From assembly GCA_001899635.1 (NCBI GenBank), contig MKVQ01000044.1, positions 186,001 to 250,000 of the forward strand: a stretch of 64,000 bases of DNA, written 5' to 3'. The stretch is from Myxococcales bacterium 68-20 (lineage in GTDB: Bacteria > Myxococcota_A > Polyangia > Polyangiales > Polyangiaceae). A program made the translations under genes and the position numbers. Below, piece by piece: positions 1 through 64,000 of the stretch. Under the pieces are notes generated by a model. It was not told the origin of the DNA, made no database searches, and saw nothing but the letters and a program-made list of their open reading frames with translations. The stretch's first letter is position 1; every line of letters starts with the position of its first letter.

Positions 1-10
1 GTTTGTCTCG

Positions 11-33
11 TTTGGGGGGCCGTCCCCCCCAAA
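11..33 (+). promoter_or_regulatory. Hairpin adjoining the RBS of the first gene
   Basis: A nine-base-pair stem (TTTGGGGGG against CCCCCCAAA) with a loop of about five bases ends exactly where the ribosome-binding site begins; AAAGGAAGG at 31-39 shares the three A residues of the stem. It may be the terminator of a gene to the left, outside the window, or a leader hairpin that partly masks the RBS. The sequence alone cannot separate these. Confidence 0.5.
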
Positions 34-48
34 GGAAGGCGCGAAACC

Positions 49-1209
49 ATGTCGACCCCCCATCCGGACCTCCAGAAGCAGCTCGAGTCGATCGATCCCA
101 CCCTGGCGACCCAGCTCGCGGAGGCAGGCTTCGATCGGTCACGCTTTATCGCGCTTGCTGCCACACTCACCGACGGTGACGCCGCCGTGCGTCGCCGTGC
201 TCGCAACACCGTGAAGGGCGAGGTGACCGCCCCGCTTCCTTCCGAGATCGCCGAGCTCCCGCCTGCCGGCTCACCCGAGCTCGAGCGGCTGCGCGCGCGC
301 GGAGCCGCTGCGCTCGCGCGGGGAGAGCTCGCGTTCTGCACGATGGCCGGAGGAATGGCGACCCGGATGGGCGGCGTCGTGAAGGCGCTCGTGGAGGCCG
401 AAGGTGGCCACACGTTCCTCGATCTGCGGCTCGGAGAGAACCGCTCGGCGAGCGCGCGCGCCGGCCGACCGATCCCGCTCTGGCTCATGACGAGCGACGC
501 GACGCACGACGCGCTGGTGGATGCGCTCGCCAAGCTCGGCGCACCGCAGCACGTCGCGTGCTTCATGCAGGATCTGTCGCTGCGCTTGAACCCGGACGGC
601 TCGCTCTTCCTCGATGAGGAGGGAAAGCCGAGCGTCCATGCGACCGGTCACGGCGACTTGATCGACGCGCTCCGCCGCGCCGGGCTCGTCGATCGCTTCA
701 TCGCCGGCGGTGGCAAGTACATCTGGATCACCAACGTGGACAACCTCGGCGCGTCGATCGACGAAGCGACCCTCGGGCACTTCATCGAGGCGACCGAGCG
801 CGGCATCGACGTCCAGTGCGAGGTCTGTCCGAAGGCCGGCGACAAGGGCGGGATCCCGGTGCACGCCGAAGGGAAGCTCCAGGTGCTCGAGGAGTTTCGA
901 TTGCCGGAGGGGTTCGATCCGAAGACGGTGGACGTCTTCAACACGAACACGTTCCTCGTTCGCGCGGAGCCGATCGCGAAGGCGCCGCTCGGCTGGACGT
1001 ACTTCGAGGTCGAGAAGAAGGTCGACGGCCGCCCCGCGATCCAGTTCGAGCGCCTCATCCAGGAGATCACGGCCTACCTGCCCTCGACGTACCTCCGTGT
1101 TTCTCGTGATGGCGCCACGTCGCGCTTCCTGCCCGTGAAGGACTTCGACGAGCTCGAGCGGCGGCGGGCAGACATCCGCGCGGCCGCTCACGCGCGCGGG
1201 ATGCTCTGA
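49..1209 (+). CDS. UTP--glucose-1-phosphate uridylyltransferase family protein
   Basis: A 386-residue protein of the UDPGP family (eukaryotic-type UDP-glucose / UDP-N-acetylhexosamine pyrophosphorylases), which join a sugar 1-phosphate to UTP and release pyrophosphate. The nucleotide-binding loop is AGGMATRMGG at residues 100-109, a variant of the usual LxxGGxGTRLG. The sugar/metal site NVDNLG is at 229-234, and a GGG-KYIW strand precedes it, as in the family. The start has a good RBS (GGAAGG, 9 bases upstream). It is likely cytoplasmic and supplies activated sugar for polysaccharide or glycolipid synthesis. The exact sugar cannot be told from sequence. It is not of the bacterial GalU type. 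The next gene lies 140 bases downstream and need not be co-transcribed. Confidence 0.85.
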   Translation: MSTPHPDLQKQLESIDPTLATQLAEAGFDRSRFIALAATLTDGDAAVRRRARNTVKGEVTAPLPSEIAELPPAGSPELERLRARGAAALARGELAFCTMAGGMATRMGGVVKALVEAEGGHTFLDLRLGENRSASARAGRPIPLWLMTSDATHDALVDALAKLGAPQHVACFMQDLSLRLNPDGSLFLDEEGKPSVHATGHGDLIDALRRAGLVDRFIAGGGKYIWITNVDNLGASIDEATLGHFIEATERGIDVQCEVCPKAGDKGGIPVHAEGKLQVLEEFRLPEGFDPKTVDVFNTNTFLVRAEPIAKAPLGWTYFEVEKKVDGRPAIQFERLIQEITAYLPSTYLRVSRDGATSRFLPVKDFDELERRRADIRAAAHARGML

Positions 1210-1349
1210 GCTCGGTCGTCCGCCCGGAGCGCGAGACGCGCGAGACGCAGTCGGTCTAAACCCGCCACTCGCGTGCGAAGTCGGCTAAGCTGGCGGCCCT
1301 CTCCCGACCAGGGACGGTCATCCCTCGGGGGGACAACCAGGGCCGCCCC

Positions 1350-1856
1350 GTGCACTTCGAGATCGTCCACGAGTTCGACATTCCGCTCGACGCGCTGGAG
1401 CTCGCGGTGATCTCGCCGACGTTGTGCCAGAAGCTGGCGCACCGGCTCCCGATCATGGAGAGCATCCAGCAGAAGGAGCACGTCCTGAAGGATGCTTGGC
1501 TCGAGCGCGTCTGGAGCTACCGCGCGAACGCGCGGCTGCCGGCGTTCGCGCGCGCGTACGTGACGCCCGAGATGATGGCGTGGGACGAGCGCAGCACCTA
1601 CGACATCACGAAGCACTCCTCGGAGTGGACGATCACGCCGCACGTGAAGCCCGAGTGGCGCAAGTACTTCGCGTCGACGGGCACGTATCTCCTCACCGGG
1701 CTGGACAGCGGGCGAACGAAGCGAACGGTCACCGGGACGGTGGAGCTGCGTGTTCCGGTCCTGAGGAACGTGGCGGAGAAGTTGATCGTCGGCGAGGTGA
1801 GGAAAGTGTTCGATGCCGAAGCCGAGACGCTCCGCGATCTCGCGACGCTCGTCTGA
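1350..1856 (+). CDS. DUF2505 family protein
   Basis: A 168-residue protein starting at GTG (MHFEIVHEFDIPLDALE). Its pattern matches the DUF2505 family: an N-terminal strand with a phenylalanine and an aspartate, a central tyrosine/tryptophan-rich sheet, and a C-terminal helix (VAEKLIVGEVRKVFDAEAETLRDL). The fold is probably SRPBCC/START-like, with a cavity for a hydrophobic ligand, but no function is known. There is no signal peptide or membrane segment, so it is likely cytoplasmic. It ends 37 bases before the start of the SppA fusion on the same strand, so the two may be co-transcribed. Confidence 0.7.
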   Translation: MHFEIVHEFDIPLDALELAVISPTLCQKLAHRLPIMESIQQKEHVLKDAWLERVWSYRANARLPAFARAYVTPEMMAWDERSTYDITKHSSEWTITPHVKPEWRKYFASTGTYLLTGLDSGRTKRTVTGTVELRVPVLRNVAEKLIVGEVRKVFDAEAETLRDLATLV

Positions 1857-1893
1857 GATCTCGCGAACGCCGAACTGCATGGAAGAGGACGTC

Positions 1894-4491
1894 ATGACCA
1901 GCCCTTCGCTTCCTCGTCGCTCCCAGGGCGCGCGCCCCACTCACTCGCGCTTTTGGACGTTCGGTCCGCGCGGCGGAGCGGCGCTCGCCGCCTTCGCGCT
2001 GGTCTTTGCTCCGCAGGTGGCGAGCGCCGATCCGTTTCCTCCGCGCGCGGAGCGCATCCTCTCCCCCGGACGATCGGCTGCAGCCGAGGACTCCGCCGAA
2101 GCCCTCGTCCTCAATCCGGCGAACCTCGCAAACCTGCCCGGAGGCGAAGCGCGCTGGACCGGCGTACGCTGTCCCGACACCCGTCGCGTGGCCTGCGGGC
2201 ACGCCGTCGAGCTCGCGACCCCGCTCATCTGGGGCCTCGCCTCGGGTCTTCGCCTCGACTACGTCATGCCGCCCTCGCAGGCCGGCTTCCCTTACAACGG
2301 TCGCGACTACACCTGGTTGACGTGGGGCGTCGGCTATCGCCTCTCCGATCGCCTCCAGATCGGCGGATCGATCCAGTGGTCGTACTCGCCGAATCCGTAC
2401 ACCGACAACCTCTTCGGGATCACCGCCGGTCTCTCGTACCGGATGAACACGCACTTCGGCTTCGCCGTCGTCGCGCACGACTTCAACGGTCCGAGCACGC
2501 AGAAGCTCCCGCCCGGGGGCTACCCCGTGCTCGACCGCACCTTCCTCGGCGCGGCCGTCTTCCGGCCGACGGGCAAGCGCAACATCGAGCTCGGGCTCGA
2601 GGCGCGCTACTTCGACGGCGCCGATCAGGTGCGGCCGCGCGCGAACCTCGGCATCGACATCCCGGGCGTCGGCCGCATCCGCGGCGACATCGAGATGCAG
2701 CACCTCGGCAACGATGATCGTCGCGGTGTCCTCGCGACCGCGGGCGCCGAGATCTACTTCAACCACTTCAGCGCAGGCGGCGGCGCGCTCTTCGGGAACG
2801 CGCTCGGCGACTCGCACTCGGTCGGTCAATACGCGACCGCGTCGATCAGCACGTACCTGATGCCGGGCGTGCCGCGCTCGGAGCGCTCGGTGTACATCCG
2901 GATGGAGAGCACGCCGGGCAACCGGAGCCACGTCCGTCTCCTCCGCCGGCTCTGGAAGCTCGCGGAGGACAAGGAGGTCAACGCCGTCACGATGGTGCTC
3001 CGTTCCGAGCCCGCGACGAGCTACGCGCACGCCGAGGAGGTCGCCGACGCGTTCCGCCTCCTCCGCGCCCGAGGCAAGAAGGTCGTCTGCAGCTTCGAGG
3101 ATGCCGGCGCGAAGGCGCTCTACACGTGCGCGAGCGCGGACCGCATCGTCATCAACCCGGCCGGCGGTATCCGCTACTCGGGCCTCAAGTCGACGCACAT
3201 GTACCTCGCGGGGCTCTTGAAGAACCTCGGAGTGAAGGCGGAGTTCGTTCGCATCGGTGCGCACAAGAGCGCGCCCGAGCAGTTCATGAACGAGCATGCG
3301 AGCGACGTCGCGAAGGCGGATCAGGAGGACATGCTCCGCCAGCACGAGGCCGTGTTCGCACGCACGATGTCGCTCTACCGGAAGATCCCCGAGGACCGCT
3401 TCCGCGAGATCTCGGCGAAGGGCCCGTTCGTCGCGAGCGAGGCACGCGACGCGAAGCTCGTCGACGGCTATGCGTTCGACGACGAGCTCGAGCGCGTCAC
3501 CCAGGACGTCGTCGGCAAGAAGACGGCGTACCAGAAGCTGAGCGAAGAGAAGAAGGCGCCCGAGCACTTCGGCCCGCGCTCGCGCGTCGCGATCCTGTAC
3601 ATCGACGGCGACATCATCGACGGTCGCTCACGTACGATCCCGCTCCTCGACACGAAGCTCGTCGGCTCGTACACGATCGCCGAGACGGCCAAGAAGCTCC
3701 GCGACGATCCCTCGATCAAGGCGGTCGTCCTCCGCATCGAGAGCCCCGGCGGCTCGTCGATGGCGTCCGACGTCATGTGGCGCGAGCTGAAGAGGCTCGG
3801 CGAGAGGAAGCCGCTCATCGTCTCGATGGGATCGATCGCGGCGAGCGGCGGCTACTACGTCGCCGCTCCGGCCAAGTTGATCTACGCGCTGCCGCTCACG
3901 ATCACCGGCTCGATCGGCATCTTCTATGGCAAGGCCGACGTGAGCGAGCTGCTCTCCAAGATCGGCGTGAACATCGAGGTCCGCAAGACGACCTCACGCG
4001 CGGATGCCGAGTCGCTCTACCGCGGCTTCACCGACGACGAGCGCGCCGAGCTCAACAACAAGGTCCGTCAGTTCTACGACGTCTTCCTCGACCGCGTGTC
4101 GCAGGGGCGCCGGATGACGAAGGAGCAGGTCGACGCCGTCGGGCAGGGTCGCGTCTGGGCAGGGCAGCAGGCGCTCGAGCACAAGCTCGTCGACCGCATG
4201 GGCGGTCTCCGCCACGCGCTCGAGGCGGCTCGCGAGATGGCGCATCTCCCCGCGGACGCGCCGATCGTCGAGTACCCGGTGGTCCAGCAGTCCCTCTTCG
4301 AGTACGCGCTCGGCCTCGCGGGCTTCAAGGCGGGCGCCGGGATCGACATCGAGAACCTGCCCGTATCCGTGCGCGAGGTGCTCCGCGGTGTCGCGCCCCT
4401 CACGCTCTACGGTGACGGCCAGGCGCTGGCGCGGATGGAGTGGGTGCCGCTCGAGGACACGGTCGGCGTCGAGTCCGAAGACGCGTACTGA
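1894..4491 (+). CDS. sppA: Signal peptide peptidase SppA fused to an N-terminal barrel-like domain
   Basis: A protein of 865 residues. The start at 1894 is chosen because GGAAGAGG lies 5 bases upstream; an in-frame ATG at 1879 lies before that RBS. A signal peptide of about 47 residues (cut after VASA) is followed by about 290 residues rich in alternating aromatic/Gly strands and opening with an NPANLANL motif, resembling outer-membrane barrel proteins of the PorV/OmpP1 type. The remainder is a two-domain (67K-type) SppA. The general-base lysine is K458 (GAHKSAPEQF) and the nucleophile is S651 (SIAASGGYYVA), so the serine-lysine dyad is complete. SppA degrades cleaved signal peptides and other membrane peptides. 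The barrel-like part suggests that this enzyme acts in or at the outer membrane rather than being a simple inner-membrane protein. Confidence 0.88.
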   Translation: MTSPSLPRRSQGARPTHSRFWTFGPRGGAALAAFALVFAPQVASADPFPPRAERILSPGRSAAAEDSAEALVLNPANLANLPGGEARWTGVRCPDTRRVACGHAVELATPLIWGLASGLRLDYVMPPSQAGFPYNGRDYTWLTWGVGYRLSDRLQIGGSIQWSYSPNPYTDNLFGITAGLSYRMNTHFGFAVVAHDFNGPSTQKLPPGGYPVLDRTFLGAAVFRPTGKRNIELGLEARYFDGADQVRPRANLGIDIPGVGRIRGDIEMQHLGNDDRRGVLATAGAEIYFNHFSAGGGALFGNALGDSHSVGQYATASISTYLMPGVPRSERSVYIRMESTPGNRSHVRLLRRLWKLAEDKEVNAVTMVLRSEPATSYAHAEEVADAFRLLRARGKKVVCSFEDAGAKALYTCASADRIVINPAGGIRYSGLKSTHMYLAGLLKNLGVKAEFVRIGAHKSAPEQFMNEHASDVAKADQEDMLRQHEAVFARTMSLYRKIPEDRFREISAKGPFVASEARDAKLVDGYAFDDELERVTQDVVGKKTAYQKLSEEKKAPEHFGPRSRVAILYIDGDIIDGRSRTIPLLDTKLVGSYTIAETAKKLRDDPSIKAVVLRIESPGGSSMASDVMWRELKRLGERKPLIVSMGSIAASGGYYVAAPAKLIYALPLTITGSIGIFYGKADVSELLSKIGVNIEVRKTTSRADAESLYRGFTDDERAELNNKVRQFYDVFLDRVSQGRRMTKEQVDAVGQGRVWAGQQALEHKLVDRMGGLRHALEAAREMAHLPADAPIVEYPVVQQSLFEYALGLAGFKAGAGIDIENLPVSVREVLRGVAPLTLYGDGQALARMEWVPLEDTVGVESEDAY

Positions 4492-4499
4492 GACCGAGT

Positions 4500-4531
4500 G
4501 AGCCGCCGCACGCGCCCGTGCGAGGCGGCTC
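4500..4531. terminator. Strong hairpin between convergent genes
   Basis: GAGCCGCC and GGCGGCTC form the outer stem, and GCACG and CGTGC the inner stem around a CGCC loop, with a GA bulge. It lies 8 bases after the sppA stop and about 20 bases beyond the stop of the convergent lipoprotein gene, so it is well placed to end transcription from both sides. There is no long T run on either side. Confidence 0.75.
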
Positions 4532-4549
4532 GCTCGATCTCCGCCATCG

Positions 4550-5695
4550 TCACTGGAAGCAGGCGGCCGTCACGCGTCCGTTCACCGTGGTCGTCTTGCA
4601 GCCGGCGTAGCCGATGGCCTTGCAGTCGACCGTCTTCGTCTCGGTGAGCGCGCAGAAGCCGATCACGCCGGTCGTCGGGTTGCACGTCTCGTTGTCCGAT
4701 GCGTGGCAGGTCGGGTTGATCGGGCCGCAAGAATGCGTGCCGGTCATCGGGCCGTCCTCGAGGACGGTGCACCCCTGACCGGCCGGCAGGATCTTCGCGC
4801 AGTCGCGGCGCGCGATGTAGCCGCCGGCGCAGGTCTCGAGCACGGTCCCGTCGCAGCGCGAGGAGAGCGACGTGCACGCAGCGCCGTCCCCGATGCAGTT
4901 GCTCTGCCCGGCGAAGTCCATGTTGTCGATCCCGCAGGTGGTCCCCGCGATGGTCACCCGATTCGGCTTGCGCGAGATCATGGTGCTCGCCGTCTTGCAG
5001 TCGACATCCAGCGTGACGTTGGCCGAGCTGCACTCGGTGAGCGTGTCGCCGTTGCAGCTCGTCGCCGTCTCGCCCTGCACGCAGGGGGCCTTGCCGCAAC
5101 CGGCGATGAAGCCGTTCTGGCCGCAGATGTTGCCGGTCGCCGCGCAGTCGACGGCGAGGACCGGCTCGAACGTGTTGTCGTCGCAGACGACGTGGACGTT
5201 GCCATCGCAGTGCTCGCCGCCCTCGGCGTTCTGGCAGAGCGCGACGTAATCGGCGTTGGGACGATCGCACGCGCGCACGGCGGCGCAGGTCGTCGCGGCG
5301 AGCTTGCATTCGAGGTTCTCGAGCTGCACGCGATACTGCGCGCGAAGCTGCCGTGCGAACGGCGCCGCGGTGAGGAGCTCGTAGCAGCCGTTCATGCCGA
5401 TGCGCGGTCCGGTCGGCGTCGCGCACGCGTCGATTCGCGCGCATGCTTCCACGAACGGATCGATCTCTCCGCCGTCCGGGTCGGTGGTGCTCGCATCACC
5501 CTTCGAGGCATCGGGAGACTCGGTCGAGGAGTCGTCAATGTTCGACGCGCCGTCGGTCGAGGAGCTCCCTGCGTCCTTCTCGTTGCCGGTCGGATCCTCG
5601 CCCGCAGTGCCCTCGTTGCTCGTGCACGCGGGCGTCCACCAGATCGTGGCAACGGAAAGAAGGCCGGCGGCCATCCACATCGCATTTCTCTTCAT
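4550..5695 (-). CDS. Cys-rich secreted lipoprotein at the end of cluster A
   Basis: A 381-residue lipoprotein. The start at 5695 is chosen because GAGGAG lies 6 bases upstream. The signal peptide ends in the lipobox TPAC (Cys 24), then comes an Asp/Ser/Gly-rich linker of about 65 residues, then a domain with many evenly spread cysteines in pairs (CDGN..VVC, CNGDTLTEC, CDGTVLETC). This resembles the C-x-G-x-x-x-x-C repeats of many myxobacterial surface proteins. It lies 91 bases downstream of the IgGFc-domain gene on the same strand and may be the last gene of the cluster A transcript. Cluster B has no equivalent gene. No enzyme motif is visible; a disulfide-stabilised surface role is an inference. 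Confidence 0.75.
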   Translation of the reverse strand: MKRNAMWMAAGLLSVATIWWTPACTSNEGTAGEDPTGNEKDAGSSSTDGASNIDDSSTESPDASKGDASTTDPDGGEIDPFVEACARIDACATPTGPRIGMNGCYELLTAAPFARQLRAQYRVQLENLECKLAATTCAAVRACDRPNADYVALCQNAEGGEHCDGNVHVVCDDNTFEPVLAVDCAATGNICGQNGFIAGCGKAPCVQGETATSCNGDTLTECSSANVTLDVDCKTASTMISRKPNRVTIAGTTCGIDNMDFAGQSNCIGDGAACTSLSSRCDGTVLETCAGGYIARRDCAKILPAGQGCTVLEDGPMTGTHSCGPINPTCHASDNETCNPTTGVIGFCALTETKTVDCKAIGYAGCKTTTVNGRVTAACFQ

Positions 5696-5786
5696 CGTTC
5701 GCTCCTCGAATCGCCCTGGAGGCGATGCCAACTGCGGTGGAAAGGGTTGGTGTTCGTGATGCGCCGTATGCGCCGACGGCGACGCG

Positions 5787-7550
5787 TCAGCGAACGGGGA
5801 TCGTGAACGGCGACGTCGGCCGGCTGCCTGCTCCCGCCGGAAATCCGTAGCTCGCGTCCGTGTCGAGACCCCAGACGTAGAGCGCGAACGGACCGTCGCT
5901 CGACGCTTCGTGACGGCCGTATCCGCATGCGCCGATCGCAGTCTTCACCGGTGCGCGATTGCGGGTCATGTCGACCCACGCGTATTCGGCTGCTCCATCG
6001 CTCCCGAGCGGCTGCCAGCCCGTGATGGGGCCGAGGCAGTCGAGCGTGACGTCGTGGAACCCGCCTCCGTCCTTCCGTCGTACGACGGTCAGGTTGCTCG
6101 TCGAGTACGTGTGATCGAGGAAGAAGACGTAACGATCGAGGAGCTGCTCGTCGGGGACGATGTTGACGAAGTCCGGATCGCCGAGAGTGCGGTACGTCTG
6201 CGAGCCGGACATGTGGACCGCGAGGTAGAACGGGTGGCTCGTGTCCTGGCTCTTCACGACGAAGGGATGCTCGGACCGGAACGTCACGACCTGCCCGCTC
6301 TCCAGCGTCGCGGGCGAGCCCGGCGGCGGGGCGGGGTCGTAGGTCAGCACCGTGCCGTCGCTCGCCCCGGCGATCCGCCAGAACACGCTCTCCGGCGCCG
6401 GAGCGGATCCCTCGAGTCCCTGGCGGCGCGACTCGTACGGCACCGCGGAGTAGCGCGACGCCCACTGGGCGATCGGTGGGATCTGCTGGTGGAGCGAGTC
6501 GCAAGCGAGGACGTCGTCGGGGACGAACGCACATTGATTGCCGCCGAAGATCGCGACCGGCCGGCTCGATTCGATCGGGCTGCCTGCCAGGCTCTCGGGC
6601 TGCGCCAGCTCGAGCACCTCGCCACGCTTCAGCATCCATCGCGCGACCGAGCCGCGGACCGCTCCGCTCACGCCTTTGCCGTCGCGGACGTCGACCTGGG
6701 GACGAAGTCGGATCTCGGTGTCGTCCTCGCGTGCGACGATCTGGATGAAGGGAGAGCCTGCGTTCGCCTTCCAACCGTCGACCAGGACGTAGTTCGTGTG
6801 CCACGACGACGTCGGCAAGAGGAGCGTCGCTGCGGGCACGTAGCTCTTCGCCCCGCCATAGGGGAAGACGGAGTACGCCGACACCGGCACGTCGGTCTCG
6901 AGGTGGAACGCCTCGTAGATGCTCGTCCGGTGCTCGCCCACCAGTGTTCCACGCCACGCCACCTCGACGCCCGGCGGACAATCGAGGTGGTGAACCGTGT
7001 CTGGTCCCGGTGTGCCCTGGGCGAGGAACACGATCCCGAGCTCGCCCGGCGGAAGCGCCCCCTCGATGCGCTCGTAGGAGACGCTCGTGCCCTGGACGAT
7101 CGCGCGATAGACGCTCTTCGAGACGTCGAGCGGCTCGCTTCCGAGCTCGGCCTTGATCGCAGCCGGCGTGCTCCACGTGTTCGCGAGGAATACCGCGTAA
7201 CACGACGACTCGCTGCTCGGCGCGCTGTCGGGAGGCACTGCATAGAACGAGCAGCCGATCGATCCCTGCGAAACCTCCGCGCTCTCGCACGCAGGCACGC
7301 ATGCGGCCGCGGCGCAGCCCTGGTCGGCCGGGCATCGCTCCAGCACGGCCTGCGTGCAGTCGTCGACGATCGCGTGGAGATCGCGCGAGCAGCGGCGTCC
7401 TCCGCACGCAGGCGGAGCGGCGGCCTCGCCGGCATCGGTCTCGAAGACGGTCGGGCTCTCGTCGAAGCCTCGCTTCTCGGACGTGCACGCGATCCCGGTC
7501 ACGGCGAGGATCGCCTGCGCCACGCCTGCCCATCGAATCAAGCGGCCCAT
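5787..7550 (-). CDS. IgGFc-binding-domain lipoprotein (cluster A)
   Basis: A 587-residue lipoprotein. The start at 7550 has GGAGAG 4 bases upstream; the signal peptide ends in the lipobox GIAC (Cys 22). After a short acidic linker comes a Cys-rich block (residues about 50-105, with DQGCAAAACVPAC), then a large beta-rich region that matches the IgGFc-binding N-terminal domain family: LANTW, VSAYSVFPY, ATLLLPTSSW, TEIRLRP, GSPIESSRPVAIFGGNQC, and FVVKSQDTSHPFYLAVHMSG. The family was first defined on mucosal Fc-binding proteins; in bacteria it marks secreted surface proteins of unknown ligand. The closest relative here is the 588-residue cluster B protein, with the same motifs in the same order. 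It follows the RCC1 gene by 17 bases. Confidence 0.85.
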   Translation of the reverse strand: MGRLIRWAGVAQAILAVTGIACTSEKRGFDESPTVFETDAGEAAAPPACGGRRCSRDLHAIVDDCTQAVLERCPADQGCAAAACVPACESAEVSQGSIGCSFYAVPPDSAPSSESSCYAVFLANTWSTPAAIKAELGSEPLDVSKSVYRAIVQGTSVSYERIEGALPPGELGIVFLAQGTPGPDTVHHLDCPPGVEVAWRGTLVGEHRTSIYEAFHLETDVPVSAYSVFPYGGAKSYVPAATLLLPTSSWHTNYVLVDGWKANAGSPFIQIVAREDDTEIRLRPQVDVRDGKGVSGAVRGSVARWMLKRGEVLELAQPESLAGSPIESSRPVAIFGGNQCAFVPDDVLACDSLHQQIPPIAQWASRYSAVPYESRRQGLEGSAPAPESVFWRIAGASDGTVLTYDPAPPPGSPATLESGQVVTFRSEHPFVVKSQDTSHPFYLAVHMSGSQTYRTLGDPDFVNIVPDEQLLDRYVFFLDHTYSTSNLTVVRRKDGGGFHDVTLDCLGPITGWQPLGSDGAAEYAWVDMTRNRAPVKTAIGACGYGRHEASSDGPFALYVWGLDTDASYGFPAGAGSRPTSPFTIPVR

Positions 7551-7567
7551 CACGCTCTCCGTACGCT

Positions 7568-8797
7568 TCAAGGGAAGACCACCGCGGTGGGGACGTAGTG
7601 ACGTTGCCCGTCTCGCTGCCCGAGCCCGAGCTGACCGTACGAGTTGTCCCCCCAGCACTGGACGCTGCCGTCCGTTGCGAGCACGCATGTCGATCCGGTG
7701 CCCGTGGCGACGGCAGCGACAGGCTTCGGGAGGGAGACGCGCGTCGGGACGTACACGCCCGTCCGCTCGGCATGACCGAGCTCGCCGGACGTGTTCACCC
7801 GCGCCCAGCACGCGACGGAGGAGTCCGTCATGCGCACGCACGAGTGTGTCAGCGCAACGGCGACCTGCGCAGGCCAGGCGGGGCCGGCGAAGAGCACCTC
7901 GGTGGGGGTCGACACGGTGCGGATCGATCCGAGCCCGAGGGCGCCGTTGTCGCCGTGTCCCCAGCAGAAGAGGCGACCCCCGGTCGTCAGCGCGCATACG
8001 TGTCGATCGGATGCGGCCACCTGCAGCGTCGCGCCGAGGCCGGCTACGCGGTCGGGGGTCCAGTCGGCGGAGAGAGGCGTGTCGCGGCCCAGCATCACAG
8101 GATCGGCGCCCCACGAGAACAGCGCGCCCGTCGCGCCGACGGCGAACGCCGCACGTTCACTGATCACCGCAGCGGTAGCCTTCTCTCCCTCGAGCGACAT
8201 CGTCGTGTCGCCCTTGCCGGTCGCGTCGCTGTCACCCCAGCACACGAGCTCGCCCGTGGCGCCGATCGCGCAGTTCCGATCGTCACCGATCGCGAGCTTC
8301 CGCGCATCCGTCGCGACGGCGACGCGTGTGGGCGAGGGAGTGTCTTTTCCGAAGCAGTCGACACCACCATCCGCAAGCGCAACGCAGGTGCGGAGCGCGC
8401 TGGCACCGACGTCGACGATCTCGCCGACACTGTCGATCACGACGGGCGAAGCACCGGGCGCGCCGCTCGAGCGCGCGGCGAAGTCGCCGAGCGCGCTCGG
8501 GTTGCCCCAGCATCGAACGATGCCGTCGCTTCCGAACGCGCAGTAGTGCGTCGGCCCGGCCACGATGCGCTTCATGCACGGTGTCACCGCGCACGCGATC
8601 TCGGGCGCGGCGCCGTCGAACGGCGGGCGGACGTCCGGAGCCGCGTCGGAGGTGCCGCCATCGTCCGCGCCGGGCGGCGAGCCGGCGTCCGAGGGATCGA
8701 GTGAGGGACGCGTCTCGTCGTCGTCGCCGCCGCACGCCGAGAGGAGGCCGCTCGCGAGCAAGCTCGCCAGGAAGAAGAGGGGAGCGATGGCCCTCAT
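7568..8797 (-). CDS. RCC1-repeat lipoprotein (cluster A)
   Basis: A 409-residue lipoprotein with lipobox LSAC (Cys 22) and an Asp/Gly/Ala-rich linker to about residue 65. It then has repeated RCC1-type blades, each with a C-x-L/I...G-x-V-x-C-W-G signature (GIVRCWGN, GELVCWGD, GRLFCWGH, GSVQCWGDNSYGQLGLG). RCC1 repeats form a seven-bladed beta-propeller; the paired cysteines in each blade are typical of exported bacterial versions and probably form disulfides. The start at 8797 has GGAGGA upstream and overlaps the stop of the preceding gene as ATGA, so translation is coupled. Binding of a surface or matrix ligand is likely, but the partner is unknown. Confidence 0.87.
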   Translation of the reverse strand: MRAIAPLFFLASLLASGLLSACGGDDDETRPSLDPSDAGSPPGADDGGTSDAAPDVRPPFDGAAPEIACAVTPCMKRIVAGPTHYCAFGSDGIVRCWGNPSALGDFAARSSGAPGASPVVIDSVGEIVDVGASALRTCVALADGGVDCFGKDTPSPTRVAVATDARKLAIGDDRNCAIGATGELVCWGDSDATGKGDTTMSLEGEKATAAVISERAAFAVGATGALFSWGADPVMLGRDTPLSADWTPDRVAGLGATLQVAASDRHVCALTTGGRLFCWGHGDNGALGLGSIRTVSTPTEVLFAGPAWPAQVAVALTHSCVRMTDSSVACWARVNTSGELGHAERTGVYVPTRVSLPKPVAAVATGTGSTCVLATDGSVQCWGDNSYGQLGLGQRDGQRHYVPTAVVFP

Positions 8798-10068
8798 GGT
8801 TTCGTCCTCCGGTGCAGCGCCACGTCGTCGCCGACGATCCACATCTCGCGTTCACCCGAGGCATCGACGATCGCGTCGATGCTACGCAGATGGCTCACCA
8901 GCGGTGCGAGGCTCGTGCGGGCGACGCGTGAGACCTGCCAGCCCTTCCCGTCGAAGCGCCGGACGACTCCGTACTGACCGACGAGCCAGACGTCGTTCGG
9001 GGCCCGTCCCCAGAGCCCCTCGGGCTGCCCATATCTCTCGGCCAGCTCGAAGTTCCAAGCATGCGCGCCCGCCACCGTGATCGGGCCGCGCGCGGGATCG
9101 AGCTTCGAAGCGTCGTCCGCGATCCATGCGGCGAAGGCCGTGTCGAAGAGGCGAGTCTTGAGCGCGACGATCTGCACGCCGTTCGTCGTCGTCGAGCCCG
9201 CGACGACCGCGGTCGCGTCTGCGATCGGCATCGGGACGGTGTCCCAGCTCACGGTCCCGCCAGCGTCGACCCTTCGTCGTGCTGCGAACAGCCGGTCGAC
9301 GTTCGCGCAGCTCGGTGGCGCGCAGTGCGAGACCTCCGAGCCTCCGAACCACGTGTCCGAAGCCGTTCCCCATACCGCGGAGATGCGGACGTACGCGACG
9401 TCGTCTCCGAAGCTGCTCGGCACGTCGACAGGAACGAACGGTGTCGCGCTCGCCGCCGAGTCCGCCGTGAGATGGTAGACGCGATCGGCGAGCACCCAGA
9501 CATCCGACGGCGAGGTCCCCCACACGCGCTTGATCCTCTGCGACGTGCCGAGCGCCACCTGCTGGAACGTCAGCGCGCCGGAGCTGCCCGTGCCGTGCAG
9601 GAGCAGTCCCGCGTCACCGGCGATCCACACGTCGGTTGCGCTCGCTCCCCACACGCCGTGGAGCCCGGCGCTGGCGACGAACGCGATGCTCCACGCCGTC
9701 CCGTCCCAGTGGAGCACGTGTCCCGCGGAGCTCACCGCCCACGCATGGCGATCGGGCGCGCTCCACACCGACGTGAGCGCGAAGCGGACGCCGTTCGGAT
9801 CGGGAAGCACGTCGCCCGGGCTCGAAGGCGGCGCAGCGGGGAGCGTCGTGTAGCACCAGCCGTCGGCACTGCAGGTCGGCAGGGCAGCAGGCCCGCTGTC
9901 GCCCGCACCGGCTTCCGCGTTCGCCGATCCCGCATCGGAGGTGTCATTGCTCCCCTCGTCCGCCGGCGCATGCCCGAGCACGACGCCGTCGGCGCACCCG
10001 GTCGAGGTCCGAGCGAGGAGCAATCCGACGGCGGCGACCACGAGCACGGCTGTGTTCGATCGACTCAC
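8794..10068 (-). CDS. Propeller-type lipoprotein 2 (cluster A)
   Basis: A 424-residue lipoprotein starting at GTG (GGAGG 6 bases upstream). The GTGA overlaps the stop of the gene before it. The lipobox is STGC (Cys 25), followed by an Ala/Asp/Gly linker and the motif CSADGWCYTTLP, then repeated blades with the signature VWG-x4-DVW-x2-G (HGVWGASATDVWIAGDAG, RVWGTSPSDVWVLADR, LWGRAPNDVWLVGQYG). These repeats suggest a BNR/Kelch-like beta-propeller. Cluster B encodes a counterpart of 421 residues with the same GTG start, the same first residues (MSR) and the same Cys pair near residue 70. The function is not known; a ligand-binding surface protein is an inference. Confidence 0.83.
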   Translation of the reverse strand: MSRSNTAVLVVAAVGLLLARTSTGCADGVVLGHAPADEGSNDTSDAGSANAEAGAGDSGPAALPTCSADGWCYTTLPAAPPSSPGDVLPDPNGVRFALTSVWSAPDRHAWAVSSAGHVLHWDGTAWSIAFVASAGLHGVWGASATDVWIAGDAGLLLHGTGSSGALTFQQVALGTSQRIKRVWGTSPSDVWVLADRVYHLTADSAASATPFVPVDVPSSFGDDVAYVRISAVWGTASDTWFGGSEVSHCAPPSCANVDRLFAARRRVDAGGTVSWDTVPMPIADATAVVAGSTTTNGVQIVALKTRLFDTAFAAWIADDASKLDPARGPITVAGAHAWNFELAERYGQPEGLWGRAPNDVWLVGQYGVVRRFDGKGWQVSRVARTSLAPLVSHLRSIDAIVDASGEREMWIVGDDVALHRRTKP

Positions 10069-11267
10069 GGGCGCCTCCGGCTCGACGCGGTCCGATGGAG
10101 GATGAGGCCCTCGCCGACGATCCAGACGTCGTCGGGCCCGCTGCCCCAGATCGCGAGCAGGTTCGTCGGACTGTCTCCGCTGGGCAGCCCGAGCGTCGCT
10201 GGAGCCCAGGCGACTCCGTCGTAGTGGAGGATCGTCCCGCTGTCGCCGGCGGCCCAGATGTCGTTCGGTCCGCTGCCCCAGATCGCGTGGAGATCGCGTG
10301 TCGTGCCCGAGGGCACCACGGTCCATTTGGTGGCGCCGCGCGACGTGCGCCGGATCGTTCCGCGGCGGCCGACGGCCCAGACGTCGCTCGGTCCGCTCCC
10401 CCACACGGCCTCGAGGTCGTCGCGCGTGTTGCTGTTCTGCGCGAGCCATCGCGCCGGACCGTCGCCGCCGCCCGTCGCGGCGTCGAACGAGAAGGCCTGC
10501 CCGTCGTGACCGACCGCCCAGACGAGCTCGGCGCTGGCGGCCCACATGGCCCGGATGGCGGGGGCGCACGGGGCGTTCTCGCTGCATGCCGCGATCGGCG
10601 TCCAGGTAGCGGTGCCGCTGCCGTCATCGTCGAGTGTCCAGACGCTGCTCGACGGTCCGAACCGCCTCGAGGCCTCGCCTGCGATCCAGACCCGATCGCC
10701 CACGCTCTGTCCGGCCCAGAGCCGTCCGGAGGTCGCTTGTGCGGGCGTCCACGACGAGCCCGGTCGCGGATCGAAGGTGGCGCCGCCGTCGTGAAAGCCG
10801 TCCGAGTGCGCCGGGAACGAAGGTCCGAGGATCCAAACGTCCGTCTTGCTCGTCCCCCAGACGGCGACGTGAACGTCGGTCACCGTCTTCGAGTCGATCG
10901 CGACGAAGGTCGAGCCGTCGCCACGAAGGATCGTCCCGCGCGAGCCCACTGCCCAGACGTCGTCCGGACCGCTCCCCCAGATCGCGTTCAGCGCGACGAG
11001 ACGCGAGACGGGGAATGGCGTTGCGCAGAAGTCGACCGAGGTGCAGTCGAGCGCCGTCGCGCAACCGTTCGAGTCGGTGCACCCGTCCGCGCTCGCGTCG
11101 GCGGATGCGCTCGCGTCGCGTTGGGGTGGGAGTGGCTGCGTGTTCGGCGGGTCGTCGCTCGCGCCAGTAGGATCGCTCACGGCGCAGGCCGCGAAGGTCG
11201 CGGCGCTGCACGCGAGCCATGTCAGCGGCCGGAGCCGCGAGGCGCGAGCGAGACGAGCGGCGTTCAT
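10065..11267 (-). CDS. Propeller-type lipoprotein 1 (cluster A)
   Basis: A 400-residue lipoprotein. The signal peptide ends at lipobox FAAC (Cys 28), and an Ala/Ser/Asp linker with a short Cys cluster (CTDSNGC, DFCATPF) leads to at least five blades with the pattern IWGSGPDDVWAVGSRGTILR. The GTILHYDG and GTIRRTS ends of the blades resemble Asp-box/BNR strands. The ATG overlaps the stop codon of the Cys-rich gene as ATGA; the RBS is weak, so this gene is probably translated by coupling. The blade signature is more regular here than in the second propeller gene. Its counterpart in cluster B has 406 residues. Confidence 0.83.
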   Translation of the reverse strand: MNAARLARASRLRPLTWLACSAATFAACAVSDPTGASDDPPNTQPLPPQRDASASADASADGCTDSNGCATALDCTSVDFCATPFPVSRLVALNAIWGSGPDDVWAVGSRGTILRGDGSTFVAIDSKTVTDVHVAVWGTSKTDVWILGPSFPAHSDGFHDGGATFDPRPGSSWTPAQATSGRLWAGQSVGDRVWIAGEASRRFGPSSSVWTLDDDGSGTATWTPIAACSENAPCAPAIRAMWAASAELVWAVGHDGQAFSFDAATGGGDGPARWLAQNSNTRDDLEAVWGSGPSDVWAVGRRGTIRRTSRGATKWTVVPSGTTRDLHAIWGSGPNDIWAAGDSGTILHYDGVAWAPATLGLPSGDSPTNLLAIWGSGPDDVWIVGEGLILHRTASSRRRP

Positions 11268-12469
11268 TTGGTCTCGGCCCCGTTGCAGTCGCCCATCACG
11301 CATCGGCCGCCGACGCATGGCTGACCGCGACCGACGTCGCACATCGCGCCGCAGGCTCCGCAGTGGCGGGGATCCTTGTTCAGATCGGCCTCGCAGCCGT
11401 CGTCGTCGCGCCCGTTGCAGTCCGCGGTGCCCGGCAGACACTCCGACCCGCAGCGACCGTGCGTGCACACGGCCTTCGCGTTCGGAACGTAGGGGCAGAC
11501 GTATCCACACGCCCCGCAGTTGCGCGGGTCATTCTCCGTGTCGGCGCAGAACGCGTCGCCGAGCGGAGAACGTCCGGGGCAGAGCGTCTGCCCAGGCATG
11601 CACTGACACGCGGTCGCTCCGCCCACCGCAAAGCACTTCTGGCCGGGGTCGCATGCATTGCCGCATTTTCCGCAGTTGGCCGTGTCGTGGCGGAGGTCGA
11701 CCTCGCAGCCGTCGGGATCGAGCGCGAGGTTGCAGTCGGCCCAGAACTCGGATGCGTTCTGCACGCATCGGGGGGCCGTGCACTGGCCCTGAGCGCACCT
11801 GAAGGTCATGTGGGGGAAGAGCGCGCCAGCGTCCGTCGGCTGATGTTCGTCGCAGGCGAACCCGCAAGCGCCGCAGTTCGCATCGTCCGACGAGAGGTCG
11901 ACGCACGAGCCTCCGCAGTCGGTGGTGCCGGGAGGGCAGCCGCATTTGCCACCCCTGCATGCGACGCCGGCCGGACATCGAATCCCGCACGAGCCGCAGT
12001 TGTCGGGATCGTCGAGCACGCTCGACTCGCAGCCGTCGTCGGGGATGCCGTTGCAGTCGGCGTGGTGCTCGTTGCAGAAGGCTTGGCACTGGCCCGACGA
12101 GCAGGCCATGTGGACGTTGTAGGCGCCCGACGGTCTCCGGCATGCCGCGTTGCAGGCGCCGCAATGATCGACGTCGGCGCTCAGATCCGTTCCACACGCG
12201 TATGCCGGCAACGTCCCATCGAGAGCAGGGCACGTCGCCCATGGGGACGGACACGTGGTCGCGACGCAGAGCCCCGCCCCGCTGTCGGCGTCGTGCGTCG
12301 CCTCGCCGGCGTCGAGCGGAGCGAAGACCTGCTCCTCCGTCACGCCGGAGCCGATCGTCGCCGAGCTTCGCGTGCATGCGAACATCGCGAACGCAGCGAC
12401 GCCGCCGACGACGAGGGTGACGCTCAGACCTTTGCGGCCTGCGCCGCGGGCATCGGAGAGGGGCTCCAC
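11264..12469 (-). CDS. Six-repeat Cys-rich lipoprotein, first gene of the cluster A minus arm
   Basis: A 401-residue lipoprotein starting at GTG (GGAG 7 bases upstream), with lipobox MFAC (Cys 32). The mature part carries six copies of an NCGxCGxxC motif (HCGACNAAC, NCGSCGIRC, NCGACGFAC, NCGKCGNAC, NCGACGYVC, HCGACGAMC). Interleaved with these are three copies of an ADCNG-xx-DDGCE motif, which resembles a calcium-binding loop. About one residue in nine is Cys, so an extracellular, disulfide-bonded rod is likely. Such proteins are sometimes given an automatic 'tryptophan synthase alpha chain' label; nothing here supports that. It is the first gene of the minus-strand arm, opposite the sigma-factor arm. 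Confidence 0.85.
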   Translation of the reverse strand: MEPLSDARGAGRKGLSVTLVVGGVAAFAMFACTRSSATIGSGVTEEQVFAPLDAGEATHDADSGAGLCVATTCPSPWATCPALDGTLPAYACGTDLSADVDHCGACNAACRRPSGAYNVHMACSSGQCQAFCNEHHADCNGIPDDGCESSVLDDPDNCGSCGIRCPAGVACRGGKCGCPPGTTDCGGSCVDLSSDDANCGACGFACDEHQPTDAGALFPHMTFRCAQGQCTAPRCVQNASEFWADCNLALDPDGCEVDLRHDTANCGKCGNACDPGQKCFAVGGATACQCMPGQTLCPGRSPLGDAFCADTENDPRNCGACGYVCPYVPNAKAVCTHGRCGSECLPGTADCNGRDDDGCEADLNKDPRHCGACGAMCDVGRGQPCVGGRCVMGDCNGAETK

Positions 12470-12766
12470 GAGGTTACTCCGCTAGCTCCGCGTTTCCGCG
12501 ACGTGCACTAGGCCAAAGGTTTCGGCGAGAGGCATGCAGAGGCAACAATCCCGGGACCCCCGCGAATTGATCGGAAGGCCGGTCGATTTTTTCGCGGTCG
12601 CCGGCGGTCGAGCTCGCCCGTGCGCTTGGAGTGCGGCGGCGCACCCTGCCCGGATCGTTCACGAGCCCATCCGGTCATCGCGATGATCGGCTGCATCGTC
12701 TGATCTCCCCCTGTTAGGATTCAGGAGCGGCGCAAGGGAGTTGCGCCCTACTGTCGTAACCAGACC
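12470..12766. promoter_or_regulatory. Divergent promoter region of cluster A
   Basis: These 297 bases separate the lipoprotein arm (minus) from the sigma-factor arm (plus) and must hold both promoters. A T-rich patch (GATTTTTTCGC, near 12585) and a dispersed palindrome (12721-12747) are the only distinct elements I see. I could not identify a convincing ECF-type promoter pair. Confidence 0.6.
12721..12747 (+). repeat. Dispersed palindrome, copy 1
   Basis: The core TCAGGAGCGG is followed by a stem GGCGCAA/TTGCGCC around a five-base GGGAG loop. The same unit occurs at 22524-22549 and 46766-46792 in the same orientation. It lies 20 bases before the cluster A barrel-like gene. Confidence 0.75.
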
Positions 12767-13804
12767 ATGTCGCGCCGTTGGTCGAGGCGAAGCGTCTCCG
12801 TGCTCGCTCTCGGCGGATGTTTCGCGCTCGGGCACGGAAATGCCCGGGCGGACGAGGGCAGGTCACGGCTCGACCTCGACCTCGTCTTCGATGCGCCCCC
12901 GGAGTGTCCCTCGCGGGAGGAGGTCGAAGCGCAGCTTCGCGCGCGCGTGCCCGAGCGGTGGCTCTCCGGAGCGGACACGCGACGGTTCGCGATCCGCATC
13001 GAGCGCGAGAGTGACGGCGGCTATTCGGGCCAGCTCGACGTTCGAGTCTTCGGACGCGAGCCGAGCCTTCGCGAGATCCGGGCGCCCGCATGTCGAGCAG
13101 TGAGCACCTCACTGGTCGTCATCCTCGCGATCGCGCTCGACCCCGACGCGGAGGTCGAGCCCGACCATGGCCGCGAGACCGTGGTCGATCGTCCCGTTCC
13201 GCCGCCGGTATCGTCCTCGAGCGACGGTCGAGGAGCGACGACGCTTCGATCGCCTCCCGTGCCGCCACCCACGGCGTCGTGGACGTGGAGCTCGGGGGGC
13301 CGAGCGTCTCATCTCCGAATGCCCGCGCCCGCCTGGGGCGGCCGGGTCTTCGCCGAGGTCACACGATCGGCGCCGCATGCGTCGCTCGCCCCGTCGGCCC
13401 GGCTTTCGTGGGGATGGTCCGACTTCTCCCTCCAGCCCGAGCGCGCCGGAGAGGCCCTCTTTCGTCTGCGCACGGCGCGGGTGGAGGGATGCGCGCGCGT
13501 GACGCTCACGTCGTCCGTCGTCGTCTCGCCGTGCGCAGCGCTCGAGATTGGTACCCTCGCGGTGACCACGCCCGAGCTTCCTCGCGCGGGGCAGGCGAAG
13601 ACCCGGTGGACGGCGGGCGCGGCGATTGTCCGTGCAGGTTGGTCGCTCTTGCCGTGGCTGGCGATCGAGGTCGAGACAGGGCTTCTCGTGCCCTTCGAGC
13701 GCACGCGCTTCGGTCTCGTGGACCCGGCTCGCTTCGTCTACCGAGCGCCGAACGTCCTCTTCGAGGGGGGCCTGGGCGTCAGCCTGAGCGCTCGCATCGA
13801 ATGA
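12767..13804 (+). CDS. Secreted protein with barrel-like C terminus (cluster A)
   Basis: A 345-residue exported protein. A signal peptide (cut near NARA, residue 28) is followed by an N-terminal domain of about 115 residues containing APPECPSREEVEAQL and a later Cys (RAPACRAV), then a helix rich in Val/Ile (LVVILAIALDPDA), then a Pro/Ser linker (about 145-185). The last 150 residues alternate polar and aromatic residues, like outer-membrane strands, and end SLSARIE. The cluster B protein (338 residues) shares this plan, including APPMCPDATVV and VVVALAIDP at the same places. In both clusters this gene directly precedes an ECF sigma factor, so a role in sensing or in the envelope is possible. 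No known family was recognised. Confidence 0.7.
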   Translation: MSRRWSRRSVSVLALGGCFALGHGNARADEGRSRLDLDLVFDAPPECPSREEVEAQLRARVPERWLSGADTRRFAIRIERESDGGYSGQLDVRVFGREPSLREIRAPACRAVSTSLVVILAIALDPDAEVEPDHGRETVVDRPVPPPVSSSSDGRGATTLRSPPVPPPTASWTWSSGGRASHLRMPAPAWGGRVFAEVTRSAPHASLAPSARLSWGWSDFSLQPERAGEALFRLRTARVEGCARVTLTSSVVVSPCAALEIGTLAVTTPELPRAGQAKTRWTAGAAIVRAGWSLLPWLAIEVETGLLVPFERTRFGLVDPARFVYRAPNVLFEGGLGVSLSARIE

Positions 13805-13890
13805 GGGCGCGAGCCCCCGGCGCGTGGCGTCCTGCGAAATCGACCGCCCGAAGTGATCAGATTCCTGTCTCGCGGGATTGTCAGGTTCGG

Positions 13891-14574
13891 ATGTCGGCTC
13901 AGCAGAGCATCGCGGGTGCCTTGCCCGGTCCGCTCGCCATGACGGACTGCGCCGTCGCGAGCGAGATGGACGCGCGTCGAAGGGCGCGGATCGAGAGGCT
14001 CGTTCGCGAGCATCAACCCTTCGTCTGGAGGAGCGTCCGGCGTCTCGGTGTTCGAGATGCCGACCTCGACGACGCTGTCCAGGAGGTGTTCCTCGCGGTG
14101 GCGAAGAACATCGACTCCGTCCAGCTCGAGCGCGAGCGCGGCTATCTGTTCCGTACGTGCGTCTATGTCGCGGCTCACGCGCGGCGGAGCGTGCAGCGAC
14201 GCCGTGAGGTGATCGACGAAGAGCGGATGAGCGCCGAGATCGACGTGCGCCCGACGCCGGAGCAGGGCGCGGCGACGTCCGAGGCCCGCGCTCGCCTCCA
14301 GGCCATCCTCGACGCAATGCCGGAGGACTTCCGAGCCGCGTTCGTTCTGTTCGAGCTCGAGCGCATGACGATGGCCGAGATCGCGGAGACGTTGGGGATC
14401 CCACCCGGCACGGTGGCCTCGCGCCTGCGCGCCGCGCGGCAGCTCTTCGTGAGCGCGGTTCGACCCTCGCCGGAGCCGTCTGAGTCGCCTGAGCCGCAGG
14501 GCGTTCAGCCCAGCGGAGCCGGACTGCGGAGACCGCACCCGGTCGAGCGTCGAGAAGAGGATGAAGAGCGATGA
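13891..14574 (+). CDS. ECF-type RNA polymerase sigma factor (cluster A)
   Basis: A 227-residue sigma-70 family factor of the extracytoplasmic-function class. Region 2 contains REHQPFVWRSVRRLG and DADLDDAVQEVFLAVAKN (the DDxVQEVF hallmark of the -10 recognition helix). Region 4 contains LEAMP-like AILDAMPEDFRAAFVLFELERM and the helix-turn-helix MAEIAETLGIPPGTVASRL. A charged tail of about 40 residues (PEPSESPEPQ) follows region 4. A second start, at 13939, is equally possible. The stop overlaps the next start as ATGA, pairing it with the membrane TPR-like protein. It probably directs transcription of the cluster A lipoprotein arm; this is inferred from the shared arrangement with cluster B. 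Confidence 0.88.
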   Translation: MSAQQSIAGALPGPLAMTDCAVASEMDARRRARIERLVREHQPFVWRSVRRLGVRDADLDDAVQEVFLAVAKNIDSVQLERERGYLFRTCVYVAAHARRSVQRRREVIDEERMSAEIDVRPTPEQGAATSEARARLQAILDAMPEDFRAAFVLFELERMTMAEIAETLGIPPGTVASRLRAARQLFVSAVRPSPEPSESPEPQGVQPSGAGLRRPHPVERREEDEER

Positions 14575-15329
14575 AGAGGCTACTCGATGAAGCCGACGCG
14601 CCGGACCTCGCGGAGCTGCTTCGCTCGGCGGAGCTCGACATCCCCGCTGCGCCCGAGGAGCGTCAGAACCGGATCATCGCTGCCGTCATCGCCGCCCCCA
14701 CGGTGACGGCGCTGCCCGCGGCGGCGAGCCGGCTCGACGTGATCCTCCGGGGCGCGAAGTGGGGCGCGCCGCTGCTCGGCATCGCGCTCACCGCAGTGAT
14801 CGCGACGTCGACGGGCAGCTCGACGGATCCTGCGGTCGCGCGCACCTCCACCACGACCGCGGAGGTGTCGCCGGTTCCGAGCGTGCACGAGCCGCTCACG
14901 GCGACCGCGGCGATCACGACGGTCGAGCAGGCCGTGCGCGTCGAAGACCTGCCGAGCGCCCGCGCGGAGGACAAGGCCGTCGCGCCTTCACGCATCGAAG
15001 GTGTTGCCGCTCGTGCGATGGCCCCGGCGATCGGCAGGGCTGCGCCGACGCCGGTGTCGAGCATCGACGTCGAGCTCGGGATGATCGACGCGGCTCGTGG
15101 TGCGCTCGCGGCGGGTCGTCCTGCCGAGACGCTCGCGCGGGTGGACGGCTATCGGAGCGCGTTCTCGGGTCCGCACTTCGCCGATGAGGCCGACGCGCTC
15201 GAGGTTCAAGCGCTCGCAGCGCTCGGGCGCATCGACGAGGCCCGCAGCAAGGCGGAGGTCTTCCTCGCCGCTCGCGGGCAGTCTCCAGCCGCGCGTCGTG
15301 TTCGCTCGAGCGTCGGCATCAAGGAGTGA
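14571..15329 (+). CDS. Single-pass membrane protein with TPR-like C terminus, candidate anti-sigma factor (cluster A)
   Basis: A 252-residue protein. Residues 1-60 are cytoplasmic and helical (LAELLRSAELDIPAAPEERQ); one membrane segment follows (about 63-82, PLLGIALTAVIATS), then a Thr/Val/Ala-rich linker, then about 80 residues with paired helices (IDAARGALAAGRPAETLARV, ALGRIDEARSKAEVFLAARG) like one to two TPR units. The position, directly downstream of and overlapping the sigma gene, is that of an anti-sigma factor. The usual zinc motif (HxxxCxxC) is absent: the protein has no Cys. The cluster B protein has the same topology and a matching C-terminal helix pair ending SPLTRRVEASCA against SPAARRVRSSVG here. 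Confidence 0.7.
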   Translation: MKRLLDEADAPDLAELLRSAELDIPAAPEERQNRIIAAVIAAPTVTALPAAASRLDVILRGAKWGAPLLGIALTAVIATSTGSSTDPAVARTSTTTAEVSPVPSVHEPLTATAAITTVEQAVRVEDLPSARAEDKAVAPSRIEGVAARAMAPAIGRAAPTPVSSIDVELGMIDAARGALAAGRPAETLARVDGYRSAFSGPHFADEADALEVQALAALGRIDEARSKAEVFLAARGQSPAARRVRSSVGIKE

Positions 15330-15378
15330 CCGCGCCTGCTCCCGCCGAGGTAGCTCGCGCGTGTCCGCCCCGACGCGC

Positions 15379-16167
15379 TCAGCGATAGGGTTGGGTGGCT
15401 CGGCCGAGCGCGATCGCGACGACGTGTGCGAGGACGTCGAGCGCACCGGACGAAGACGTCGCGAGGTGCGTCGGGCTCGCCGCGACGACCGTCGTGCTCG
15501 CGCGGACGGCAAGGAGGCGCGCATCGAACGCGGCGGAAGGCGTGCGTGCGCGCAGCGTGTCGATGAGCACCTCGAAGTTCTGCATCCTCGAGATCCGCAT
15601 GCCTTCGGCGAGCCCGTCGTACCGCAGCTCCGTCGATGCGAGCAGCCATGGCGGCGCGTCGCTGCGAAACACGTAGAGGACAGACTCACGCTCGCTGGTC
15701 ACGCGCCGCGACTCGGTCGTCGTCGTCTTCGTCATGAGGAGGCCGCCGGTGAGCGCGCCTCGGCCGAGGCTGATCCTCCGCTGGCGATCGACCACCGTGT
15801 CCTCGGTGCGCGTGACGTGGTTCGCGCGGATGAGGGCGAAGACGTCGGCGAGGGGAAGTCGCCGCTCTTCTCCGTGACCGATCCCGACGAAATCGCCGGC
15901 GTCGAAGCGGAACGCTCGCGGCCGGAACATGTCGTCGCTCGATACGACCGCGTCGAGCTCGCACGTCACCGCGTCGTGTCCGCGTGACCGTAGCTTGTCG
16001 AGCACGCGCAGCGCGCGCGCGCGGTCCTCGGAGCGGAGGACGATCACGGGCATCGGTGCGCGTAGCATCACCGCCGTCTCGTAGGTGGTGAGGCCGAGGT
16101 CCTCCGCAAGCCGGGGGGCCTCCTCCTCGACGCTCCGCCCGAGGGCGACGATCGCGACGATCTGCAC
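15379..16167 (-). CDS. Conserved myxobacterial protein, unknown function
   Basis: About 262 residues from a GTG at 16167; an ATG pair at 16212/16209 would add 14-15 residues, and neither has a well-spaced RBS. The N-terminal half (VQIVAIVALGRSVEEEAPRLAEDLG, then RAPMPVIVLRSEDRARALRVLDKLRSRGHDAVTCELDAVV) looks like a small alpha/beta domain of the kind found in conserved hypothetical proteins of myxobacteria, with the conserved phrase FRPRAFRFD near residue 95. The C-terminal half holds a positively charged strand region and a helix (LAEGMRISRMQNFEVLIDTL). No signal peptide, membrane segment or catalytic motif is visible. Confidence 0.6.
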   Translation of the reverse strand: MQIVAIVALGRSVEEEAPRLAEDLGLTTYETAVMLRAPMPVIVLRSEDRARALRVLDKLRSRGHDAVTCELDAVVSSDDMFRPRAFRFDAGDFVGIGHGEERRLPLADVFALIRANHVTRTEDTVVDRQRRISLGRGALTGGLLMTKTTTTESRRVTSERESVLYVFRSDAPPWLLASTELRYDGLAEGMRISRMQNFEVLIDTLRARTPSAAFDARLLAVRASTTVVAASPTHLATSSSGALDVLAHVVAIALGRATQPYR

Positions 16168-16386
16168 GCTCCAATCGTAATACCGGATCCGGCAGCGCGA
16201 AGGGGCCATCATGGCTGCACGCGCGGCTCCGAGGGATTCGGCGCCTCGTCGTTCCCGGCGCCGCGATCGAACCAGTGCGCCGAGTCGCCGTCCTCTTTTC
16301 GCCGCCGCGGTGGAGATGACGCGGGCGGCGCGAGGCGAGCTCGCAAGGTCCACAGCGCTGGAGCTGCAGCTCCAACGCGCAGCGCC

Positions 16387-16725
16387 TCAGCGCACGCTGC
16401 AATCGTGCTCGCCTGCGATGATCGCACGGCGGCGGCAGACGATTTGGACGGTTCCGACTCCGTCAATCTCGAGGTCGGTCCGGTACTCGAGGACGGTGCG
16501 TTGCCCCGTCACTCGCGTCACGCGGCAGCGGTCGTCGCAGCCCGCGTGCCGTCGTGCGAGCGCATTCGTGCGCTCTTGCAGCGCGGAGTCGTCCGCCATC
16601 ACGTTGGTGTAGACGGCGAGGGCGGCGAGCCCGCACACGACCCAGCTCAGCGCCGAGACCATGCGGGAGAAGAGCGGCTTCGGTTGCCGCCATGGCTCGC
16701 CTGGCATGCTCCATTGAACGTTCAT
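16387..16725 (-). CDS. Small membrane-anchored protein, Fur-box operon
   Basis: A 112-residue protein with one N-terminal membrane segment (about 21-42, MVSALSWVVCGLAALAVYTNVM) and a C-terminal domain of about 70 residues with four cysteines (CDDRCRV, IVCRRR, EHDC) and a basic/acidic beta-rich pattern (RTVLEYRTDLEIDGVGTVQIV). Its ATG overlaps the stop of the NifU-like gene as ATGA, so the two are translated together and share the Fur box upstream. The cysteines might bind a metal or form disulfides outside the membrane. I do not recognise a family. Confidence 0.6.
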   Translation of the reverse strand: MNVQWSMPGEPWRQPKPLFSRMVSALSWVVCGLAALAVYTNVMADDSALQERTNALARRHAGCDDRCRVTRVTGQRTVLEYRTDLEIDGVGTVQIVCRRRAIIAGEHDCSVR

Positions 16726-17027
16726 ATCAACACCACCGTCCGTTCCGGCATGGGCTCGGTCGCGGGACCGAGGCGTCGCGCACCCTCGTGACGGAGACGA
16801 CCGGAGGTCACCTGGAGTGTCGCGTCGGGAAAGACCGCTCTGACGAGCGGTGCGAGCAGATGGCTCTCGACGAAAGCGTTGCCCGGACAGCCCGCGTACG
16901 TGCCGCCGAGATGCAGATGAACGCGCGCGGGGGTCGCTTCGACGACGTGCAGCGTCCCGCCGTCGATCGTGATCAGAGGCACCGCGATCTTCGTCAGGAG
17001 CTCTACGAGCGCATCGGCCTGATCCAT
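16722..17027 (-). CDS. NifU-like domain protein
   Basis: A 101-residue protein. The core IDGGTLHVVEATPARVHLHLGGTYAGCPG is close to the NifU C-terminal (Nfu) scaffold pattern, in which a CxxC loop carries an iron-sulfur cluster. Here only one cysteine (AGCPG, near residue 47) is kept, so a cluster could be held only between two subunits, if at all. A Fur box lies about 30 bases before the ATG. Iron control fits a role in iron-sulfur handling. The assignment rests on this one core segment and remains moderate. Confidence 0.6.
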   Translation of the reverse strand: MDQADALVELLTKIAVPLITIDGGTLHVVEATPARVHLHLGGTYAGCPGNAFVESHLLAPLVRAVFPDATLQVTSGRLRHEGARRLGPATEPMPERTVVLI

Positions 17028-17055
17028 CGAGAGCGGACCCTACCAGGGCCTAGAT

Positions 17056-17074
17056 GATAATGAAAGTCGTTTTC
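17056..17074 (-). promoter_or_regulatory. Fur box upstream of the NifU-like operon
   Basis: GATAATGAAAGTCGTTTTC matches 15 of 19 positions of the classical Fur consensus (GATAATGATAATCATTATC) and contains the inverted pair TGAAA/TTTCA. It stands out as an AT-rich island in very GC-rich surroundings. It ends 29 bases before the start codon of the NifU-like gene, where a repressor would block transcription when iron is plentiful. Confidence 0.8.
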
Positions 17075-17116
17075 AATAAGGCCGCGCGCATGCAGCTCGC
17101 GAGATCGTTGCGACGA

Positions 17117-18397
17117 TCAGGCCGCGCGGAGGGTCAGCACCACGACTGCAGGCGCGACGCCGAGGCGGATCGGCGGCCCCGTCGTGCCAAGGCCGGGATG
17201 GACGTAGAGCGTCGAGTCGCCGTCTTTGTAGACGCCGATGTGGAAGTGATGTGCGAGCTTCGACGCGTTGATCCAGCGGGCGAGGAACGGCATCGCGATC
17301 TGTCCGCCGTGGGTGTGGCCGCTGAGGACGAGGTCCACGCCGTGCTTCGCGATCTGCGGGAACTTGTCGGGATCGTGCGCGAGCATCACGGTCGCGACGT
17401 TCTTGGGCTGCTCTGCGAGGGCGAGATCGACGTCCGCGCGACGCGTCCAGGTGTCGTCGATCGCCGTGATGTAGAGCTGCGCGCCGTCGCGCTCGACGAC
17501 CACGCCTTCGTTGCGGAGGACCTTCGGTCCGCGCTCGCGAATGAGCGAGATGAGCGGCTCTCCCTCGCCGAAGTAGTCGTGGTTGCCCATGGCGCAGAAG
17601 ACGCCGTCCTTGGCGCGGAGCTCGCCGATCAGATCGGCGATGTCTTGGTGGAACGCGACGCCGCTCGTCACCAGATCCCCGGTCACGGCGACCGCGTCCG
17701 GTCTCTCGGCGTTGGCGCGATCGATCCAGCGCTTTCCCCACCACGAAGGCGTGAGCGCGCCGATGTGGAGATCGGACAGGTGGACGATGCGATAGCCGTC
17801 GAGGCGCGCATCGAGCCCTCGGATGGGCACCTCGACGCGGCGGGTGACGAAGAACCAGCGCCGGATCGTCACGCCGTAGAAGCACACGACGAGACCCGCC
17901 GCGTAGGTCCACATGAAGAAGCCGGCGGACGGCCCGATCGGGGCGCCTCGGATCGCGTCGACGATGGGCTCGCCGATCAGATAGACGATCGACGGCACCG
18001 CGCAGAAGATGCAGGCCGACCAGTGCACGTAGTACGGCACGTCGAAGAGGAACGTCGGGGCGAACGGACGCGGTTCGTCGTTCGCGATTCGCTCCGCGCG
18101 TCCGAGGAAGAGGTAGACGCCGAGCGCGCCGAGGGCGATCGCGAGAGGCCACGCCGCAAGCTCGGGCACACCGACTCGACGGCCGAGCTCCGCGGCCCCG
18201 ACCACGAACGGCAGATGGCAGAGCGCCGTGATGCCGAGGAGGATGCGCCGGAAGCGGGACATTCGCGGGCGCTTGCCGATCGCCTTCGCGGCCGCGTGGG
18301 GTGGAGGCACGCTGCTCAGCCTCGGCCGGCCTTGTTCTTCCGGTGGGGCGGACTCGTCCGCGAGGGAGGGAGCAGACGACGGGGAGGATGCAGACAT
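17117..18397 (-). CDS. Membrane-anchored metallophosphoesterase
   Basis: A 426-residue protein. After a Ser/Pro-rich start (residues 1-45) there are about four membrane segments between residues 50 and 170 (ILLGITALCHLPFVV, LAIALGALGVYLFL, CAVPSIVYLIGEPIV, YAAGLVVCFYGVTI). The C-terminal domain has all metallophosphoesterase motifs: SDLHIG, GDLVTSG, MGNHDYFG and SGHTHGGQ, which bind two metal ions. This plan resembles YkuE/YaeI-like phosphodiesterases, some of which act on lipid-linked phosphates. The substrate is unknown. The start ATG has no strong RBS; an internal Met near residue 47 is a second choice. Confidence 0.85.
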   Translation of the reverse strand: MSASSPSSAPSLADESAPPEEQGRPRLSSVPPPHAAAKAIGKRPRMSRFRRILLGITALCHLPFVVGAAELGRRVGVPELAAWPLAIALGALGVYLFLGRAERIANDEPRPFAPTFLFDVPYYVHWSACIFCAVPSIVYLIGEPIVDAIRGAPIGPSAGFFMWTYAAGLVVCFYGVTIRRWFFVTRRVEVPIRGLDARLDGYRIVHLSDLHIGALTPSWWGKRWIDRANAERPDAVAVTGDLVTSGVAFHQDIADLIGELRAKDGVFCAMGNHDYFGEGEPLISLIRERGPKVLRNEGVVVERDGAQLYITAIDDTWTRRADVDLALAEQPKNVATVMLAHDPDKFPQIAKHGVDLVLSGHTHGGQIAMPFLARWINASKLAHHFHIGVYKDGDSTLYVHPGLGTTGPPIRLGVAPAVVVLTLRAA

Positions 18398-18444
18398 GAG
18401 CGGAACGTCGAGCCTCGGCGCCTTCGGCACCGGCCCTTTTCCTA

Positions 18445-20568
18445 CTACGCGATCCGGCCTTCGACCACCGCTCCGTCGTCGCCGATGGCGCGAACGCTGC
18501 GCGGACCGGCGGCGACCGCGACCACGCTCGAACCGATGCCGATGTCGCCGCTCATCCGGAGCCAGTGGCTCGAGCCGTTGACCGTGGAGCGGCGGACCAG
18601 GCGTGCTTGGGCGGAGCCTGCCCAGACCTGACCGTCGTCGGAAATGGCGAGGCTCAGGAGGTCGCGTGTCGTCTGCACCGCCTCCAGCTGCGCATCGAGC
18701 TTCGGTCCGAGCGATAGCGCATGCCCGCCGACGCCGACGGTGACGGTGCCGCCTTCGGGCAGCGGCGCGATCGCGAGCAGGTGCCCGGTGCAGACCGAGG
18801 CGACGAACTCGACGACGCCGAGCTCGACGCGCACGACGGCGCCCCAATCGCCACACGCAACGAGCTCTCCGCTCGTCATGCGAGCGACGCCGTGCAGGCG
18901 CGCGCAGCTCATCGCGTCGCCGACGACGGTGATGCGATCGCCGTTGAACTGCGTCACGACACCGGCGGTGTTCCCTGGAAATGAGCGCGTTGCCGTGCCG
19001 CGATACGGGCGCTCACCGACGAGCGTGGTCACGCCGTTGTCCTCGACGAGCGCGCCGAGGAACGTGATCTCGGGATCGGGGACGCGCCAGATCGTCGTTC
19101 CGCCGCCGAGGACGTGACGCGCGACGAAGCCGCGCTCGCCGAAGAGGAGGAGGCTGCCGTCGCGCATCCAGCGGAGCCCGCGGAGCCCGCTCTGGGGGAC
19201 GTGGGGCGGGAGCGAGACGGGGATCCACGAGCCTCGCTCCCACCGCATGAGACCGGTGGTCGCGAGGGCGATCGCGGCCTCGGCCGTCCTGGTGAAGGCG
19301 ACGCTCCGGATCGATTTGCTCGCGATCGGAGGCGTGAGCAGCGTCCAGCTCCACGCGGCAGGCTTCGAGGCATGCGCTTCAGGGACGCGATCCCCATGCG
19401 CGCCAGGCTGAGGGCTCGCCGCCTCGAGCCGAGGGGTGGACGGCTTCGCGACGAACGGCACCTGGTTCTCGCTTCGCACGCGCACGCCGGACCCGGCGGC
19501 CGGCGGCTGCGAGTCACTCGCTCGCGCGGTCACCTCGTAGGGTGACACTTGGCCGTGCAGCGGAGCCTTGTACTCTTCCGTCGCCGCGCGGAGCGACGGC
19601 TCGAGCGCGTTCCAGAAATCCATCACCCCTTCGTGGCGCGCGGCAGGATCCGCAGCGAGCGCGCGGGAGAGCTCCCGATCGAGCGCTTCGAGGATGGCCG
19701 TCGACGTCGCGAGCTCGGGGGCGAGGTAGCTCTTCGCCTTCATCAACGACGGTCTCGGGCCGGTGAGGATCCGCGTGACGATGAGGAGCGGGTTCTCTCC
19801 GTCGTTGAACGGGAACGCCGGCTTCGTGGTGAGCATCTCGAAGACGACGGCAGCGAGCGAGAAGATGTCCGTCCGCGGAGAGACGCGCTTGTTGCCCTGC
19901 TCGTACTGCTCGGGCGGCGCATAGCCGAGCGAGGCGCCGGCGAGCGCGGCCGTCCTCTGGAGGTTCACGTCGACGAGCTTCACGAGCCCGAAGTCGGTGA
20001 CCTTCGCGACCTCCGTTCCGGCTTCGTTCGCGAGGAGGATGTTCGACGGCTTGAGGTCGCGGTGGACGACCTTCTGCGTGTGGACGACGTCGAGCGCCTG
20101 GCAGATCTGTCGGACGAGGCGACGGACGCGCTCCGCTGCGAAGCCACGGCCCGTCTTGCGCTGCAGGGCGAGCTCCTTCTCGAGCGTCGTACCGTCGACG
20201 AACTCGAGGACGGTGAAGGGCAGCGTGATCGGGTCGGCGCCGTAGGGCGAGGGCACCTGCGCGACGGCGTGATCGTAGAAACGGACGATGTACGGGTTCG
20301 GCCTGCCCTGCATCGAGAGCATCCGCAGGACCTCCGCTTCGCGCTGGAACCGGCGGAGCGCCTCCGTCGCGATCACGTCGGGGCGGAGCACTTTGACGAT
20401 GACGACGTGCCCGGACGGATCGTCCCAGTTCGCGCGGAAGACCCACCCCTGTCCGCCCTCGCCGATGCACTCGCGCACGTAGTAGGCGGTGTTCCCGGCT
20501 CCGCGCAGCACCCTGCCGACGAGCGAGTCGCGCAGGGAAATGAGACGCGGGTCCGGCGACGGATGCAT
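18445..20568 (-). CDS. Serine/threonine protein kinase with C-terminal repeat domain
   Basis: A 707-residue Hanks-type kinase. Gly-rich loop GEGGQGWV at 36-43, the ATP-binding Lys at K59 (VIVKVL), the catalytic loop HRDLKPSN at 169-176, DFG at 192-194, and an activation segment ending GYAPPEQYEQ. All catalytic residues are present. A Pro/Ser-rich linker (about 335-405) leads to a C-terminal half of repeated beta strands (WSWTLLTPPIASKSIRSVAF, LRWMRDGSLLLFGERG, GELVACGDWGAVVRVE), which I read as a propeller-like sensor domain. I see no clear membrane segment, so it is probably soluble. It ends 47 bases before the phosphoesterase start on the same strand. Confidence 0.88.
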   Translation of the reverse strand: MHPSPDPRLISLRDSLVGRVLRGAGNTAYYVRECIGEGGQGWVFRANWDDPSGHVVIVKVLRPDVIATEALRRFQREAEVLRMLSMQGRPNPYIVRFYDHAVAQVPSPYGADPITLPFTVLEFVDGTTLEKELALQRKTGRGFAAERVRRLVRQICQALDVVHTQKVVHRDLKPSNILLANEAGTEVAKVTDFGLVKLVDVNLQRTAALAGASLGYAPPEQYEQGNKRVSPRTDIFSLAAVVFEMLTTKPAFPFNDGENPLLIVTRILTGPRPSLMKAKSYLAPELATSTAILEALDRELSRALAADPAARHEGVMDFWNALEPSLRAATEEYKAPLHGQVSPYEVTARASDSQPPAAGSGVRVRSENQVPFVAKPSTPRLEAASPQPGAHGDRVPEAHASKPAAWSWTLLTPPIASKSIRSVAFTRTAEAAIALATTGLMRWERGSWIPVSLPPHVPQSGLRGLRWMRDGSLLLFGERGFVARHVLGGGTTIWRVPDPEITFLGALVEDNGVTTLVGERPYRGTATRSFPGNTAGVVTQFNGDRITVVGDAMSCARLHGVARMTSGELVACGDWGAVVRVELGVVEFVASVCTGHLLAIAPLPEGGTVTVGVGGHALSLGPKLDAQLEAVQTTRDLLSLAISDDGQVWAGSAQARLVRRSTVNGSSHWLRMSGDIGIGSSVVAVAAGPRSVRAIGDDGAVVEGRIA

Positions 20569-20707
20569 CGTGGCGAGAGAATACGCGGCTGGCCGGTCAC
20601 GGCCAACCCGGGTTTTTCCCGCTACTTCTCCACGAGGGAGTCATCCGCCGCGGACCCGCAATCAGGCCGCGCGCGAGCTTACTCGCGACTGCGAGCGCCT
20701 GCGACCT

Positions 20708-21031
20708 TCAGGACTCGAGCATCTTCACGAGCGTGTCCTTGTTGGTCACGCCGACATGCTGAGCCTTCTTCTCGCCGCCCTTGAAGACGATGACGGTCGG
20801 GACACCGCGAACGCCGTACTTGCGCGTGACCTCGGGCGCATCGTCGATGTCGAGCTTGCCGATCTTGTACTTTCCAGCGAACTCGTCCGCGAGACCCTCG
20901 ACGATGGGCGCGAGGACCTTGCACGGGCCACACCAGGTGGCCGTGAAGTCGACGAGGACGGGCACGTTCGACTTGAGGACTTCAGCCTCGAAGTTGGCGT
21001 CGGTGAGCTCGATGACGTTCTTGCCGGCCAT
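20708..21031 (-). CDS. trxA: Thioredoxin
   Basis: A 107-residue thioredoxin with the redox site WCGPCK (Cys 34 and Cys 37), the structural cis-proline in GVPTVIVF, and the usual length. AGGAGG lies 5 bases before the ATG. It reduces protein disulfides in the cytoplasm together with thioredoxin reductase, which is not in this window. Nothing unusual is visible. Confidence 0.97.
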   Translation of the reverse strand: MAGKNVIELTDANFEAEVLKSNVPVLVDFTATWCGPCKVLAPIVEGLADEFAGKYKIGKLDIDDAPEVTRKYGVRGVPTVIVFKGGEKKAQHVGVTNKDTLVKMLES

Positions 21032-21243
21032 GGCGGCCTCCTATGCTTTCTGGGGGCGGACGGCGTTCGACACCGTCCAACGAATTCGGATGGCAGCTCG
21101 GGCCTCGTGGTTGCGAAACCCGGACCCGAAAAAGGACCCGTAGGGTAGGGAATCTCAGCGTCGAAATCCACCGATCCGGCCGAGCTCGCGGTCTCCCGGT
21201 CCCGCGGTCTCCCGGTCTCACGCTCCGCCGGCCGCCCGCCCGC

Positions 21244-22434
21244 TCAATGCGACGGGCGCGGGGCGGGGATCGTCTCGCCCGGCTCCGCCTTCGGGGCCTG
21301 CGGCGCCGGTGCGTCGAGGCGCTCGTCGCGGTCTTGGGATCCGCGGCGGGCCGTGAACCGCAGCACGCGCTCGAGCGTCGCGGCCAAGGTGTCGGCGGAG
21401 GCCCCGGCGGTGACACGGATGCGCGTGCCCTCGCGCTTGACCTCGACCGAGTCGAGGAGCGGGCCAAGGCCGACCATGCGAAGAGAGAGCTCCTTCGACC
21501 AGGCGAAGCGCTTCTCGAGGATGAGCTTCTCGACCGCGGCGCAGCCCTCTTCCGTGTCGCAGACGAGCTCGACCGCGGCGTCGATCGACTGGCCGCTGCC
21601 GCCTGCGCGGAGCGCGACTCCGACGCTCGAGACGCCGAGCACCCCGGCCATGACGTGTTGCGAGCCGTCCTGCGCGCCATCAGCCGACAGCTCGGCACCC
21701 ATCTCGCTCTTCAGGCGATCGCGGAGCGAGCGCGGGAGGAGAGCCGAGACGAGGACGGTGGGCGCGTGCCAGCCGTCGCGACTCGTGAGCGAGGAGCGCA
21801 TCGCGACGTGCGCCTGCGCCTCGCGCGCGCCGGGCTTCTTGCGGTCGGCGGCGGCCAACATCGCGTCGAACCAGGCGCCGCGACCGACGACGAGGAGGCC
21901 GCCGCGACCGTAAGCGAGGCGCGGGCGCGCGGTCTCCTGCGCGGCCGAATCTTCCACGACGACGAAGCTGCCGACGTCCTTCGTCTCGACCTTGCCGCCG
22001 CGCTGGCCGGCGAGGCTCTCGGTGCACTTGGAGAGCTCGGCGCGCGTGACGGTGACACGTGCGGCCATCCCGAGCTCGCCCTTGTCGCCTTCCTCGGGGA
22101 CCGCGACCGCGAGCTGCTCGACGCGCGAGAGGGGATCGAACCCGCACGCGTCGGCGAGCTTCCCGATGCCCAGTGCCCGCGTCCCGAGCAAAGGCACGTC
22201 GGCCTTCGCGGCCTGTGCCGGCGAGTCCTTTCCGAAGAGCACCTCGTAGAGCGGAGAGCGACGGAGCTCGGCGAGGTTCACGGTGGCGACGAGGAAGGAG
22301 TCGCGAGGGACCGCTTCGAAGGGATCCCCGGTCGCCCTGGTCGTACGCGCGCCGCCGAAGACCAAGAACGCGGCTACGGCACCGACGACGCCGAGGATGA
22401 CGACGCGAGCGCGCTGCGAAAGAGCTCCGATCAC
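21244..22434 (-). CDS. Conserved membrane-anchored protein, unknown function
   Basis: A 396-residue protein starting at GTG. One N-terminal membrane segment (about 9-27, ARVVILGVVGAVAAFLVFGG) anchors a large domain likely outside the cytoplasm. It contains PRDSFLVATVNLAELRRSPLYEVLFG and LAYGRGGLLVVGRGAWFDAM, a pattern seen in large myxobacterial conserved hypothetical proteins, and a second half with a Cys pair (CDTEEGC) and TAGASADTLAATLERVL. The tail is Pro/Ala-rich. I do not recognise a catalytic motif. It follows thioredoxin on the same strand but the 212-base gap suggests its own promoter for trxA. Confidence 0.65.
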   Translation of the reverse strand: MIGALSQRARVVILGVVGAVAAFLVFGGARTTRATGDPFEAVPRDSFLVATVNLAELRRSPLYEVLFGKDSPAQAAKADVPLLGTRALGIGKLADACGFDPLSRVEQLAVAVPEEGDKGELGMAARVTVTRAELSKCTESLAGQRGGKVETKDVGSFVVVEDSAAQETARPRLAYGRGGLLVVGRGAWFDAMLAAADRKKPGAREAQAHVAMRSSLTSRDGWHAPTVLVSALLPRSLRDRLKSEMGAELSADGAQDGSQHVMAGVLGVSSVGVALRAGGSGQSIDAAVELVCDTEEGCAAVEKLILEKRFAWSKELSLRMVGLGPLLDSVEVKREGTRIRVTAGASADTLAATLERVLRFTARRGSQDRDERLDAPAPQAPKAEPGETIPAPRPSH

Positions 22435-22523
22435 GGCGGCAGTGTATCGCCCGACGGTCGCTCGAGCCTACTTTGGCCGTGATCGGTTGGAGTGACCGAA
22501 GCTGACCACGGCCGTGTTGGTTC

Positions 22524-22549
22524 TCAGGATCGGCGCAACGAGTTGCGCC
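22524..22549 (+). repeat. Dispersed palindrome, copy 2
   Basis: TCAGGATCGGCGCAA, a four-base CGAG loop, then TTGCGCC. It lies between two divergent genes (starts at 22434 and 22603), so it cannot be a terminator for either. Confidence 0.8.
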
Positions 22550-22602
22550 TTGGGGGAGCAAACTCTTGACCGAATCGGGATGAGGGGGCTACCGGGCGAT
22601 CG

Positions 22603-23409
22603 ATGATGGCGGCTCGTTCGATCCAAGCCCTGCTCCTCGTCCTCGCGGCGGTGGCCGGGTGCGAGGATCCGCCTCGCGCCGCGCCGGTCGTCGACGCAAG
22701 CTCGAGCGCACATGCGGAGCCGCCGCCGCCGCCGCGCGAAGGCTGTGCTCGTGTCGGCATCATCGACGGGATCGAGGCCGAGCCGTCCTGCGTGGTGAAG
22801 CGCGCGAACGAGGACGCGATGCGCGCCGTGCTGAAGGATCTCTCGATCACGCTCACCCCCGAGCCGCCCGAGGTCGTCGGTGGCGGCATGGCGCTCCTGA
22901 ACCTCGCGATCAAGAACACCGGCTCGTCGGAGGTGACGCTCTACTTGGAGGCGCGACCTCGCCCGACGGGGCCGCGCACCGACTGGTCGAGGGTCGCCGG
23001 GGTTCCCGAGCCGCACCCGAGCGCCTCCGAGGTCCCGCGGCTGCTCTTTCCGCTGACGACGACGGACAACCGCGATCGCGACGTCGACGCGGTGCCGACG
23101 ATCGCGGGCTCGGCCGTCGTGCCGGCACCGCCGACGATCCTCGCCCTCCGCATTCGCCCGGGCGGGAAGGTCACGCGCGTCATCTCGTGGTGGGCGCTCC
23201 GCATCCCGGCGCCCGCCAAGCCCGTGACCAATGACGCCGGGCATCGCTACGTCCCGAAGACGACCGCGATCAGCCTGGTCCCGGGTGAGTACAACGTGAC
23301 GGTGGAGCTGCCGTTCCACGGCCTCGGCCGTGAGGAGCGAAAGGTCTCGACACGCGTGCAGGTTACACGCACGCCGCTGCCGGACGGCGGGCTCCGGCGC
23401 TATTACTGA
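22603..23409 (+). CDS. Secreted lipoprotein, unknown function
   Basis: A 268-residue lipoprotein (lipobox AVAGC, Cys 20) with a Pro/Ala linker (CEDPPRAAPVVDASSS). The mature domain begins with CARVGIIDGIEAEPSCVV and continues with a beta-sandwich-like region (LSITLTPEPPEVVGGGMALLNLAIKNTG, then ISLVPGEYNVTVELPF), reminiscent of immunoglobulin-like or CARDB-like folds in which an envelope protein binds a partner. An ATG two codons downstream is an alternative start. It converges on the following minus-strand gene, 34 bases apart, and its promoter must lie in the gap with palindrome copy 2. Confidence 0.65.
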   Translation: MMAARSIQALLLVLAAVAGCEDPPRAAPVVDASSSAHAEPPPPPREGCARVGIIDGIEAEPSCVVKRANEDAMRAVLKDLSITLTPEPPEVVGGGMALLNLAIKNTGSSEVTLYLEARPRPTGPRTDWSRVAGVPEPHPSASEVPRLLFPLTTTDNRDRDVDAVPTIAGSAVVPAPPTILALRIRPGGKVTRVISWWALRIPAPAKPVTNDAGHRYVPKTTAISLVPGEYNVTVELPFHGLGREERKVSTRVQVTRTPLPDGGLRRYY

Positions 23410-23443
23410 TCGCTCGAACGCATCTCCCGAACGAGATTCGTTC

Positions 23444-23938
23444 TCAGCCGCCTTCGGGCCGCTTCGCCGGCGCGACGACCTCCGGCAGGTCGGGCTCGAT
23501 CCGCCACGCCTCGCCCTCGCGCGTGCACTTCACCGTCGCACGCTGGTCGGGGCCGTCGCCCTTCACCTCGACCCAGGCATCGTCGCCCTCGATCCTCGCG
23601 GTCATCGCCTTCGGGCGGAACCGCAGGCCGAAGCGGCCCTCGGCGAGCATCTGGTGCGGCTCGTAGCGTCGGCCCTGGCCGCGGCTCGCGCGGTCCGCGC
23701 GGTCCTTCAGGTTGGCGCGCGCGCGCGGTCCGAGCAGCTCGTACGCCTCCTTCATCGCGCGGCCGTCCTCGGCGGCGCTCTCCATCCTCTCGAGCCAGAG
23801 ACGCACGACGCCCTCCGGCGTCGCATCGGGCGCCGCGCGCGAGCATCCGCTCGCGCCGACGACGAGGAGCGCCGACGAGACGAGCGCGAAGAAGAAAAGG
23901 GCGAGCGCGGAGCGTCGTTTCACGGCCGGTGCTCTCAT
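23444..23938 (-). CDS. Small lipoprotein with NTF2-like domain
   Basis: A 164-residue lipoprotein (lipobox GASGC, Cys 32). The mature part (PEGVVRLWLERMESAAEDGRAMKEAYELLGPRARANL, then ARIEGDDAWVEVKGD and WRIEPDLPEV) has the helix-then-sheet pattern of the NTF2/DUF4878 fold found in many small envelope lipoproteins. Its ATG overlaps the stop of the TrpRS gene (ATGA), so it is translated with trpS. The ligand is unknown. Confidence 0.7.
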   Translation of the reverse strand: MRAPAVKRRSALALFFFALVSSALLVVGASGCSRAAPDATPEGVVRLWLERMESAAEDGRAMKEAYELLGPRARANLKDRADRASRGQGRRYEPHQMLAEGRFGLRFRPKAMTARIEGDDAWVEVKGDGPDQRATVKCTREGEAWRIEPDLPEVVAPAKRPEGG

Positions 23939-24984
23939 GTCTCGAGAGTCGAGCACGCGAGGCTGCCGAGGCCCATCTGCTCGCGGACCTCTTTCATCGT
24001 CGCCTGCGCGATTCGGCGTGCCTTCGCCGCGCCGTCGCCGAGCGCCTCGCGGACCAGAGGCAGCGAGAGCGCCTCGCGCTTCTGTCGGAGCGGGACGAGC
24101 TCGCGGTTGAAGTTCTCGTGGAGCACCTTCTTGCAGTCGACGCAGCCCCACGTTGCTCCGGTGCAGTTCGCGACGACCTCGTCCTGCGTCTCCTTCGGCG
24201 AGACCGCCTTGTGCATCGTGAAGATGTTGCAGATCTCGGGGCGACCGGGATCGCTCCGCCTGAGGCGCTGCGGATCGGTGAAGGCGGTGCGGAGCTTCCC
24301 CCAGAACGACTCCTCCGGCTCGAAGAGCGAGATCGTGTTGCCCTTCGACTTCGACATCTTCGAGTCGCCGTCGAGGCCCATGATGCGCGGGGTGTTCGAG
24401 AGGCGCGGCTTCGGCTCCGGGAAGACGTCTCCGAAGCGATGATTGAAGCGGCGCGCGGTCTCGCGTGCGAGCTCGAGATGCTGGATCTGGTCCTCGCCGA
24501 CCGGCACGACCGTCGCCTTGTGGAGGAGGATGTCCGCGCTCATCAGCACGGGGTACGTGAAGAGGGCGGATGAGACGAAGTCCTTGCCCTCGCCCTTCTC
24601 CTTGAACTGGGTCATCCGGTGGAGGTCGCCCATCGGTGTGACGCTCGAGAGGTACCAGGCGAGCTCGGTGTGCTCGCGGACGTCGCTCTGGACGAAGAGG
24701 ACCGTCTTCTCCGGGTCGACGCCGCAGGCGATGAGATCGATCGCGAAGCCGTCGATGCGCTGGCGGAGCTCCTTGGCCTCGTACGGCACCGTGATCGCGT
24801 GGGCGTCCACGATGCAGAACATCGTGTCCTCCCGGTTCTCCTCGATCTGCTGGCGCCAGGTCCGCACCGCGCCGAGGTAGTTCCCGATGTGGAGCTCCCC
24901 CGAGGGCTGGATGCCGGAGAACACCCGCGCCCGCGTCGTCGCGGTGGGGCTGGCGGTGGATGCGAGAGGACTCTGCTGGCTCAC
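23935..24984 (-). CDS. trpS: Tryptophanyl-tRNA synthetase, Fe-S-type Cys motif
   Basis: A 349-residue class I synthetase from GTG 24984 (a TTG at 25023 is in frame); it charges tRNA-Trp. HIGN near residues 32-35 and KMSKS near 214-218 are the ATP-binding signatures. Between the catalytic domain and the anticodon-binding helices there are four cysteines, C252-x21-C274-x6-C281-x2-C284 (CTGATWGCVDCKK). This is very close to the C-x22-C-x6-C-x2-C motif that holds a 4Fe-4S cluster in the Thermotoga maritima enzyme, where it helps recognise the anticodon. Most bacterial TrpRS proteins lack it. Confidence 0.95.
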   Translation of the reverse strand: MSQQSPLASTASPTATTRARVFSGIQPSGELHIGNYLGAVRTWRQQIEENREDTMFCIVDAHAITVPYEAKELRQRIDGFAIDLIACGVDPEKTVLFVQSDVREHTELAWYLSSVTPMGDLHRMTQFKEKGEGKDFVSSALFTYPVLMSADILLHKATVVPVGEDQIQHLELARETARRFNHRFGDVFPEPKPRLSNTPRIMGLDGDSKMSKSKGNTISLFEPEESFWGKLRTAFTDPQRLRRSDPGRPEICNIFTMHKAVSPKETQDEVVANCTGATWGCVDCKKVLHENFNRELVPLRQKREALSLPLVREALGDGAAKARRIAQATMKEVREQMGLGSLACSTLET

Positions 24985-25100
24985 GGGCGGCGAGTCTAGC
25001 GCGCGTGGGTCGGCACTTGGCAAACGCTGCCGTGCGGCTGCGGGGCGAGCGCGCGCCGCCCAAAGTTCGCTTGTCGAAAAGTGGCGCTCTCGGGACGCGA

Positions 25101-26168
25101 TTGGCGACGATCCGTTTTGTGAAGCGCGACGAAGGCGTACGGCTTTCGTGGCAGGGGAAGACGTGTGTCTTCGATCCGGCCACGACGGAAGAGCTCCGGA
25201 AGGTCCTGGTTGCCCAGGACGGGAAGGGAAGGCTCTACCTTGGAGACAACCGGGCCGCGCTCGCGTCGATGACGTCGACCGAGCTCAACGGTCGCGTGTC
25301 GCTAGCGTATCTCGACCCGCCGTTCCTCACGAACCGCGCCTTCGAGGCGATCGAGCAGAGCGCACCGGAGTCGGGTAAGCGCGTCGTTCGTTCCGGTCCG
25401 TTGAAGGCGCGTCCGAAGAAGTTCGCCTTCGACGATCGCTGGGCGAGCCGCGGCGAGTACCTGGAGGCGCTCGGGCAGCGTCTCGTCCTCGTGCGGGAGC
25501 TGCTGGCTCCGCACGGCTCCGTCGTCATCCACGTCGATCCGAAGACGAGCCACTACGTGAAGGTGCTCTGCGACGAGATCTTCGGCGACGACGCGTTCGC
25601 GAGCGAGATCATCTGGCGCTACCGGCGCTGGCCGAGCAAGACGCCGAACTTCCAGCGCGTGCACGACGTGCTCCTCCGCTACCGCAAGGATCCGAAGGCG
25701 GCGCCCCGGTGGAACCAGCCGTACGAGCCGCTCGCGGCCTCGACGCTGGCGACCTGGGGCACGAAGAAGCAACGCGCGGTCTTCGAGGACGACGGCCGGC
25801 GGGCGCGCTCGTCGAGGACGGAAGAAGCGACGAAGGGCGTCCCGATGGGCGACGTCTGGGAGATCGGCGTCCTCGCGCCCATCTCGAAGGAGCGGACCGG
25901 CTACCCGTCGCAGAAGCCGGAGGCCCTGCTCGAGCGGCTCGTGAGCGCGCTCTCCGATCCCGGCGACATCGTCCTCGATCCCTACGCCGGGAGCGGAACG
26001 ACGCTCGCCGTCGCGGCCAGGCTCGGCCGTTCGTTCGTGGGATGCGATGCGAGCGACGTCGCCTTCGAGATCGCCGAAAAGCGCCTCGCGACCGCGGGGA
26101 TCTGCTTCGAAGCCGCCGAGGAGCTGGCTGCTCCCGCCTCCGCGAAGGGCCTCCGCCGCTCTGCGTAG
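25101..26168 (+). CDS. Orphan DNA methyltransferase (beta-class N6-adenine/N4-cytosine)
   Basis: About 355 residues from a TTG at 25101 (weak GGGA upstream; a GTG at 25119 is another choice). The catalytic motif IV DPPF (D72, YLDPPFLTNRAF) comes before the S-adenosylmethionine loop DPYAGSGTT (293-301), the permuted order of beta-class enzymes. The long middle region (WRYRRWPSKTPNFQRVHDVLLRYRK) resembles the target-recognition part. No restriction endonuclease is beside it: neighbours are trpS (divergent) and a chemoreceptor. It may have a regulatory or anti-restriction role; the recognition site is unknown. Confidence 0.85.
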   Translation: MATIRFVKRDEGVRLSWQGKTCVFDPATTEELRKVLVAQDGKGRLYLGDNRAALASMTSTELNGRVSLAYLDPPFLTNRAFEAIEQSAPESGKRVVRSGPLKARPKKFAFDDRWASRGEYLEALGQRLVLVRELLAPHGSVVIHVDPKTSHYVKVLCDEIFGDDAFASEIIWRYRRWPSKTPNFQRVHDVLLRYRKDPKAAPRWNQPYEPLAASTLATWGTKKQRAVFEDDGRRARSSRTEEATKGVPMGDVWEIGVLAPISKERTGYPSQKPEALLERLVSALSDPGDIVLDPYAGSGTTLAVAARLGRSFVGCDASDVAFEIAEKRLATAGICFEAAEELAAPASAKGLRRSA

Positions 26169-26336
26169 CTCGGTTCGACGCCTCGCGCTCCGCGGATGCT
26201 CCGCAGAAGCTCGGCCGATCCCCGAGCCGGCGCGGGTGGCCAGTCGCGACGACACATCCCGTCGCGCTCGCCGGCCTCGTGAGTCAGCTTGCCCCAGATC
26301 GGCCCAGCCGCGTACGCTCGGAGACTCCTCGCGCGC

Positions 26337-27932
26337 ATGAACAACCTCACCAATCGCCAGGCTCTCGCCCTCGCTGCGGTCGTCGTCGCGGCAGGCATCG
26401 CCTACTTCCTCGTCAAGGACAAGGATCCGACCATTGCCACGCAGGTCGCGGCGATCGTCGCGATCGTAGGCGGCCTTGCCGTCTTCTTCGCCAGCTCGGG
26501 AGGGGCGACGCAGGACGTCGGCGCGGTGGTGGACGGGCTCCGCCGGGCGCGGCGCGGGGACCGGCCGTCGCCGCCGATCGGAGCGACGCCCGAGCTCGCC
26601 CGCGCCTTCGACGACCTCGCGCGCATCGCCGAGGAGGAGGAGAAGCGCTCGCGCGACGCGAAGGACGCGCAGGAGCAGTTCGAGGCCCTCGCGAAGAAGC
26701 TGCAGGACGGCGTCCAGATGCAGGTCTCGGCCGCCGACGACACGTCGCGGCTCGTGAAGGACATCGCCGGCGCGATGCGCGCGTTCTCCTCGAGCGTCGA
26801 GTCGCTGACCCAGAACGCCGAGGAGTCGAGCTCGTCGATCCTGGAGATGACCGCCACGAGCTCCGAGGTCGCCGACAACCTCGGCGAGCTGGCCAACAGC
26901 GTCCGCGAGACCGTGAGCTCGATCGAGGAGATGGCGTACTCGATCAGGGAGGTCGCCAAGAACGTCGACGCGCTCTCGCTCACCGCCGAGGAGACGAGCT
27001 CCTCGATGAACGAGATGGACGTCTCGATCGACCAGGTGCAGTCGAACGCGAACGAGACCGCGCGCCTCTCCGAGGAGGTCTCGCTCGACGCCGAGAAGGG
27101 CGCCGAGGCCATCCTCAAGACGATCAGCGAGATCTATCGCATCAAGGAGAGCTCGCAGGAGGCGGTCGCCGCGATCAGCGCGCTCGGCTCCCGCATCGAC
27201 GCCATCGGCCAGATCGTCAACGTCATCGATGATGTCGCCGAGCAGACGAACCTCCTCGCCCTCAACGCGGCGATCATCGCGGCGCAGGCGGGCGAGCAGG
27301 GCAAGGGCTTCGCCGTCGTCGCCGACGAGATCAAGGACCTCGCCGAGCGCGCCGGCGCGAGCACGCGCGAGATCACCGACCTCATCAAGACGGTGCAGGG
27401 CGAGAGCAAGAACGCCATCACCGCCGTCGAGCGTGGCGCTCACAACGTCGATCGCGGCGTCGAGGTCTCGAACGAGGCCGAGCGCGCCTTGAAGAAGATC
27501 CTCGAGTCGAGCACGAAGTCGACCAACATGGTCCGGGCGATCGCCCGCGCCACCGTCGAGCAGGCGAAGGGCTCGAAGCAGGTCACCGACGCCATCGGCC
27601 GCATCGCCGAGACGGTGCAGCAGATCGCGGCCGCGACGGCGCAGCAGGCGCGCGGCTCGGAGCTCATCATGAAGAGCGCGGAGAAGATGCGCCTCATCAC
27701 CCAGCACGTCGAGCGGAGCGCGAACGAGCAGGCGAAGGGCGGCCGTCAGATCACGAGCGCGATCGAGAACATCTCGGGGATGGTCAACGACCTGAACCAC
27801 GGCCACAAGTCCCAGGCCGACGGGGCGCGCCAGCTCACGATGATGATCTCGCGCGTCGAGGACAGCGCGCGCGCGCAGGAGACGGCGCTCCGCCAGCTCA
27901 CGAGCGCGCTCGGCTCCGTCCGTCTCCGCTGA
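26337..27932 (+). CDS. Methyl-accepting chemotaxis protein, short sensor region
   Basis: A 531-residue chemoreceptor with two membrane segments close together near the N terminus (about 10-23 and 32-51), leaving almost no periplasmic sensor domain. A long cytoplasmic coiled coil follows. The hairpin tip EQTNLLALNAAIIAAQAGEQ then GKGFAVVADEIKDLAERAG is the CheW/CheA contact. The usual Glu after ALNAAI is replaced by Ile. Glu/Gln/Ser-rich stretches on both arms could be methylation sites. With no outside sensor it may respond to membrane state, cytoplasmic signals or a partner protein. No che genes are in this window. Confidence 0.9.
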   Translation: MNNLTNRQALALAAVVVAAGIAYFLVKDKDPTIATQVAAIVAIVGGLAVFFASSGGATQDVGAVVDGLRRARRGDRPSPPIGATPELARAFDDLARIAEEEEKRSRDAKDAQEQFEALAKKLQDGVQMQVSAADDTSRLVKDIAGAMRAFSSSVESLTQNAEESSSSILEMTATSSEVADNLGELANSVRETVSSIEEMAYSIREVAKNVDALSLTAEETSSSMNEMDVSIDQVQSNANETARLSEEVSLDAEKGAEAILKTISEIYRIKESSQEAVAAISALGSRIDAIGQIVNVIDDVAEQTNLLALNAAIIAAQAGEQGKGFAVVADEIKDLAERAGASTREITDLIKTVQGESKNAITAVERGAHNVDRGVEVSNEAERALKKILESSTKSTNMVRAIARATVEQAKGSKQVTDAIGRIAETVQQIAAATAQQARGSELIMKSAEKMRLITQHVERSANEQAKGGRQITSAIENISGMVNDLNHGHKSQADGARQLTMMISRVEDSARAQETALRQLTSALGSVRLR

Positions 27933-27961
27933 CGCGAGCGCGGCTCACGACAGGCTGCGCT

Positions 27962-28180
27962 TCAGCGCGGTGTGGTCGCGAGGCGTGTGCAGGTCTCGCG
28001 ATCCAGGATGATGCGCGCGCCGGGGCCGTTCGGATTGATCACGATCCCTTGCAACTTCAAGGAATCGAGGTTCGCGAGGAGCTCGCGACCCGTCATCGAG
28101 CGGAGCATCCTGCCCGGGTCGTAACCGCCGGTTGCGGCGAAGAAGGCACCGCGATCGAGAGATCGGCGGGCGTCGAATGA
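27962..28180 (-). pseudogene. Possible gene remnant, SseB-like tail
   Basis: This open frame has no proper upstream start but reads GAFFAATGGYDPGRMLRSMTG then LLANLDSLKLQGIVINPNG and ARIILDRE. The LxGIVINPxGPG phrase resembles the SseB (enhanced serine sensitivity) family core. The N-terminal half of such a protein is missing, and an overlapping frame runs from an ATG at 28236 to an early stop. I regard it as a decayed gene or a chance frame. The rest of the 27933-28345 stretch holds nothing else that I can support. Confidence 0.3.
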
Positions 28181-28345
28181 CCTTGGGCGAGGGCCTGCAG
28201 CAGAGGAAGGACCGTATCCGCAGCTCGGCTTGCCATGAGCAAGTGCGAGGCTACGCGGACCGAGGGCGCCGCTGCCCAGACACGTGAACGTCGAGCCGAT
28301 GTTGCGTCGACTCGACGTTCGACCCGTGACGACCGCTACGGGCTC

Positions 28346-29728
28346 CTACTTGACGCCCGGCGGAGGAACCGGGGCCTCCTTGTCGCTCTGGATGCAGGAG
28401 GAGAGGTCGAAGAGCATGAACTCGAGGGCCTTCTCCTGCGCAGACAGATCGCCCGGCTTGCACGACGACGGGAACGACCGATTGTTGATGCGGGCGTCGG
28501 CCGACACGTGGAAGTCACTGAAGACCACGCGGCCGCACTGCTCTGCCTCGGGCGTCCCGATCGGCGTGTTGAACGTGATGTGCAGCGGGACGGTCTTGTT
28601 GTTCACCAGCGCGCTCGTGGTCATCCACGTCGTCGACGGGGGATCGTTCGCCGCCTCGAGGTCGCTGCGGGACTCGATGATCTGGAGCTGGCCGCGCGTG
28701 GTCGACGCGTTGACGTTCACGAGCCACTCGGCGAATGCCGCGCCCTTCGGGAAGGTCTCGTTGATGTCGCCTCGAATCGAGCCGTTGTTGCCTCCGGCCT
28801 CGGGCGTCCACGAACCGGTCGAGGGGAACGGAGCTGCCCCGCGGTGCAGCCAGGCGTAGCCGTAGTGCGTGGTGAACGCGCGTCCGCCCGCGCTGGTGTA
28901 CGCGACGAGGTTCTGGTCCTGCTGGTCCGGCTTGTTGATCTCGCTCCCCTCACACGGAAGGAAGAGGAGATCGTACTTCATCATCTTGGTCAGGTCGTTC
29001 CACAGCGTGGCGGCCGACGGCGCCGAGGGGGACATGTCGACGCCGTTCGAGCGGTAGAAGTGCACGCGACCGTCGCCGGTCTCGCTCGTGAACTCGGCCT
29101 CGTCGATGCCCATCTTGGTGAGGAGGCACTCGAACGGGTCTGCCTGACCGGAGGCGATCGCCATCTGGGGCAGGTCACCCTCCTGCTTGTTGCGGGGCAT
29201 GCGGATGGTCTCGTCGGCGAGCGTCGTGTCGACACACTCGGGGACGTTCGGGACGACCAGCTGCCTGCGCCATTTGCCGATCTGGACGACGAGCGGGATG
29301 TCGGCGCCGACGGGGACGTTTTCGAGCTTGAAGCGACCGGCGGCGTCCGTCAGCGCCGTGACCAGCGGCGAGCCCGAGACGTCTCCGCAACGCTCGCACG
29401 ACGCACCGGTCTTGATCGGCGCGACCGCCGCGTTGGGGACGTACACGAGGGCGTTGTAGAGAGGGACCTTCCCCGCGGGATCTTTGACGACGCCGCTCAG
29501 CGTCGTCGTCTTGCCGCCTCCGCACTCCTTCTGTCGGAGACAGAGGTTGGTGCAGGGCTTTGCGTCGGTGTCGATGCCACCGTCGTCGCCGCCGAACGTG
29601 CCCGGCGACTTCGAGCCGTCGCCGCTCTTCGGACCGCCGTCCGCCGGAGCGTCCGACCCGCAGGCGTTCGCGGCGATCGCGACCACGCACGACACGACGC
29701 TGAAAATGGATGCGCGCAGCAGCTTCAT
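28346..29728 (-). CDS. Lipoprotein with carboxypeptidase-regulatory-like domain
   Basis: A 460-residue lipoprotein, start with GAGGAG 5-6 bases upstream, lipobox ANAC (Cys 23). After a Gly/Asp linker and a Cys cluster (CTNLCLRQKECGGG) it has a beta-sandwich (TLSGVVKDPAGKVPLYNALVY, LTDAAGRFKLENVPVGADIP) typical of carboxypeptidase-regulatory-like/Cna-B folds, then an alpha/beta region with YDLLFLPCEGSE, AYTSAGGRAFTTHYGYAWLH, close in style to ThuA-like glutamine-amidotransferase-type folds. It ends with a beta segment (VSADARINNRSFPSSC). The 28-bp spacing to any partner is large; it appears monocistronic. Its function is unknown. Confidence 0.75.
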   Translation of the reverse strand: MKLLRASIFSVVSCVVAIAANACGSDAPADGGPKSGDGSKSPGTFGGDDGGIDTDAKPCTNLCLRQKECGGGKTTTLSGVVKDPAGKVPLYNALVYVPNAAVAPIKTGASCERCGDVSGSPLVTALTDAAGRFKLENVPVGADIPLVVQIGKWRRQLVVPNVPECVDTTLADETIRMPRNKQEGDLPQMAIASGQADPFECLLTKMGIDEAEFTSETGDGRVHFYRSNGVDMSPSAPSAATLWNDLTKMMKYDLLFLPCEGSEINKPDQQDQNLVAYTSAGGRAFTTHYGYAWLHRGAAPFPSTGSWTPEAGGNNGSIRGDINETFPKGAAFAEWLVNVNASTTRGQLQIIESRSDLEAANDPPSTTWMTTSALVNNKTVPLHITFNTPIGTPEAEQCGRVVFSDFHVSADARINNRSFPSSCKPGDLSAQEKALEFMLFDLSSCIQSDKEAPVPPPGVK

Positions 29729-30299
29729 GGGAGCTCCTCTCTCGCTCCTCCGCCATCGGTGTGCGAGGCGTGAGCTTCCACCGGAGTATACATGCATGAT
29801 TGCCGGCATGCAGCGCGGCATCCGAAGCACGGTGCGCGATTCGACGACATGCGCGACGGGCCTGCGCCACCGGTGCCGCTGTCTCGAGCCGCGAATATGG
29901 TGACTTCGACCGCTTAAACCCGAATACGAGCGTCCACCTGACGACGACTCCTCGGACGCACGAGCGCCTATCCCGTTACGTCTCGCGGCCCGCTTACTCG
30001 CCGTCACGGCTGCATGTTTTGGGCAATGGCAGCATGTCAGTCGCGTGAAGGAAGTGAGCCCACACCGCGCGACTCTCCTGTCGCGAGGCGCTGGTCTTGC
30101 GCGAGCGGCACGATCTCACGCTCGATGTCGCGAGCTGCAATCGATAGGTATTTTCCGTTGCTCCCGCCGTGCCGGGCCGAGCGGTCACCCGAGGACGCGC
30201 TGGCGTCTTCCGCGAATGGCGGCGTCGCGCGGAGTCCGTGCTTCCAGAGGACGCGGTAGAACTGTTTGCAGGCGAGCGCGCCGCGTTCTCTCTCGAGCG
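29729..30299. other. Gene-free stretch
   Basis: About 570 bases with no gene that I can support. The right end, read on the minus strand, shows a short phrase (KQFYRVLWKHGLR) in a frame that has no matching start or family, so it may be a remnant or chance. The left part must contain the promoter of the 28346-29728 lipoprotein gene. Confidence 0.5.
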
Positions 30300-30701
30300 T
30301 CAGCGGTTCGCGGGCGTGGTGAGGCCCCATGCGGCGACGGCGATCGACGCCCAGCCGACCAGGAACGCGAGCCCGCCGAAGGGCGTCACGGCGCCGAGCG
30401 CGCGGACTCCGGTGAGCGTCATCACGTAGAGGCTTCCGGAGAAGAGGACGGTGCCGAGCACGAAGCCGACGGCAGCGACGACCACCGCGACCGACGACGA
30501 GCGCGTGGCCAGGAACGCGACCGCCGCGAGCGCGAGCGCGTGCACGAGGTGATAGTGGGCCGCCGTGCTCCACCATTCCAGGCGTAGCGCGCCGTCGGGG
30601 AGGGGACCGAGCCGCGCCTTCAGGCCATGCGCTCCGAATGCGCCGAGCGCAACAGCAAGGAAGCCCAGGATTCCGGCGCCGAGCAGCGCGAGTCGCTCCA
30701 T
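30300..30701 (-). CDS. DUF423 family membrane protein
   Basis: A 133-residue protein with four membrane helices. The first holds the family phrase ALGAFGAHGLKARL (residues about 18-31); later ones read HALALAAVAFL, VGFVLGTVLFSGSLYVMTLTG and APFGGLAFLVGW-like TPFGGLAFLVGWASIAVAAW. This is the DUF423 (YgdD) family of small inner-membrane proteins, of unknown function. The start at 30701 is the Met at the conserved N terminus; an in-frame ATG at 30737 would add 12 residues. Confidence 0.9.
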   Translation of the reverse strand: MERLALLGAGILGFLAVALGAFGAHGLKARLGPLPDGALRLEWWSTAAHYHLVHALALAAVAFLATRSSSVAVVVAAVGFVLGTVLFSGSLYVMTLTGVRALGAVTPFGGLAFLVGWASIAVAAWGLTTPANR

Positions 30702-30761
30702 GCCCGGCACGATGGGCGCGCCGGAGGTGTTTGACAAGTGCTCATCGTTCCAAGAGCACGC

Positions 30762-31616
30762 CTACGCAGAGCTTCGTCCGCATCCATCGAGCCCCGGCCT
30801 CAGCGGAAGGCCGAAGAACGAGCGCGCTGTGGCCGTCGTGTGGGCGGCCAGGTCCTCGAACGACTCGCCGCGAGCCTCGGCGACGGCGCGCGCCACGTGG
30901 GCGACGAAGGCGGGCTCGTTCCGGCCGCTCTTCGGCTTCGGGCTCATGTCGCGCGGGAGGATGTACGGGCAGTCGGTCTCCACCATGATGCGTCCGCGCG
31001 GAACGAGACGGACGAGCTCGCGTAGGTGCTGGCCGCGGCGCTCGTCGCAGAGCCACCCCGTGAAACCGATGTGGAGATCCATCGCGAGGTAGCGCTCGAG
31101 GGTCTTCCGGTCGCCGGTGAAGCAGTGGACGAGTCCACCCGCGAGCTTCGGCCGCCAGCGCTCGAGGATCTTCGTGAAGTCCTCGTGCGCGTCGCGCTCG
31201 TGAAGATAGACGGGCTTGCTCGTGCCGGAGGCGATCTCGAGCTGCGCCTCGAACGCACGCCGCTGGGCGTCACGAGGGGAGAAGTCTCGGTTGTAGTCGA
31301 GCCCGCACTCGCCGATGGCGACGACGAGGTCCTTGTGCGCGAGATCGGCGACCTCGACGAGCGCCTGCGAAGAGGCCTGGCTCGCGTGATGCGGGTGGAT
31401 CCCGGAGGTCGCCACGAGCTCGAGCGGCGTGAGCTTCGCGTTTCGCGCGGAACGGTGATCGCTCGCCATCTCCCAGCCGCGGTGCGAGGTCGTCGTGCTG
31501 ACGCCGGCCACGACGATCAGCGAGACGCCGGCTCCGGCCGCGCGCTCGAGCACGGCGGGCAAGTCCTCCCGGAAGGCCTTGTTGGTGAGATTCCCTGCGA
31601 TGTCGACGAGACTCAT
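30762..31616 (-). CDS. tatD: TatD family metal-dependent DNase
   Basis: A 284-residue TatD-type hydrolase, a two-metal TIM-barrel nuclease. The N terminus (SLVDIAGNLTNKAF) is of the TatD-proper rather than YcfH type. Metal-site phrases include GIHPHHA, GECGLDYNRDFSP, HERDAHEDF, HCFTGD and ETDCPYILP. It probably removes damaged 3' ends of DNA. It lies 60 bases upstream of the DUF423 gene on the same strand and may be co-transcribed with it. Confidence 0.92.
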   Translation of the reverse strand: MSLVDIAGNLTNKAFREDLPAVLERAAGAGVSLIVVAGVSTTTSHRGWEMASDHRSARNAKLTPLELVATSGIHPHHASQASSQALVEVADLAHKDLVVAIGECGLDYNRDFSPRDAQRRAFEAQLEIASGTSKPVYLHERDAHEDFTKILERWRPKLAGGLVHCFTGDRKTLERYLAMDLHIGFTGWLCDERRGQHLRELVRLVPRGRIMVETDCPYILPRDMSPKPKSGRNEPAFVAHVARAVAEARGESFEDLAAHTTATARSFFGLPLRPGLDGCGRSSA

Positions 31617-31827
31617 GACGCCAGCGTCATCCTACGCGACAGCGCGCAGTCGGAGAGCAGCCGTGATGCAACGCCGCGGCTTCGTCCTGCGTCGAGGCGT
31701 CGAACCTGGGCTCGCCAGCGTCGTTCAGCTCCCTTGCTCGATCAGCGCGGGCGGCGCGAGCTCCGTCGACGACGACGCGAGGCGCAGCCTACGCGAGCGT
31801 CTGGCACGCTCGCGTTCTGACCCGACG

Positions 31828-33594
31828 TCAATTTACGATCGTCTCGACGGCGTTGAGCGTGCGGAGCGCGCCGCCACCGGGATACCCGTAGCTCGCGTAT
31901 GGAGCCGTCCCCCACACCGTGACCGCGAACGCGCCGGCGCTCTCGATGACGTGCCGGCCGGCGCCGCATGTGCCCTTTCCGACCGTCTGAGGCTTCTTCT
32001 CCTTCGTGAGCCAGATGCGCGTGTACTCGTAGGCGCCGGATGCTCCGAGAGGCGTCCACTCCTCGAGCGCGCCGGCGCAGTCGAGGTTGACGGGTGCGAA
32101 CTCTTTGCCGCTTTGACGCGCACGCACGACGACGAGCTGCGAGTTCGCATGAGTCGTATCGACGAAGAAGACGTATTTGCCGAGGTATTGTTCGCTCGGA
32201 ACCACGGGCACGAACTCGGGATCGCCCTGGAACGCCTGGGCCTGGGCGAACTCTTCGCCCGTCATGTACGAGAAGACGGCGAACGGATGGTCGCTGTCCT
32301 GGCTCCTCACCACGAACGGTTCCTGCGACGTGAAGATGACGGACTGCCCGGCCGACAGTGACAAGGGAGCTTCCTTCGGCGCGCTCGGCTCGTAGGTGAG
32401 AACCGTTCCGTCGACTGCCGCGGTGATCCTGTAGAGGTAGTCCTCCGCGGCTTCCTTCGCGCGACGCGAGCGATAGGGTACGACGGCATACTCGCGTCCC
32501 CACGCCTTCACGGGAAAGAGGGCTGTCTGCGACGTGTCACCACAACACGTCATGCTCGTCGGGATCGCCATCGCCTGATGGCCTACGTAGACTCCGACCG
32601 GCTTGTTCGCTCCGATGCGCGATCCCGTCAGATCCTGTTCCTGGAAGAACTGGATCTGCTCGCCGCGCTTCAAGCGATACGTCTTCGCGCTGCCCTTCTC
32701 GGCGCTCTCGACGTCCATGCCTCCCTGGATGTGAACGCTCCCGATGAGCGTGACCTCCGTCCCATCTTCGGCGGCGACGACCTGGGTCGTGGGGTGGAGA
32801 CGCTCGGTATCGAAGTAGCGCATCTCCCACGGGCTCGTGACGACGTAGTCCGTCTTCCACGAAGCGACCGGCAGGAGCATCGTCGACGACGTCCCCTGGC
32901 TGGCGGATCCCGCGAACGGGTAGACGCTGTACGCGCTAACCGGCGCGGTCGTCTTGATCCGGAAGGTCGAGCCGCGCCGCGTCCCCGTGTGCGAGGTCAC
33001 TCTCTTCACGGCCGGGGTGACGTCGCCAGGACAGGCGATCGACATGAACCCGCTCGCCTGCTCGCTCAGGAAGAACACCGCTACCTCGCCGGGCAAAAGC
33101 TCCCCGGTGAAGGGCTCGTATGTGGTGGTGGTGCCGTCCGTGCGGATGATCCTGGTAGACGGCGTGACGTCGAGCGGATTGCCGTCGTATTCGGCCTCGA
33201 TCCGGGCGGGGATCTCCCACGTGTTCGCGAGCACGGCGGCGAAGCACGAGCCAATGGCCAGCGACTCGGGCGGTGGCGCGATCGGGATGAACTCGCAGCC
33301 CATCGTGGAGCTTGCGCCGACGGCGGCGTCGCACGCCGGAACACACTTTCCTTCGGCGCAGCCCTGATCGGGAGCGCATTCGGTGATCACCTTCGACTCG
33401 TCGCATCCGTCGACGACCGAGCGAAGGTTTCGGCCGCAGCGGAGCGTTCCTTCGCAGCTCGTCGGCGGAGGCGGATCGACGTCGGCGCCGGCGTCAGCGG
33501 TGAGGAAGGTGGGATCCTGCTTGAATCCATTGCGGTCGTCGCCGCAGGCGAAGATTGCACCGAGGACGAGAAAGGCACACGCGATACGTCTCAT
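31828..33594 (-). CDS. IgGFc-binding-domain lipoprotein (cluster B)
   Basis: A 588-residue lipoprotein, lipobox IFAC (Cys 17), last gene of cluster B. It matches the cluster A protein throughout: Cys-rich block with PDQGCAEGKCVPAC, LANTWEIPARIEAEYDGNPLDV, VSAYSVYPFAG, STMLLPVASWKTDYVV, TEVTLIGS, GSRIGANKPVGVYVGHQA, FVVRSQDSDHPFAVFSYMTGEEF, and a C-terminal WGTAPYASYGYPGGG. The ATG overlaps the RCC1-gene stop (ATGA). In cluster A the corresponding gap is 17 bases. The GHQAM stretch replaces GGNQC of cluster A. The surface ligand is unknown. Confidence 0.85.
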   Translation of the reverse strand: MRRIACAFLVLGAIFACGDDRNGFKQDPTFLTADAGADVDPPPPTSCEGTLRCGRNLRSVVDGCDESKVITECAPDQGCAEGKCVPACDAAVGASSTMGCEFIPIAPPPESLAIGSCFAAVLANTWEIPARIEAEYDGNPLDVTPSTRIIRTDGTTTTYEPFTGELLPGEVAVFFLSEQASGFMSIACPGDVTPAVKRVTSHTGTRRGSTFRIKTTAPVSAYSVYPFAGSASQGTSSTMLLPVASWKTDYVVTSPWEMRYFDTERLHPTTQVVAAEDGTEVTLIGSVHIQGGMDVESAEKGSAKTYRLKRGEQIQFFQEQDLTGSRIGANKPVGVYVGHQAMAIPTSMTCCGDTSQTALFPVKAWGREYAVVPYRSRRAKEAAEDYLYRITAAVDGTVLTYEPSAPKEAPLSLSAGQSVIFTSQEPFVVRSQDSDHPFAVFSYMTGEEFAQAQAFQGDPEFVPVVPSEQYLGKYVFFVDTTHANSQLVVVRARQSGKEFAPVNLDCAGALEEWTPLGASGAYEYTRIWLTKEKKPQTVGKGTCGAGRHVIESAGAFAVTVWGTAPYASYGYPGGGALRTLNAVETIVN

Positions 33595-34943
33595 CGGATC
33601 AGCTCCGCTTCGGGATGTTGCGCAGGGTCGACGGTGCCGCGACCTAGCTCTCCGCGCTGGTTCGCCCCCCAACACTTGACCGTACCGTCGACGAGCGAGA
33701 CGCAGGTCGAGGCGGCGGTCATCGCAAACGACACGACGCGATCGCCGGCGACGTGGGTCATGTCGAGCGGCTCGTCGGCGACGTCGAGCACGTTGGGCGC
33801 ATGGCCGAGCGCGCCGGACGTGTTGCGTCCCCAGCGGTAGAGATGGCCGCTCGAGAGGAGGAGCCCACCCTGCTCGACGTAGTTGGCCCACTTGTTGTCG
33901 ATGAAGGCCGCGCCAGCGGTGATGGCCACGTCGACCACGGTGGCGGCACTCGAGACGTAGAGCGCCCGAGTGGCCGGCAGCCATCGGGAGAGGATCCCGC
34001 TCCTGTCCAGGTAGCCGAACGCCCCGACCCGCACGACATCATGCAGCACCTGCGGCTCCGAGGAGATTGGTTGGGTCACGGAGGTCTCGCCAGCGGGGAA
34101 ATGGCCGAGGGACGCGAGGACGCCACCGTCCAGCAAGGCGACGATCGTGTCCTGCCCCGAGTCGGTGTCGTCACGCGGTGTGGTGCCGATGGCGAGCTCA
34201 CGGATCGGCGCCGTGAATCCGGTCATGACTTGGGGCGGGAACGTGTCCCCGTCCCCCGGAGCCGCGGCCAATCCGATCTGCGTGCTCCGCGCGCCCCAGC
34301 ACCAGAGCGCGCCGTCGCCGGCCGCGATCGCGCAGCCGGTCCTCGCGCCGAGCGCGACCGCCGAGGCCGGGGGGACGCCCTCCACACGCGTCGCCACCGG
34401 GAGGCGCGCATGGTCGGAAGGACGACCGAGCTGACCGAACTCGTTTCGGCCCCAGCAGTACACCGCGCCGTCGTTGGTGAGCGCGCACGTCCCGAGGTTC
34501 TTTCCGACGCTGATCTGCTTCGCGCCCGTGAGGCCGACGACCGGTGCGGGCGTCGCGCCCTCGACGACGGAGACGACGCGACCGCGACCGAGCGCGCCGT
34601 CCGCCTCCGCGGCGCCGCCCTCGGCTCGAGCGCGCGTATCTCGCCCCCAGCAGCGCACGGTGCCGTCCTTCAAGAGGCCGCAGACGTGCTCGCCGCCGTT
34701 TCCGCTCACGGCGACGTAACAAGGATCCTGCGCGCACGCGACCTCGAGACGCGACGCGGGCTCGACATCCGGACGCACGACGTCCGCTGCGCCTGCGTCT
34801 TTCTCCGGCTCGGGAGTCGAAACGCTCGCTTCGACTCCACCGTCGATCGCCGGAGTCGCCGGATCCGGGGACGACGACGAGCAAGCGAGCGGGACCGCGG
34901 AGACCAGAACCAAAGCCAACGGCGAGAGGCGGGCGAAGCTCAT
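33591..34943 (-). CDS. RCC1-repeat lipoprotein (cluster B)
   Basis: A 450-residue lipoprotein with lipobox PLAC (Cys 21) and an Asp/Glu/Ala linker. Repeated RCC1 blades carry DGTVRCWGRDTRA, DGAVYCWGRNEFGQLG, DGALWCWGARSTQ, GHLYRWGRNTSGALG and DGTVKCWGANQRGELGRG; the blade pattern is the same as in cluster A but the protein is 41 residues longer. GGGAGG stands a few bases before the ATG, and the ATG overlaps the stop of the preceding gene as ATGA. Probably a disulfide-stabilised seven-bladed propeller on the cell surface. Confidence 0.87.
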   Translation of the reverse strand: MSFARLSPLALVLVSAVPLACSSSSPDPATPAIDGGVEASVSTPEPEKDAGAADVVRPDVEPASRLEVACAQDPCYVAVSGNGGEHVCGLLKDGTVRCWGRDTRARAEGGAAEADGALGRGRVVSVVEGATPAPVVGLTGAKQISVGKNLGTCALTNDGAVYCWGRNEFGQLGRPSDHARLPVATRVEGVPPASAVALGARTGCAIAAGDGALWCWGARSTQIGLAAAPGDGDTFPPQVMTGFTAPIRELAIGTTPRDDTDSGQDTIVALLDGGVLASLGHFPAGETSVTQPISSEPQVLHDVVRVGAFGYLDRSGILSRWLPATRALYVSSAATVVDVAITAGAAFIDNKWANYVEQGGLLLSSGHLYRWGRNTSGALGHAPNVLDVADEPLDMTHVAGDRVVSFAMTAASTCVSLVDGTVKCWGANQRGELGRGTVDPAQHPEAELIR

Positions 34944-36205
34944 TGTTTTCCTCCCGTCACCTGGGCGGCCGTCGTCGCGGTGCGTCTGGCTGCGATCGCT
35001 CCTTGCGGTAGCCCCGTTCGCGTTACCGCCGTGCCGACCAGCCACACGTCGTCCGTGCCTCCCGCCCAGATCCCGCTCAGCGCGCTGATCATCGGACGAT
35101 CGGCCACCGCCGTCCGCGCGGGCACGAGCTCCGTTCCGTTCCAGCGGCAGAGGAGGCCGCCGGACGAGAACCAACCGACCGTAGCGCTCGCCGCCTGGCC
35201 CAGACGACTGCTGCATGCGGCGCCGCTCATCGGGTGCGTGTAGAGATCCGCACCCACCTGCCCACCGGACGTGACCGTGACGAGATGCGTCTTCAGGACG
35301 ACCGTACCCGGCGATTCTTCCTCGGCGGCGTCGTACCAAAGCTGTCGCGTCGCCCCCGGCGGCGTGCCGCGAAGCGACGACACTTCCAGCGTCGAATCGA
35401 GCGTCGTGATCGACCAATTCGCTCCGTCGTAGTGCGCGAGCGCCCCCTGGCCCTCCGAACCACACGGGCTCGAAGGACAGACCTTTCCGGCGACGAATAC
35501 GTCGTCGGCCCCGAAGCCCCAGACTCCGCGCCAGGCGTAGCCGTGCTCGTCCTCCGCTCCGAGGCTCGGACGGAGGTCCTCGACGACGGCGCCGCTCGCG
35601 TCCTCGCGAATGCGAAGGACCGTGTTCTCCGTCGCCACCCACAGCGCGTTGCCATCGGACGTTCCCCAGAGCGCCCTCGTGGCGATCACGGGCTCCTGTG
35701 TCGGGAGCTCGCGGAACGACGGCGCGCCGCCCGAACGGGCCGCGTAGTGCACGAAGAAGTGGTGGTTCTCGCTGTCCGTCGCTGCCGCCCAGACGTCGTC
35801 CTTCTTCCCTGCCCAGAGGTCGACGAAGGTGATGCTCGATGGGCTCGCGCCGTCGTACTCGTAGAGCTGCTCGATCGCGGCTCCGTTCCATCGGAGGATG
35901 GCGCCGCTCTGCTGCGGCAACATCCACGCCTCGTCGGCGCTCGACGCCGAGACCGCGATGAGCGGCTTCGAGCTCGGGACCGGCACGTAACAGAAGCCGT
36001 CGTCGCTGCATCCGTTCGGAGCCGCGGTGATCACGTCGTCCTTCTCCGATGCGTCGACGACGCCCGCCTCGAGCGGCCGGCTCGGATCGTCGACGGGCGG
36101 CAGCTGCGCATCGGCCTTCTCCTCTCCCGTCGCGCAAGCGACGGAGGCGCCGAGCGCGAGCATGTACGCGAGCACGACGCCCACGGTCACACGCGCGCGG
36201 CTCAC
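34940..36205 (-). CDS. Propeller-type lipoprotein 2 (cluster B)
   Basis: A 421-residue lipoprotein starting at GTG with the same GTGA stop/start overlap as its cluster A counterpart, and also beginning MSR. Lipobox SVAC (Cys 24), acidic linker, a Cys pair (CSDDGFCYVPVP against CSADGWCYTTLP in A), then blades with weaker signatures (DLWAGKKDDVWAA, VWGFGADDVFVAGKV, IWAGGTDDVWLVG). The blade motif is less regular here than in propeller 1. The pairing of two different propeller genes is conserved in both clusters, which suggests that the two proteins work together. Confidence 0.82.
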   Translation of the reverse strand: MSRARVTVGVVLAYMLALGASVACATGEEKADAQLPPVDDPSRPLEAGVVDASEKDDVITAAPNGCSDDGFCYVPVPSSKPLIAVSASSADEAWMLPQQSGAILRWNGAAIEQLYEYDGASPSSITFVDLWAGKKDDVWAAATDSENHHFFVHYAARSGGAPSFRELPTQEPVIATRALWGTSDGNALWVATENTVLRIREDASGAVVEDLRPSLGAEDEHGYAWRGVWGFGADDVFVAGKVCPSSPCGSEGQGALAHYDGANWSITTLDSTLEVSSLRGTPPGATRQLWYDAAEEESPGTVVLKTHLVTVTSGGQVGADLYTHPMSGAACSSRLGQAASATVGWFSSGGLLCRWNGTELVPARTAVADRPMISALSGIWAGGTDDVWLVGTAVTRTGLPQGAIAARRTATTAAQVTGGKQ

Positions 36206-37422
36206 GGCGCATCTCCTTCGAAGTGAAGCATGACTCCGTTGCCTCCGATCCAGACGTCTTTTGGAGAGCTCCCCCAGACGGCGAAGAGTCTCGGCTTCAC
36301 ATTCACTCCGTCGAGCGGAGTAGCGAGCCTGCTCCACACCTTGCCGTCGTAGTGCACGACCGTGGCGTCATCTCCGACGGCCCACACGTCGTCCGGCCCG
36401 AAGCCGTAGATGCCGCGCAGATCGGCGGTGACCGGGCTCGCCACCGTCTCGAACGCGCGCGAGGAGAGCTTCGCCGGCGTCATCCGGCGGAGCGTGCCGC
36501 CCTCACCGACGACCCAGACGACCTGCTCGTTGCCCCACACGCCGTAGAGGTTTCGCGACGTACGGCTGTCGTACTCCTCGACTTGCCACGATGCTCCGTC
36601 GCCGACGGGATCGCCCGCGTCGGAGGACGCACGATGGATGCGCACGACGCGAGCGCCAGGCCGGTCGTCCGAGCCCAGGCTCGTGGCCCACGCCTCATCG
36701 GGGCGGGTCATCGCGAGCGACCAGAGGCCGTCCGCACCCTCCGCGTCGAACATGGGGGTGGCCACTTCCTCAAGGTCGACGAGGTTGTCGTTCATCCACC
36801 CGCGGCAGGTCATGAGCGCCGGGAACGTCGTCCAGAAGTCGTTGTTGACCTGGCGTGCGAGGAGCACGTTCCCGTTCATGCCGGCGATGGCGTTGACGCT
36901 CGTGCCGTCGATGAACGTGGCCGAGCTCCACGCGGTGCCGCTCGGTCCGTTCCACCCCGTCGAGTGGTAGAGGATGGAGCCCGCACCGATCCACACGTCG
37001 CTCGGCCCGTCGAGCCAGACGGCCCGCATGGTGAACGGCGTCACCTCGTCCGTCAGCGGTGCCGCTTTCTCCCAGACCTTGCCGTCGTAGTGGACGACCG
37101 TCCGGTTCGTGCCGACAGCCCATACGTCGTTCGGGCCCGACCCCCGGATCGAGGTCACGTTGATCTGGGTATCGACCGGTGCGTTCACGACGCACAGACC
37201 CGATGCGCTGCAGGTGCCCGCATCGACGAGATCCGGCCGGCGGTGACCCGCATCCGCATCCGCCGCGTCGGCGGCGTCGGGCGTCTCCGACGAACCGGCC
37301 TCGAGGATCACCGGATCGAGCTCGTTCGAGGGCGCCGTGTTCTCGCTCGTCGCGCACGCAGCGGCGATGGCGGCCCCCGGAAAGACGAGCAGCGCGATGG
37401 CTCCGAGGTCACGCTTTCTCAC
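36202..37422 (-). CDS. Propeller-type lipoprotein 1 (cluster B)
   Basis: A 406-residue lipoprotein from GTG 37422, overlapping the stop of the Cys-rich gene as GTGA. Lipobox AAAC (Cys 23); an Asp/Ala-rich linker; then CSASGLCVVN and blades with GSGPNDVWAVGTNRTVVHYDG, LDGPSDVWIGAG, GFGPDDVWAVGDDATVVHYDG and VWGSSPKDVWIGGNG. The repeated VVHYDGKVW phrases match the Asp-box-like strand of cluster A (ILHYDGVAW). It is the counterpart of the 400-residue gene of cluster A. Confidence 0.83.
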   Translation of the reverse strand: MRKRDLGAIALLVFPGAAIAAACATSENTAPSNELDPVILEAGSSETPDAADAADADAGHRRPDLVDAGTCSASGLCVVNAPVDTQINVTSIRGSGPNDVWAVGTNRTVVHYDGKVWEKAAPLTDEVTPFTMRAVWLDGPSDVWIGAGSILYHSTGWNGPSGTAWSSATFIDGTSVNAIAGMNGNVLLARQVNNDFWTTFPALMTCRGWMNDNLVDLEEVATPMFDAEGADGLWSLAMTRPDEAWATSLGSDDRPGARVVRIHRASSDAGDPVGDGASWQVEEYDSRTSRNLYGVWGNEQVVWVVGEGGTLRRMTPAKLSSRAFETVASPVTADLRGIYGFGPDDVWAVGDDATVVHYDGKVWSRLATPLDGVNVKPRLFAVWGSSPKDVWIGGNGVMLHFEGDAP

Positions 37423-38609
37423 TGGACCACCCCACACTCCTTCATGAGGCACTGGCCGTCGACGCAAGCCTGTCCCGCGACGCCGTCACAGCGAACGCCG
37501 CAGGCTCCGCAGTTGAGCGGATCGTCGAGCATGGGCGTCTCGCATCCGTTGTCGATGTTGCCGTCGCAGTCTGCGAAGTTCGGGCTGCACGCGTACCCAC
37601 AGACGCCCTGGTCACACGTCGGTCTGCCATGCGCCGGATCGAACCCGAACGAGACGTTGCCGGTAACGGAGCTCCAGTCGCCGGGACACTTGAGCCCGCA
37701 CGCACCGCAGTTGTTGGGGTCCGAGTTGATCGACGAGAAGCAGACCGAACCGCACGCGCACAAACACCGGCCGATGATGCAGTCCTCGCCGGCCGCGCAC
37801 TTGTTCCCGCAGCCGCCGCAGTTCTCGGCGTCCCACATCGTGTTGGTCTCGCAGCCGTCGCCGTTCGGGATGCTGGCGTCGCCGTTGCAGTCCGCTTGGC
37901 CGGGAGCGCACGACACCTGGTTGCATGCGCCGGCTCGGCACGCTCGGACCATGTTCCACTCGGGCGGGAGCGGTGGATCGGTGGAGGGAGGACAGACGTT
38001 CCCGCACGCGCCGCAGTTCTCGTCTTCACGGTTCAGGTCGTGGCAGCTGCCGTCCGGACAGAACGTTCCGCCGCCGGGACAGCCGCACGCTCCCTCGCTA
38101 CAGAGGTCATCGCAGACATTGCCGCAGGCGCCGCAGTTGTTGATGTCCGTCGCTCCCGGACCGGCGATCTGCACTTCGCAGCCGTCGTCTGCGATTCCGT
38201 TGCAGTCTGCATGCGACGGAGCGCAGACGAGGCGGCAGGCGCCGGCGGTGCATCGCATCGCTCCCGCGAAGCGCTCGATGAAGGCATCGTCGTGCGGACA
38301 TCGAACCCCGCAGGCGCCGCAGTTGTCGTCGTCGGAGGTAAGGTCCACGCTGCACGGGAACGGATCGTTCGGGCACGTCGTGCGCCCGGCGGGGCATTCG
38401 TTCGAGGGACACATCCCGACGAATGCACCGGCCTCGGGCGACGTCGCCGGGCCGCCGTCTGGTGTCGGCGTGAACCTCGGAGGGTCATCGCAGAGCTCTT
38501 GACCGCAGTCGAAGCCGATCAGGAGGTCGTCATCGCCCCTGCATCCAGGCGTCGCGATCAAGAGCAGGACCGTGGCGGCCCCAGCAAGACGGGTGAGCGA
38601 CAGCTTCAT
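37419..38609 (-). CDS. Six-repeat Cys-rich lipoprotein (cluster B)
   Basis: A 396-residue lipoprotein with lipobox TPGC (Cys 23). It has six NCGxCGxxC units (for example NCGACGVRC, NCGACGNVC, NCGGCGNKC, NCGACGLKC) and three ADC(N/D)G...GCE units, the same numbers as the cluster A protein, with similar spacing. Overlaps the stop of the membrane TPR-like gene as ATGA, so in cluster B the lipoprotein genes are joined directly to the sigma-factor part. The repeats look disulfide-bonded; a stalk or matrix role is an inference. Confidence 0.85.
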   Translation of the reverse strand: MKLSLTRLAGAATVLLLIATPGCRGDDDLLIGFDCGQELCDDPPRFTPTPDGGPATSPEAGAFVGMCPSNECPAGRTTCPNDPFPCSVDLTSDDDNCGACGVRCPHDDAFIERFAGAMRCTAGACRLVCAPSHADCNGIADDGCEVQIAGPGATDINNCGACGNVCDDLCSEGACGCPGGGTFCPDGSCHDLNREDENCGACGNVCPPSTDPPLPPEWNMVRACRAGACNQVSCAPGQADCNGDASIPNGDGCETNTMWDAENCGGCGNKCAAGEDCIIGRCLCACGSVCFSSINSDPNNCGACGLKCPGDWSSVTGNVSFGFDPAHGRPTCDQGVCGYACSPNFADCDGNIDNGCETPMLDDPLNCGACGVRCDGVAGQACVDGQCLMKECGVVQ

Positions 38610-39379
38610 TCGGTTGCTTTCGTCGGGGAGTCGACGGCGCAGCTCGCCTCGACGCGGCGGGTGAGCGGGCTCTTCGGACGTCCATCGAGGAACGCTTTTG
38701 CTTCGCGTACCGCCTCGGCGCGGCGGCCCACGCCGCAGAGGACGACAATGCGCTCGGCGACGCGATCGTTCGCGAGCCACCCGTTCGGGAAGAGGCGCGC
38801 GTGCTCGTCGAGGAGCGCGAGCGCCTTGTCGGGGTTGCCGCCCTTCACCGCCGCTCGCGCGCTCGTCAGGAGCTGCGTCTCGCGTCCGAGCGTGTCGGCC
38901 GACGCTGCTCCCGGAGCCGCCGCCGACGACGAGGTCGACACGACGGGAGCCTTCTTCGCATCGTTGCCTTGCGAAGGCGACGCGGGCGCGACGCTCGGAA
39001 GCGACTCGACTGTGATCGACGGGGGAGCGGTGGTGCTCTCCGCTTCTCGATGCGGCTGCTCGTTCGTTTGCGCCGGAACGGGTGGGCCGCTCGTCGCCTT
39101 CGCGGAGGCCGGATCCGTCTTCGACAGCGTGTAGAGGACGGCCGCCCCGGCGGTCGCGAGGGCTAGGCACGACGCGCCGACCAGCAGCAGGCTCTTTCCG
39201 ACACCGCTCCCTCGAGCGGCGCTGAGCGACGGCGAGGGCGACGACGACCCAGCAGCAGCGTCCTGCGCAACGGACGTCTGGATCCTCGCGATGAGACGGT
39301 CGGCGTCGGCGTCCTCGAGCTCGTACTCGTCTGCGAACGCTGCGAGGAGCGACGGCTTGTTACCGGGGTCGATGCTCAC
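38606..39379 (-). CDS. Single-pass membrane protein with TPR-like C terminus, candidate anti-sigma factor (cluster B)
   Basis: A 257-residue protein from GTG 39379, overlapping the sigma-factor stop as GTGA. Cytoplasmic helical part (ADADRLIARIQTSVAQ), one membrane segment (about 63-83, LLLVGASCLALATAGAAVLYTL), a Ser/Thr/Pro/Ala linker, then TPR-like helices (LLTSARAAVKGGNPDKALALLDEHARLF, VLCGVGRRAEAVREAKAFLDGRPKS). There is no zinc-type HxxxCxxC motif. The counterpart is the 252-residue cluster A protein. The position makes it the likely regulator of its sigma factor, with the outer TPR part sensing the envelope or the lipoproteins. Confidence 0.7.
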   Translation of the reverse strand: MSIDPGNKPSLLAAFADEYELEDADADRLIARIQTSVAQDAAAGSSSPSPSLSAARGSGVGKSLLLVGASCLALATAGAAVLYTLSKTDPASAKATSGPPVPAQTNEQPHREAESTTAPPSITVESLPSVAPASPSQGNDAKKAPVVSTSSSAAAPGAASADTLGRETQLLTSARAAVKGGNPDKALALLDEHARLFPNGWLANDRVAERIVVLCGVGRRAEAVREAKAFLDGRPKSPLTRRVEASCAVDSPTKATE

Positions 39380-40044
39380 TTGTACCTCCAGCCATCGCGG
39401 GCGCGGCGGCGGGCCATGGCTGCCTCGACCTGCTCGCGGGCAAGACGTAGGCGACTCGTGGCGGTGCTCACGTTGATTCCGAGGATCTCGGCAATCTCAC
39501 TCACGGGCCTCTCCTCGAACTCAGCGAGGACGAGCACGGCTCGCCGCTCCGGTTCGAGGCCGGCGAGGATCTCTTCAAGGATGCGCGCGCCCTCGCTTGT
39601 CTCGGCCCTCTGGTCCGGTGCCACGCTGGATGGACTGGGGAGGACGTCGAGGTCGAAGCCATCCTCGGTCCGTGCGGTCCTTCGTTGATGCGACCGCCGG
39701 TGGTGCAGGACGACGTTGTAGAGGATGCTGAAGAGCCACGAGCGTTCGAAGCCCCGCGCGTCGTACGAGGCCGCCCGACGATGGGCCGTGAGGAACGTCT
39801 CCTGGACCGCGTCGTCAGCCTCGGTTGGCGTGAGACCAAGGCGACGTGCCGCCTTCCACACATACTTGACGTGCGAACGGTAGAGCTCCATGAGGCTGCT
39901 CGAGCCGGGGGTTGGTCGCTCGCGAAGAGCCACGCTTTGAATCCCGGAAGCTGGTGGCGGAGGGAACGTTAGCTCTCTTGCCTCCACTGCCTCCACGGAC
40001 GCAACCTGGTCCGTACTGCTCTCACCGCTCCAATGCAGAGGCAT
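39376..40044 (-). CDS. ECF-type RNA polymerase sigma factor (cluster B)
   Basis: A 222-residue ECF sigma factor. Region 2: SLMELYRSHVKYVWKAARRLG and EADDAVQETFLTAHRR. Region 4: AGLEPERRAVLVLAEFEERP then VSEIAEILGINVSTATSRL. A basic tail (RRRARDGWRYK) follows. About the first 45 residues are a less conserved extension, and a start near the LMELYRS Met is possible. It shares the second-gene position, the paired membrane gene and the downstream lipoprotein genes with the cluster A factor. It probably drives its own operon. Confidence 0.88.
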   Translation of the reverse strand: MPLHWSGESSTDQVASVEAVEARELTFPPPPASGIQSVALRERPTPGSSSLMELYRSHVKYVWKAARRLGLTPTEADDAVQETFLTAHRRAASYDARGFERSWLFSILYNVVLHHRRSHQRRTARTEDGFDLDVLPSPSSVAPDQRAETSEGARILEEILAGLEPERRAVLVLAEFEERPVSEIAEILGINVSTATSRLRLAREQVEAAMARRRARDGWRYK

Positions 40045-40091
40045 CGGCGGGTGAATTCCCGGGGCGCCCCCGGAACCATCACGAAAAATGC

Positions 40092-41108
40092 TCAGGGCAG
40101 GATGATTTCAGCGCCGAGGGTCAGCCTCGGGGAGACAGGAGCTGGAGAATGAAGCACAGCCGTCTCCGTCCTCGTCCCGAGCGCGAGCCGTGGAGCATCG
40201 ATCGGGAACAAGACGTCCGCGCGCGCGAAGAGCCCGAGCCATCGAGATGCCCGCGCCTCGAACCGACCTCCGAGGACAGGCGTCGCCCACAAAGCAGATG
40301 ACGTTCTTGGCTCACGGATCCCGTAACCCTCGACCCGGACGTACGTCGCTTCGATGTTCCCGCACGGTCCAAGCGCGAAGATTCCGATCGGCACCATATA
40401 GGCGGCGAATGCGCCACCCTCGATCATGTCAATCGCAGCTCCCACGGTCCGGTCGAACCGCGGCCTCTGACCAAAGGCCAGCGTCCCCAGCATCCCGACA
40501 CGAAAGCGGTCGATGCGTATGCCCGCAGAAGCAACGAGGCCGGGGCTCGCCTGCGGTAGTGTCCCCCAGACGACCGAGCCGCCGACGCCGAGCTCGATCG
40601 CCATGCTCGATTCGGCCTTTTCGGACGGCCTCGTGGGCGGAGAGCGAGGCGCGCTCTTCGGAGGCGCGATGTCTGCCGCGACCGAAGAGGAAGGCTGGAC
40701 GGGCTCCGGCGGAGGCGACTCCGGTTGCGCCGGCTCCTCGATGCTGCTTCCACCCTTCGTCGGATCGATCGCGAGCGCAACGACGACCGCAAAGGCTTCG
40801 GAAAGCATGGTGCAGTTGGCGGCATCGAGCTCTCTCGTATCGGCGACGTCTCCCGTACGCACGGTCAGCACGAGGTGGAATCGTCCGTCGTCCGTCCTGT
40901 CGATCTTCCCGTGCGCGACAGCGCTGCTCGGAGCGGTCAGCGGTCCGTGGAGAATCCTCTCGATCTGGCGACGAACGACCGTCGCGTCCGGGCACATCGG
41001 AGGTGCCTCCCACTCGAGCTCCAGCGGCAGCGGTGTGGCCTCTGCTCTCGCGAACCGAGTCATGCTCACGATCGTGCCGATCGCGAGCGCCGACCACGCG
41101 TTCCTCAC
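40092..41108 (-). CDS. Secreted protein with barrel-like C terminus (cluster B)
   Basis: A 338-residue exported protein from GTG 41108, first gene of cluster B. Signal peptide (cut near residue 22), N-terminal domain with WEAPPMCPDATVVRRQIERI and a second Cys (AANCTMLSEAF) followed by VVVALAIDP, a Pro/Ser linker (about 125-170), then a strand-rich C terminus ending RLTLGAEIILP, like outer-membrane strands. It is clearly related in layout to the 345-residue cluster A protein, although sequence conservation outside the N-terminal domain looks low. A sensor or envelope role linked to the sigma factor is an inference. Confidence 0.7.
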   Translation of the reverse strand: MRNAWSALAIGTIVSMTRFARAEATPLPLELEWEAPPMCPDATVVRRQIERILHGPLTAPSSAVAHGKIDRTDDGRFHLVLTVRTGDVADTRELDAANCTMLSEAFAVVVALAIDPTKGGSSIEEPAQPESPPPEPVQPSSSVAADIAPPKSAPRSPPTRPSEKAESSMAIELGVGGSVVWGTLPQASPGLVASAGIRIDRFRVGMLGTLAFGQRPRFDRTVGAAIDMIEGGAFAAYMVPIGIFALGPCGNIEATYVRVEGYGIREPRTSSALWATPVLGGRFEARASRWLGLFARADVLFPIDAPRLALGTRTETAVLHSPAPVSPRLTLGAEIILP

Positions 41109-41186
41109 GCGAACAGACTATCCCGCCCTGCCCCGAGCTGTCGTCCGAACTCCTGGCTTCCAGCTCTAGCGTGCGCCAATGCCGCC

Positions 41187-41213
41187 GCGCGGTTCGCGCG
41201 GTTCGCGCGGTTC
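41187..41213. repeat. Three 9-base tandem repeats upstream of cluster B
   Basis: GCGCGGTTC is repeated exactly three times. Read on the minus strand, each unit begins GAACCGCGC, and GAACC resembles the -35 element of ECF sigma promoters. It lies 79 bases before the GTG of the first cluster B gene, so it may be a promoter or operator array, or a simple GC-rich slip repeat. Confidence 0.6.
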
Positions 41214-41326
41214 TGCAGGATGGAACGCCGGGGCTCGGCCCTTCGATCCTCGCGACCTGCCTTGGACGGGCTCTACTTCCACGGTGACCTGAGCAACAAG
41301 GGCAGCGCGACGACGCGTCCGATGGG

Positions 41327-42688
41327 TCAGAGGTGATGGTCGCCGGCCGCCTCGGGCTGGTAGCGGATCGCCTCGAGCAAGCACCCGGCGGGGAGGGGCA
41401 CGCCGACGGGCGCGCCGAGCATGGCCTCGCCGAGCGGGCTCAGCACCGAGACGCGATCGTCACCGGCATCCCACGGATACACGAGTGAGGCCTCTCGCTC
41501 GCGCCCGGACTTGTCGCGATAGACGCAGCGCGAGTTCATCGTCACGACCGACGGCGGCATCGCCTTCGCGGTGACGAGCTGCGTGCGGGCGAGCGTCTGG
41601 AGGAGTTGCTGGGCGGCCGGCGGATCGACATCCCTGTAGATCGCGGCCACGTCCGACAGCCTTCGCACGTCCTGTTCGGTCATCGGGACGCGACGTTCCC
41701 TTCCGCGCGCGGTCTTCTTTGCGTTGCGCGTCGCGTGCGCGGATGGCGGCACGAAGTCGGGCTTCGTGGAGCCGGCTCGCCATGACGGCTTGCGAAGGCA
41801 GGTCGCGAGATGGTCGATGAACACGCGGATGCGTGCCGGGACGAAGCGCGCGTGGAGATGGACGGCGTAGATCCCCTGCTCTCGATCGTGGAACTCGTCG
41901 AGCACGACGCGCAGGCGTCCGGCGTCGAGGTCGGCGGCGATCACGGAGGAGGGGAGCATCGCGATCCCGTGCTCGGCGAGGGCTGCCTCGCGCATGAACA
42001 AGGTGCTGTCGACGACGAGGCCGTCGCTCGGCGCGAGTGTCAGCGGTCCCTCGTCGGTCGTGAACTGCCACTCGTTGCGACGCCGCGCGTGCGAGATGCG
42101 CTCGTGATGGATCAGGTCCTGCGGCCGGAACGGAATTCCCCTCCGCCGGAGGTAGCCCGGCGCGGCGCAGATGACGACGCGATCGGACGCCAGCTTCCGC
42201 GCGACCAGCCACGACTCCGAGAGCTTTTCGGCCAACACGATTGCGAGATCGAGGCCTTCGTTGGCGACGTCGGGAGTCCGATCGTCGAGATGCAGCTCGA
42301 GCTTCAAGCTCGGATTCGAGCGCGCGAACTCGGCGATCGGCTGCGCGAGCTGCGCCTGGGCGAAGGCGAGGGGCGCGTGGACGCGGAGGATTCCGCGCGG
42401 AGCGTCGCTCACGTCGTCGATCGTCTGTGCCGCCTCGTCGGCCGCGGCGACGACACGCGCGCATCGTTCGTAGAGCCGAACGCCGTCGGCGGTGAGCGCG
42501 AACCGGCGCGTCGTGCGGTGGAGCAGCACCACGCCGAGGCGCTCCTCGAGTCGCGAGACGCGTGCGCTGACCACGGACTTCGAGACGCCGAGCGCCCGCG
42601 CGGCGTCCGTGAAGGACTTCGCCTCGACAACGGCGGCGAAGGTCGCCATCGCGACGATGTCCTCTGCTGACGTGCGTGAGGTCCTCAT
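41327..42688 (-). CDS. LysR-family regulator fused to an Rnk/GreA-like domain
   Basis: A 453-residue protein. Residues 13-70 hold the LysR winged helix-turn-helix (TFAAVVEAKSFTDAARALG, SVVSARVSRLEERLGVVLLHR) and about 95-300 the effector-binding domain. A basic linker (about 310-335) joins in frame, with no stop, to a 118-residue domain from M336 with the Rnk family pattern: AMPPSVVTMNSRCVYRD, ASLVYPWDAGDD, VSVLSPLGEAMLGAPVG. Rnk proteins are GreA-type factors that bind RNA polymerase. The internal ATG at 336 has no well-spaced RBS. So this looks like one protein combining promoter binding with a polymerase contact. The RaiA/HPF-type gene lies 78 bases away, divergent. Confidence 0.85.
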   Translation of the reverse strand: MRTSRTSAEDIVAMATFAAVVEAKSFTDAARALGVSKSVVSARVSRLEERLGVVLLHRTTRRFALTADGVRLYERCARVVAAADEAAQTIDDVSDAPRGILRVHAPLAFAQAQLAQPIAEFARSNPSLKLELHLDDRTPDVANEGLDLAIVLAEKLSESWLVARKLASDRVVICAAPGYLRRRGIPFRPQDLIHHERISHARRRNEWQFTTDEGPLTLAPSDGLVVDSTLFMREAALAEHGIAMLPSSVIAADLDAGRLRVVLDEFHDREQGIYAVHLHARFVPARIRVFIDHLATCLRKPSWRAGSTKPDFVPPSAHATRNAKKTARGRERRVPMTEQDVRRLSDVAAIYRDVDPPAAQQLLQTLARTQLVTAKAMPPSVVTMNSRCVYRDKSGREREASLVYPWDAGDDRVSVLSPLGEAMLGAPVGVPLPAGCLLEAIRYQPEAAGDHHL

Positions 42689-42766
42689 GGATCGTTCTCC
42701 AATCAGAACACAGACGGCGGTTAATGCGACCTGACGCCGGACCGGAAGGGCACCAAAATCCGGGGA

Positions 42767-43120
42767 ATGAACATCGAGATCCGAGCGACGAACGTGGAGG
42801 TCACGGCGGCGCTCGAAGAGCACATCACGAGGAAGATCCGCGCGGCCATTGGGGCGCAGCGCGACCATCTCGACCGGGTGCTGGTGCGAATCTGCGATGT
42901 AAACGGCCCAAAGGGCGGCCGAGACATTCACTGTCACGTCGTCGCGCGCCTTCGCGGCCGGACGCTCGTCGTTCACGATCTCGCCGAAGACTCCTACGAG
43001 GCCGCGGCTCACGCGGCAGCGCGCCTGAGCGAGCTGATGGTCTCGGTGGTCGAGCGCCATCGCCCCTCACGGACGAGCATGCGGTACGTGACGTCGGTTA
43101 TTGGGCCGTCGGGGCGGTGA
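42767..43120 (+). CDS. hpf: Ribosome hibernation factor, short HPF/RaiA type
   Basis: A 117-residue protein of the HPF/YfiA/RaiA family ([59 protein letters not shown]). Such proteins sit in the decoding site of the 30S subunit and stop translation under stress. The Lys/Arg-rich second helix is only partly kept. The long-form C-terminal dimer domain is absent. Its 3' end overlaps the 3' end of the convergent SMR gene by 23 bases. Confidence 0.88.
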
Positions 43121-43424
43121 GCTTCAAGCCCAGGATCGCGACGACGAGGAGGCCGAGGAAGACGCCCCGCGCCAGCGTGAAGGGCTCGCGGAACAAGACG
43201 ACCCCCAGCACCGCGGCCCCCGACGCGCCGATACCGACCCAGACGGCGTAGGCCGTCCCGATCGGGATCGTCCGCGCTGCGCTCGCGAGCAGCCACATGC
43301 TCGCGATGATCGCGCCGATGGTGAGCACGCTCGGCACCGGCCGCGTGAACCCATGCGTGTACTTCAGGCCGATCGCCCAGCCGATTTCGAGCAATCCTGC
43401 AATCGCGAGCTTGAACCAAGGCAT
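43098..43424 (-). CDS. gdx: SMR-family guanidinium exporter (Gdx/SugE)
   Basis: A 108-residue, four-helix small multidrug resistance protein. The Gdx-type features are the Glu in helix 1 ([18 protein letters not shown]) and the phrase [19 protein letters not shown]. Members of this branch export guanidinium, as proven in E. coli Gdx, rather than quaternary drugs. The guanidine-III riboswitch at 43447-43488 lies in its 5' leader, which fits this substrate. GGAGG precedes the ATG by 6 bases. It overlaps the convergent hibernation-factor gene at the 3' end. Confidence 0.92.
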
Positions 43425-43446
43425 CAGGCACCTCCTTCGGGGCGGT

Positions 43447-43488
43447 GCGTCGTCTTGGCTTCACCGGGTACGGCGCGTCTCGTCCGGG
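43447..43488 (-). promoter_or_regulatory. Guanidine-III (ykkC-III) riboswitch
   Basis: On the minus strand the leader shows, in order, CCGGACGAG, GCGCCGUACCCGGU and CAAGACG, which are the conserved parts of the ykkC-III aptamer, in the same spacing. CCGG pairs with CCGG, and GCGCCGU can pair with ACGACGC except for one C-A mismatch, giving the known pseudoknot. It ends 22 bases before the gdx start, so ligand binding probably frees or exposes the RBS. Confidence 0.85.
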
Positions 43489-43525
43489 CTGCATCGAGCG
43501 AGAGCGCCCGGTGCGGCAAACCCTA

Positions 43526-43549
43526 CTCTAGGCCGGCTCCAGCCTAGAG
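43526..43549 (-). terminator. Hairpin after glmS
   Basis: CTCTAGGC and GCCTAGAG pair perfectly over 8 bases around an 8-base loop, 26 bases beyond the glmS stop and before the riboswitch leader. It separates glmS from the gdx transcript. Only a weak T-rich tail follows (TAGGGTTT). Confidence 0.65.
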
Positions 43550-43574
43550 CAAGGCACATCTCGCGGATGGACGC

Positions 43575-45473
43575 TCACTCAACCGTGACGGTCTTGGCGA
43601 GGTTGCGTGGCTGATCGACGTCCGTGCCCTTGAGATCGGCCATGTGGTACGCGAGCAGCTGAAGCGGCAGGACCGTGAGCAGCGGGAGCACCTCGTGCTC
43701 GGCCACGGGGATCATGACGACGTCCGGCGCCGCCGGGATTGCGTTGTAGCTGCCGGCGCGGCCCGAGGGAGGCGCGCCGACCATCTCGGGAATGCAGAGC
43801 TGCGGGACGTCGGTGTCGCCCACGGTGCAGACGGCGATGAGCTGCCCCTCGCGCGCCTTCACTTCCTGCATGTTCGAGACGGTCTTCTCGTAGTGGTTGT
43901 CCTTCGGGCACACGACGACGACGGGCATGTCCTCGTCGATGAGCGCGATCGGACCGTGCTTCATCTCGCCGGCGGCATAGCCCTCCGCGTGGATGTACGA
44001 GATCTCCTTCAGCTTGAGCGCGCCTTCGAGCGCGATCGGGAACTGCGTTCCGCGTCCGAGGAAGAGCATGTCGCGCGCGCGGAGGTGCTTCCTCGCGATG
44101 TGCTTGATGTGGTCCGCCTGCGCGAGGACCTCGCGCATCTGCGCGGGCACGTGCCAGAGCGCGTCGAGCACACGGCGCGCGCTCTCGATGGGGAGCGTCC
44201 CGCGGCGCCGGCCGAGGTAGACCGCGAGCATGAGGAGAGCGGCGAGCTGCGTCGTGAAGCACTTCGTCGACGCGACGCCGATCTCGGGGCCGGCATGCGT
44301 GTAGAGCGAGCCGTCCGATGCGCGCGGGATGGCGCTGTCGAGCACGTTGGCGACGGCGACGACGGTCGCGCCGGCCGCCCTCGCGGCCTTCACCGCCGCG
44401 AGCGTGTCGAGCGTCTCGCCGCTCTGGCTCACCGCGACGACGAGGTCGGTGGGGAGGAAGACCGGGTCGCGGTAACGCACCTCGCTCCCGATCTCGACCG
44501 TCGCCGGAACGCGCGCGAGCGACTCGACCCAGTAGCGGCCGGCCATCGCGGCGTGCGCGCTCGTCCCGCACGCGAGGAAGTAGACGCGCCCGACCTTCTT
44601 CGCGAGCTCCTCGGAGACGCCGATCTCGGCGGCGACCACGTCCGCGGCTTGGAGGTCGATGCGCCCGCGGAGCGTGTCCTCGATCGCGCGCGGCTGCTCG
44701 AAGATCTCCTTGAGCATGAAGTGCTTGTAGCCGCCCTTCTCTGCCTGCGTGGGCGACCAGTCGATGCGCTTCGGCGCGCGCGTCACGGGCGCGCCGTCGC
44801 TGATCGTCATCAGCTCGAGGCGGTCCTTCGTGATCACCGCCATCTCGCCGTCCTGGAGGAGGACGACATCGCGCGTATGCGCCAGGAGCGCGGGAATGTC
44901 GCTCGCGGCGAAGTTCTCACCCTCACCGATGCCGAGCACGAGCGGCGAGTCATGCTTCGCGACGACGATCTCGTTCGGGGCGTCTCCGTCGACGACCGCG
45001 ATCGCATAGGCGCCGCGCACACCGAGGAGCGCCTTGCGAACGGCCTCGCGGAGGTTCGCCCCGCCGCGCATCTGCTCGTCGACGAGGTGCGCGACGATCT
45101 CGGTGTCGGTGTCGCTCGCGAACCTCACGCCGCGCTGCTCGAGGGCGCGACGGAGCTCGACATGGTTCTCGATGATGCCGTTGTGCACGACCGCGACGCG
45201 TCCCGCGACGTGCGGATGCGCGTTTGCCTCGTTCGGACGTCCATGCGTTGCCCAGCGGGTGTGGCCGATGCCGGTCGTCCCGGCGAGCGGGTTCTTCTTC
45301 AACGCCGCATCGAGGTTCGACAGCTTGCCGACCGCGCGCACGATCTCGACGCCACGGCCGGTGTGGACCGCGAGGCCCGCGGAGTCATAGCCACGGTATT
45401 CGAGCCGGCGCAGGCCCTCGACGAGGATGGGGGCCGAGTCCTTGGAGCCAACGTAACCGACGATCCCGCACAT
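43575..45473 (-). CDS. glmS: Glutamine--fructose-6-phosphate aminotransferase
   Basis: A 632-residue enzyme making glucosamine 6-phosphate for peptidoglycan and lipopolysaccharide. Cys 2 (MCGIVGYVG) is the N-terminal nucleophile of the glutaminase domain (about 1-240, with GHTRWATHG). Two SIS domains follow (CGTSAHAAMAGRYWVESLARV, SQSGETLDTLAAVKAARAAG, EIGVASTKCFTTQLAAL), and the C terminus ends LAKTVTVE, as usual. Length and motifs are typical. No glmS ribozyme was recognised in the leader. Confidence 0.97.
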   Translation of the reverse strand: MCGIVGYVGSKDSAPILVEGLRRLEYRGYDSAGLAVHTGRGVEIVRAVGKLSNLDAALKKNPLAGTTGIGHTRWATHGRPNEANAHPHVAGRVAVVHNGIIENHVELRRALEQRGVRFASDTDTEIVAHLVDEQMRGGANLREAVRKALLGVRGAYAIAVVDGDAPNEIVVAKHDSPLVLGIGEGENFAASDIPALLAHTRDVVLLQDGEMAVITKDRLELMTISDGAPVTRAPKRIDWSPTQAEKGGYKHFMLKEIFEQPRAIEDTLRGRIDLQAADVVAAEIGVSEELAKKVGRVYFLACGTSAHAAMAGRYWVESLARVPATVEIGSEVRYRDPVFLPTDLVVAVSQSGETLDTLAAVKAARAAGATVVAVANVLDSAIPRASDGSLYTHAGPEIGVASTKCFTTQLAALLMLAVYLGRRRGTLPIESARRVLDALWHVPAQMREVLAQADHIKHIARKHLRARDMLFLGRGTQFPIALEGALKLKEISYIHAEGYAAGEMKHGPIALIDEDMPVVVVCPKDNHYEKTVSNMQEVKAREGQLIAVCTVGDTDVPQLCIPEMVGAPPSGRAGSYNAIPAAPDVVMIPVAEHEVLPLLTVLPLQLLAYHMADLKGTDVDQPRNLAKTVTVE

Positions 45474-45589
45474 GGCGCCAAGGCTACTCGCTTTGGGCGG
45501 GTCCTAACAGGCGTGCATCGGGCGGATCCGCACAAAAAACAGCCGTCGCGCTCGGCGCAGCGGCGCTTTCGCATCGCGAAGTCGCCCGA

Positions 45590-46483
45590 TCAGCGAGCGC
45601 GATTGTCGCGCGGCGGCGGCACGCCTGCGGAGGCGCACTCGAGCGGTGGCAGCTCGTTCGGGGCAAGGCCGTCCGCGACCAGCCGGGCATGGGCGAAGAC
45701 GAGGCGGTACGAGTCGATGCGGGCCATGACGGACGGACCGCGGGTCGTCTCGTCGTGGTCCATTGCCGAGAGGCTCACGACGCCGATGATCTCCCGCGAT
45801 CCCTTGGCAAACACGGGGCCGCCGGAGTCGCCCGGGCAGACGGACGCATCCATGTGGAGCGTCTCCCCGGAGAGGGCCCGCACCGGCCCGCCATCGCGGC
45901 CTTTGCGCCGGATGGCGTCGCCCGAGAGCGCGCACCGCCCGAAGCCGACCGGATGGGCCTCCTCACCGACGCGCGGCGGAGCTTCCAGCCGCGGCGTCAT
46001 CGTGGACAAACCGATGAGCTTGCGCTTGAGCACGAGCACCGCGATGTCGCCGGCGCCTCCGCCCTCACCGCACGGCGGCGCGACGATGTGCTGAACGCCG
46101 ACCTCTCCCCAGGCGAAGTAGTCTCCGCCGAGCTCGACACGGATCCCCCCGGCGTCGATCAGGTGCTTCGAGAACTCGCCGTGAGGTCCGCGCTCCACCA
46201 GGCAGTGATGCGCGGTCAGGATCAGATCGTCGTCGACGAGGGTGCCCGTGCAGGTCATCGTCGGACCGACCACCCGCACGATCGCGTCTTCCGGGACTGC
46301 GAGCGCGAACCGCGGCTCGAGCACGCGTAGATCGACGAGCTCCTCCTGCGATGAGGGGCGTACGGCGATCTTTGGCTTCGTCCCCTGGACCATCTGGCAG
46401 CCGGAGGCCGCCGTGATCGCGGTTGCGAGGACAAAGACCTTGGAAGCAACTTCGACCCAACGGCGCATGCGCGATCGGCTCAA
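45590..46483 (-). CDS. Trypsin-like serine protease, lipoprotein
   Basis: A 297-residue secreted protease. The start is a TTG at 46483 because AGGAGG lies 5 bases upstream; the ATG at 46468 is about 20 bases from that RBS. Lipobox AASGC (Cys 29). The catalytic triad is H93 (LTAHHC), D146 (GAGDIAVLVL) and S220 (CPGDSGGPV), so it should be active. It is the S1 family in general layout, with an N-terminal region of about 60 residues before the protease fold. Likely a cell-surface enzyme. A hairpin (46498-46517) directly precedes its RBS. Confidence 0.88.
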   Translation of the reverse strand: MSRSRMRRWVEVASKVFVLATAITAASGCQMVQGTKPKIAVRPSSQEELVDLRVLEPRFALAVPEDAIVRVVGPTMTCTGTLVDDDLILTAHHCLVERGPHGEFSKHLIDAGGIRVELGGDYFAWGEVGVQHIVAPPCGEGGGAGDIAVLVLKRKLIGLSTMTPRLEAPPRVGEEAHPVGFGRCALSGDAIRRKGRDGGPVRALSGETLHMDASVCPGDSGGPVFAKGSREIIGVVSLSAMDHDETTRGPSVMARIDSYRLVFAHARLVADGLAPNELPPLECASAGVPPPRDNRAR

Positions 46484-46497
46484 CGGTCCTCCTCGAG

Positions 46498-46517
46498 GCA
46501 CACGCGAGCGCGTGTGC
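46498..46517 (-). promoter_or_regulatory. Leader hairpin before the protease RBS
   Basis: GCACACGC, a four-base GAGC loop, and GCGTGTGC form a perfect 8-bp stem. On the transcript it ends a few bases before the AGGAGG of the TTG-started protease, a position that could affect translation. Confidence 0.5.
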
Positions 46518-46688
46518 CGAGATGAGCGGCTCCCCTTGGTGATACGTGGCGCCGCCACCGGTCGCCACCACCGCATGCTCGAGAGACGTGTTCGAGAATG
46601 CGATGCCAACACTGCGGGTGGTTGGGGCGTGAGCCCCAAGCTGGATGCAGAACGCAGCTATAGCGGTGCTCACTTGCATTGACCTCCG

Positions 46689-46723
46689 ATTCACGCCCGC
46701 CCGTTGGGCGAGCGGGCGTGAAT
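46689..46723 (-). terminator. Perfect 12-bp inverted repeat
   Basis: ATTCACGCCCGC and GCGGGCGTGAAT pair over 12 bases with an 11-base loop. It lies 110 bases beyond the stop of the minus-strand TPR gene and 205 bases before the protease start. It may be a terminator or a binding site. The remaining 46484-46833 stretch shows two other hairpin elements, listed separately, and no gene. Confidence 0.55.
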
Positions 46724-46765
46724 CTCCGGTCAAAGCGTGCTCGTGTGAGCGACCGCTTCGACCTC

Positions 46766-46792
46766 TCAGGATCGGCGCAACTGGGTTGCGCC
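46766..46792 (+). repeat. Dispersed palindrome, copy 3
   Basis: TCAGGATCGGCGCAA, a five-base loop CTGGG, then TTGCGCC. Same orientation and same flanking TCAGGA as the other two copies. It lies 42 bases after the stop of the TPR gene. Confidence 0.78.
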
Positions 46793-46833
46793 TCAATGTG
46801 TGCGGGACGAGCGCCGGTCGAGGGATGCGAGAC

Positions 46834-47370
46834 TCATTGAGCCGAGACGGACAGCGAGACCTGGCGAGTAGCGTTGTAATAGGCGAGGCTCGACGCTTCG
46901 GGCTGCGCGTTGGCATCCTCGACGCCGAGCTGGACGAGCTGTTCGATGATCTCCGCGCGGCGGGTCGCCGACGCGATGAGGTAGGTCGAGCATGCGGGGA
47001 CCTCGATCGAGGGGTCCGCACACGTTGCCAGCACCCGCTTCTCCGCCGCGAGCGCGTCCGCCGAGCGGCCCTGCTCGAGGAGTGCACGTGCGTAGAGGTG
47101 CTCCACGGTGGGCGCGCGGCGAACGGCCGTCGTCGCCCGCTCGATCGTGCCAATCGCCATGCCGGGCTGCTTGATGTCGAGGTAGGCCTGGGCGAGCTCG
47201 CGGACGGCCGCCGGGTCGTCGGGGGTGGCCGCGAGCCTGGTCTCGAGGGCGCCGACGCGTCCGGTCTGGCTCGCGTTGCCGACCACCGGCTTCTCCCGCT
47301 GGGTCGTGCCGCAGAACCAGATCGCTCCGATCGCCACCAGCACCGCGACGTTCCAGCCCTTTACGTCCAT
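46834..47370 (-). CDS. Membrane-anchored TPR protein
   Basis: A 178-residue protein with one N-terminal membrane segment (about 7-22, NVAVLVAIGAIWFCG). The rest is helical with TPR-like pairs (LAQAYLDIKQPGMAIGTIERA, YARALLEQGRSADALAAEKRVLAT), suggesting protein-protein contacts. Three Cys lie outside the helices. Two GGAACTT elements lie in its upstream region (see below). I do not recognise a specific family. Confidence 0.65.
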   Translation of the reverse strand: MDVKGWNVAVLVAIGAIWFCGTTQREKPVVGNASQTGRVGALETRLAATPDDPAAVRELAQAYLDIKQPGMAIGTIERATTAVRRAPTVEHLYARALLEQGRSADALAAEKRVLATCADPSIEVPACSTYLIASATRRAEIIEQLVQLGVEDANAQPEASSLAYYNATRQVSLSVSAQ

Positions 47371-47425
47371 TCGGTTTCGTCTGCCTCTCGTGGAAGGATG
47401 CTCGACGCGCCGACCGCGTCCAACC

Positions 47426-47507
47426 TTGGACGCACCGCGAACAAAAAAGTTCCAGCCCGACGAGGAGGGCGGGTCCAAACAAGACAGCTCTACGTTCGGA
47501 AAGTTCC
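47426..47507 (-). promoter_or_regulatory. Two candidate ECF-type promoters
   Basis: On the minus strand, GGAACTT with a 16-base spacer to TCTTG (47507-47480), and a second GGAACTT with a 16-base spacer to TCCAA (47453-47426). GGAACTT is the -35 element of RpoE-type sigma factors. Both point toward the TPR gene starting at 47370. The -10 parts are imperfect. Confidence 0.4.
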
Positions 47508-47654
47508 CGCTCTTTCACCGGTCATGCGTTTTGTCGCGCGTTCTTGTCGCGAAAGCGCCGCAGGACAGGCGGGGAGCACGAGGTTCGTCCGGCTCGGACA
47601 CCTCTGCCGGGCCGACCTTGGGAAAAAACTGCGCTGCGCTGTCGAACGGTCGAG

Positions 47655-48719
47655 TCAGCTCGACGCGAGGCGATCCAGGAACCAGTCGGCGACGGCCTTC
47701 GTTCCCTTCGCTCCACCTACATCGGGGGTGCAGTTGCCCGTGACGACGGCCTCGGCGCAGAGCCGCTCGATCCGCGCCTCCTCTTCCGGCCACCCGAGAT
47801 GGGCGAGCATCATCCCGACGGTGAGGAAGCTGGCGATCGGGTTCGCGAGGTCCTTGCCCACGAGCGGGGGGGCGGACCCGTGCACCGGCTCGAACATCGC
47901 GACGCGACTCGAGTCGGCGTAGTGCACGTTCGCGCTCGCGGCCATGCCGAGACCGCCCTGGAGGGCCGCCCCGAGGTCGGTCACGATGTCACCGAACAGG
48001 TTGTTCGTCACGATGACCTCGAACGGCCGTGGATCCTGGACCATGTAGAGACAGAGCGCGTCGACGTAGACGTGCTTCGCGTCGATCCCGGGGTACTCCT
48101 TCGCGACCTCGAAGAAGCAGCGGTACCAGAGCTCGTGCGCGTGCTTCATCGCGTTCGACTTGTCCGCCATGTGCACGGTCTTCTTCCCGTGCCGCTTTGC
48201 GTACTCGAAGCCTGCGCGAATGAGGCGCTCGACGCCCTTGCGCGTGTTGACGTCCTCGTTGATCGCGATCTCGTCGGGTGTGCCGCGCTTGAACTGGCCG
48301 CCGATGCCGACGTAGATGCCTTCGGTATTCTCGCGGAACACGACGATGTCGACGTCCTTCGCCGTGCGATCCTTCAGCGGTACGAGGCGATCCGCGAGCG
48401 CACGCACGGGGCGGACGTTCGCGTAGAGGTCGAGCCCGAACCGGAGGCCGAACAGGATGTCGCGTGCATACTCGAGGTTCGGGACACGAGGATCGCCCAG
48501 CGCACCCAGGAGCACGGCACTTGCTTCGTTCGCGATCCGCGCCTGCACGTCCTTCGGAAACGTCGTTCCGTCGCGGAGAAAGCGGTCCGCGCCGAGGTCG
48601 AGCTGCCACAGCTCGAGCGGTAGCTTCCGTGCGTCGCGGTAGTGCTCGAGCACCCGCGTCGCTTGAGCCATTACTTCGGGGCCAATCCCGTCGCCAGGGA
48701 GGATCGCGATGAGGGGCAT
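47655..48719 (-). CDS. Isopropylmalate/isocitrate dehydrogenase family enzyme (LeuB-like)
   Basis: A 354-residue NAD-dependent beta-decarboxylating dehydrogenase. MPLIAILPGDGIGPEV opens the fold; the substrate loop is RENTEGIYVGIGG, the metal/substrate helix VYVDALCLYMVQDP, and FEPVHGSAP with NPIASFLTVGMML close the active site. RENTEGIYVG is more like the tartrate/homoisocitrate/isocitrate subgroup than the RELTGGIYFG of common LeuB enzymes. No leuA, leuC or leuD is nearby. Leucine synthesis remains possible. It diverges from the START-like lipoprotein gene with 31 bases between starts. Confidence 0.88.
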   Translation of the reverse strand: MPLIAILPGDGIGPEVMAQATRVLEHYRDARKLPLELWQLDLGADRFLRDGTTFPKDVQARIANEASAVLLGALGDPRVPNLEYARDILFGLRFGLDLYANVRPVRALADRLVPLKDRTAKDVDIVVFRENTEGIYVGIGGQFKRGTPDEIAINEDVNTRKGVERLIRAGFEYAKRHGKKTVHMADKSNAMKHAHELWYRCFFEVAKEYPGIDAKHVYVDALCLYMVQDPRPFEVIVTNNLFGDIVTDLGAALQGGLGMAASANVHYADSSRVAMFEPVHGSAPPLVGKDLANPIASFLTVGMMLAHLGWPEEEARIERLCAEAVVTGNCTPDVGGAKGTKAVADWFLDRLASS

Positions 48720-48750
48720 CGGAAGGCAGCCTACGGTACCATGCTCGGCG

Positions 48751-49536
48751 ATGAACGGAACGGCCCGCCTGTCGCCCTTCGGTCATGGACTCACCATGCT
48801 CGTCGCGCTCGCCGCGCTCCTCGGCGCTGCGTCGTGCGGCGGTGGTGATGGAGTGCCTCCGAACACCCCGTCGCCGAAGTCCGCGGCCTCGGACACGCCA
48901 CCGCCCTCACAAGTCGCGGGCGATCCGAGCGCTGCGCCGTCGTCGACGCCCGTTCAGACAGCTGGGGAGGGCGCGTGGCCGTTCGTCACGGCGCTCAGCG
49001 CCCAGGATCGCGAGGCGCAGCTCGAACGGCTACGGAAGGACGCCGGGCCGATCAAGTCGAACTGGGTGCCGCCGGGGAAGTCCGATCGCTACGGCCACGC
49101 CGAGGGGCTGATCGACGCGCCCATCGATGCCGTGCGGGCGAAGCTCCTCGACTTCGGACGCTACAAGGACCTCGCCGGTCCGAAGTTCAAGAACGTGAAG
49201 GTCGTCGACAAGCAGGGCCAGAGCACCGACGTCTACTTCCAGCTCCCGATCATGAAGGGGCTCGTGACGATCTGGTACGTCACGCGCTTCCCGCCGCTGC
49301 GAGCGGCCGGCGGCGGCGACGTCGTCGAGGGCACGTTCGTGAAGGGCAACATCAAGAACATGCACATCGCCTTCACCGTGCGCCCCGGCACGGAGGAGAA
49401 GAACAGCGTCCTCGTCTGCGATCTCATCCTCAAGCCGAACGTGCCGGCGCCGCAGTCTGCGCTCGACGAAGAGCTGCGCGACGCATGTGGCGACGCGATC
49501 AACTCGCTTCGGAAGACGATCGCCGCGAGCCACTGA
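48751..49536 (+). CDS. START-like (SRPBCC) lipoprotein
   Basis: About 261 residues, signal peptide with lipobox AASC (near residue 29), a Pro/Ser/Ala linker to about residue 85, then a SRPBCC-type domain (AEGLIDAPIDAVRAKLLDFGRYKDL, YFQLPIMKGLVTIWYVTRF, NIKNMHIAFTVRPG). This fold binds hydrophobic molecules. The role is unknown; a lipid or pigment-binding envelope protein is an inference. An ATG at 48741 is out of frame. Confidence 0.7.
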   Translation: MNGTARLSPFGHGLTMLVALAALLGAASCGGGDGVPPNTPSPKSAASDTPPPSQVAGDPSAAPSSTPVQTAGEGAWPFVTALSAQDREAQLERLRKDAGPIKSNWVPPGKSDRYGHAEGLIDAPIDAVRAKLLDFGRYKDLAGPKFKNVKVVDKQGQSTDVYFQLPIMKGLVTIWYVTRFPPLRAAGGGDVVEGTFVKGNIKNMHIAFTVRPGTEEKNSVLVCDLILKPNVPAPQSALDEELRDACGDAINSLRKTIAASH

Positions 49537-49625
49537 CGTTCGGCGGCGCCTTCACGGCGTTCGCCGAGCATCGCACGCGAACGGGGCGTGATCTCACGAC
49601 CGCTCGCGTGGGCGTGTCCGAATGG

Positions 49626-50387
49626 TCAGCGCGCCCGCTTCTCGCGAGCGATCGCGCGGGCGACCTCGACGGCGCCGGGGACACGCGGCACGTCGAGGTG
49701 ACGGCCGTCGTAGTGACCGAACGGGTCGATCAGCGCGTGGCGGCAGCCCGCGGCGCGCGCGCCGAGGACGTCGGTGGCGAACACGTCGCCGAGATGGAGC
49801 GTGCGCTCGGGGCCGATCCCGAATCGATCGAAGGCGACGCCGAAGATGCGCGGATCAGGCTTCTCGACGCCGACCTTGCCGCTGTCGACGACGAGGTCGA
49901 AGTGCTCGATGACGCCGAGCTCGCGGAAGAGGCGATCGAGCATGCCCTCGGAGTTCGAGATGATCGCGACCTTCGGTCCGAGCGCCCGCATCGCGTCGAG
50001 CGCTTCGCCGAGGCCGTCGGGCACCTTGCACCAGAGGTTCTTCGCCTCGTGGCGCCGCCACGCGAGATCGAGGAACGCCGGCACCGCTTCCGCGCCGACG
50101 CCCGCGCGGAGCGCGATCGTGCCGACCATCTTGCCCCACGCGCTCGCGCCGGGGCGGTCGCGTTCCGTCCACGCGCAGTCGTGGAGCTCGCCCGACTCGG
50201 CGAGCCGCTTGGCCTCGCCCTCCGTGCGCACGAGGACGTCGGGCGAAACGACGACGCCCGTCGATTCGCGGACGAGGTCCGCGAGACGGGCGTGGTCGAG
50301 GAAGATGACTGTGTTGCCGGCGTCGAGGCAGAGAAGATCGACGCCGGCGACGAGGTCCACCGCGATGTCCGGTGCGACCATGCTCAC
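49626..50387 (-). CDS. HAD-superfamily hydrolase
   Basis: A 253-residue hydrolase of the HAD-IA type. LLCLDAGNTVIFLD carries the first motif, with the usual second Asp replaced by Asn-Thr (DAGNT in place of DxDxT), SNSEG is motif II, KVGVEKPDPRIF motif III and HLGDVFATDVLGARAAG motif IV. It may act on a small phosphate ester such as a sugar or nucleotide, or the changed motif I may alter activity. It starts 4 bases after the ald stop, so they probably share a transcript. A GTG at 50387 or an ATG at 50381 may start it. Confidence 0.85.
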   Translation of the reverse strand: MSMVAPDIAVDLVAGVDLLCLDAGNTVIFLDHARLADLVRESTGVVVSPDVLVRTEGEAKRLAESGELHDCAWTERDRPGASAWGKMVGTIALRAGVGAEAVPAFLDLAWRRHEAKNLWCKVPDGLGEALDAMRALGPKVAIISNSEGMLDRLFRELGVIEHFDLVVDSGKVGVEKPDPRIFGVAFDRFGIGPERTLHLGDVFATDVLGARAAGCRHALIDPFGHYDGRHLDVPRVPGAVEVARAIAREKRAR

Positions 50388-50390
50388 AGA

Positions 50391-51503
50391 TCAGCCGAGG
50401 AGCTTGGCCGCCGGCACGTACTCCATGTTGTGCGCCTGCGCGACGGCGTCGTAGACGACGTGGCCGCCGTAGGTGTTGAGGCCCTTCATCAGCGCGCGGT
50501 CGCCCTTGCAGGCGGCGACGACGCCGAGGTCGGCGAGCTTGATGGCATACGCCATCGTCGTGTTCGTGAGCGCCCACGTGCTCGTCTGCGGGACGGCGCC
50601 CGGCATGTTCGCGACGCAGTAGTGGACGACGCCGTTGACCTCGTAGGTCGGGTTGTCGTGCGTCGTCGGACGGCACGTCTCGATGCAGCCGCCCTGGTCG
50701 ACCGCGACGTCGACGACGACGCTGCCCGGCTCCATCTTGCCGAGGAGGTCCTCGGTCACGAGCTTCGGTGCGCGCGCACCGGCGACGAGAACGGCGCCGA
50801 CGACGAGGTCGGCGCGCATCACGGCCTGCTCGATGTTGACGGGGTTCGAGTAGAGCGTCTCGATGGCGCCGCCGAAGATGTCCTCGAGGTAGCCCATCGT
50901 CGAGGCCTGCACGTCGAGCACGGTCACGTGCGCGCCCATGCCGATCGCGATCGTCGCCGCGTTGCGGCCGACGACTCCGCCGCCGAGGATGACGACGCGG
51001 CCGCGGCGCGTGCCGGGCACGCCGCCGAGGAGCACGCCCTTGCCGCCGCGCGCCTTCTCGAGGCAGCTCGCGCCGACCTGGACGGCCATGCGACCCGCGA
51101 CTTCGCTCATCGGGCGGAGGAGCGGGAGCGAGCCGTCGTCGTTCTCGATCGTCTCGTACGCGACAGCGGCGACCTTCTTCTGGGCGAGCTGCTTCGTGAG
51201 CTCCGGCTCGGGAGCGAGGTGGAGGTACGTGTAGAGGATCTGGTTCTCACGGAAGAAGCCGTACTCCGCGGGGAGCGGCTCCTTGACCTTCACCACCATC
51301 TCGGCGCCCCACGCGTCAGCAGCGCTCGCGACGATCTGCGCGCCCGCCGCGACGTAGTCCGCGTCCTTGATGCCGGCGCCTTCACCAGCGCTCTTCTCGA
51401 CCAGGACCTTGTGACCGCGCGACGTCAGGCTGCGGACGCCAGCGGGGGTCATGCCGACGCGATACTCACGAGTCTTGATCTCTTTGGGCACTCCGATGAT
51501 CAC
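50391..51503 (-). CDS. ald: Alanine dehydrogenase
   Basis: A 370-residue enzyme converting L-alanine to pyruvate and ammonium with NAD, or the reverse. The N terminus [22 protein letters not shown] is diagnostic, [24 protein letters not shown] is the NAD-binding loop, and [13 protein letters not shown] is the family C-terminal phrase. The start is a GTG with AAAGGAG 8 bases upstream. Length is normal. It probably forms an operon with the HAD gene behind it. Confidence 0.96.
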
Positions 51504-51855
51504 GGCGAGACTCCTTTGGTGTTTCGTCGGTGTCGCGCGAATACGCGGCACGAAACGCGAAAACGCGCGGACCATAGTCGAGCCCCTCTACCTCGTCGAG
51601 CGATCTACCCCACCTCGTGCGTGACGCAGCGCGCGATGGAAGAGCGCGCTAGTTCTGGCCTCCAAAGGCCCTGAGGAAGAGCTCGTCGAACGGGCTTCCC
51701 CCCCTTCGCCTCAGGCGCGCGGGACCGTCGGACCTTGCTCCGGAATTGGCGCGCTCGAGCGCTGCCATGATGGGTGCGTTGCTGCGACTTCTGATGAGCT
51801 TCGTTCCGGACGACCGCTTCTCACGGGAGCACGAGAAGACGTGTCGTGAGGACGA
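51504..51855. other. Gene-free stretch
   Basis: About 350 bases. The left end must carry the ald promoter. I see no gene, tRNA or marked repeat in it; a CCCCCC run near 51700 is the only odd feature. Confidence 0.5.
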
Positions 51856-52815
51856 TCAGTGGTTCACGAACCACTCGGTGATGCGCACCGGCGAGACCGC
51901 CAGCCATTCGTGACCGGCAGCGTCGTCGACGATCTTGCTCGTCTCGAAGCCGGAGGCGACGAGCTTGTCGTAGTAGCGCTCGGCCGTGGACAAAGGAACG
52001 GTGGTGTCGAGTGCACCGTGGAGGAAGAGCGTGGGCGGATGATCGGCGGGCAGCGAGCTCGGTATGCTGCACACGGCGCCGAGGCACGTCGCGTAGCTCG
52101 CCGACTGGATCGCGAGCGCGCGGAACTTCCCCGGATGGCTGACGGCCATGCGGCTCGACATGTAGCCGCCGCTCGAGATCCCCGTCGCGTAGAGGCGCGT
52201 CAGGTTCGCCGGGCCGAACTCACCCTTCGCGATCGCGGCGAGGAGCTTGTCGATGACGTCCTTGTCGGTGCTGAGCTCGTAGGGAACCGCGGAGTTGGTC
52301 TGCCATGCGACTCCGGCGGCAGCTTCGGGAGCGATGACGGTGAAGCCGTTGTCGAGGAGCATCGCCTGGAGCCTTCCCTGGTGGAACCCGCCGTACGCGG
52401 TGCTCGGAGTGAGCTCGCCCCAGGTGATGCTCGGGCCGAAGTACGAGCCCTGATAGAGGACGACGACCGGATAGCCTCCGGCCGGAGGTGGCGTCGCCGG
52501 AGTCTGCCAGTACACGTCACGCGCGGCCGTGCCCGCGACGAGACGCGTGACGACGTGCGTGCAGGAGACGGAAGTGTCCGTCACCTTGCATCGGCTCGGG
52601 ACCGCGGCGTCGGGCGCTGCCGCGTCCGGCGCTTCTGCGTCCGAGGTCGTTCCGCCCTCGGGTGTGGTCGTGGCGGGCGCCGCGGCGTCCGGTGCGGCGC
52701 TCGTCATTGCATCGGGCGGCGCGCCGGCGCTCGATCCACATGCGATCAGCGCTGCCAGTGCCGCAGCTCCCAGCGGCGTCACGAGCTTCGAAGAAGGGGA
52801 GGAGGAAGAAGGCAC
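51856..52815 (-). CDS. Secreted alpha/beta hydrolase
   Basis: About 319 residues from a GTG at 52815, giving a signal peptide with lipobox LIAC and an Ala/Pro/Asp linker. The fold is an alpha/beta hydrolase: GGYPVVVLYQG, the nucleophile elbow GISSGGYMSS (Ser), PTLFLHGALDTTVP (Asp) and AAGHEW (His). The pattern resembles PHB/PHA depolymerase-like and feruloyl esterase-like secreted enzymes. The substrate is unknown. An upstream ATG at 52953 would remove the signal peptide, so it is less likely. Confidence 0.78.
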   Translation of the reverse strand: MPSSSSPSSKLVTPLGAAALAALIACGSSAGAPPDAMTSAAPDAAAPATTTPEGGTTSDAEAPDAAAPDAAVPSRCKVTDTSVSCTHVVTRLVAGTAARDVYWQTPATPPPAGGYPVVVLYQGSYFGPSITWGELTPSTAYGGFHQGRLQAMLLDNGFTVIAPEAAAGVAWQTNSAVPYELSTDKDVIDKLLAAIAKGEFGPANLTRLYATGISSGGYMSSRMAVSHPGKFRALAIQSASYATCLGAVCSIPSSLPADHPPTLFLHGALDTTVPLSTAERYYDKLVASGFETSKIVDDAAGHEWLAVSPVRITEWFVNH

Positions 52816-52987
52816 GGCGGACGGTCCTGCTCCAGCATCGGACCAGCACGCGAGCTCGCCCGAGCAGGTGATCGAAGCGTACCTCGACTTCGCGATCTCC
52901 GGCACCGCATCGCCACGCCAGACGACGTGGTGACGTCGTCGAGCGCGCGGCATCCTCGCCGGGGGCCGGGCAGAGCGCGGGGCGAGA

Positions 52988-53386
52988 TCAGGTCCCGAGC
53001 TCGAAATCGAGCTCGTAGAAGTGCTTGCCCTCGACGATCTGGATGTTCATACGTCCCGAGAGTCCTGCGAGCTCGCCGGTCCCCGAGTCGGGGACGACGG
53101 TCACCGAGAGGGTGCTCGCGCCGCGATTCATCGTTCCGCTGTGCTGGAGCACGAAGGTGCCATGCTTGCCATCGAGGGTGCCGGTGACGCGCTCGATGGC
53201 CACGTAGCCGGCCGAGCCGTTCACCGGAGTGCGGGCGCTGAGCATGGTCACCGTGCCCGTCGCGTCGAGCGGCCCGGCGAAGCGCTTGTCGAACGTGGCT
53301 CGCCCCAGCGCGACGCCGTCGACGGTGTCGTAGGGCGGCTCGGCCTTCATGGTGACCTCGAAGGTTCCCTTCGCGTTGATCTTCAT
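52988..53386 (-). CDS. DUF3224 family protein
   Basis: A 132-residue protein matching DUF3224: GTFEVTM, LGRATFDKRFAGPLDATGTVTML, NGSAGYVAIERVTGTLDGKHGTF then VLQHSGTM, VVPDSGTGELAGLSG and GKHFYELDF. No signal peptide. A single-domain beta-barrel of unknown function, often near stress regulators. No operon partner is evident. Confidence 0.92.
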   Translation of the reverse strand: MKINAKGTFEVTMKAEPPYDTVDGVALGRATFDKRFAGPLDATGTVTMLSARTPVNGSAGYVAIERVTGTLDGKHGTFVLQHSGTMNRGASTLSVTVVPDSGTGELAGLSGRMNIQIVEGKHFYELDFELGT

Positions 53387-53521
53387 CCCGTGGGTCGTAC
53401 GACGCCGGCATCCCTGCGTCTTGAACTAACGCGACACAAGCCCCGTCGTCGACGCGACGGCCGGTTGACACGAACATGGGATGGCCCGAGGGCGACGCGG
53501 CCATCGAAGATGATGCGCACG

Positions 53522-54244
53522 ATGAATCGCCGCATTTTCGCGCTCTCCACTGGTCTTATTGCTTGTTTCATCTCCGCGTGTTCGAGCAACGCCGGAACGA
53601 CCGAGTCGTCGTTGGACGCCGGCGACTCGCCGGAGGCCGCCGCGGACGCGGGGGCGAGTGAAGCTGGTCCGATCGCTCCCGAGTGTGAGGAGTCGTTCTG
53701 TGCGCAGGTCGACGTGAGCGCGAAGCTCCAGTGCCACGACGCGGTCTCGAACAAGGACTTCTCGATGACGACGAGCCTCTCCGGACGCACGACCGAGGTC
53801 ACGTGTGACGTCGAGGACAAAGAGGGCGGCGGCCAGGACTTGAGGATCGGAGTGAGGCCTGGGAGCGCCACGCCGGAGGATGCGAGTGAGGCCTGGCTTC
53901 GGATTCGAAGCTTCACCGGCCCCGGGACGTACCCGCTCGTGCACGTGAAGGACGAGGGCAGTCACCAGGGATTCGAGCTCAGTGGCAAGGCCACGAGCTC
54001 GGAGGGACACCAGACCGTCGGAACGCTGCACTGCTTGCCGTCCCCGTGCGAGGCCGTCGTCGCTCCCGAGACCGAACCCGTGCCCAACGATCCAGGAACG
54101 GTGAAGGAGTGGCGCGTGCGCCTCGAGGTGCGATGCGCTGCGGGCGGCACGCTCAGCAACATGCACTGCGAGTCGGATGCACGGACCGTGTGCACGTTCG
54201 ACGAAGCGCCGACGCTCCGCTTCGACGTCGCGTGCCGCAAGTGA
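53522..54244 (+). CDS. Secreted lipoprotein, unknown function
   Basis: About 240 residues, lipobox ISAC, Asp/Ala/Gly linker, then a Cys-containing beta domain (CEESFCAQVDVSAKLQCHD, VTCDVEDKEGGGQDLRIG, FELSGKATSSEGHQTVGTLHC, VACRK). Three possible start codons lie close together (53510, 53513, 53522); I chose the last by its fit to the signal peptide. It converges on the LuxR gene. No family recognised. Confidence 0.7.
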   Translation: MNRRIFALSTGLIACFISACSSNAGTTESSLDAGDSPEAAADAGASEAGPIAPECEESFCAQVDVSAKLQCHDAVSNKDFSMTTSLSGRTTEVTCDVEDKEGGGQDLRIGVRPGSATPEDASEAWLRIRSFTGPGTYPLVHVKDEGSHQGFELSGKATSSEGHQTVGTLHCLPSPCEAVVAPETEPVPNDPGTVKEWRVRLEVRCAAGGTLSNMHCESDARTVCTFDEAPTLRFDVACRK

Positions 54245-54253
54245 CCGATCGAT

Positions 54254-55030
54254 TCACTCCGCGCTCGTGAACGAGCGCATGGCGAACGGCGATAGGCGTG
54301 CGACGAGCGCCACGCGGCTGTGGACGTGGAGCTTTCTGTAGACGCGCCGTAGATGCGAGCCGACGGTCTCCTCGGACAGCGACAGACGCGCGGCCACGTT
54401 CGCGTCCGAGAGGCCGGCGGTGACGAGCGCCGCGACTTGTCGCTCGCGAGCGCTCAACGACGCGAGCTGAGGATCGGTCGCGACGGGGCGCGCGCCGCAT
54501 GCAATGGCGAGCTCGAGCGCGTTCGTCAGCGTGCGGGCCGCTTCGCGCGCCACGGTCGAGAGCGGCTCGCCGTGTGCGCGGAGCGCGTTGCGCGACGGAG
54601 TCGTCGTGCCGAGGGTGAGCCAGCCAAGGGCAGCACCTTCGTCATCCGTAAGGAAGGTGTTGAGCATGCCCTCGATGCCGTCCGGCGACAGCACCTCGCG
54701 CTGGACCTGCGCGGCGATCGCCCGGTGACGCGTCTCCAGGAGCGGCGCGTAGGTCTCAGAGCGTGTTCGCCTGGCGACGGCGACGCCGCTCCCTGCCTGC
54801 TCGATGCGGGGTAGGAACTCGGTCTGAATCCTGTGCGCGACGCGCGCGAGCGCGCGCGGGGCCACTGTCATCTGCGCCTCGACGGGGATGTCGGGCGGAC
54901 ACGTCGCGATCAGGACGAAGCGCGCTCCCGACGCACGGCGCACCTCGCGAACGAGGCGCTCGCGCCATGCCTTCGCCGGCGCGAGTGTTCGCGCAGCCTC
55001 CACCGCTGAAGTCCAAGCGTCCAACGTCAT
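54254..55030 (-). CDS. LuxR-family transcriptional regulator
   Basis: About 258 residues. The C-terminal LuxR helix-turn-helix is clear ([53 protein letters not shown]). The N-terminal 190 residues are helical and Ala/Arg-rich with no receiver Asp pattern that I can find, so it is not a classical response regulator. It may bind a small ligand. It diverges from the AraC gene, 130 bases apart. Confidence 0.88.
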
Positions 55031-55160
55031 GATGCAGTCATCGCGAAAATGACCGTCCACCATATGCGGTTACGGTTGGGTTGGTTCGTGAATTCGCTCG
55101 AGCTCCGATTGCGCGGCGGCGGCGCTGCTTTGGCAGGGAGCCGCATCCGCCGCTCCGGTC

Positions 55161-56039
55161 TTGAAGCGAAGGGAAAGGTCTCCCACTCTGGTCGTCGTGG
55201 GCAACGCATCGAGCGCTCGGCACGCCGCAGGACCGCCGCGTGGGATCTTGCGGAGGGGGCAGCCCGGGGGGAAGAACGAGCACGAGCGCATCCTGCCGAG
55301 CCCGGCGCTCGCGCCGTTCGTGGCCCACTTCTGGTCGGTACGATGGGCGCTCGAAGCGCCTGTCGTCGTCGAGACGCTGCCGCATCCCTCCGTGCACGTC
55401 GTGCTCGAGGAGCACGGACGTCGTCGTCGCGCCGAGGTCGCGGGCGTCGGCACCGGTCGGTTCGTGAGGCAGCTCGCCGGCGAGGGGCACGTCTTCGGGA
55501 TCAAGTTCCGCCCCGGCGCCTTCCGCGTCCTTCTCGGCGCGCCCATGACGAACCTGACGGATCGCGTGGTGCCGATCGGTGAGGTGCTCGGACGGGAGGG
55601 CAAGCGGATGGCGCGCGCGGTCTTCAGCGCAGCCGAGCTCGAGGCGAAGATCGCGATCGCCGAGTCGTTCCTCGAGCGATGTCTCTCGCCGCTCCCGCTC
55701 GAGATCGAGCGCGTCCGCGATCTGGTGGAGCGGATGGCGACGGATCGATCGCTGCTCCGGGTCGAGCAGGCCGCGAGCGCTCTCGACGTCGATCTGCGCA
55801 CCTTGCAGCGACGCTTCCGGCAGTACGTCGGCGTGAGCCCCAAGTCGGTGATTCTCCGCTACCGGCTGCACGAGGCTGCCGAGCGGCTCAAAGCACCAAA
55901 GCCTCCGTCGCTCGCCGTGCTCGCGGCTGAGCTGGGCTACGCCGATCAGGCGCACTTCGCGCGCGAGTTCAAGACGGTGGTGGGCCGTACACCACGCCGA
56001 TTCGTCGCGATGGAAGGCGACGGCGCGTCGAAGAAGTGA
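55161..56039 (+). CDS. AraC-family transcriptional regulator
   Basis: About 292 residues from a TTG, which is uncertain; the conserved part begins near ILPSPALAPFVAHFWSVRW. The N-terminal domain resembles the small beta-barrel sensor of AraC proteins. The C-terminal part has two helix-turn-helices: VEQAASALDVDLRTLQRRFR with QYVGVSPKSVILRYR, and LAVLAAELGYADQAHFAREF with KTVVGRTPRRFV. It diverges from the LuxR gene. Confidence 0.85.
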   Translation: MKRRERSPTLVVVGNASSARHAAGPPRGILRRGQPGGKNEHERILPSPALAPFVAHFWSVRWALEAPVVVETLPHPSVHVVLEEHGRRRRAEVAGVGTGRFVRQLAGEGHVFGIKFRPGAFRVLLGAPMTNLTDRVVPIGEVLGREGKRMARAVFSAAELEAKIAIAESFLERCLSPLPLEIERVRDLVERMATDRSLLRVEQAASALDVDLRTLQRRFRQYVGVSPKSVILRYRLHEAAERLKAPKPPSLAVLAAELGYADQAHFAREFKTVVGRTPRRFVAMEGDGASKK

Positions 56040-56086
56040 CCGCCCTCGAAGGCGACGTGCCATGCCGGCGGACGACCGGCGCTCGA

Positions 56087-57505
56087 TCAGTCGAGGAGGC
56101 TCGCGCGGCGCACCGTGATGAGGACGCCGAGGCACATCTCGTCGAGCGTCGTCTCGCCGAGCTTGATCTCGGGCGGTGACGACATCCGCATCTCGCTCAT
56201 CGCGCGCTGGACGTGACGGTTGTCCGTCGTGTTGTCGTACGTGCACGTGAAGCGGACCTTGTCGCCGGGGCCGACGGTGGGGAGCTTGTCGAGCGGCGCG
56301 TCGTACGCGTAGGTGCGCTGCCAGTTGAAGTCGTACTTCGGCGTGCCGAGGAGGCACTCCTTCGCGGGCTTTCCCTCGGCCGCGGTCTTGCGCTCGACTT
56401 CGATCTTCATGTCGACGCCCGCCCAGTGCATGTGCGCGCCGATCGCGTAGACCCCGAGCTCCGGGATCGTGACGTCGCCGGCCTTCTCGGGGATCTCGAG
56501 CTCCATCGACTCGGTGTGCCCTTTCGCGTTCGACGGGATGACGAACGCGGGACCGCTCGGCGGATCGTTCGGTCCAGGGAGAAGCTTGATGAACCCGTCG
56601 GCGGTCTCGGCGTTCCCCGCGAGGATGACCTGCGCGACGTAGCCCGGCTTGTAGGAGAGCGTCTTCAACTCGACGCTGGTCTGATCGGTCACTGCCTCGT
56701 GGCTCGGGTGGTAGTGCACCTGCATCACGAGGTGCGAGCCCTTCGGGATCTTGAGCCCGGTCTCTTCGCCGTAGACCATCGGCGGTACACCCGGTGCCCA
56801 CGCGAGCAGGAGCGACGGCTCCTCCACGTCGGGGCCGCCGAAGCACGGATAGCTCCCGGCGCCGGCCGCCTTCGCCACGCCTTGCCGCTTCGGGTCGACG
56901 TAGACGATGACGTGGTGGACGACGCGCGGATCGCCGGGCACGACGTTGCTCCCGCCGATCCACGTATCTTCAGCGAAGCCGGGATCGATCGGGAAGCAGC
57001 GGATGTCGTCCTTGCCGGGAACGACGGAGTAGGGCGCCGGGAGTTGGTAGGTCCCGGTCTTGTCCGTGAGCCCGCTCGCGCCGAACGTCGTTCGCGCGGG
57101 AGGGCGCTTCGCCGGATCGCCGAGCGGCATGCCTTTCTCGACCCAACGCACGAACGTGTCGACCTGCTTGTCGGTGAGGCGGAGGTCGTCCCGGAACGCG
57201 TGATCCACCTTGCACGACGGATCGTCGAAGGCGCCCCACGGCGGCATCTCGCGTCGCTGGACCTTCTCCTTCGCGACCTCGCCCATGCCCTTCACATCCT
57301 CGTAGGTCACGAGCGGGAAGGGCGCGATGCCACCCGCGCGGTGGCAGCTCTGGCACTTCTCCTGGACGAGCGGCTCGATCGCCTGGGCAAACGTGAGCGT
57401 CTCGCCGTCCTGCTCGGCGCCCGACGACGACGAGCACGCCGCCTGGAAGGTGGAGCCGATCGCGAGCGCAAAGACGGAGGCGGCGAAGGCGCGAACGTTC
57501 AGCAT
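56087..57505 (-). CDS. Cytochrome c / copper type II monooxygenase-like lipoprotein
   Basis: A 472-residue lipoprotein (lipobox QAAC, Cys 24). A c-type heme motif CQSCH at 51-55 opens a small cytochrome domain (with REMPPWGAF later, M as likely ligand). The larger part has the histidine pattern of PHM-type ascorbate-dependent copper monooxygenases: VVHHVIVYVD, LVMQVHYHPSH and GAHMHWAG, with a Cys-rich finish. It may oxidise a small molecule with electrons fed by the heme. Such fused proteins are common in myxobacteria. The substrate is unknown. Confidence 0.82.
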   Translation of the reverse strand: MLNVRAFAASVFALAIGSTFQAACSSSSGAEQDGETLTFAQAIEPLVQEKCQSCHRAGGIAPFPLVTYEDVKGMGEVAKEKVQRREMPPWGAFDDPSCKVDHAFRDDLRLTDKQVDTFVRWVEKGMPLGDPAKRPPARTTFGASGLTDKTGTYQLPAPYSVVPGKDDIRCFPIDPGFAEDTWIGGSNVVPGDPRVVHHVIVYVDPKRQGVAKAAGAGSYPCFGGPDVEEPSLLLAWAPGVPPMVYGEETGLKIPKGSHLVMQVHYHPSHEAVTDQTSVELKTLSYKPGYVAQVILAGNAETADGFIKLLPGPNDPPSGPAFVIPSNAKGHTESMELEIPEKAGDVTIPELGVYAIGAHMHWAGVDMKIEVERKTAAEGKPAKECLLGTPKYDFNWQRTYAYDAPLDKLPTVGPGDKVRFTCTYDNTTDNRHVQRAMSEMRMSSPPEIKLGETTLDEMCLGVLITVRRASLLD

Positions 57506-57702
57506 GAGCTCCCCTGTCGGCGCTCGGCCGTGCCCTCGATCACCGGAGCGGCACGAGCTCGAGCGCAGTTCTCTCCACTGGTAGCCCACCGATCGCGCGC
57601 ATTTGCCTCGTGCCTCCTAGCGAGGCGCCCAAGAGACGCGGTATGACCCGCCTCGGTTTCGCGCACGATCTCCGGACCTTTTCCAATCGGCACAGCATCG
57701 GG

Positions 57703-58815
57703 ATGTACGCTCTCCTCCGACCTATCCTGTTCTCTTTCGAGCCCGCGCGTGCCCATGCGGTCGCGATGTCCTCGCTTGCGCCGGTCGAGCATGTCGCTCC
57801 GCTCCGCGCGCTCGTGCGCTCCGCCGTGTCGTTCCACGACCCGAGGCTCGAGGTCAGGAAGATGGGCCTCGTGTTCCCGAACCCGATCGGCGTCGCTGCC
57901 GGGCTCGACAAGAACGGCGAGCGCGCCCGCGCGCTCGAGGCGCTCGGCTTCGGTCACGTCGAGCTCGGGACGGTGACGGCCGAGCCGCAAGGCCCGAACC
58001 CGACGCCGAACCTCTTCCGTCTCCCGGCCGACGGGGCGCTCGTGAACCGCCTCGGCTTTCCGAACGAGGGCGCGAAGAAGGTCGGTGCGCGCGTGCTCGA
58101 GCGCAAGGCCGGCATGCGCGTTCCCGTCGGGATCTCGATCGGCAAGTCGCGGAGCGTCCCGCTCGAGCCGCTCGATGCCGCGCTCGAGGATTACGTCACG
58201 AGCTTCGAGGCGATCCGCTCTGCGGCCGACTTCGTCGTCGTGAACATCTCGTCGCCGAACACGAAGGACCTCCGCGCGCTCCAGGCCGCGGACATGGCGC
58301 GCCATCTCTTTTCCGCGTTGATGATGCGCGCGGCTGCGCTGCCCCTGCTCGTGAAGATCGCGCCCGATCTCTCGGACGACGCGGTCGACGCGATCTGCGT
58401 CGAAGCCGATCGCGCCGGGCTCGCCGGTGTCGTTGCGACGAACACGACGATCGCGCGCGATGGCCTCGCCACGTCGGCCGAGGACCTCGAGGCCATCGGC
58501 GCAGGTGGCCTCAGCGGCCTGCCGCTCTTCCCGCGCTCGCTCGCGGTCGTGAAGCAAGCCCGCGCGCGCCTCGGCCCGAACGCATGCGTGATCGGCGTCG
58601 GTGGCATCCACGGGACGGAGAGCGCCCTCGCGATGCTGCGCGCCGGCGCAGATCTCGTCCAGCTCTACACGAGCTTCATCTACGAAGGCCCGTTCCTCCC
58701 GCGCACGATCACGCGCGGGCTCGTGAAGCGGATGGATGCCGAGGGGGCGAGCTCGCTCGCCGACCTCGTCAGGACCTCGACGACGAGCAGTGCGCATCGG
58801 GCCGCTCTCGGCTAG
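57703..58815 (+). CDS. pyrD: Dihydroorotate dehydrogenase (quinone)
   Basis: A 370-residue class 2 enzyme, membrane-associated, oxidising dihydroorotate in pyrimidine synthesis with quinone as acceptor. MYALLRPILFSFEPARAHAV is the family N terminus and decides the start at 57703. FMN/substrate motifs: AAGLDKNGE, NRLGFPNEGA, NISSPNTKDLR, KIAPDLSDD, TNTTIAR, GVGGIHGTESALAMLRAGAD. Length is normal. It converges on the NmrA gene, only 3 bases apart. Confidence 0.96.
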   Translation: MYALLRPILFSFEPARAHAVAMSSLAPVEHVAPLRALVRSAVSFHDPRLEVRKMGLVFPNPIGVAAGLDKNGERARALEALGFGHVELGTVTAEPQGPNPTPNLFRLPADGALVNRLGFPNEGAKKVGARVLERKAGMRVPVGISIGKSRSVPLEPLDAALEDYVTSFEAIRSAADFVVVNISSPNTKDLRALQAADMARHLFSALMMRAAALPLLVKIAPDLSDDAVDAICVEADRAGLAGVVATNTTIARDGLATSAEDLEAIGAGGLSGLPLFPRSLAVVKQARARLGPNACVIGVGGIHGTESALAMLRAGADLVQLYTSFIYEGPFLPRTITRGLVKRMDAEGASSLADLVRTSTTSSAHRAALG

Positions 58816-58818
58816 CGG

Positions 58819-59772
58819 CTACGCGGCGCGCGCGAGCGCATGCCGGTTTGCCGTCAGGTAGTCGTGCACCTCCGTCGGCTCGCGGCCGGTGAGCCGGAGG
58901 TAATCGGTGGTCGTGAAGGCGAACTGGCCGTCGACCATGGCCTGCTCGAAGGGCAGCAGGTAGGACGCGGGTAGTCCGGCGGCTTGCCAGCGTCGCGTCA
59001 GCTCGTCGGCCGGCAGCGCGACGTAGAACACGTCCTTTCCCGTCACCTCGGTCGCGATGCGCGCGAGCTGCGCGCGGCGGATGACCTCCGATCCGGTGAG
59101 CTCCAGGGTCGTGCGCCCCGCCCCCGAGATGAGCGCGGTCGCTGCTGCGAAGGCGCTGTCGTTGCGCGTGATGTACGCGATGCCGCCGTCACCGGGGAGA
59201 CCGAGCAGCATGCCGCTCGCGATCGCGCTCGGGAGGACCATGAGGAGTACCTCCGCAAAGACGTTCTCACGGAGGACGGTGAAGCCGAGCTTCGTCGACG
59301 CGATCAGTCGCTCCGTCGCGACGTGATCGGCAGCGACCCGAAGACGGGACGTGTCCGCGCGCGCGAGCGACGTGTAGACGATGTGCTCGACGCGGGAGGC
59401 TTCGGCCGCAGCGATCGCGGCCGCGTGCTGGCGGCGGCGTCGATCGGTCCCGTCGCTCTCTCGCGGAGGAAGCCGTCCGACGGCTCCCGCTCGCGAGGAC
59501 TCCACCGGCCCCGCGCGCTCCGCGCCGTCGGCGCCGTCGGTGCTGATGAGGAGCATTCGATGCGCTCCCGCGAACGCCGCCTCGAGTGAGTCCGGCTTGT
59601 CGAAGTCGGCCCATCGCACGACCACGCCGCGGCGCGCGAAGTCGGCAAGCCGATCCGGGTAGCGCGTCGTCGCGATGATCGACCGCGTCCCGGCCGCCAG
59701 GAGCAGATCGAGGACGCGTCGCCCGAGGTGCCCGGACGCCCCGGTGACGAGGAGAGTGCGGTCGTTTGCCAT
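58819..59772 (-). CDS. NmrA/QorB-type NAD(P)-binding protein
   Basis: A 317-residue Rossmann-fold protein. LLVTGASGHLGRRVLDLLLAAG binds the nucleotide, VEHIVYTSLA is the usual catalytic strand region, and the C terminus holds QAAGLPASYLLPFEQAMVDG. This is the atypical short-chain dehydrogenase group (NmrA/QorB/NAD(P)H azoreductase-like). There is an extra segment of about 25 residues (about 86-110, Arg/Gly/Asp-rich) where relatives have a short loop. Neither enzyme nor sensor function can be chosen from sequence. Confidence 0.88.
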   Translation of the reverse strand: MANDRTLLVTGASGHLGRRVLDLLLAAGTRSIIATTRYPDRLADFARRGVVVRWADFDKPDSLEAAFAGAHRMLLISTDGADGAERAGPVESSRAGAVGRLPPRESDGTDRRRRQHAAAIAAAEASRVEHIVYTSLARADTSRLRVAADHVATERLIASTKLGFTVLRENVFAEVLLMVLPSAIASGMLLGLPGDGGIAYITRNDSAFAAATALISGAGRTTLELTGSEVIRRAQLARIATEVTGKDVFYVALPADELTRRWQAAGLPASYLLPFEQAMVDGQFAFTTTDYLRLTGREPTEVHDYLTANRHALARAA

Positions 59773-59972
59773 GATTCGCTCCCTTCGATCGCGCGACGGC
59801 GCAGCCGACTGCTGCCAGCGTCGACGTCATGGATGTCGCCGGCGAAGCGCGCTTCGACACGCACGGAGCCCGCCGCCCGGGACGGATCTTGCTCATCGTC
59901 GACGCGCTCGCAACGGGGCATCGAGCCGAGAGGCAACCCGCCGATCGCGATCGCGTCGGCGCGCCGGAGGCG

Positions 59973-60674
59973 TCAGGGCAAGACGCGCGCGAGGATCATT
60001 TCCACGACGTGCTTCTTCCGCTCTGCGAGGTGCTCGGGGCGATGGCAATCCACCGGCCAGATGGACGCGACGAACGGCTCCTCCTGGAACGGGAAGGCGA
60101 TCATGGCGACGCACGAGAGGACGAGGTGCCGGGCGTCGACGTCTTTTCGGACCTCACCTCGCGCCCGCATCTCATCGAGGCGAGCGACGATCGCATCGAA
60201 GACCGGCGCCACGTCGTCCGCGACGATCTTCCTTGCCCCCGCGCCATCGGCGTCACGACGCGCCTCGTGTCGCAGGATCGAGAGGAAGGCGCCGTTCGTC
60301 ACGAAGAAACGAAGGAGGAGATCGACGAACGCCTCGGCGACCGCGCGAAGCTCGGCCGGTCCGCGCCGCTTCTTGCCCTTGCGGTTGGCGATCGGGGCGT
60401 CCATCTGGGAGAGCAGAGCCCACGCGTCCTCCGTCATCGCCGTGAGGCCGCCGCGCACGACCTCGGCGTGGAGGCCGTCCTTGTCGACGAAGTAGCGCTG
60501 GATGAGCGCCTGCTGGACCTCGGCGGTGCGCGCGATCGATCCGAGGCGTGTCCCGTCGAAGCCCTTCGCAGCAAACTCCGCAGCTGCTGCCTCGAGGATG
60601 CGTCGCTTGGTCTCGACAGCGTTGCGCTCCTTCTTCCGCGGCGAGGCGGCCGCGGGATCGCGCTTTTCGTCCAT
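59973..60674 (-). CDS. TetR-family transcriptional regulator
   Basis: About 233 residues. The N-terminal helix-turn-helix is clear (RRILEAAAAEFAAKGFDGTR, LGSIARTAEVQQALIQRYFVDK), and the C-terminal helical domain resembles TetR_C members (FVDLLLRFFVTNGAFLSILR). The start at 60674 is the last ATG before the conserved domain; the open frame continues upstream as low-complexity Ser/Pro/Arg/Ala text up to about 61031, which I do not count as coding. It diverges from nothing obvious; the neighbouring NmrA gene on the same strand may be its target. Confidence 0.88.
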   Translation of the reverse strand: MDEKRDPAAASPRKKERNAVETKRRILEAAAAEFAAKGFDGTRLGSIARTAEVQQALIQRYFVDKDGLHAEVVRGGLTAMTEDAWALLSQMDAPIANRKGKKRRGPAELRAVAEAFVDLLLRFFVTNGAFLSILRHEARRDADGAGARKIVADDVAPVFDAIVARLDEMRARGEVRKDVDARHLVLSCVAMIAFPFQEEPFVASIWPVDCHRPEHLAERKKHVVEMILARVLP

Positions 60675-61210
60675 CGTGCGCGCTTCATCGCCCGAACCGC
60701 GGCCCGAGCGACCGAGCGGTGACGTACGCGAGGAGACGGAAGGCTTTTGCATCGAGCGGTCGGAACGTGGCCGACGTGCCTTTCGGCGAACAGCCGACTG
60801 CGGAGCGCCGTCCCGTGTCGCAGGCTCGCGTGAGCTCTGTGGAGGCTCCTCCTTCGCGGTCATGACGTCGCTGCTCACCGGCGGCACCGCGCTCTCGCTC
60901 TTCGCTCGCGGAGGAGCCGCGAGAAGCGTGGTCTTGGCGTCGTTCGTTGCCAGCGCAGGAGCAACGCTCTCCCTCGGAGCAATGGCAGGCAGAGGCACGC
61001 TTCGCGACGTCGTCGTGAGACCTAGCTTCACCGGTTTCTCCTGCGTGGCTCACGAGCCGGCGCGGTCGCGCATGCTGGTGTGCACTCGGATCGTAACGCG
61101 GGAATCGACGCCCGCAAAAGGCGCACCTTGGCGGGTGGTCGGGCGCGAGTCCGAGTCAGGTCGAACGAGAGTCGCGGGAGAAGGTGCGTCGAGGTGGGCG
61201 TCCGCGACGT
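60675..61210. other. Gene-free stretch
   Basis: About 536 bases without a gene that I can support. Several long open frames cross it on both strands but are all Arg/Ser/Pro/Ala-rich, as expected of chance frames at this GC content. Confidence 0.5.
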
Positions 61211-61351
61211 TCAGGCACTGGGCTCCCAGGTCTCGTATTCGATCACGTCGAGCTCTTCGAAGCCCTTCCTTACGCGCGGCGTCAGCAGGCCGAGCCGCTT
61301 CACGTTCGGGACGATCTTGCTGAAGAGGAGGCGGCGGAACATCTGCAGCAT
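61211..61351 (-). pseudogene. Short ORF or remnant with conserved-looking C terminus
   Basis: Forty-six residues from an ATG at 61351 (MLQMFRRLLFSKIVPNVKRL, then GLLTPRVRKGFEELDVIEYE). The order of hydrophobic and basic residues looks like the C-terminal tail of ferritin-like/diiron oxygenase proteins (VPNVKRLGLLTPRVR). The same frame stays open upstream into the end of the next gene and reads HLLAQEVWATVGLPQAECKA, so it may be the end of a truncated gene. It could also be a real small protein. Confidence 0.35.
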
Positions 61352-61446
61352 CGTCGACGACGCAGCGGCGGCTTTACACTCCGCCTGTGGGAGCCCAACC
61401 GTGGCCCAGACCTCCTGCGCCAGGAGATGGCGGTGTCGGTCGCGCG

Positions 61447-63471
61447 TCAGCGACGGAGCTGCTCTTCTCCGAGCTCGCTGAGGATGTCTTCCACGCTCTT
61501 CGCGCCGGCCTTCGTGTCCGCCTTCTTCGCCGGCGGCGCGGAGCTCGTCGTGCGCGCGGCCGCCTGGGGCGCGGCGGGAGCGACGCTCGGCGCATGCGGC
61601 TTCGGGGCGGCCGCGATCGGAGCGGGGTTCACGGCGGGGACGACCTGCGCTGCAACGACCGGCGCCGGCGTGGCGACAGTCTCGGATCCTGCACCGACCT
61701 GCACCGGAGGGGCCGCGACAGCGGCGGGGGACGAAGGCACGAGCATCACGGCGGTGGGGGCGAGCGCCGGAGGTGCATCCTCGGGAGCGGTGATTGTGAT
61801 CGTCGTCGGCCGGGTGACCGGCGGCAGGGCCGGCTCGGTCGGAACCGCCACGGGGGAGGGGACGTCGAGCTGCGCAGCGCTCGTCTTGCTCCGCACTCCA
61901 TCCGAATCGTCGGAGTGCACGAAGAGCACGCCGGCCACCATCACGCCGATGGCCAGCAACGCGATCATCGCGGCGGCGACGGAGGACGCCGTGACCTTCG
62001 AGGGCGCCGGCTGCGCGAGCGGTGCGCCACGCCGCGAGGTGCTCGGGCCCATCGTGACGATCCACGGGCTCTCCGCCGACGAGTCGTGGGGATGCATCGA
62101 CGGCATCGATCGACGCATCGAAGGCATCGGCGCAGCGACGTCGTGGGGATGCATCGAGTGCATCGACCGACGCATCGAGTGCATCGGCGCGCCGACGTCG
62201 TGAGGATGCATCGATCGACGCATCGAGGGGATCGGCGTGACGACTGCAAGCGGATGCACCGACTGCATGGCGGCAGCGACGTCGTGCGGATGCATCGACG
62301 GCATCGAGCGTCGTGCCGACTGGACGGAGCCAGAGACGTCGTGGGGATGAACCGACGGCATCGAGCGTCGCGCCGGCTGAACCGAGCCAGAGACGTCGTG
62401 GGGATGAACCGGCGGCATCGAGCGTCGTGCCGGCTGGACGGAGCCAGAGACGTCGTGGGGATGAACCGACGGCATCGAGCGTCGCGCCGGCTGAACCGAG
62501 CCAGAGACGTCGTGGGGATGCATCGGCTGCATCGCGGCGACGTTCTCGGGGGCGATCGAGTGCATCGATCGACGCATCGGCTGCATCGCGGCGACGTCGT
62601 CGGGATGAATTGAGTGCATCGGCCGACGCATCGGCGCCGGCGGGACGCTCGCCGGCTCCGGCGCGGTGTCGGGCATCGACATCCGCGAGCGATGCGTGCC
62701 GATTGCGCTCGGGAGCACGAGCGGCTGCACCGGGGTCTCGTCCGTGGCGAGCCGGGACGGCATCGGCTGACGAAAACATGCCGCCGGCTGTCGCGGGTAG
62801 CTCGCGGGCGCCGCCTCGGGCGCGAGGACGTCCGCATCCCCCGCCGGCGGAGGCATGTCGTCGAACAGGTAGCGAGAGAGCGCCTCGTAGTCGGGACCGC
62901 TCTTGAAGCTGCCCGAAGGGATCGGGGGCGCGAAGTCGAACGGCTCGGCTGCGTCGACCTCCGCGACCTCCTCGATCTCCGAGGTGGCGTACGCCAGGCG
63001 CTCTTCCGACGTCGCAAGCTCGTCGTGTGCGACGTACGAAGGACGAACCGCGAACGTCGTGACGCTGTCGGGGCCATCGGCGCGCTGCTCGTCGGACGAG
63101 CGGTCGACGAACGCGGTGACCTCGTCTTCGACCACCTCGTCTGCGAATGCCTCGTCCGAGCCCTGCGCGCGATCGTACATGGGCATCTGCGGGAGCTCGG
63201 TGAGCGCGACATACGACTCGCGGGCCGAGCGCGTCGGGTTCTCACTCGAGTCGCGTGCGAACGGCTCGAGCTCCCGTGAAGCGACATGCGAGGCGCGAGG
63301 CGCGCGGGTCTCTGCGTCCGGGTCTGAAGAGAACACAGCGAGCCCGGCGAGGTCCGAAGGCGAGACGTACGACGGGCGTGCGGCGCGGGTCGGCTCGCTC
63401 TCGTGGACCTCCTCCGGATCCCAATCGGAGGAGCGAGGCGAATGGCGGTGCTGGGCTTCCCGGCGGCTCAT
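61447..63471 (-). CDS. Tandem-repeat membrane protein
   Basis: A 674-residue protein with one membrane segment (about 505-530, SSVAAAMIALLAIGVMVAGV). The N-terminal half repeats a short motif, (A/V)R-x-S-(Y/H)-V-x-x-x-(E/D)L, four times (for example RPSYVSPSDL, RESYVALTEL, RPSYVAHDEL). The middle has about ten copies of an HPHDV-type unit (SMPSVHPHDVSGSVQPARR and variants), of which the central four are near-identical 57-base DNA repeats (62281-62508). The region after the membrane segment is Pro/Ala/Val-rich and ends EDILSELGEEQLRR. No known domain. Possibly a scaffold whose repeats bind partner proteins; this is an inference. Confidence 0.75.
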   Translation of the reverse strand: MSRREAQHRHSPRSSDWDPEEVHESEPTRAARPSYVSPSDLAGLAVFSSDPDAETRAPRASHVASRELEPFARDSSENPTRSARESYVALTELPQMPMYDRAQGSDEAFADEVVEDEVTAFVDRSSDEQRADGPDSVTTFAVRPSYVAHDELATSEERLAYATSEIEEVAEVDAAEPFDFAPPIPSGSFKSGPDYEALSRYLFDDMPPPAGDADVLAPEAAPASYPRQPAACFRQPMPSRLATDETPVQPLVLPSAIGTHRSRMSMPDTAPEPASVPPAPMRRPMHSIHPDDVAAMQPMRRSMHSIAPENVAAMQPMHPHDVSGSVQPARRSMPSVHPHDVSGSVQPARRSMPPVHPHDVSGSVQPARRSMPSVHPHDVSGSVQSARRSMPSMHPHDVAAAMQSVHPLAVVTPIPSMRRSMHPHDVGAPMHSMRRSMHSMHPHDVAAPMPSMRRSMPSMHPHDSSAESPWIVTMGPSTSRRGAPLAQPAPSKVTASSVAAAMIALLAIGVMVAGVLFVHSDDSDGVRSKTSAAQLDVPSPVAVPTEPALPPVTRPTTITITAPEDAPPALAPTAVMLVPSSPAAVAAPPVQVGAGSETVATPAPVVAAQVVPAVNPAPIAAAPKPHAPSVAPAAPQAAARTTSSAPPAKKADTKAGAKSVEDILSELGEEQLRR
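62281..62508 (+). repeat. Four 57-bp coding tandem repeats
   Basis: Four consecutive 57-base units inside the tandem-repeat protein gene. Units 1 and 3, and 2 and 4, are more alike than neighbours, so a 114-base dimer has probably been duplicated. The flanking copies are degenerate and of similar length. Read as protein the unit is HPHDVSGSVQPARRSMPSV. Confidence 0.85.
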
Positions 63472-63639
63472 GGTTCTACTCGGGACGCAAAATTGCACTC
63501 AGAGTGCCAAGGGGATGGGCCTCGAAAGCGTGGGCTTTTTCGGGGGCTCGGGGGCGAGGCTGGATCGCCATTTCCCCGCCCTTCTTCACCACCCGGGCAG
63601 GTCTTCACCACCCGGGGGAGCGGGCAAACGAGCGCGGGA

Positions 63640-64000
63640 TCAGCGACGCGTCACGCGGAGGTTTCGTGCGGCGCTGACGCCGACGCCCTGAGCGCCGCGC
63701 AGGCCGAGCGAGACGCGCACGTTCGGCTCGAGCTCGACGGGACACGCGCGATCGGGAGCTCCGTCGACGCTCACCGTCACGCGCCGGCCGCGGCGCTTGA
63801 TGTCGAGGCTCTGCTTCGCCGCCTGCCCGAACGCGCATGCGACGCCGCCGACCTCGAGCTCCGCGCCGCGCTCTGGACGGAGGACGATCGAGGGCGCTGC
63901 CGCGGTGATGTCGACCGCGAGCTCGAAGTCCGCGAACGTGACGTCGGTGAGGAACGCGCTCGCGCCCGTGCCGAGCACGAGCCCGCGCGGAGGATCGAAG
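63640..64000 (-). CDS. Partial conserved protein, cut by the window end
   Basis: The C-terminal 119 residues of a protein that starts beyond 64000. The visible text (FELAVDITAAAPSIVLRPER, VACAFGQAAKQSLDIKRRG, VTVSVDGAPDRACPVELE, NVRVSLGLRGAQGVGVSAAR) is strand-rich and resembles a concanavalin-like or beta-sandwich domain, but I do not recognise a family. It is upstream of the tandem-repeat gene on the same strand, with a 168-base gap. Confidence 0.6.
   Translation of the reverse strand, partial: FDPPRGLVLGTGASAFLTDVTFADFELAVDITAAAPSIVLRPERGAELEVGGVACAFGQAAKQSLDIKRRGRRVTVSVDGAPDRACPVELEPNVRVSLGLRGAQGVGVSAARNLRVTRR

Follow-up and report, generated by a model that had tools for sequence, protein, structure and literature searches.

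A probable membrane-bound anti-σ factor family with a two-helix N-terminus and a TPR end, encoded with ECF σ factors in Polyangiales

At two loci of the window, a 64,000-nucleotide stretch of contig MKVQ01000044.1 of Myxococcales bacterium 68-20 (Table 1), the gene for an ECF σ factor overlaps a gene for a membrane protein that is probably its cognate anti-σ factor, as indicated by covariation between the two proteins, by natural fusions and by gene order. The N-terminus of this membrane protein is very probably a minimal class-II-like anti-σ domain; no anti-σ model was present among the Pfam families matched or the most-matched NCBIfam families listed. The original prediction that both ECF σ genes overlap a gene for a single-pass membrane protein held true, with a 4-nt overlap at both loci (GTGA at 39379-39376 and ATGA at 14571-14574); in each pair as originally listed, the coordinates of the membrane-protein gene precede those of the σ gene. 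Profile searches matched the membrane-protein family at least 144 times in this genome of 11.9 Mb and at least 7–19 times in each of eight other large genomes of the same order.

Table 1. Features of the two loci (positions are those of the window)
Feature	Position	Strand	Evidence
ECF σ factor, regions 2 and 4	39376..40044	-	Pfam Sigma70_r2 7.6e-14, Sigma70_r4_2 4.7e-13; TIGR02937 1.2e-24
Probable cognate membrane-bound anti-σ factor	38606..39379	-	4-nt overlap GTGA with σ gene; covariation (279 pairs); AF2
Probable two-helix anti-σ domain, aa 1-43 of 38606 protein	39251..39379	-	Consensus of 279 members; AF2; couplings
Predicted TM segment, aa 64-82 of 38606 protein	39134..39190	-	Top 19-residue hydropathy window 2.22 (estimate)
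Extracytoplasmic TPR domain, aa 160-250 of 38606 protein	38630..38902	-	AF2; BamD by family profile E 6.6e-5
Conserved upstream partner, secreted: TolB-like N-domain aa 25-117, Pro-rich linker, C-terminal part perhaps outer-membrane β-barrel	40092..41108	-	107 homologous ORFs in 100 own regions; TolB N-domain Z 8.2-8.4
Cys-rich lipoprotein, MXAN_6577-like	37419..38609	-	NF041328 71.4 bits (< cut-off 100); lipobox-like ATPGC in sequence; ATGA overlap with anti-σ gene
BNR-type lipoprotein	36202..37422	-	PSII_BNR 24.7 bits (< cut-off 27); GTGA overlap with Cys-rich gene
Second ECF σ factor	13891..14574	+	Sigma70_r2 7.5e-10, Sigma70_r4_2 9e-14
Second membrane protein, same family	14571..15329	+	ATGA overlap; family alignment; profile match E 3.1e-50, itself a row of that profile
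Second copy, upstream secreted partner	12767..13804	+	One of two seeds of search model
Cys-rich lipoprotein, divergent from second cassette	11264..12469	-	NF041328 3.9e-47

The membrane protein opens with a two-helix N-terminus of ~40 aa and a TM segment, after which a Pro/Ala-rich linker leads to a BamD-like TPR end; in the consensus of 279 members, ~38 conserved N-terminal residues are followed by a low-complexity linker. The proposed helical cytoplasmic part and extracytoplasmic TPR-like end were recovered for the 38606 protein, the one of the two membrane proteins covered by AF2 structure prediction: helices were predicted at residues 5-18 and 23-43 with low to middling confidence (aa 1-50 have block means of 44-65), a further helix at 70-83 is weak, and the TPR end, of ~2.5 repeats (five helices), reaches block means of 93-97 in aa 161-240 and 85 in aa 241-250. 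The 14571 protein is expected to carry the same TPR end by homology; its TM position was taken from the family alignment because its best hydropathy window lies at aa 35-53 (1.83) and the second at aa 65-83 (1.33). The TPR end matches BamD by family profile (hmmsearch E 6.6e-5), whereas the Pfam search detected it solely as a sub-threshold TPR_14 match (20 bits vs. a cut-off of 23.5); of 39 members, 17 matched TIGR03302 with E ≤1. No anti-σ model was present among the 23 Pfam families matched by 39 members or among the 25 most-matched NCBIfam families listed for them. The zinc motif of zinc anti-σ (ZAS) factors, HxxxCxxC, occurred in none of the 279 members (first 130 residues of each), in line with the absence originally noted for the two window proteins.

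Pairing was assessed in 100 of 115 planned regions of this genome, which cover 112 of at least 127 family matches (the 15 omitted regions hold the remaining 15), and in 100 of 113 places in relatives (13 left out); identical σ/membrane-protein pairs were entered once. The own regions contained 110 ECF/membrane-protein pairs, a count that leaves out 4 of 114 σ-like ORFs below the score limit, and the exact 4-nt overlap was present in 96 of these pairs. Relatives contributed 169 pairs, 144 with the exact 4-nt overlap and 168 with the genes ≤20 nt apart. Pairing in the own genome is more than chance; because regions were picked by TPR-protein matches, these counts tell how often a TPR gene has a σ gene, not the reverse.

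Covariation across the 279 pairs (Neff 262) gave a strongest inter-protein score of 2.43, compared to ≤1.27 in 20 random re-pairings and to maxima of 1.53, 1.44, and 1.21 upon re-pairing among σ neighbours in blocks of 4, 8, and 20, respectively. Five of the top ten couplings linked helix 1 to σ4 and five linked helix 2 to σ2, where the contacts deduced for helix 2 fall in regions 2.1/2.2. At least 201 of 279 pairs combine an acidic residue at σ position 32 with Arg or Lys at partner position 29 (DR 110, ER 76, DK 15); the coupled charge positions in the window pair are σ D77 and partner R28. When own (110) and relatives' (169) pairs were run apart as non-overlapping sets, 6 of the top 20 couplings were common to both (0.06 expected), compared to 1 of the top 20 between σ and the C-terminal part (0.02 expected). 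Three relatives' genomes encode the σ factor and the membrane protein fused in a single frame (fusions L300, L387, L375); no σ fusion was found among own-genome ORFs, and a fourth candidate, L044, which looks like σ2 joined to a TPR end, was left uncounted. As this covariation exceeded controls and recurred in two sets, and as single-frame fusions occur, the membrane protein is very probably the cognate anti-σ factor: its gene is paired with a σ gene and its N-terminus covaries with σ2 and σ4, couplings from which we infer binding. Cognate association and a dual interface are thus supported by computation, and the proposal of a distinct anti-σ family finds strong support in the helix-specific covariation, the natural fusions and the lack of an anti-σ model among the matches listed.

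Part of the σ covariation remains attributable to co-inheritance, which is also seen between σ and TPR. Pairwise runs on 216 loci gave TPR-σ2, expected to be a non-contact, a score of 2.12 vs. block shuffles of up to 2.10, with top-20 means 8.5 sd (TPR-σ2) and 6.7 sd (TPR-σ4) above block shuffles; score scales are not alike between covariation runs of different column number. Partner prediction trained on relatives placed the correct partner of the 110 own proteins first in 10, 8, and 13 cases with 39 N-terminal columns vs. 2, 8, and 6 cases with the whole TPR (60, 200, and all position pairs, respectively), and in 2-4 cases with 39 random TPR columns. Training on own pairs and predicting the 169 relatives yielded 3 (N-terminal) vs. 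4 (TPR) correct first ranks and median ranks of 29 vs. 48. N-terminal columns were at most modestly better than the whole TPR on the own set; since the two models perform alike there, partner prediction mostly reflects co-inheritance and was set aside as proof of contact.

This shared inheritance, together with the BamD-like TPR end, would fit an envelope TPR protein of the BamD/YbgF type that lies in the same operon and makes no σ contact. We consider such a bystander very unlikely, as the best couplings fall at anti-σ helix binding sites and recur in both non-overlapping sets, as the N-terminus couples more strongly than the C-terminal part in a joint model (maxima 2.02 vs. 1.26), and as fusions with σ occur. 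The protein described here differs from BamD/YbgF proteins in being TM-anchored, in having ~2.5 repeats and in being encoded with a σ factor. Also very unlikely is a membrane protein that binds σ yet stabilises it or recruits it to the membrane without inhibition; although inhibition by the membrane protein is itself deduced, the coupled σ surfaces are similar to the ones through which σ touches RNA polymerase and the -35 element in the complexes described in the excerpted parts of PMC7406223. Whether the domain is an independent two-helix type or a shortened class I anti-σ domain is less clear-cut, and the latter is possible though doubtful. In the excerpts of the same source, class I factors (RseA, RskA, ChrR, RsiW) and CnrY share a dual interface in which the first helix contacts σ4 and the last or second helix σ2, the order of contacts seen here, and many class I members also lack the zinc motif. 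However, class I domains have a mean length of 101 ± 33 residues (PMC7406223), compared to ~38 conserved residues here, well under half that length; there is no sign of the class I three-helix bundle with a fourth helix (~100 aa), two helices being predicted (AF2 block means 44-65), and no class I family is among the Pfam/NCBIfam matches listed. By its description in these excerpts, class II (CnrY) is alike in having two helices, the first on σ4 and the second on σ2 (here from AF2 and couplings). A class II domain is wrapped around the exterior of σ; the present family differs in its extracytoplasmic BamD-like TPR, the secreted-protein gene alongside and its strong amplification in one lineage.

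Downstream of the pair, 97 of 108 own loci carry a Cys-rich lipoprotein gene; such a gene lies directly after 111 of at least 127 own matches, with an ATGA overlap in the window. This arrangement would favour an anti-σ factor whose TPR senses the assembly of the adjoining lipoproteins, as originally proposed. This proposal was not borne out. Among relatives' loci with ≥850 bp downstream, such a gene was found in only 2 of 145 (one in a Labilithrix MAG, one a weak 31-bit match), though the TPR protein is conserved; for many of these loci the sequence ends ~0.9-1.5 kb downstream, and the search model derives from own copies, so that lipoprotein genes lying farther away or more diverged would be missed. 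Because the Cys-rich gene is lineage-specific while the pair and a secreted protein stay together, lipoprotein sensing was rejected as a general mechanism and appears unlikely; the downstream Cys-rich lipoprotein is better seen as output rather than sensed input. Sensing through an envelope partner is plausible.

The constant extracytoplasmic partner of the σ/membrane-protein pair is the secreted protein, not the lipoproteins. Its gene was present in 95 of 100 relatives' regions and not found in the other five; among pairs with room for it, it went undetected in 11 of 101 own and 7 of 71 relatives' pairs. The window protein at 40092..41108 had no Pfam or NCBIfam match, and AF2 was fairly confident for the N-domain only (block means 67-87 over aa 31-110). 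The C-terminal part is perhaps an outer-membrane β-barrel, which AF2 did not confirm. Whole-protein covariation was dominated by the signal-peptide region; the C-terminal half, then analysed alone, yielded a single strong Cys-Cys pair together with one strand-like diagonal that exceeded the null (6 vs. a null 99% of 5). C-termini ended in F/W/Y in 77 of 258 upstream partners, compared to 6 of 279 anti-σ and 0 of 279 σ proteins; the two window copies lack such an end. Across 216 triples, the top-20 score between N-domain and TPR was 1.04 vs. 0.82 ± 0.03 upon random re-pairing, that between C-terminal part and TPR was slightly raised (0.89 vs. 0.76 ± 0.03), and that between N-domain and ASD was not raised (1.01 vs. 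0.97 ± 0.03). Relative to block shuffles, the excess was 4.3 sd for N-domain-TPR, compared to 8.5 sd for the non-contact TPR-σ2, and docking was therefore not accepted on covariation; the last N-domain helix region, which holds 13 of the top 30 N-domain-TPR couplings (5.8 expected), is a lead only. Upstream of 90 own upstream-partner genes, a search for a shared promoter motif returned nothing resembling an ECF -35/-10 pair.

Taken as a whole, a membrane anti-σ factor with helices on σ4 and σ2, TPR input from the upstream protein and σ release onto its own operon is a likely explanation, in which inhibition, outer-membrane sensing, the release step and the regulon are the parts we infer. Two amphipathic helices in the ~40-residue cytoplasmic end would bind σ, helix 1 packing on σ4 and helix 2, closer to the membrane, on σ2 (regions 2.1/2.2); by analogy with solved complexes, this would cover the σ surfaces that must engage RNA polymerase and the -35 element and park σ at the inner membrane. 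The BamD-like TPR outside the cytoplasm would serve as input module. Its likeliest partner is the secreted product of the adjacent upstream gene, a protein whose TolB-like domain may project into the periplasm from the outer membrane. A changed state of this protein would be passed to the TPR, the anti-σ factor would be lost or cut, and freed σ would drive its own operon, in this lineage including the Cys-rich and BNR lipoproteins. Tentatively, the locus may represent a three-part trans-envelope cassette conserved across the order Polyangiales (an outer-membrane sensor whose periplasmic domain is TolB-like, a TPR two-helix anti-σ factor and an ECF σ factor), copied in this lineage to well over a hundred separately insulated σ/anti-σ channels in one cell, most tied to their own Cys-rich/BNR set, with the OMP N-domain docking on the TPR.

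FecA-FecR-FecI cell-surface signalling also joins an ECF σ factor, a membrane anti-σ factor and an outer-membrane protein that extends its N-terminal domain into the periplasm. The cassette described here likewise holds an ECF σ factor, a membrane anti-σ factor and a secreted, possibly outer-membrane protein at one locus, but its N-domain is nearest TolB, its possible barrel lacks AF2 confirmation, and the Pfam matches listed for 39 members include no FecR family. DdvA, the transmembrane anti-σ factor of DdvS in Myxococcus xanthus (PDB 8rot), is also myxobacterial and transmembrane; 8rot was among the TPR folds like that of the 38606 protein (Z 9.8, rmsd 3.9, 98 residues), tied with many unrelated TPR proteins, but its chain has 897 residues compared to ~255 here, and DdvA did not appear in the profile search at E ≤10. 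ECF42 σ factors, according to the excerpted parts of PMC8999054, share the combination of ECF and TPR but carry the TPR as a C-terminal extension of σ, whereas here it sits on a separate membrane protein and neither window σ protein has a Pfam TPR match. The literature searched, including excerpts of PMC7406223, PMC8103513, PMC8999054, PMC3696898, PMC4374960, and PMC12288465, held no description of a TPR anti-σ family in Polyangia; the full ECF group list, outside this comparison, may describe the partner family.

In the excerpted parts of a large survey, a class I anti-σ partner was nearby for just ~1/3 of ECF σ factors (PMC7406223), and excerpts on one Sorangium genome list 109 σ factors, 6 annotated anti-σ factor proteins and 347 "sigma factor-related" proteins (PMC3696898). 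The two-helix/TPR family could be the partner of many apparent orphan σ factors in such genomes, where an anti-σ domain of ~40 residues, with no anti-σ model among the Pfam/NCBIfam matches listed, is easily overlooked. More than 100 co-evolved pairs in the cytoplasm of one soil myxobacterium represent a natural experiment on σ/anti-σ specificity, for which covariation already marks candidate specificity residues, and the family is a possible source of short orthogonal anti-σ parts.

Both ECF σ factor genes in the window overlap a membrane-protein gene, as stated in the original prediction; each overlap is four nucleotides long. For neither membrane protein was a Pfam family found above the cut-off or any match in NCBIfam; the weak Pfam matches were to TPR_14 (38606-39379 protein) and TPR_4 (14571-15329 protein). 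As the 14571-15329 protein presented two hydropathy windows (strongest at aa 35-53, weaker at aa 65-83), the position of its transmembrane (TM) segment was taken from the family alignment. Both proteins carry a short V-D-D-L-P-S-A-like motif between TM and TPR (aa about 122-130 in the 38606-39379 protein); its strict form was present in 87 of 279 family members, as compared to 22 in shuffled linkers, and it is possibly a protease or docking site.

Coordinates of σ/membrane-protein pairs, neighboring genes and gene fusions
Feature	Position	Strand	Remarks
ECF σ gene, first pair	39376-40044	minus	clear Pfam matches, Sigma70_r2 and r4_2
Membrane-protein gene, first pair	38606-39379	minus	GTGA overlap with σ gene (39379-39376)
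Upstream secreted protein	40092-41108
Cys-rich lipoprotein gene	37419-38609		ATGA overlap (38606-38609) with 38606-39379 gene
BNR-type lipoprotein gene			GTGA overlap (37419-37422) with Cys-rich lipoprotein gene
ECF σ gene, second pair	13891-14574	plus	clear Pfam matches, Sigma70_r2 and r4_2
Membrane-protein gene, second pair	14571-15329	plus	ATGA overlap with σ gene (14571-14574)
Upstream secreted protein, second copy	12767-13804
Cys-rich lipoprotein gene, second pair	11264-12469		upstream, divergent
σ::membrane-protein fusion	L300:2716-4201		genome of the same taxonomic order; no Met at junction
σ::membrane-protein fusion	L387:795-2064		same class
σ::membrane-protein fusion	L375	minus	same class

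The 68-20 genome contains at least 127 matches to the 38606-39379 membrane protein (E up to 1; 150 of 431 candidates scored), at least 88 of which sit 300-1008 bp behind a Sigma70_r2 match (150 σ candidates scored, 100 further unscored). The 100 regions fetched from this genome, covering 112 of the 127 matches, contained 110 pairs of a full-length ECF σ factor and a membrane protein, with the exact four-nucleotide overlap in 96; among 169 distinct pairs from relatives, 144 presented the exact overlap and 168 lay within 20 nt. A σ match was present in every one of 100 relatives' regions, picked from 113 places with a match to the TPR protein, and the upstream secreted protein was matched in 95 of them. 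A profile (A1) built from 39 copies in the 68-20 genome gave at least 144 matches there (E up to 1e-3; 150 of 552 candidates scored), including a few pieces of one gene, and at least 7, 12, 19, 13, 12, 9, 18, and 9 matches in eight chosen large genomes of the order (6.9-13.4 Mb), the genome with at least 7 being of the same genus. The profile is biased towards the copies from which it was made, but the excess over these eight genomes is about tenfold. Within the order, the family is present in at least 93 of 115 genomes; across the phylum, matches were obtained in at least 89 of 188, many of those outside the class being short or weak; phylum-level genomes contained seven distinct pairs, six with the exact overlap.

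The consensus of the 279 members (110 from the 68-20 genome and 169 from relatives) presented two amphipathic stretches in the first ~38 residues, roughly M-x-D-P-x(3)-L-x-P-E-L-R-x-L-L-x-A-A-R, a Pro (90% conserved), and x-x-R-(V/L)-x-A-R-L, beyond which lie a stretch rich in Ala, Gly, and Pro and then the TM segment. The predicted lack of a zinc motif was borne out, as none was found in the first 130 residues of any of the 279 members. For the 38606-39379 protein, AF2 with a three-row alignment placed helices at 5-18 and 23-43 (block means 44-65) and a TPR with block means of 93-97 over aa 161-240. In three genomes, one case each, a single open frame encodes a whole σ factor and, immediately after it, the N-terminus, TM, and TPR of the membrane protein. 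Any single fusion may be an assembly slip; three in three genomes argue for σ and membrane protein being a physical pair. An irregular fourth frame (L044:1065-1926), with σ region 2, a Pro-rich stretch, and TPR but missing region 4, represents either a real remodelling or an assembly error.

Covariation between σ and the membrane protein was assessed by mean-field DCA (279 pairs, 165 σ columns, 39 N-terminal columns, Neff 262). The top inter-protein score was 2.43 and the top-20 mean 1.49, as compared to a maximum of 1.27 and top-20 means of 0.83 +/- 0.03 in 20 random re-pairings, and maxima of 1.53, 1.44, and 1.21 when partners were exchanged among sequence neighbors in blocks of 4, 8, and 20 (ten runs each). 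A joint model including the C-terminal part gave maxima of 2.02 for σ with the membrane protein's N-terminus and 1.26 for σ with its C-terminal part. Pairwise runs on 216 loci scored TPR-σ2, a combination across the membrane, at 2.12 (block shuffles up to 2.10), with a top-20 mean 8.5 sd above block shuffles, and in own-partner choice with a model trained on relatives the N-terminus was at best modestly better than the TPR. Shared inheritance is thus incompletely removed from the signal, and weight is therefore placed on the positions of the couplings and their recurrence rather than on size alone.

The ten best couplings comprise five between helix 2 and σ region 2 (σ2) and five between helix 1 and σ region 4 (σ4), and these two classes account for 17 of the top 20 and 28 of the top 40. 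In separate runs, they represented 14 of the top 20 for the 68-20 genome (110 pairs) and 18 of the top 20 for relatives (169 pairs); the two lists had six couplings in common in the top 20 (0.06 expected) and nine in the top 100 (1.55 expected). With the hinge Pro assigned to helix 2, each of these nine belongs to the two classes. The corresponding σ-C-terminal lists had one and three in common (0.02 and 0.50 expected). The residue types at coupled positions are compatible: an acidic residue at σ position 32 accompanies Arg/Lys at partner position 29 (DR 110, ER 76, and DK 15 of 279), DR occurs at positions 15/27 in 52 of the 279 pairs, and 157/14 is a hydrophobic pairing. The first window pair presents D77-R28 (32/29), V206-L12 (157/14), and K60-A26 (15/27), the last indicating that a given contact type need not be kept in every pair. 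Known class I and class II anti-σ factors (PMC7406223) have their first helix on σ4 and their last helix on σ2 regions 2.1/2.2, the same two contacts as the covarying positions found here.

The profile search placed the TPR end nearest BamD (9pxg_D, E 6.6e-5). The fold search returned many similarly scored TPR proteins, including YbgF, LpoP, BamD, and the transmembrane anti-σ factor DdvA, and a partner can therefore not be named from the fold alone. The upstream secreted protein has 107 homologous ORFs across the 100 regions of the 68-20 genome. Where there was room, its gene lay directly upstream on the same strand in 86 of 101 pairs of this genome (4 presented another arrangement, and in 11 the gene was not found) and in 64 of 71 relatives' pairs (not found in 7). 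The N-domain of this protein, an AF2 prediction of fair confidence, resembled the N-terminal domain of TolB (Z 8.2-8.4, rmsd 2.7-3.3, 91-94 residues), with ribosome hibernation factors slightly below (Z 7.7); a Z near 8 can arise from a widespread arrangement alone. Its C-terminal part, rich in beta structure and in many members with an end resembling that of outer-membrane proteins, may be an outer-membrane barrel. No convincing Pfam or NCBIfam match was found for any of 19 members of this secreted-protein family (best E 0.061 and 0.0062). A Cys pair in the TolB-like domain (C39 and C99 of the 40092-41108 protein) is invariant in 19 aligned members and a second, in the C-terminal half, is strongly coupled; both are possible disulfides.

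An MXAN_6577-like Cys-rich lipoprotein gene lies 0-286 bp behind 111 of the 127 matches in the 68-20 genome (about 0.01 expected for each). This genome contains at least 140 (merged) such genes, including these 111 directly behind a TPR anti-σ match and 12 further behind a σ match; 90 of the 100 regions contained Cys-rich and 86 BNR genes. Runs of BNR/RCC1-type genes (33591-37422 and 8794-11510) adjoin both window cassettes. Where the available sequence extended at least 850 bp beyond the pair, a Cys-rich gene came next in 97 of 108 pairs of the 68-20 genome but in only 2 of 145 pairs of relatives, one of the two (L176) being a Labilithrix MAG (Polyangiales, Myxococcota), indicating that it is part of this lineage's expansion. 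The Cys-rich lipoprotein is thus better read as an output than as an input common to the family, and the proposal that the family senses the lipoprotein assembly is not supported. The other part of that proposal, a distinct anti-σ family, retains computational support in the association of σ factor and membrane protein and in their interface; inhibition of σ, input, and release are steps that we infer.

A literature search found no description of this TPR anti-σ family; the full ECF classification and DdvA papers lay outside its scope, so that an earlier mention is possible. The kind of protein, a membrane anti-σ factor of an ECF, is known, while the combination of a minimal zinc-free two-helix domain and a BamD-like TPR, encoded in a conserved cassette of which one genome has >100 copies, appears to be new; the cassette also occurs in Labilithrix (Polyangiales, Myxococcota). 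In the most likely mechanism, the two-helix end would anchor σ at the inner membrane and the TPR would monitor the envelope protein encoded upstream; σ may then be freed to act on its own operon once the anti-σ factor is removed.
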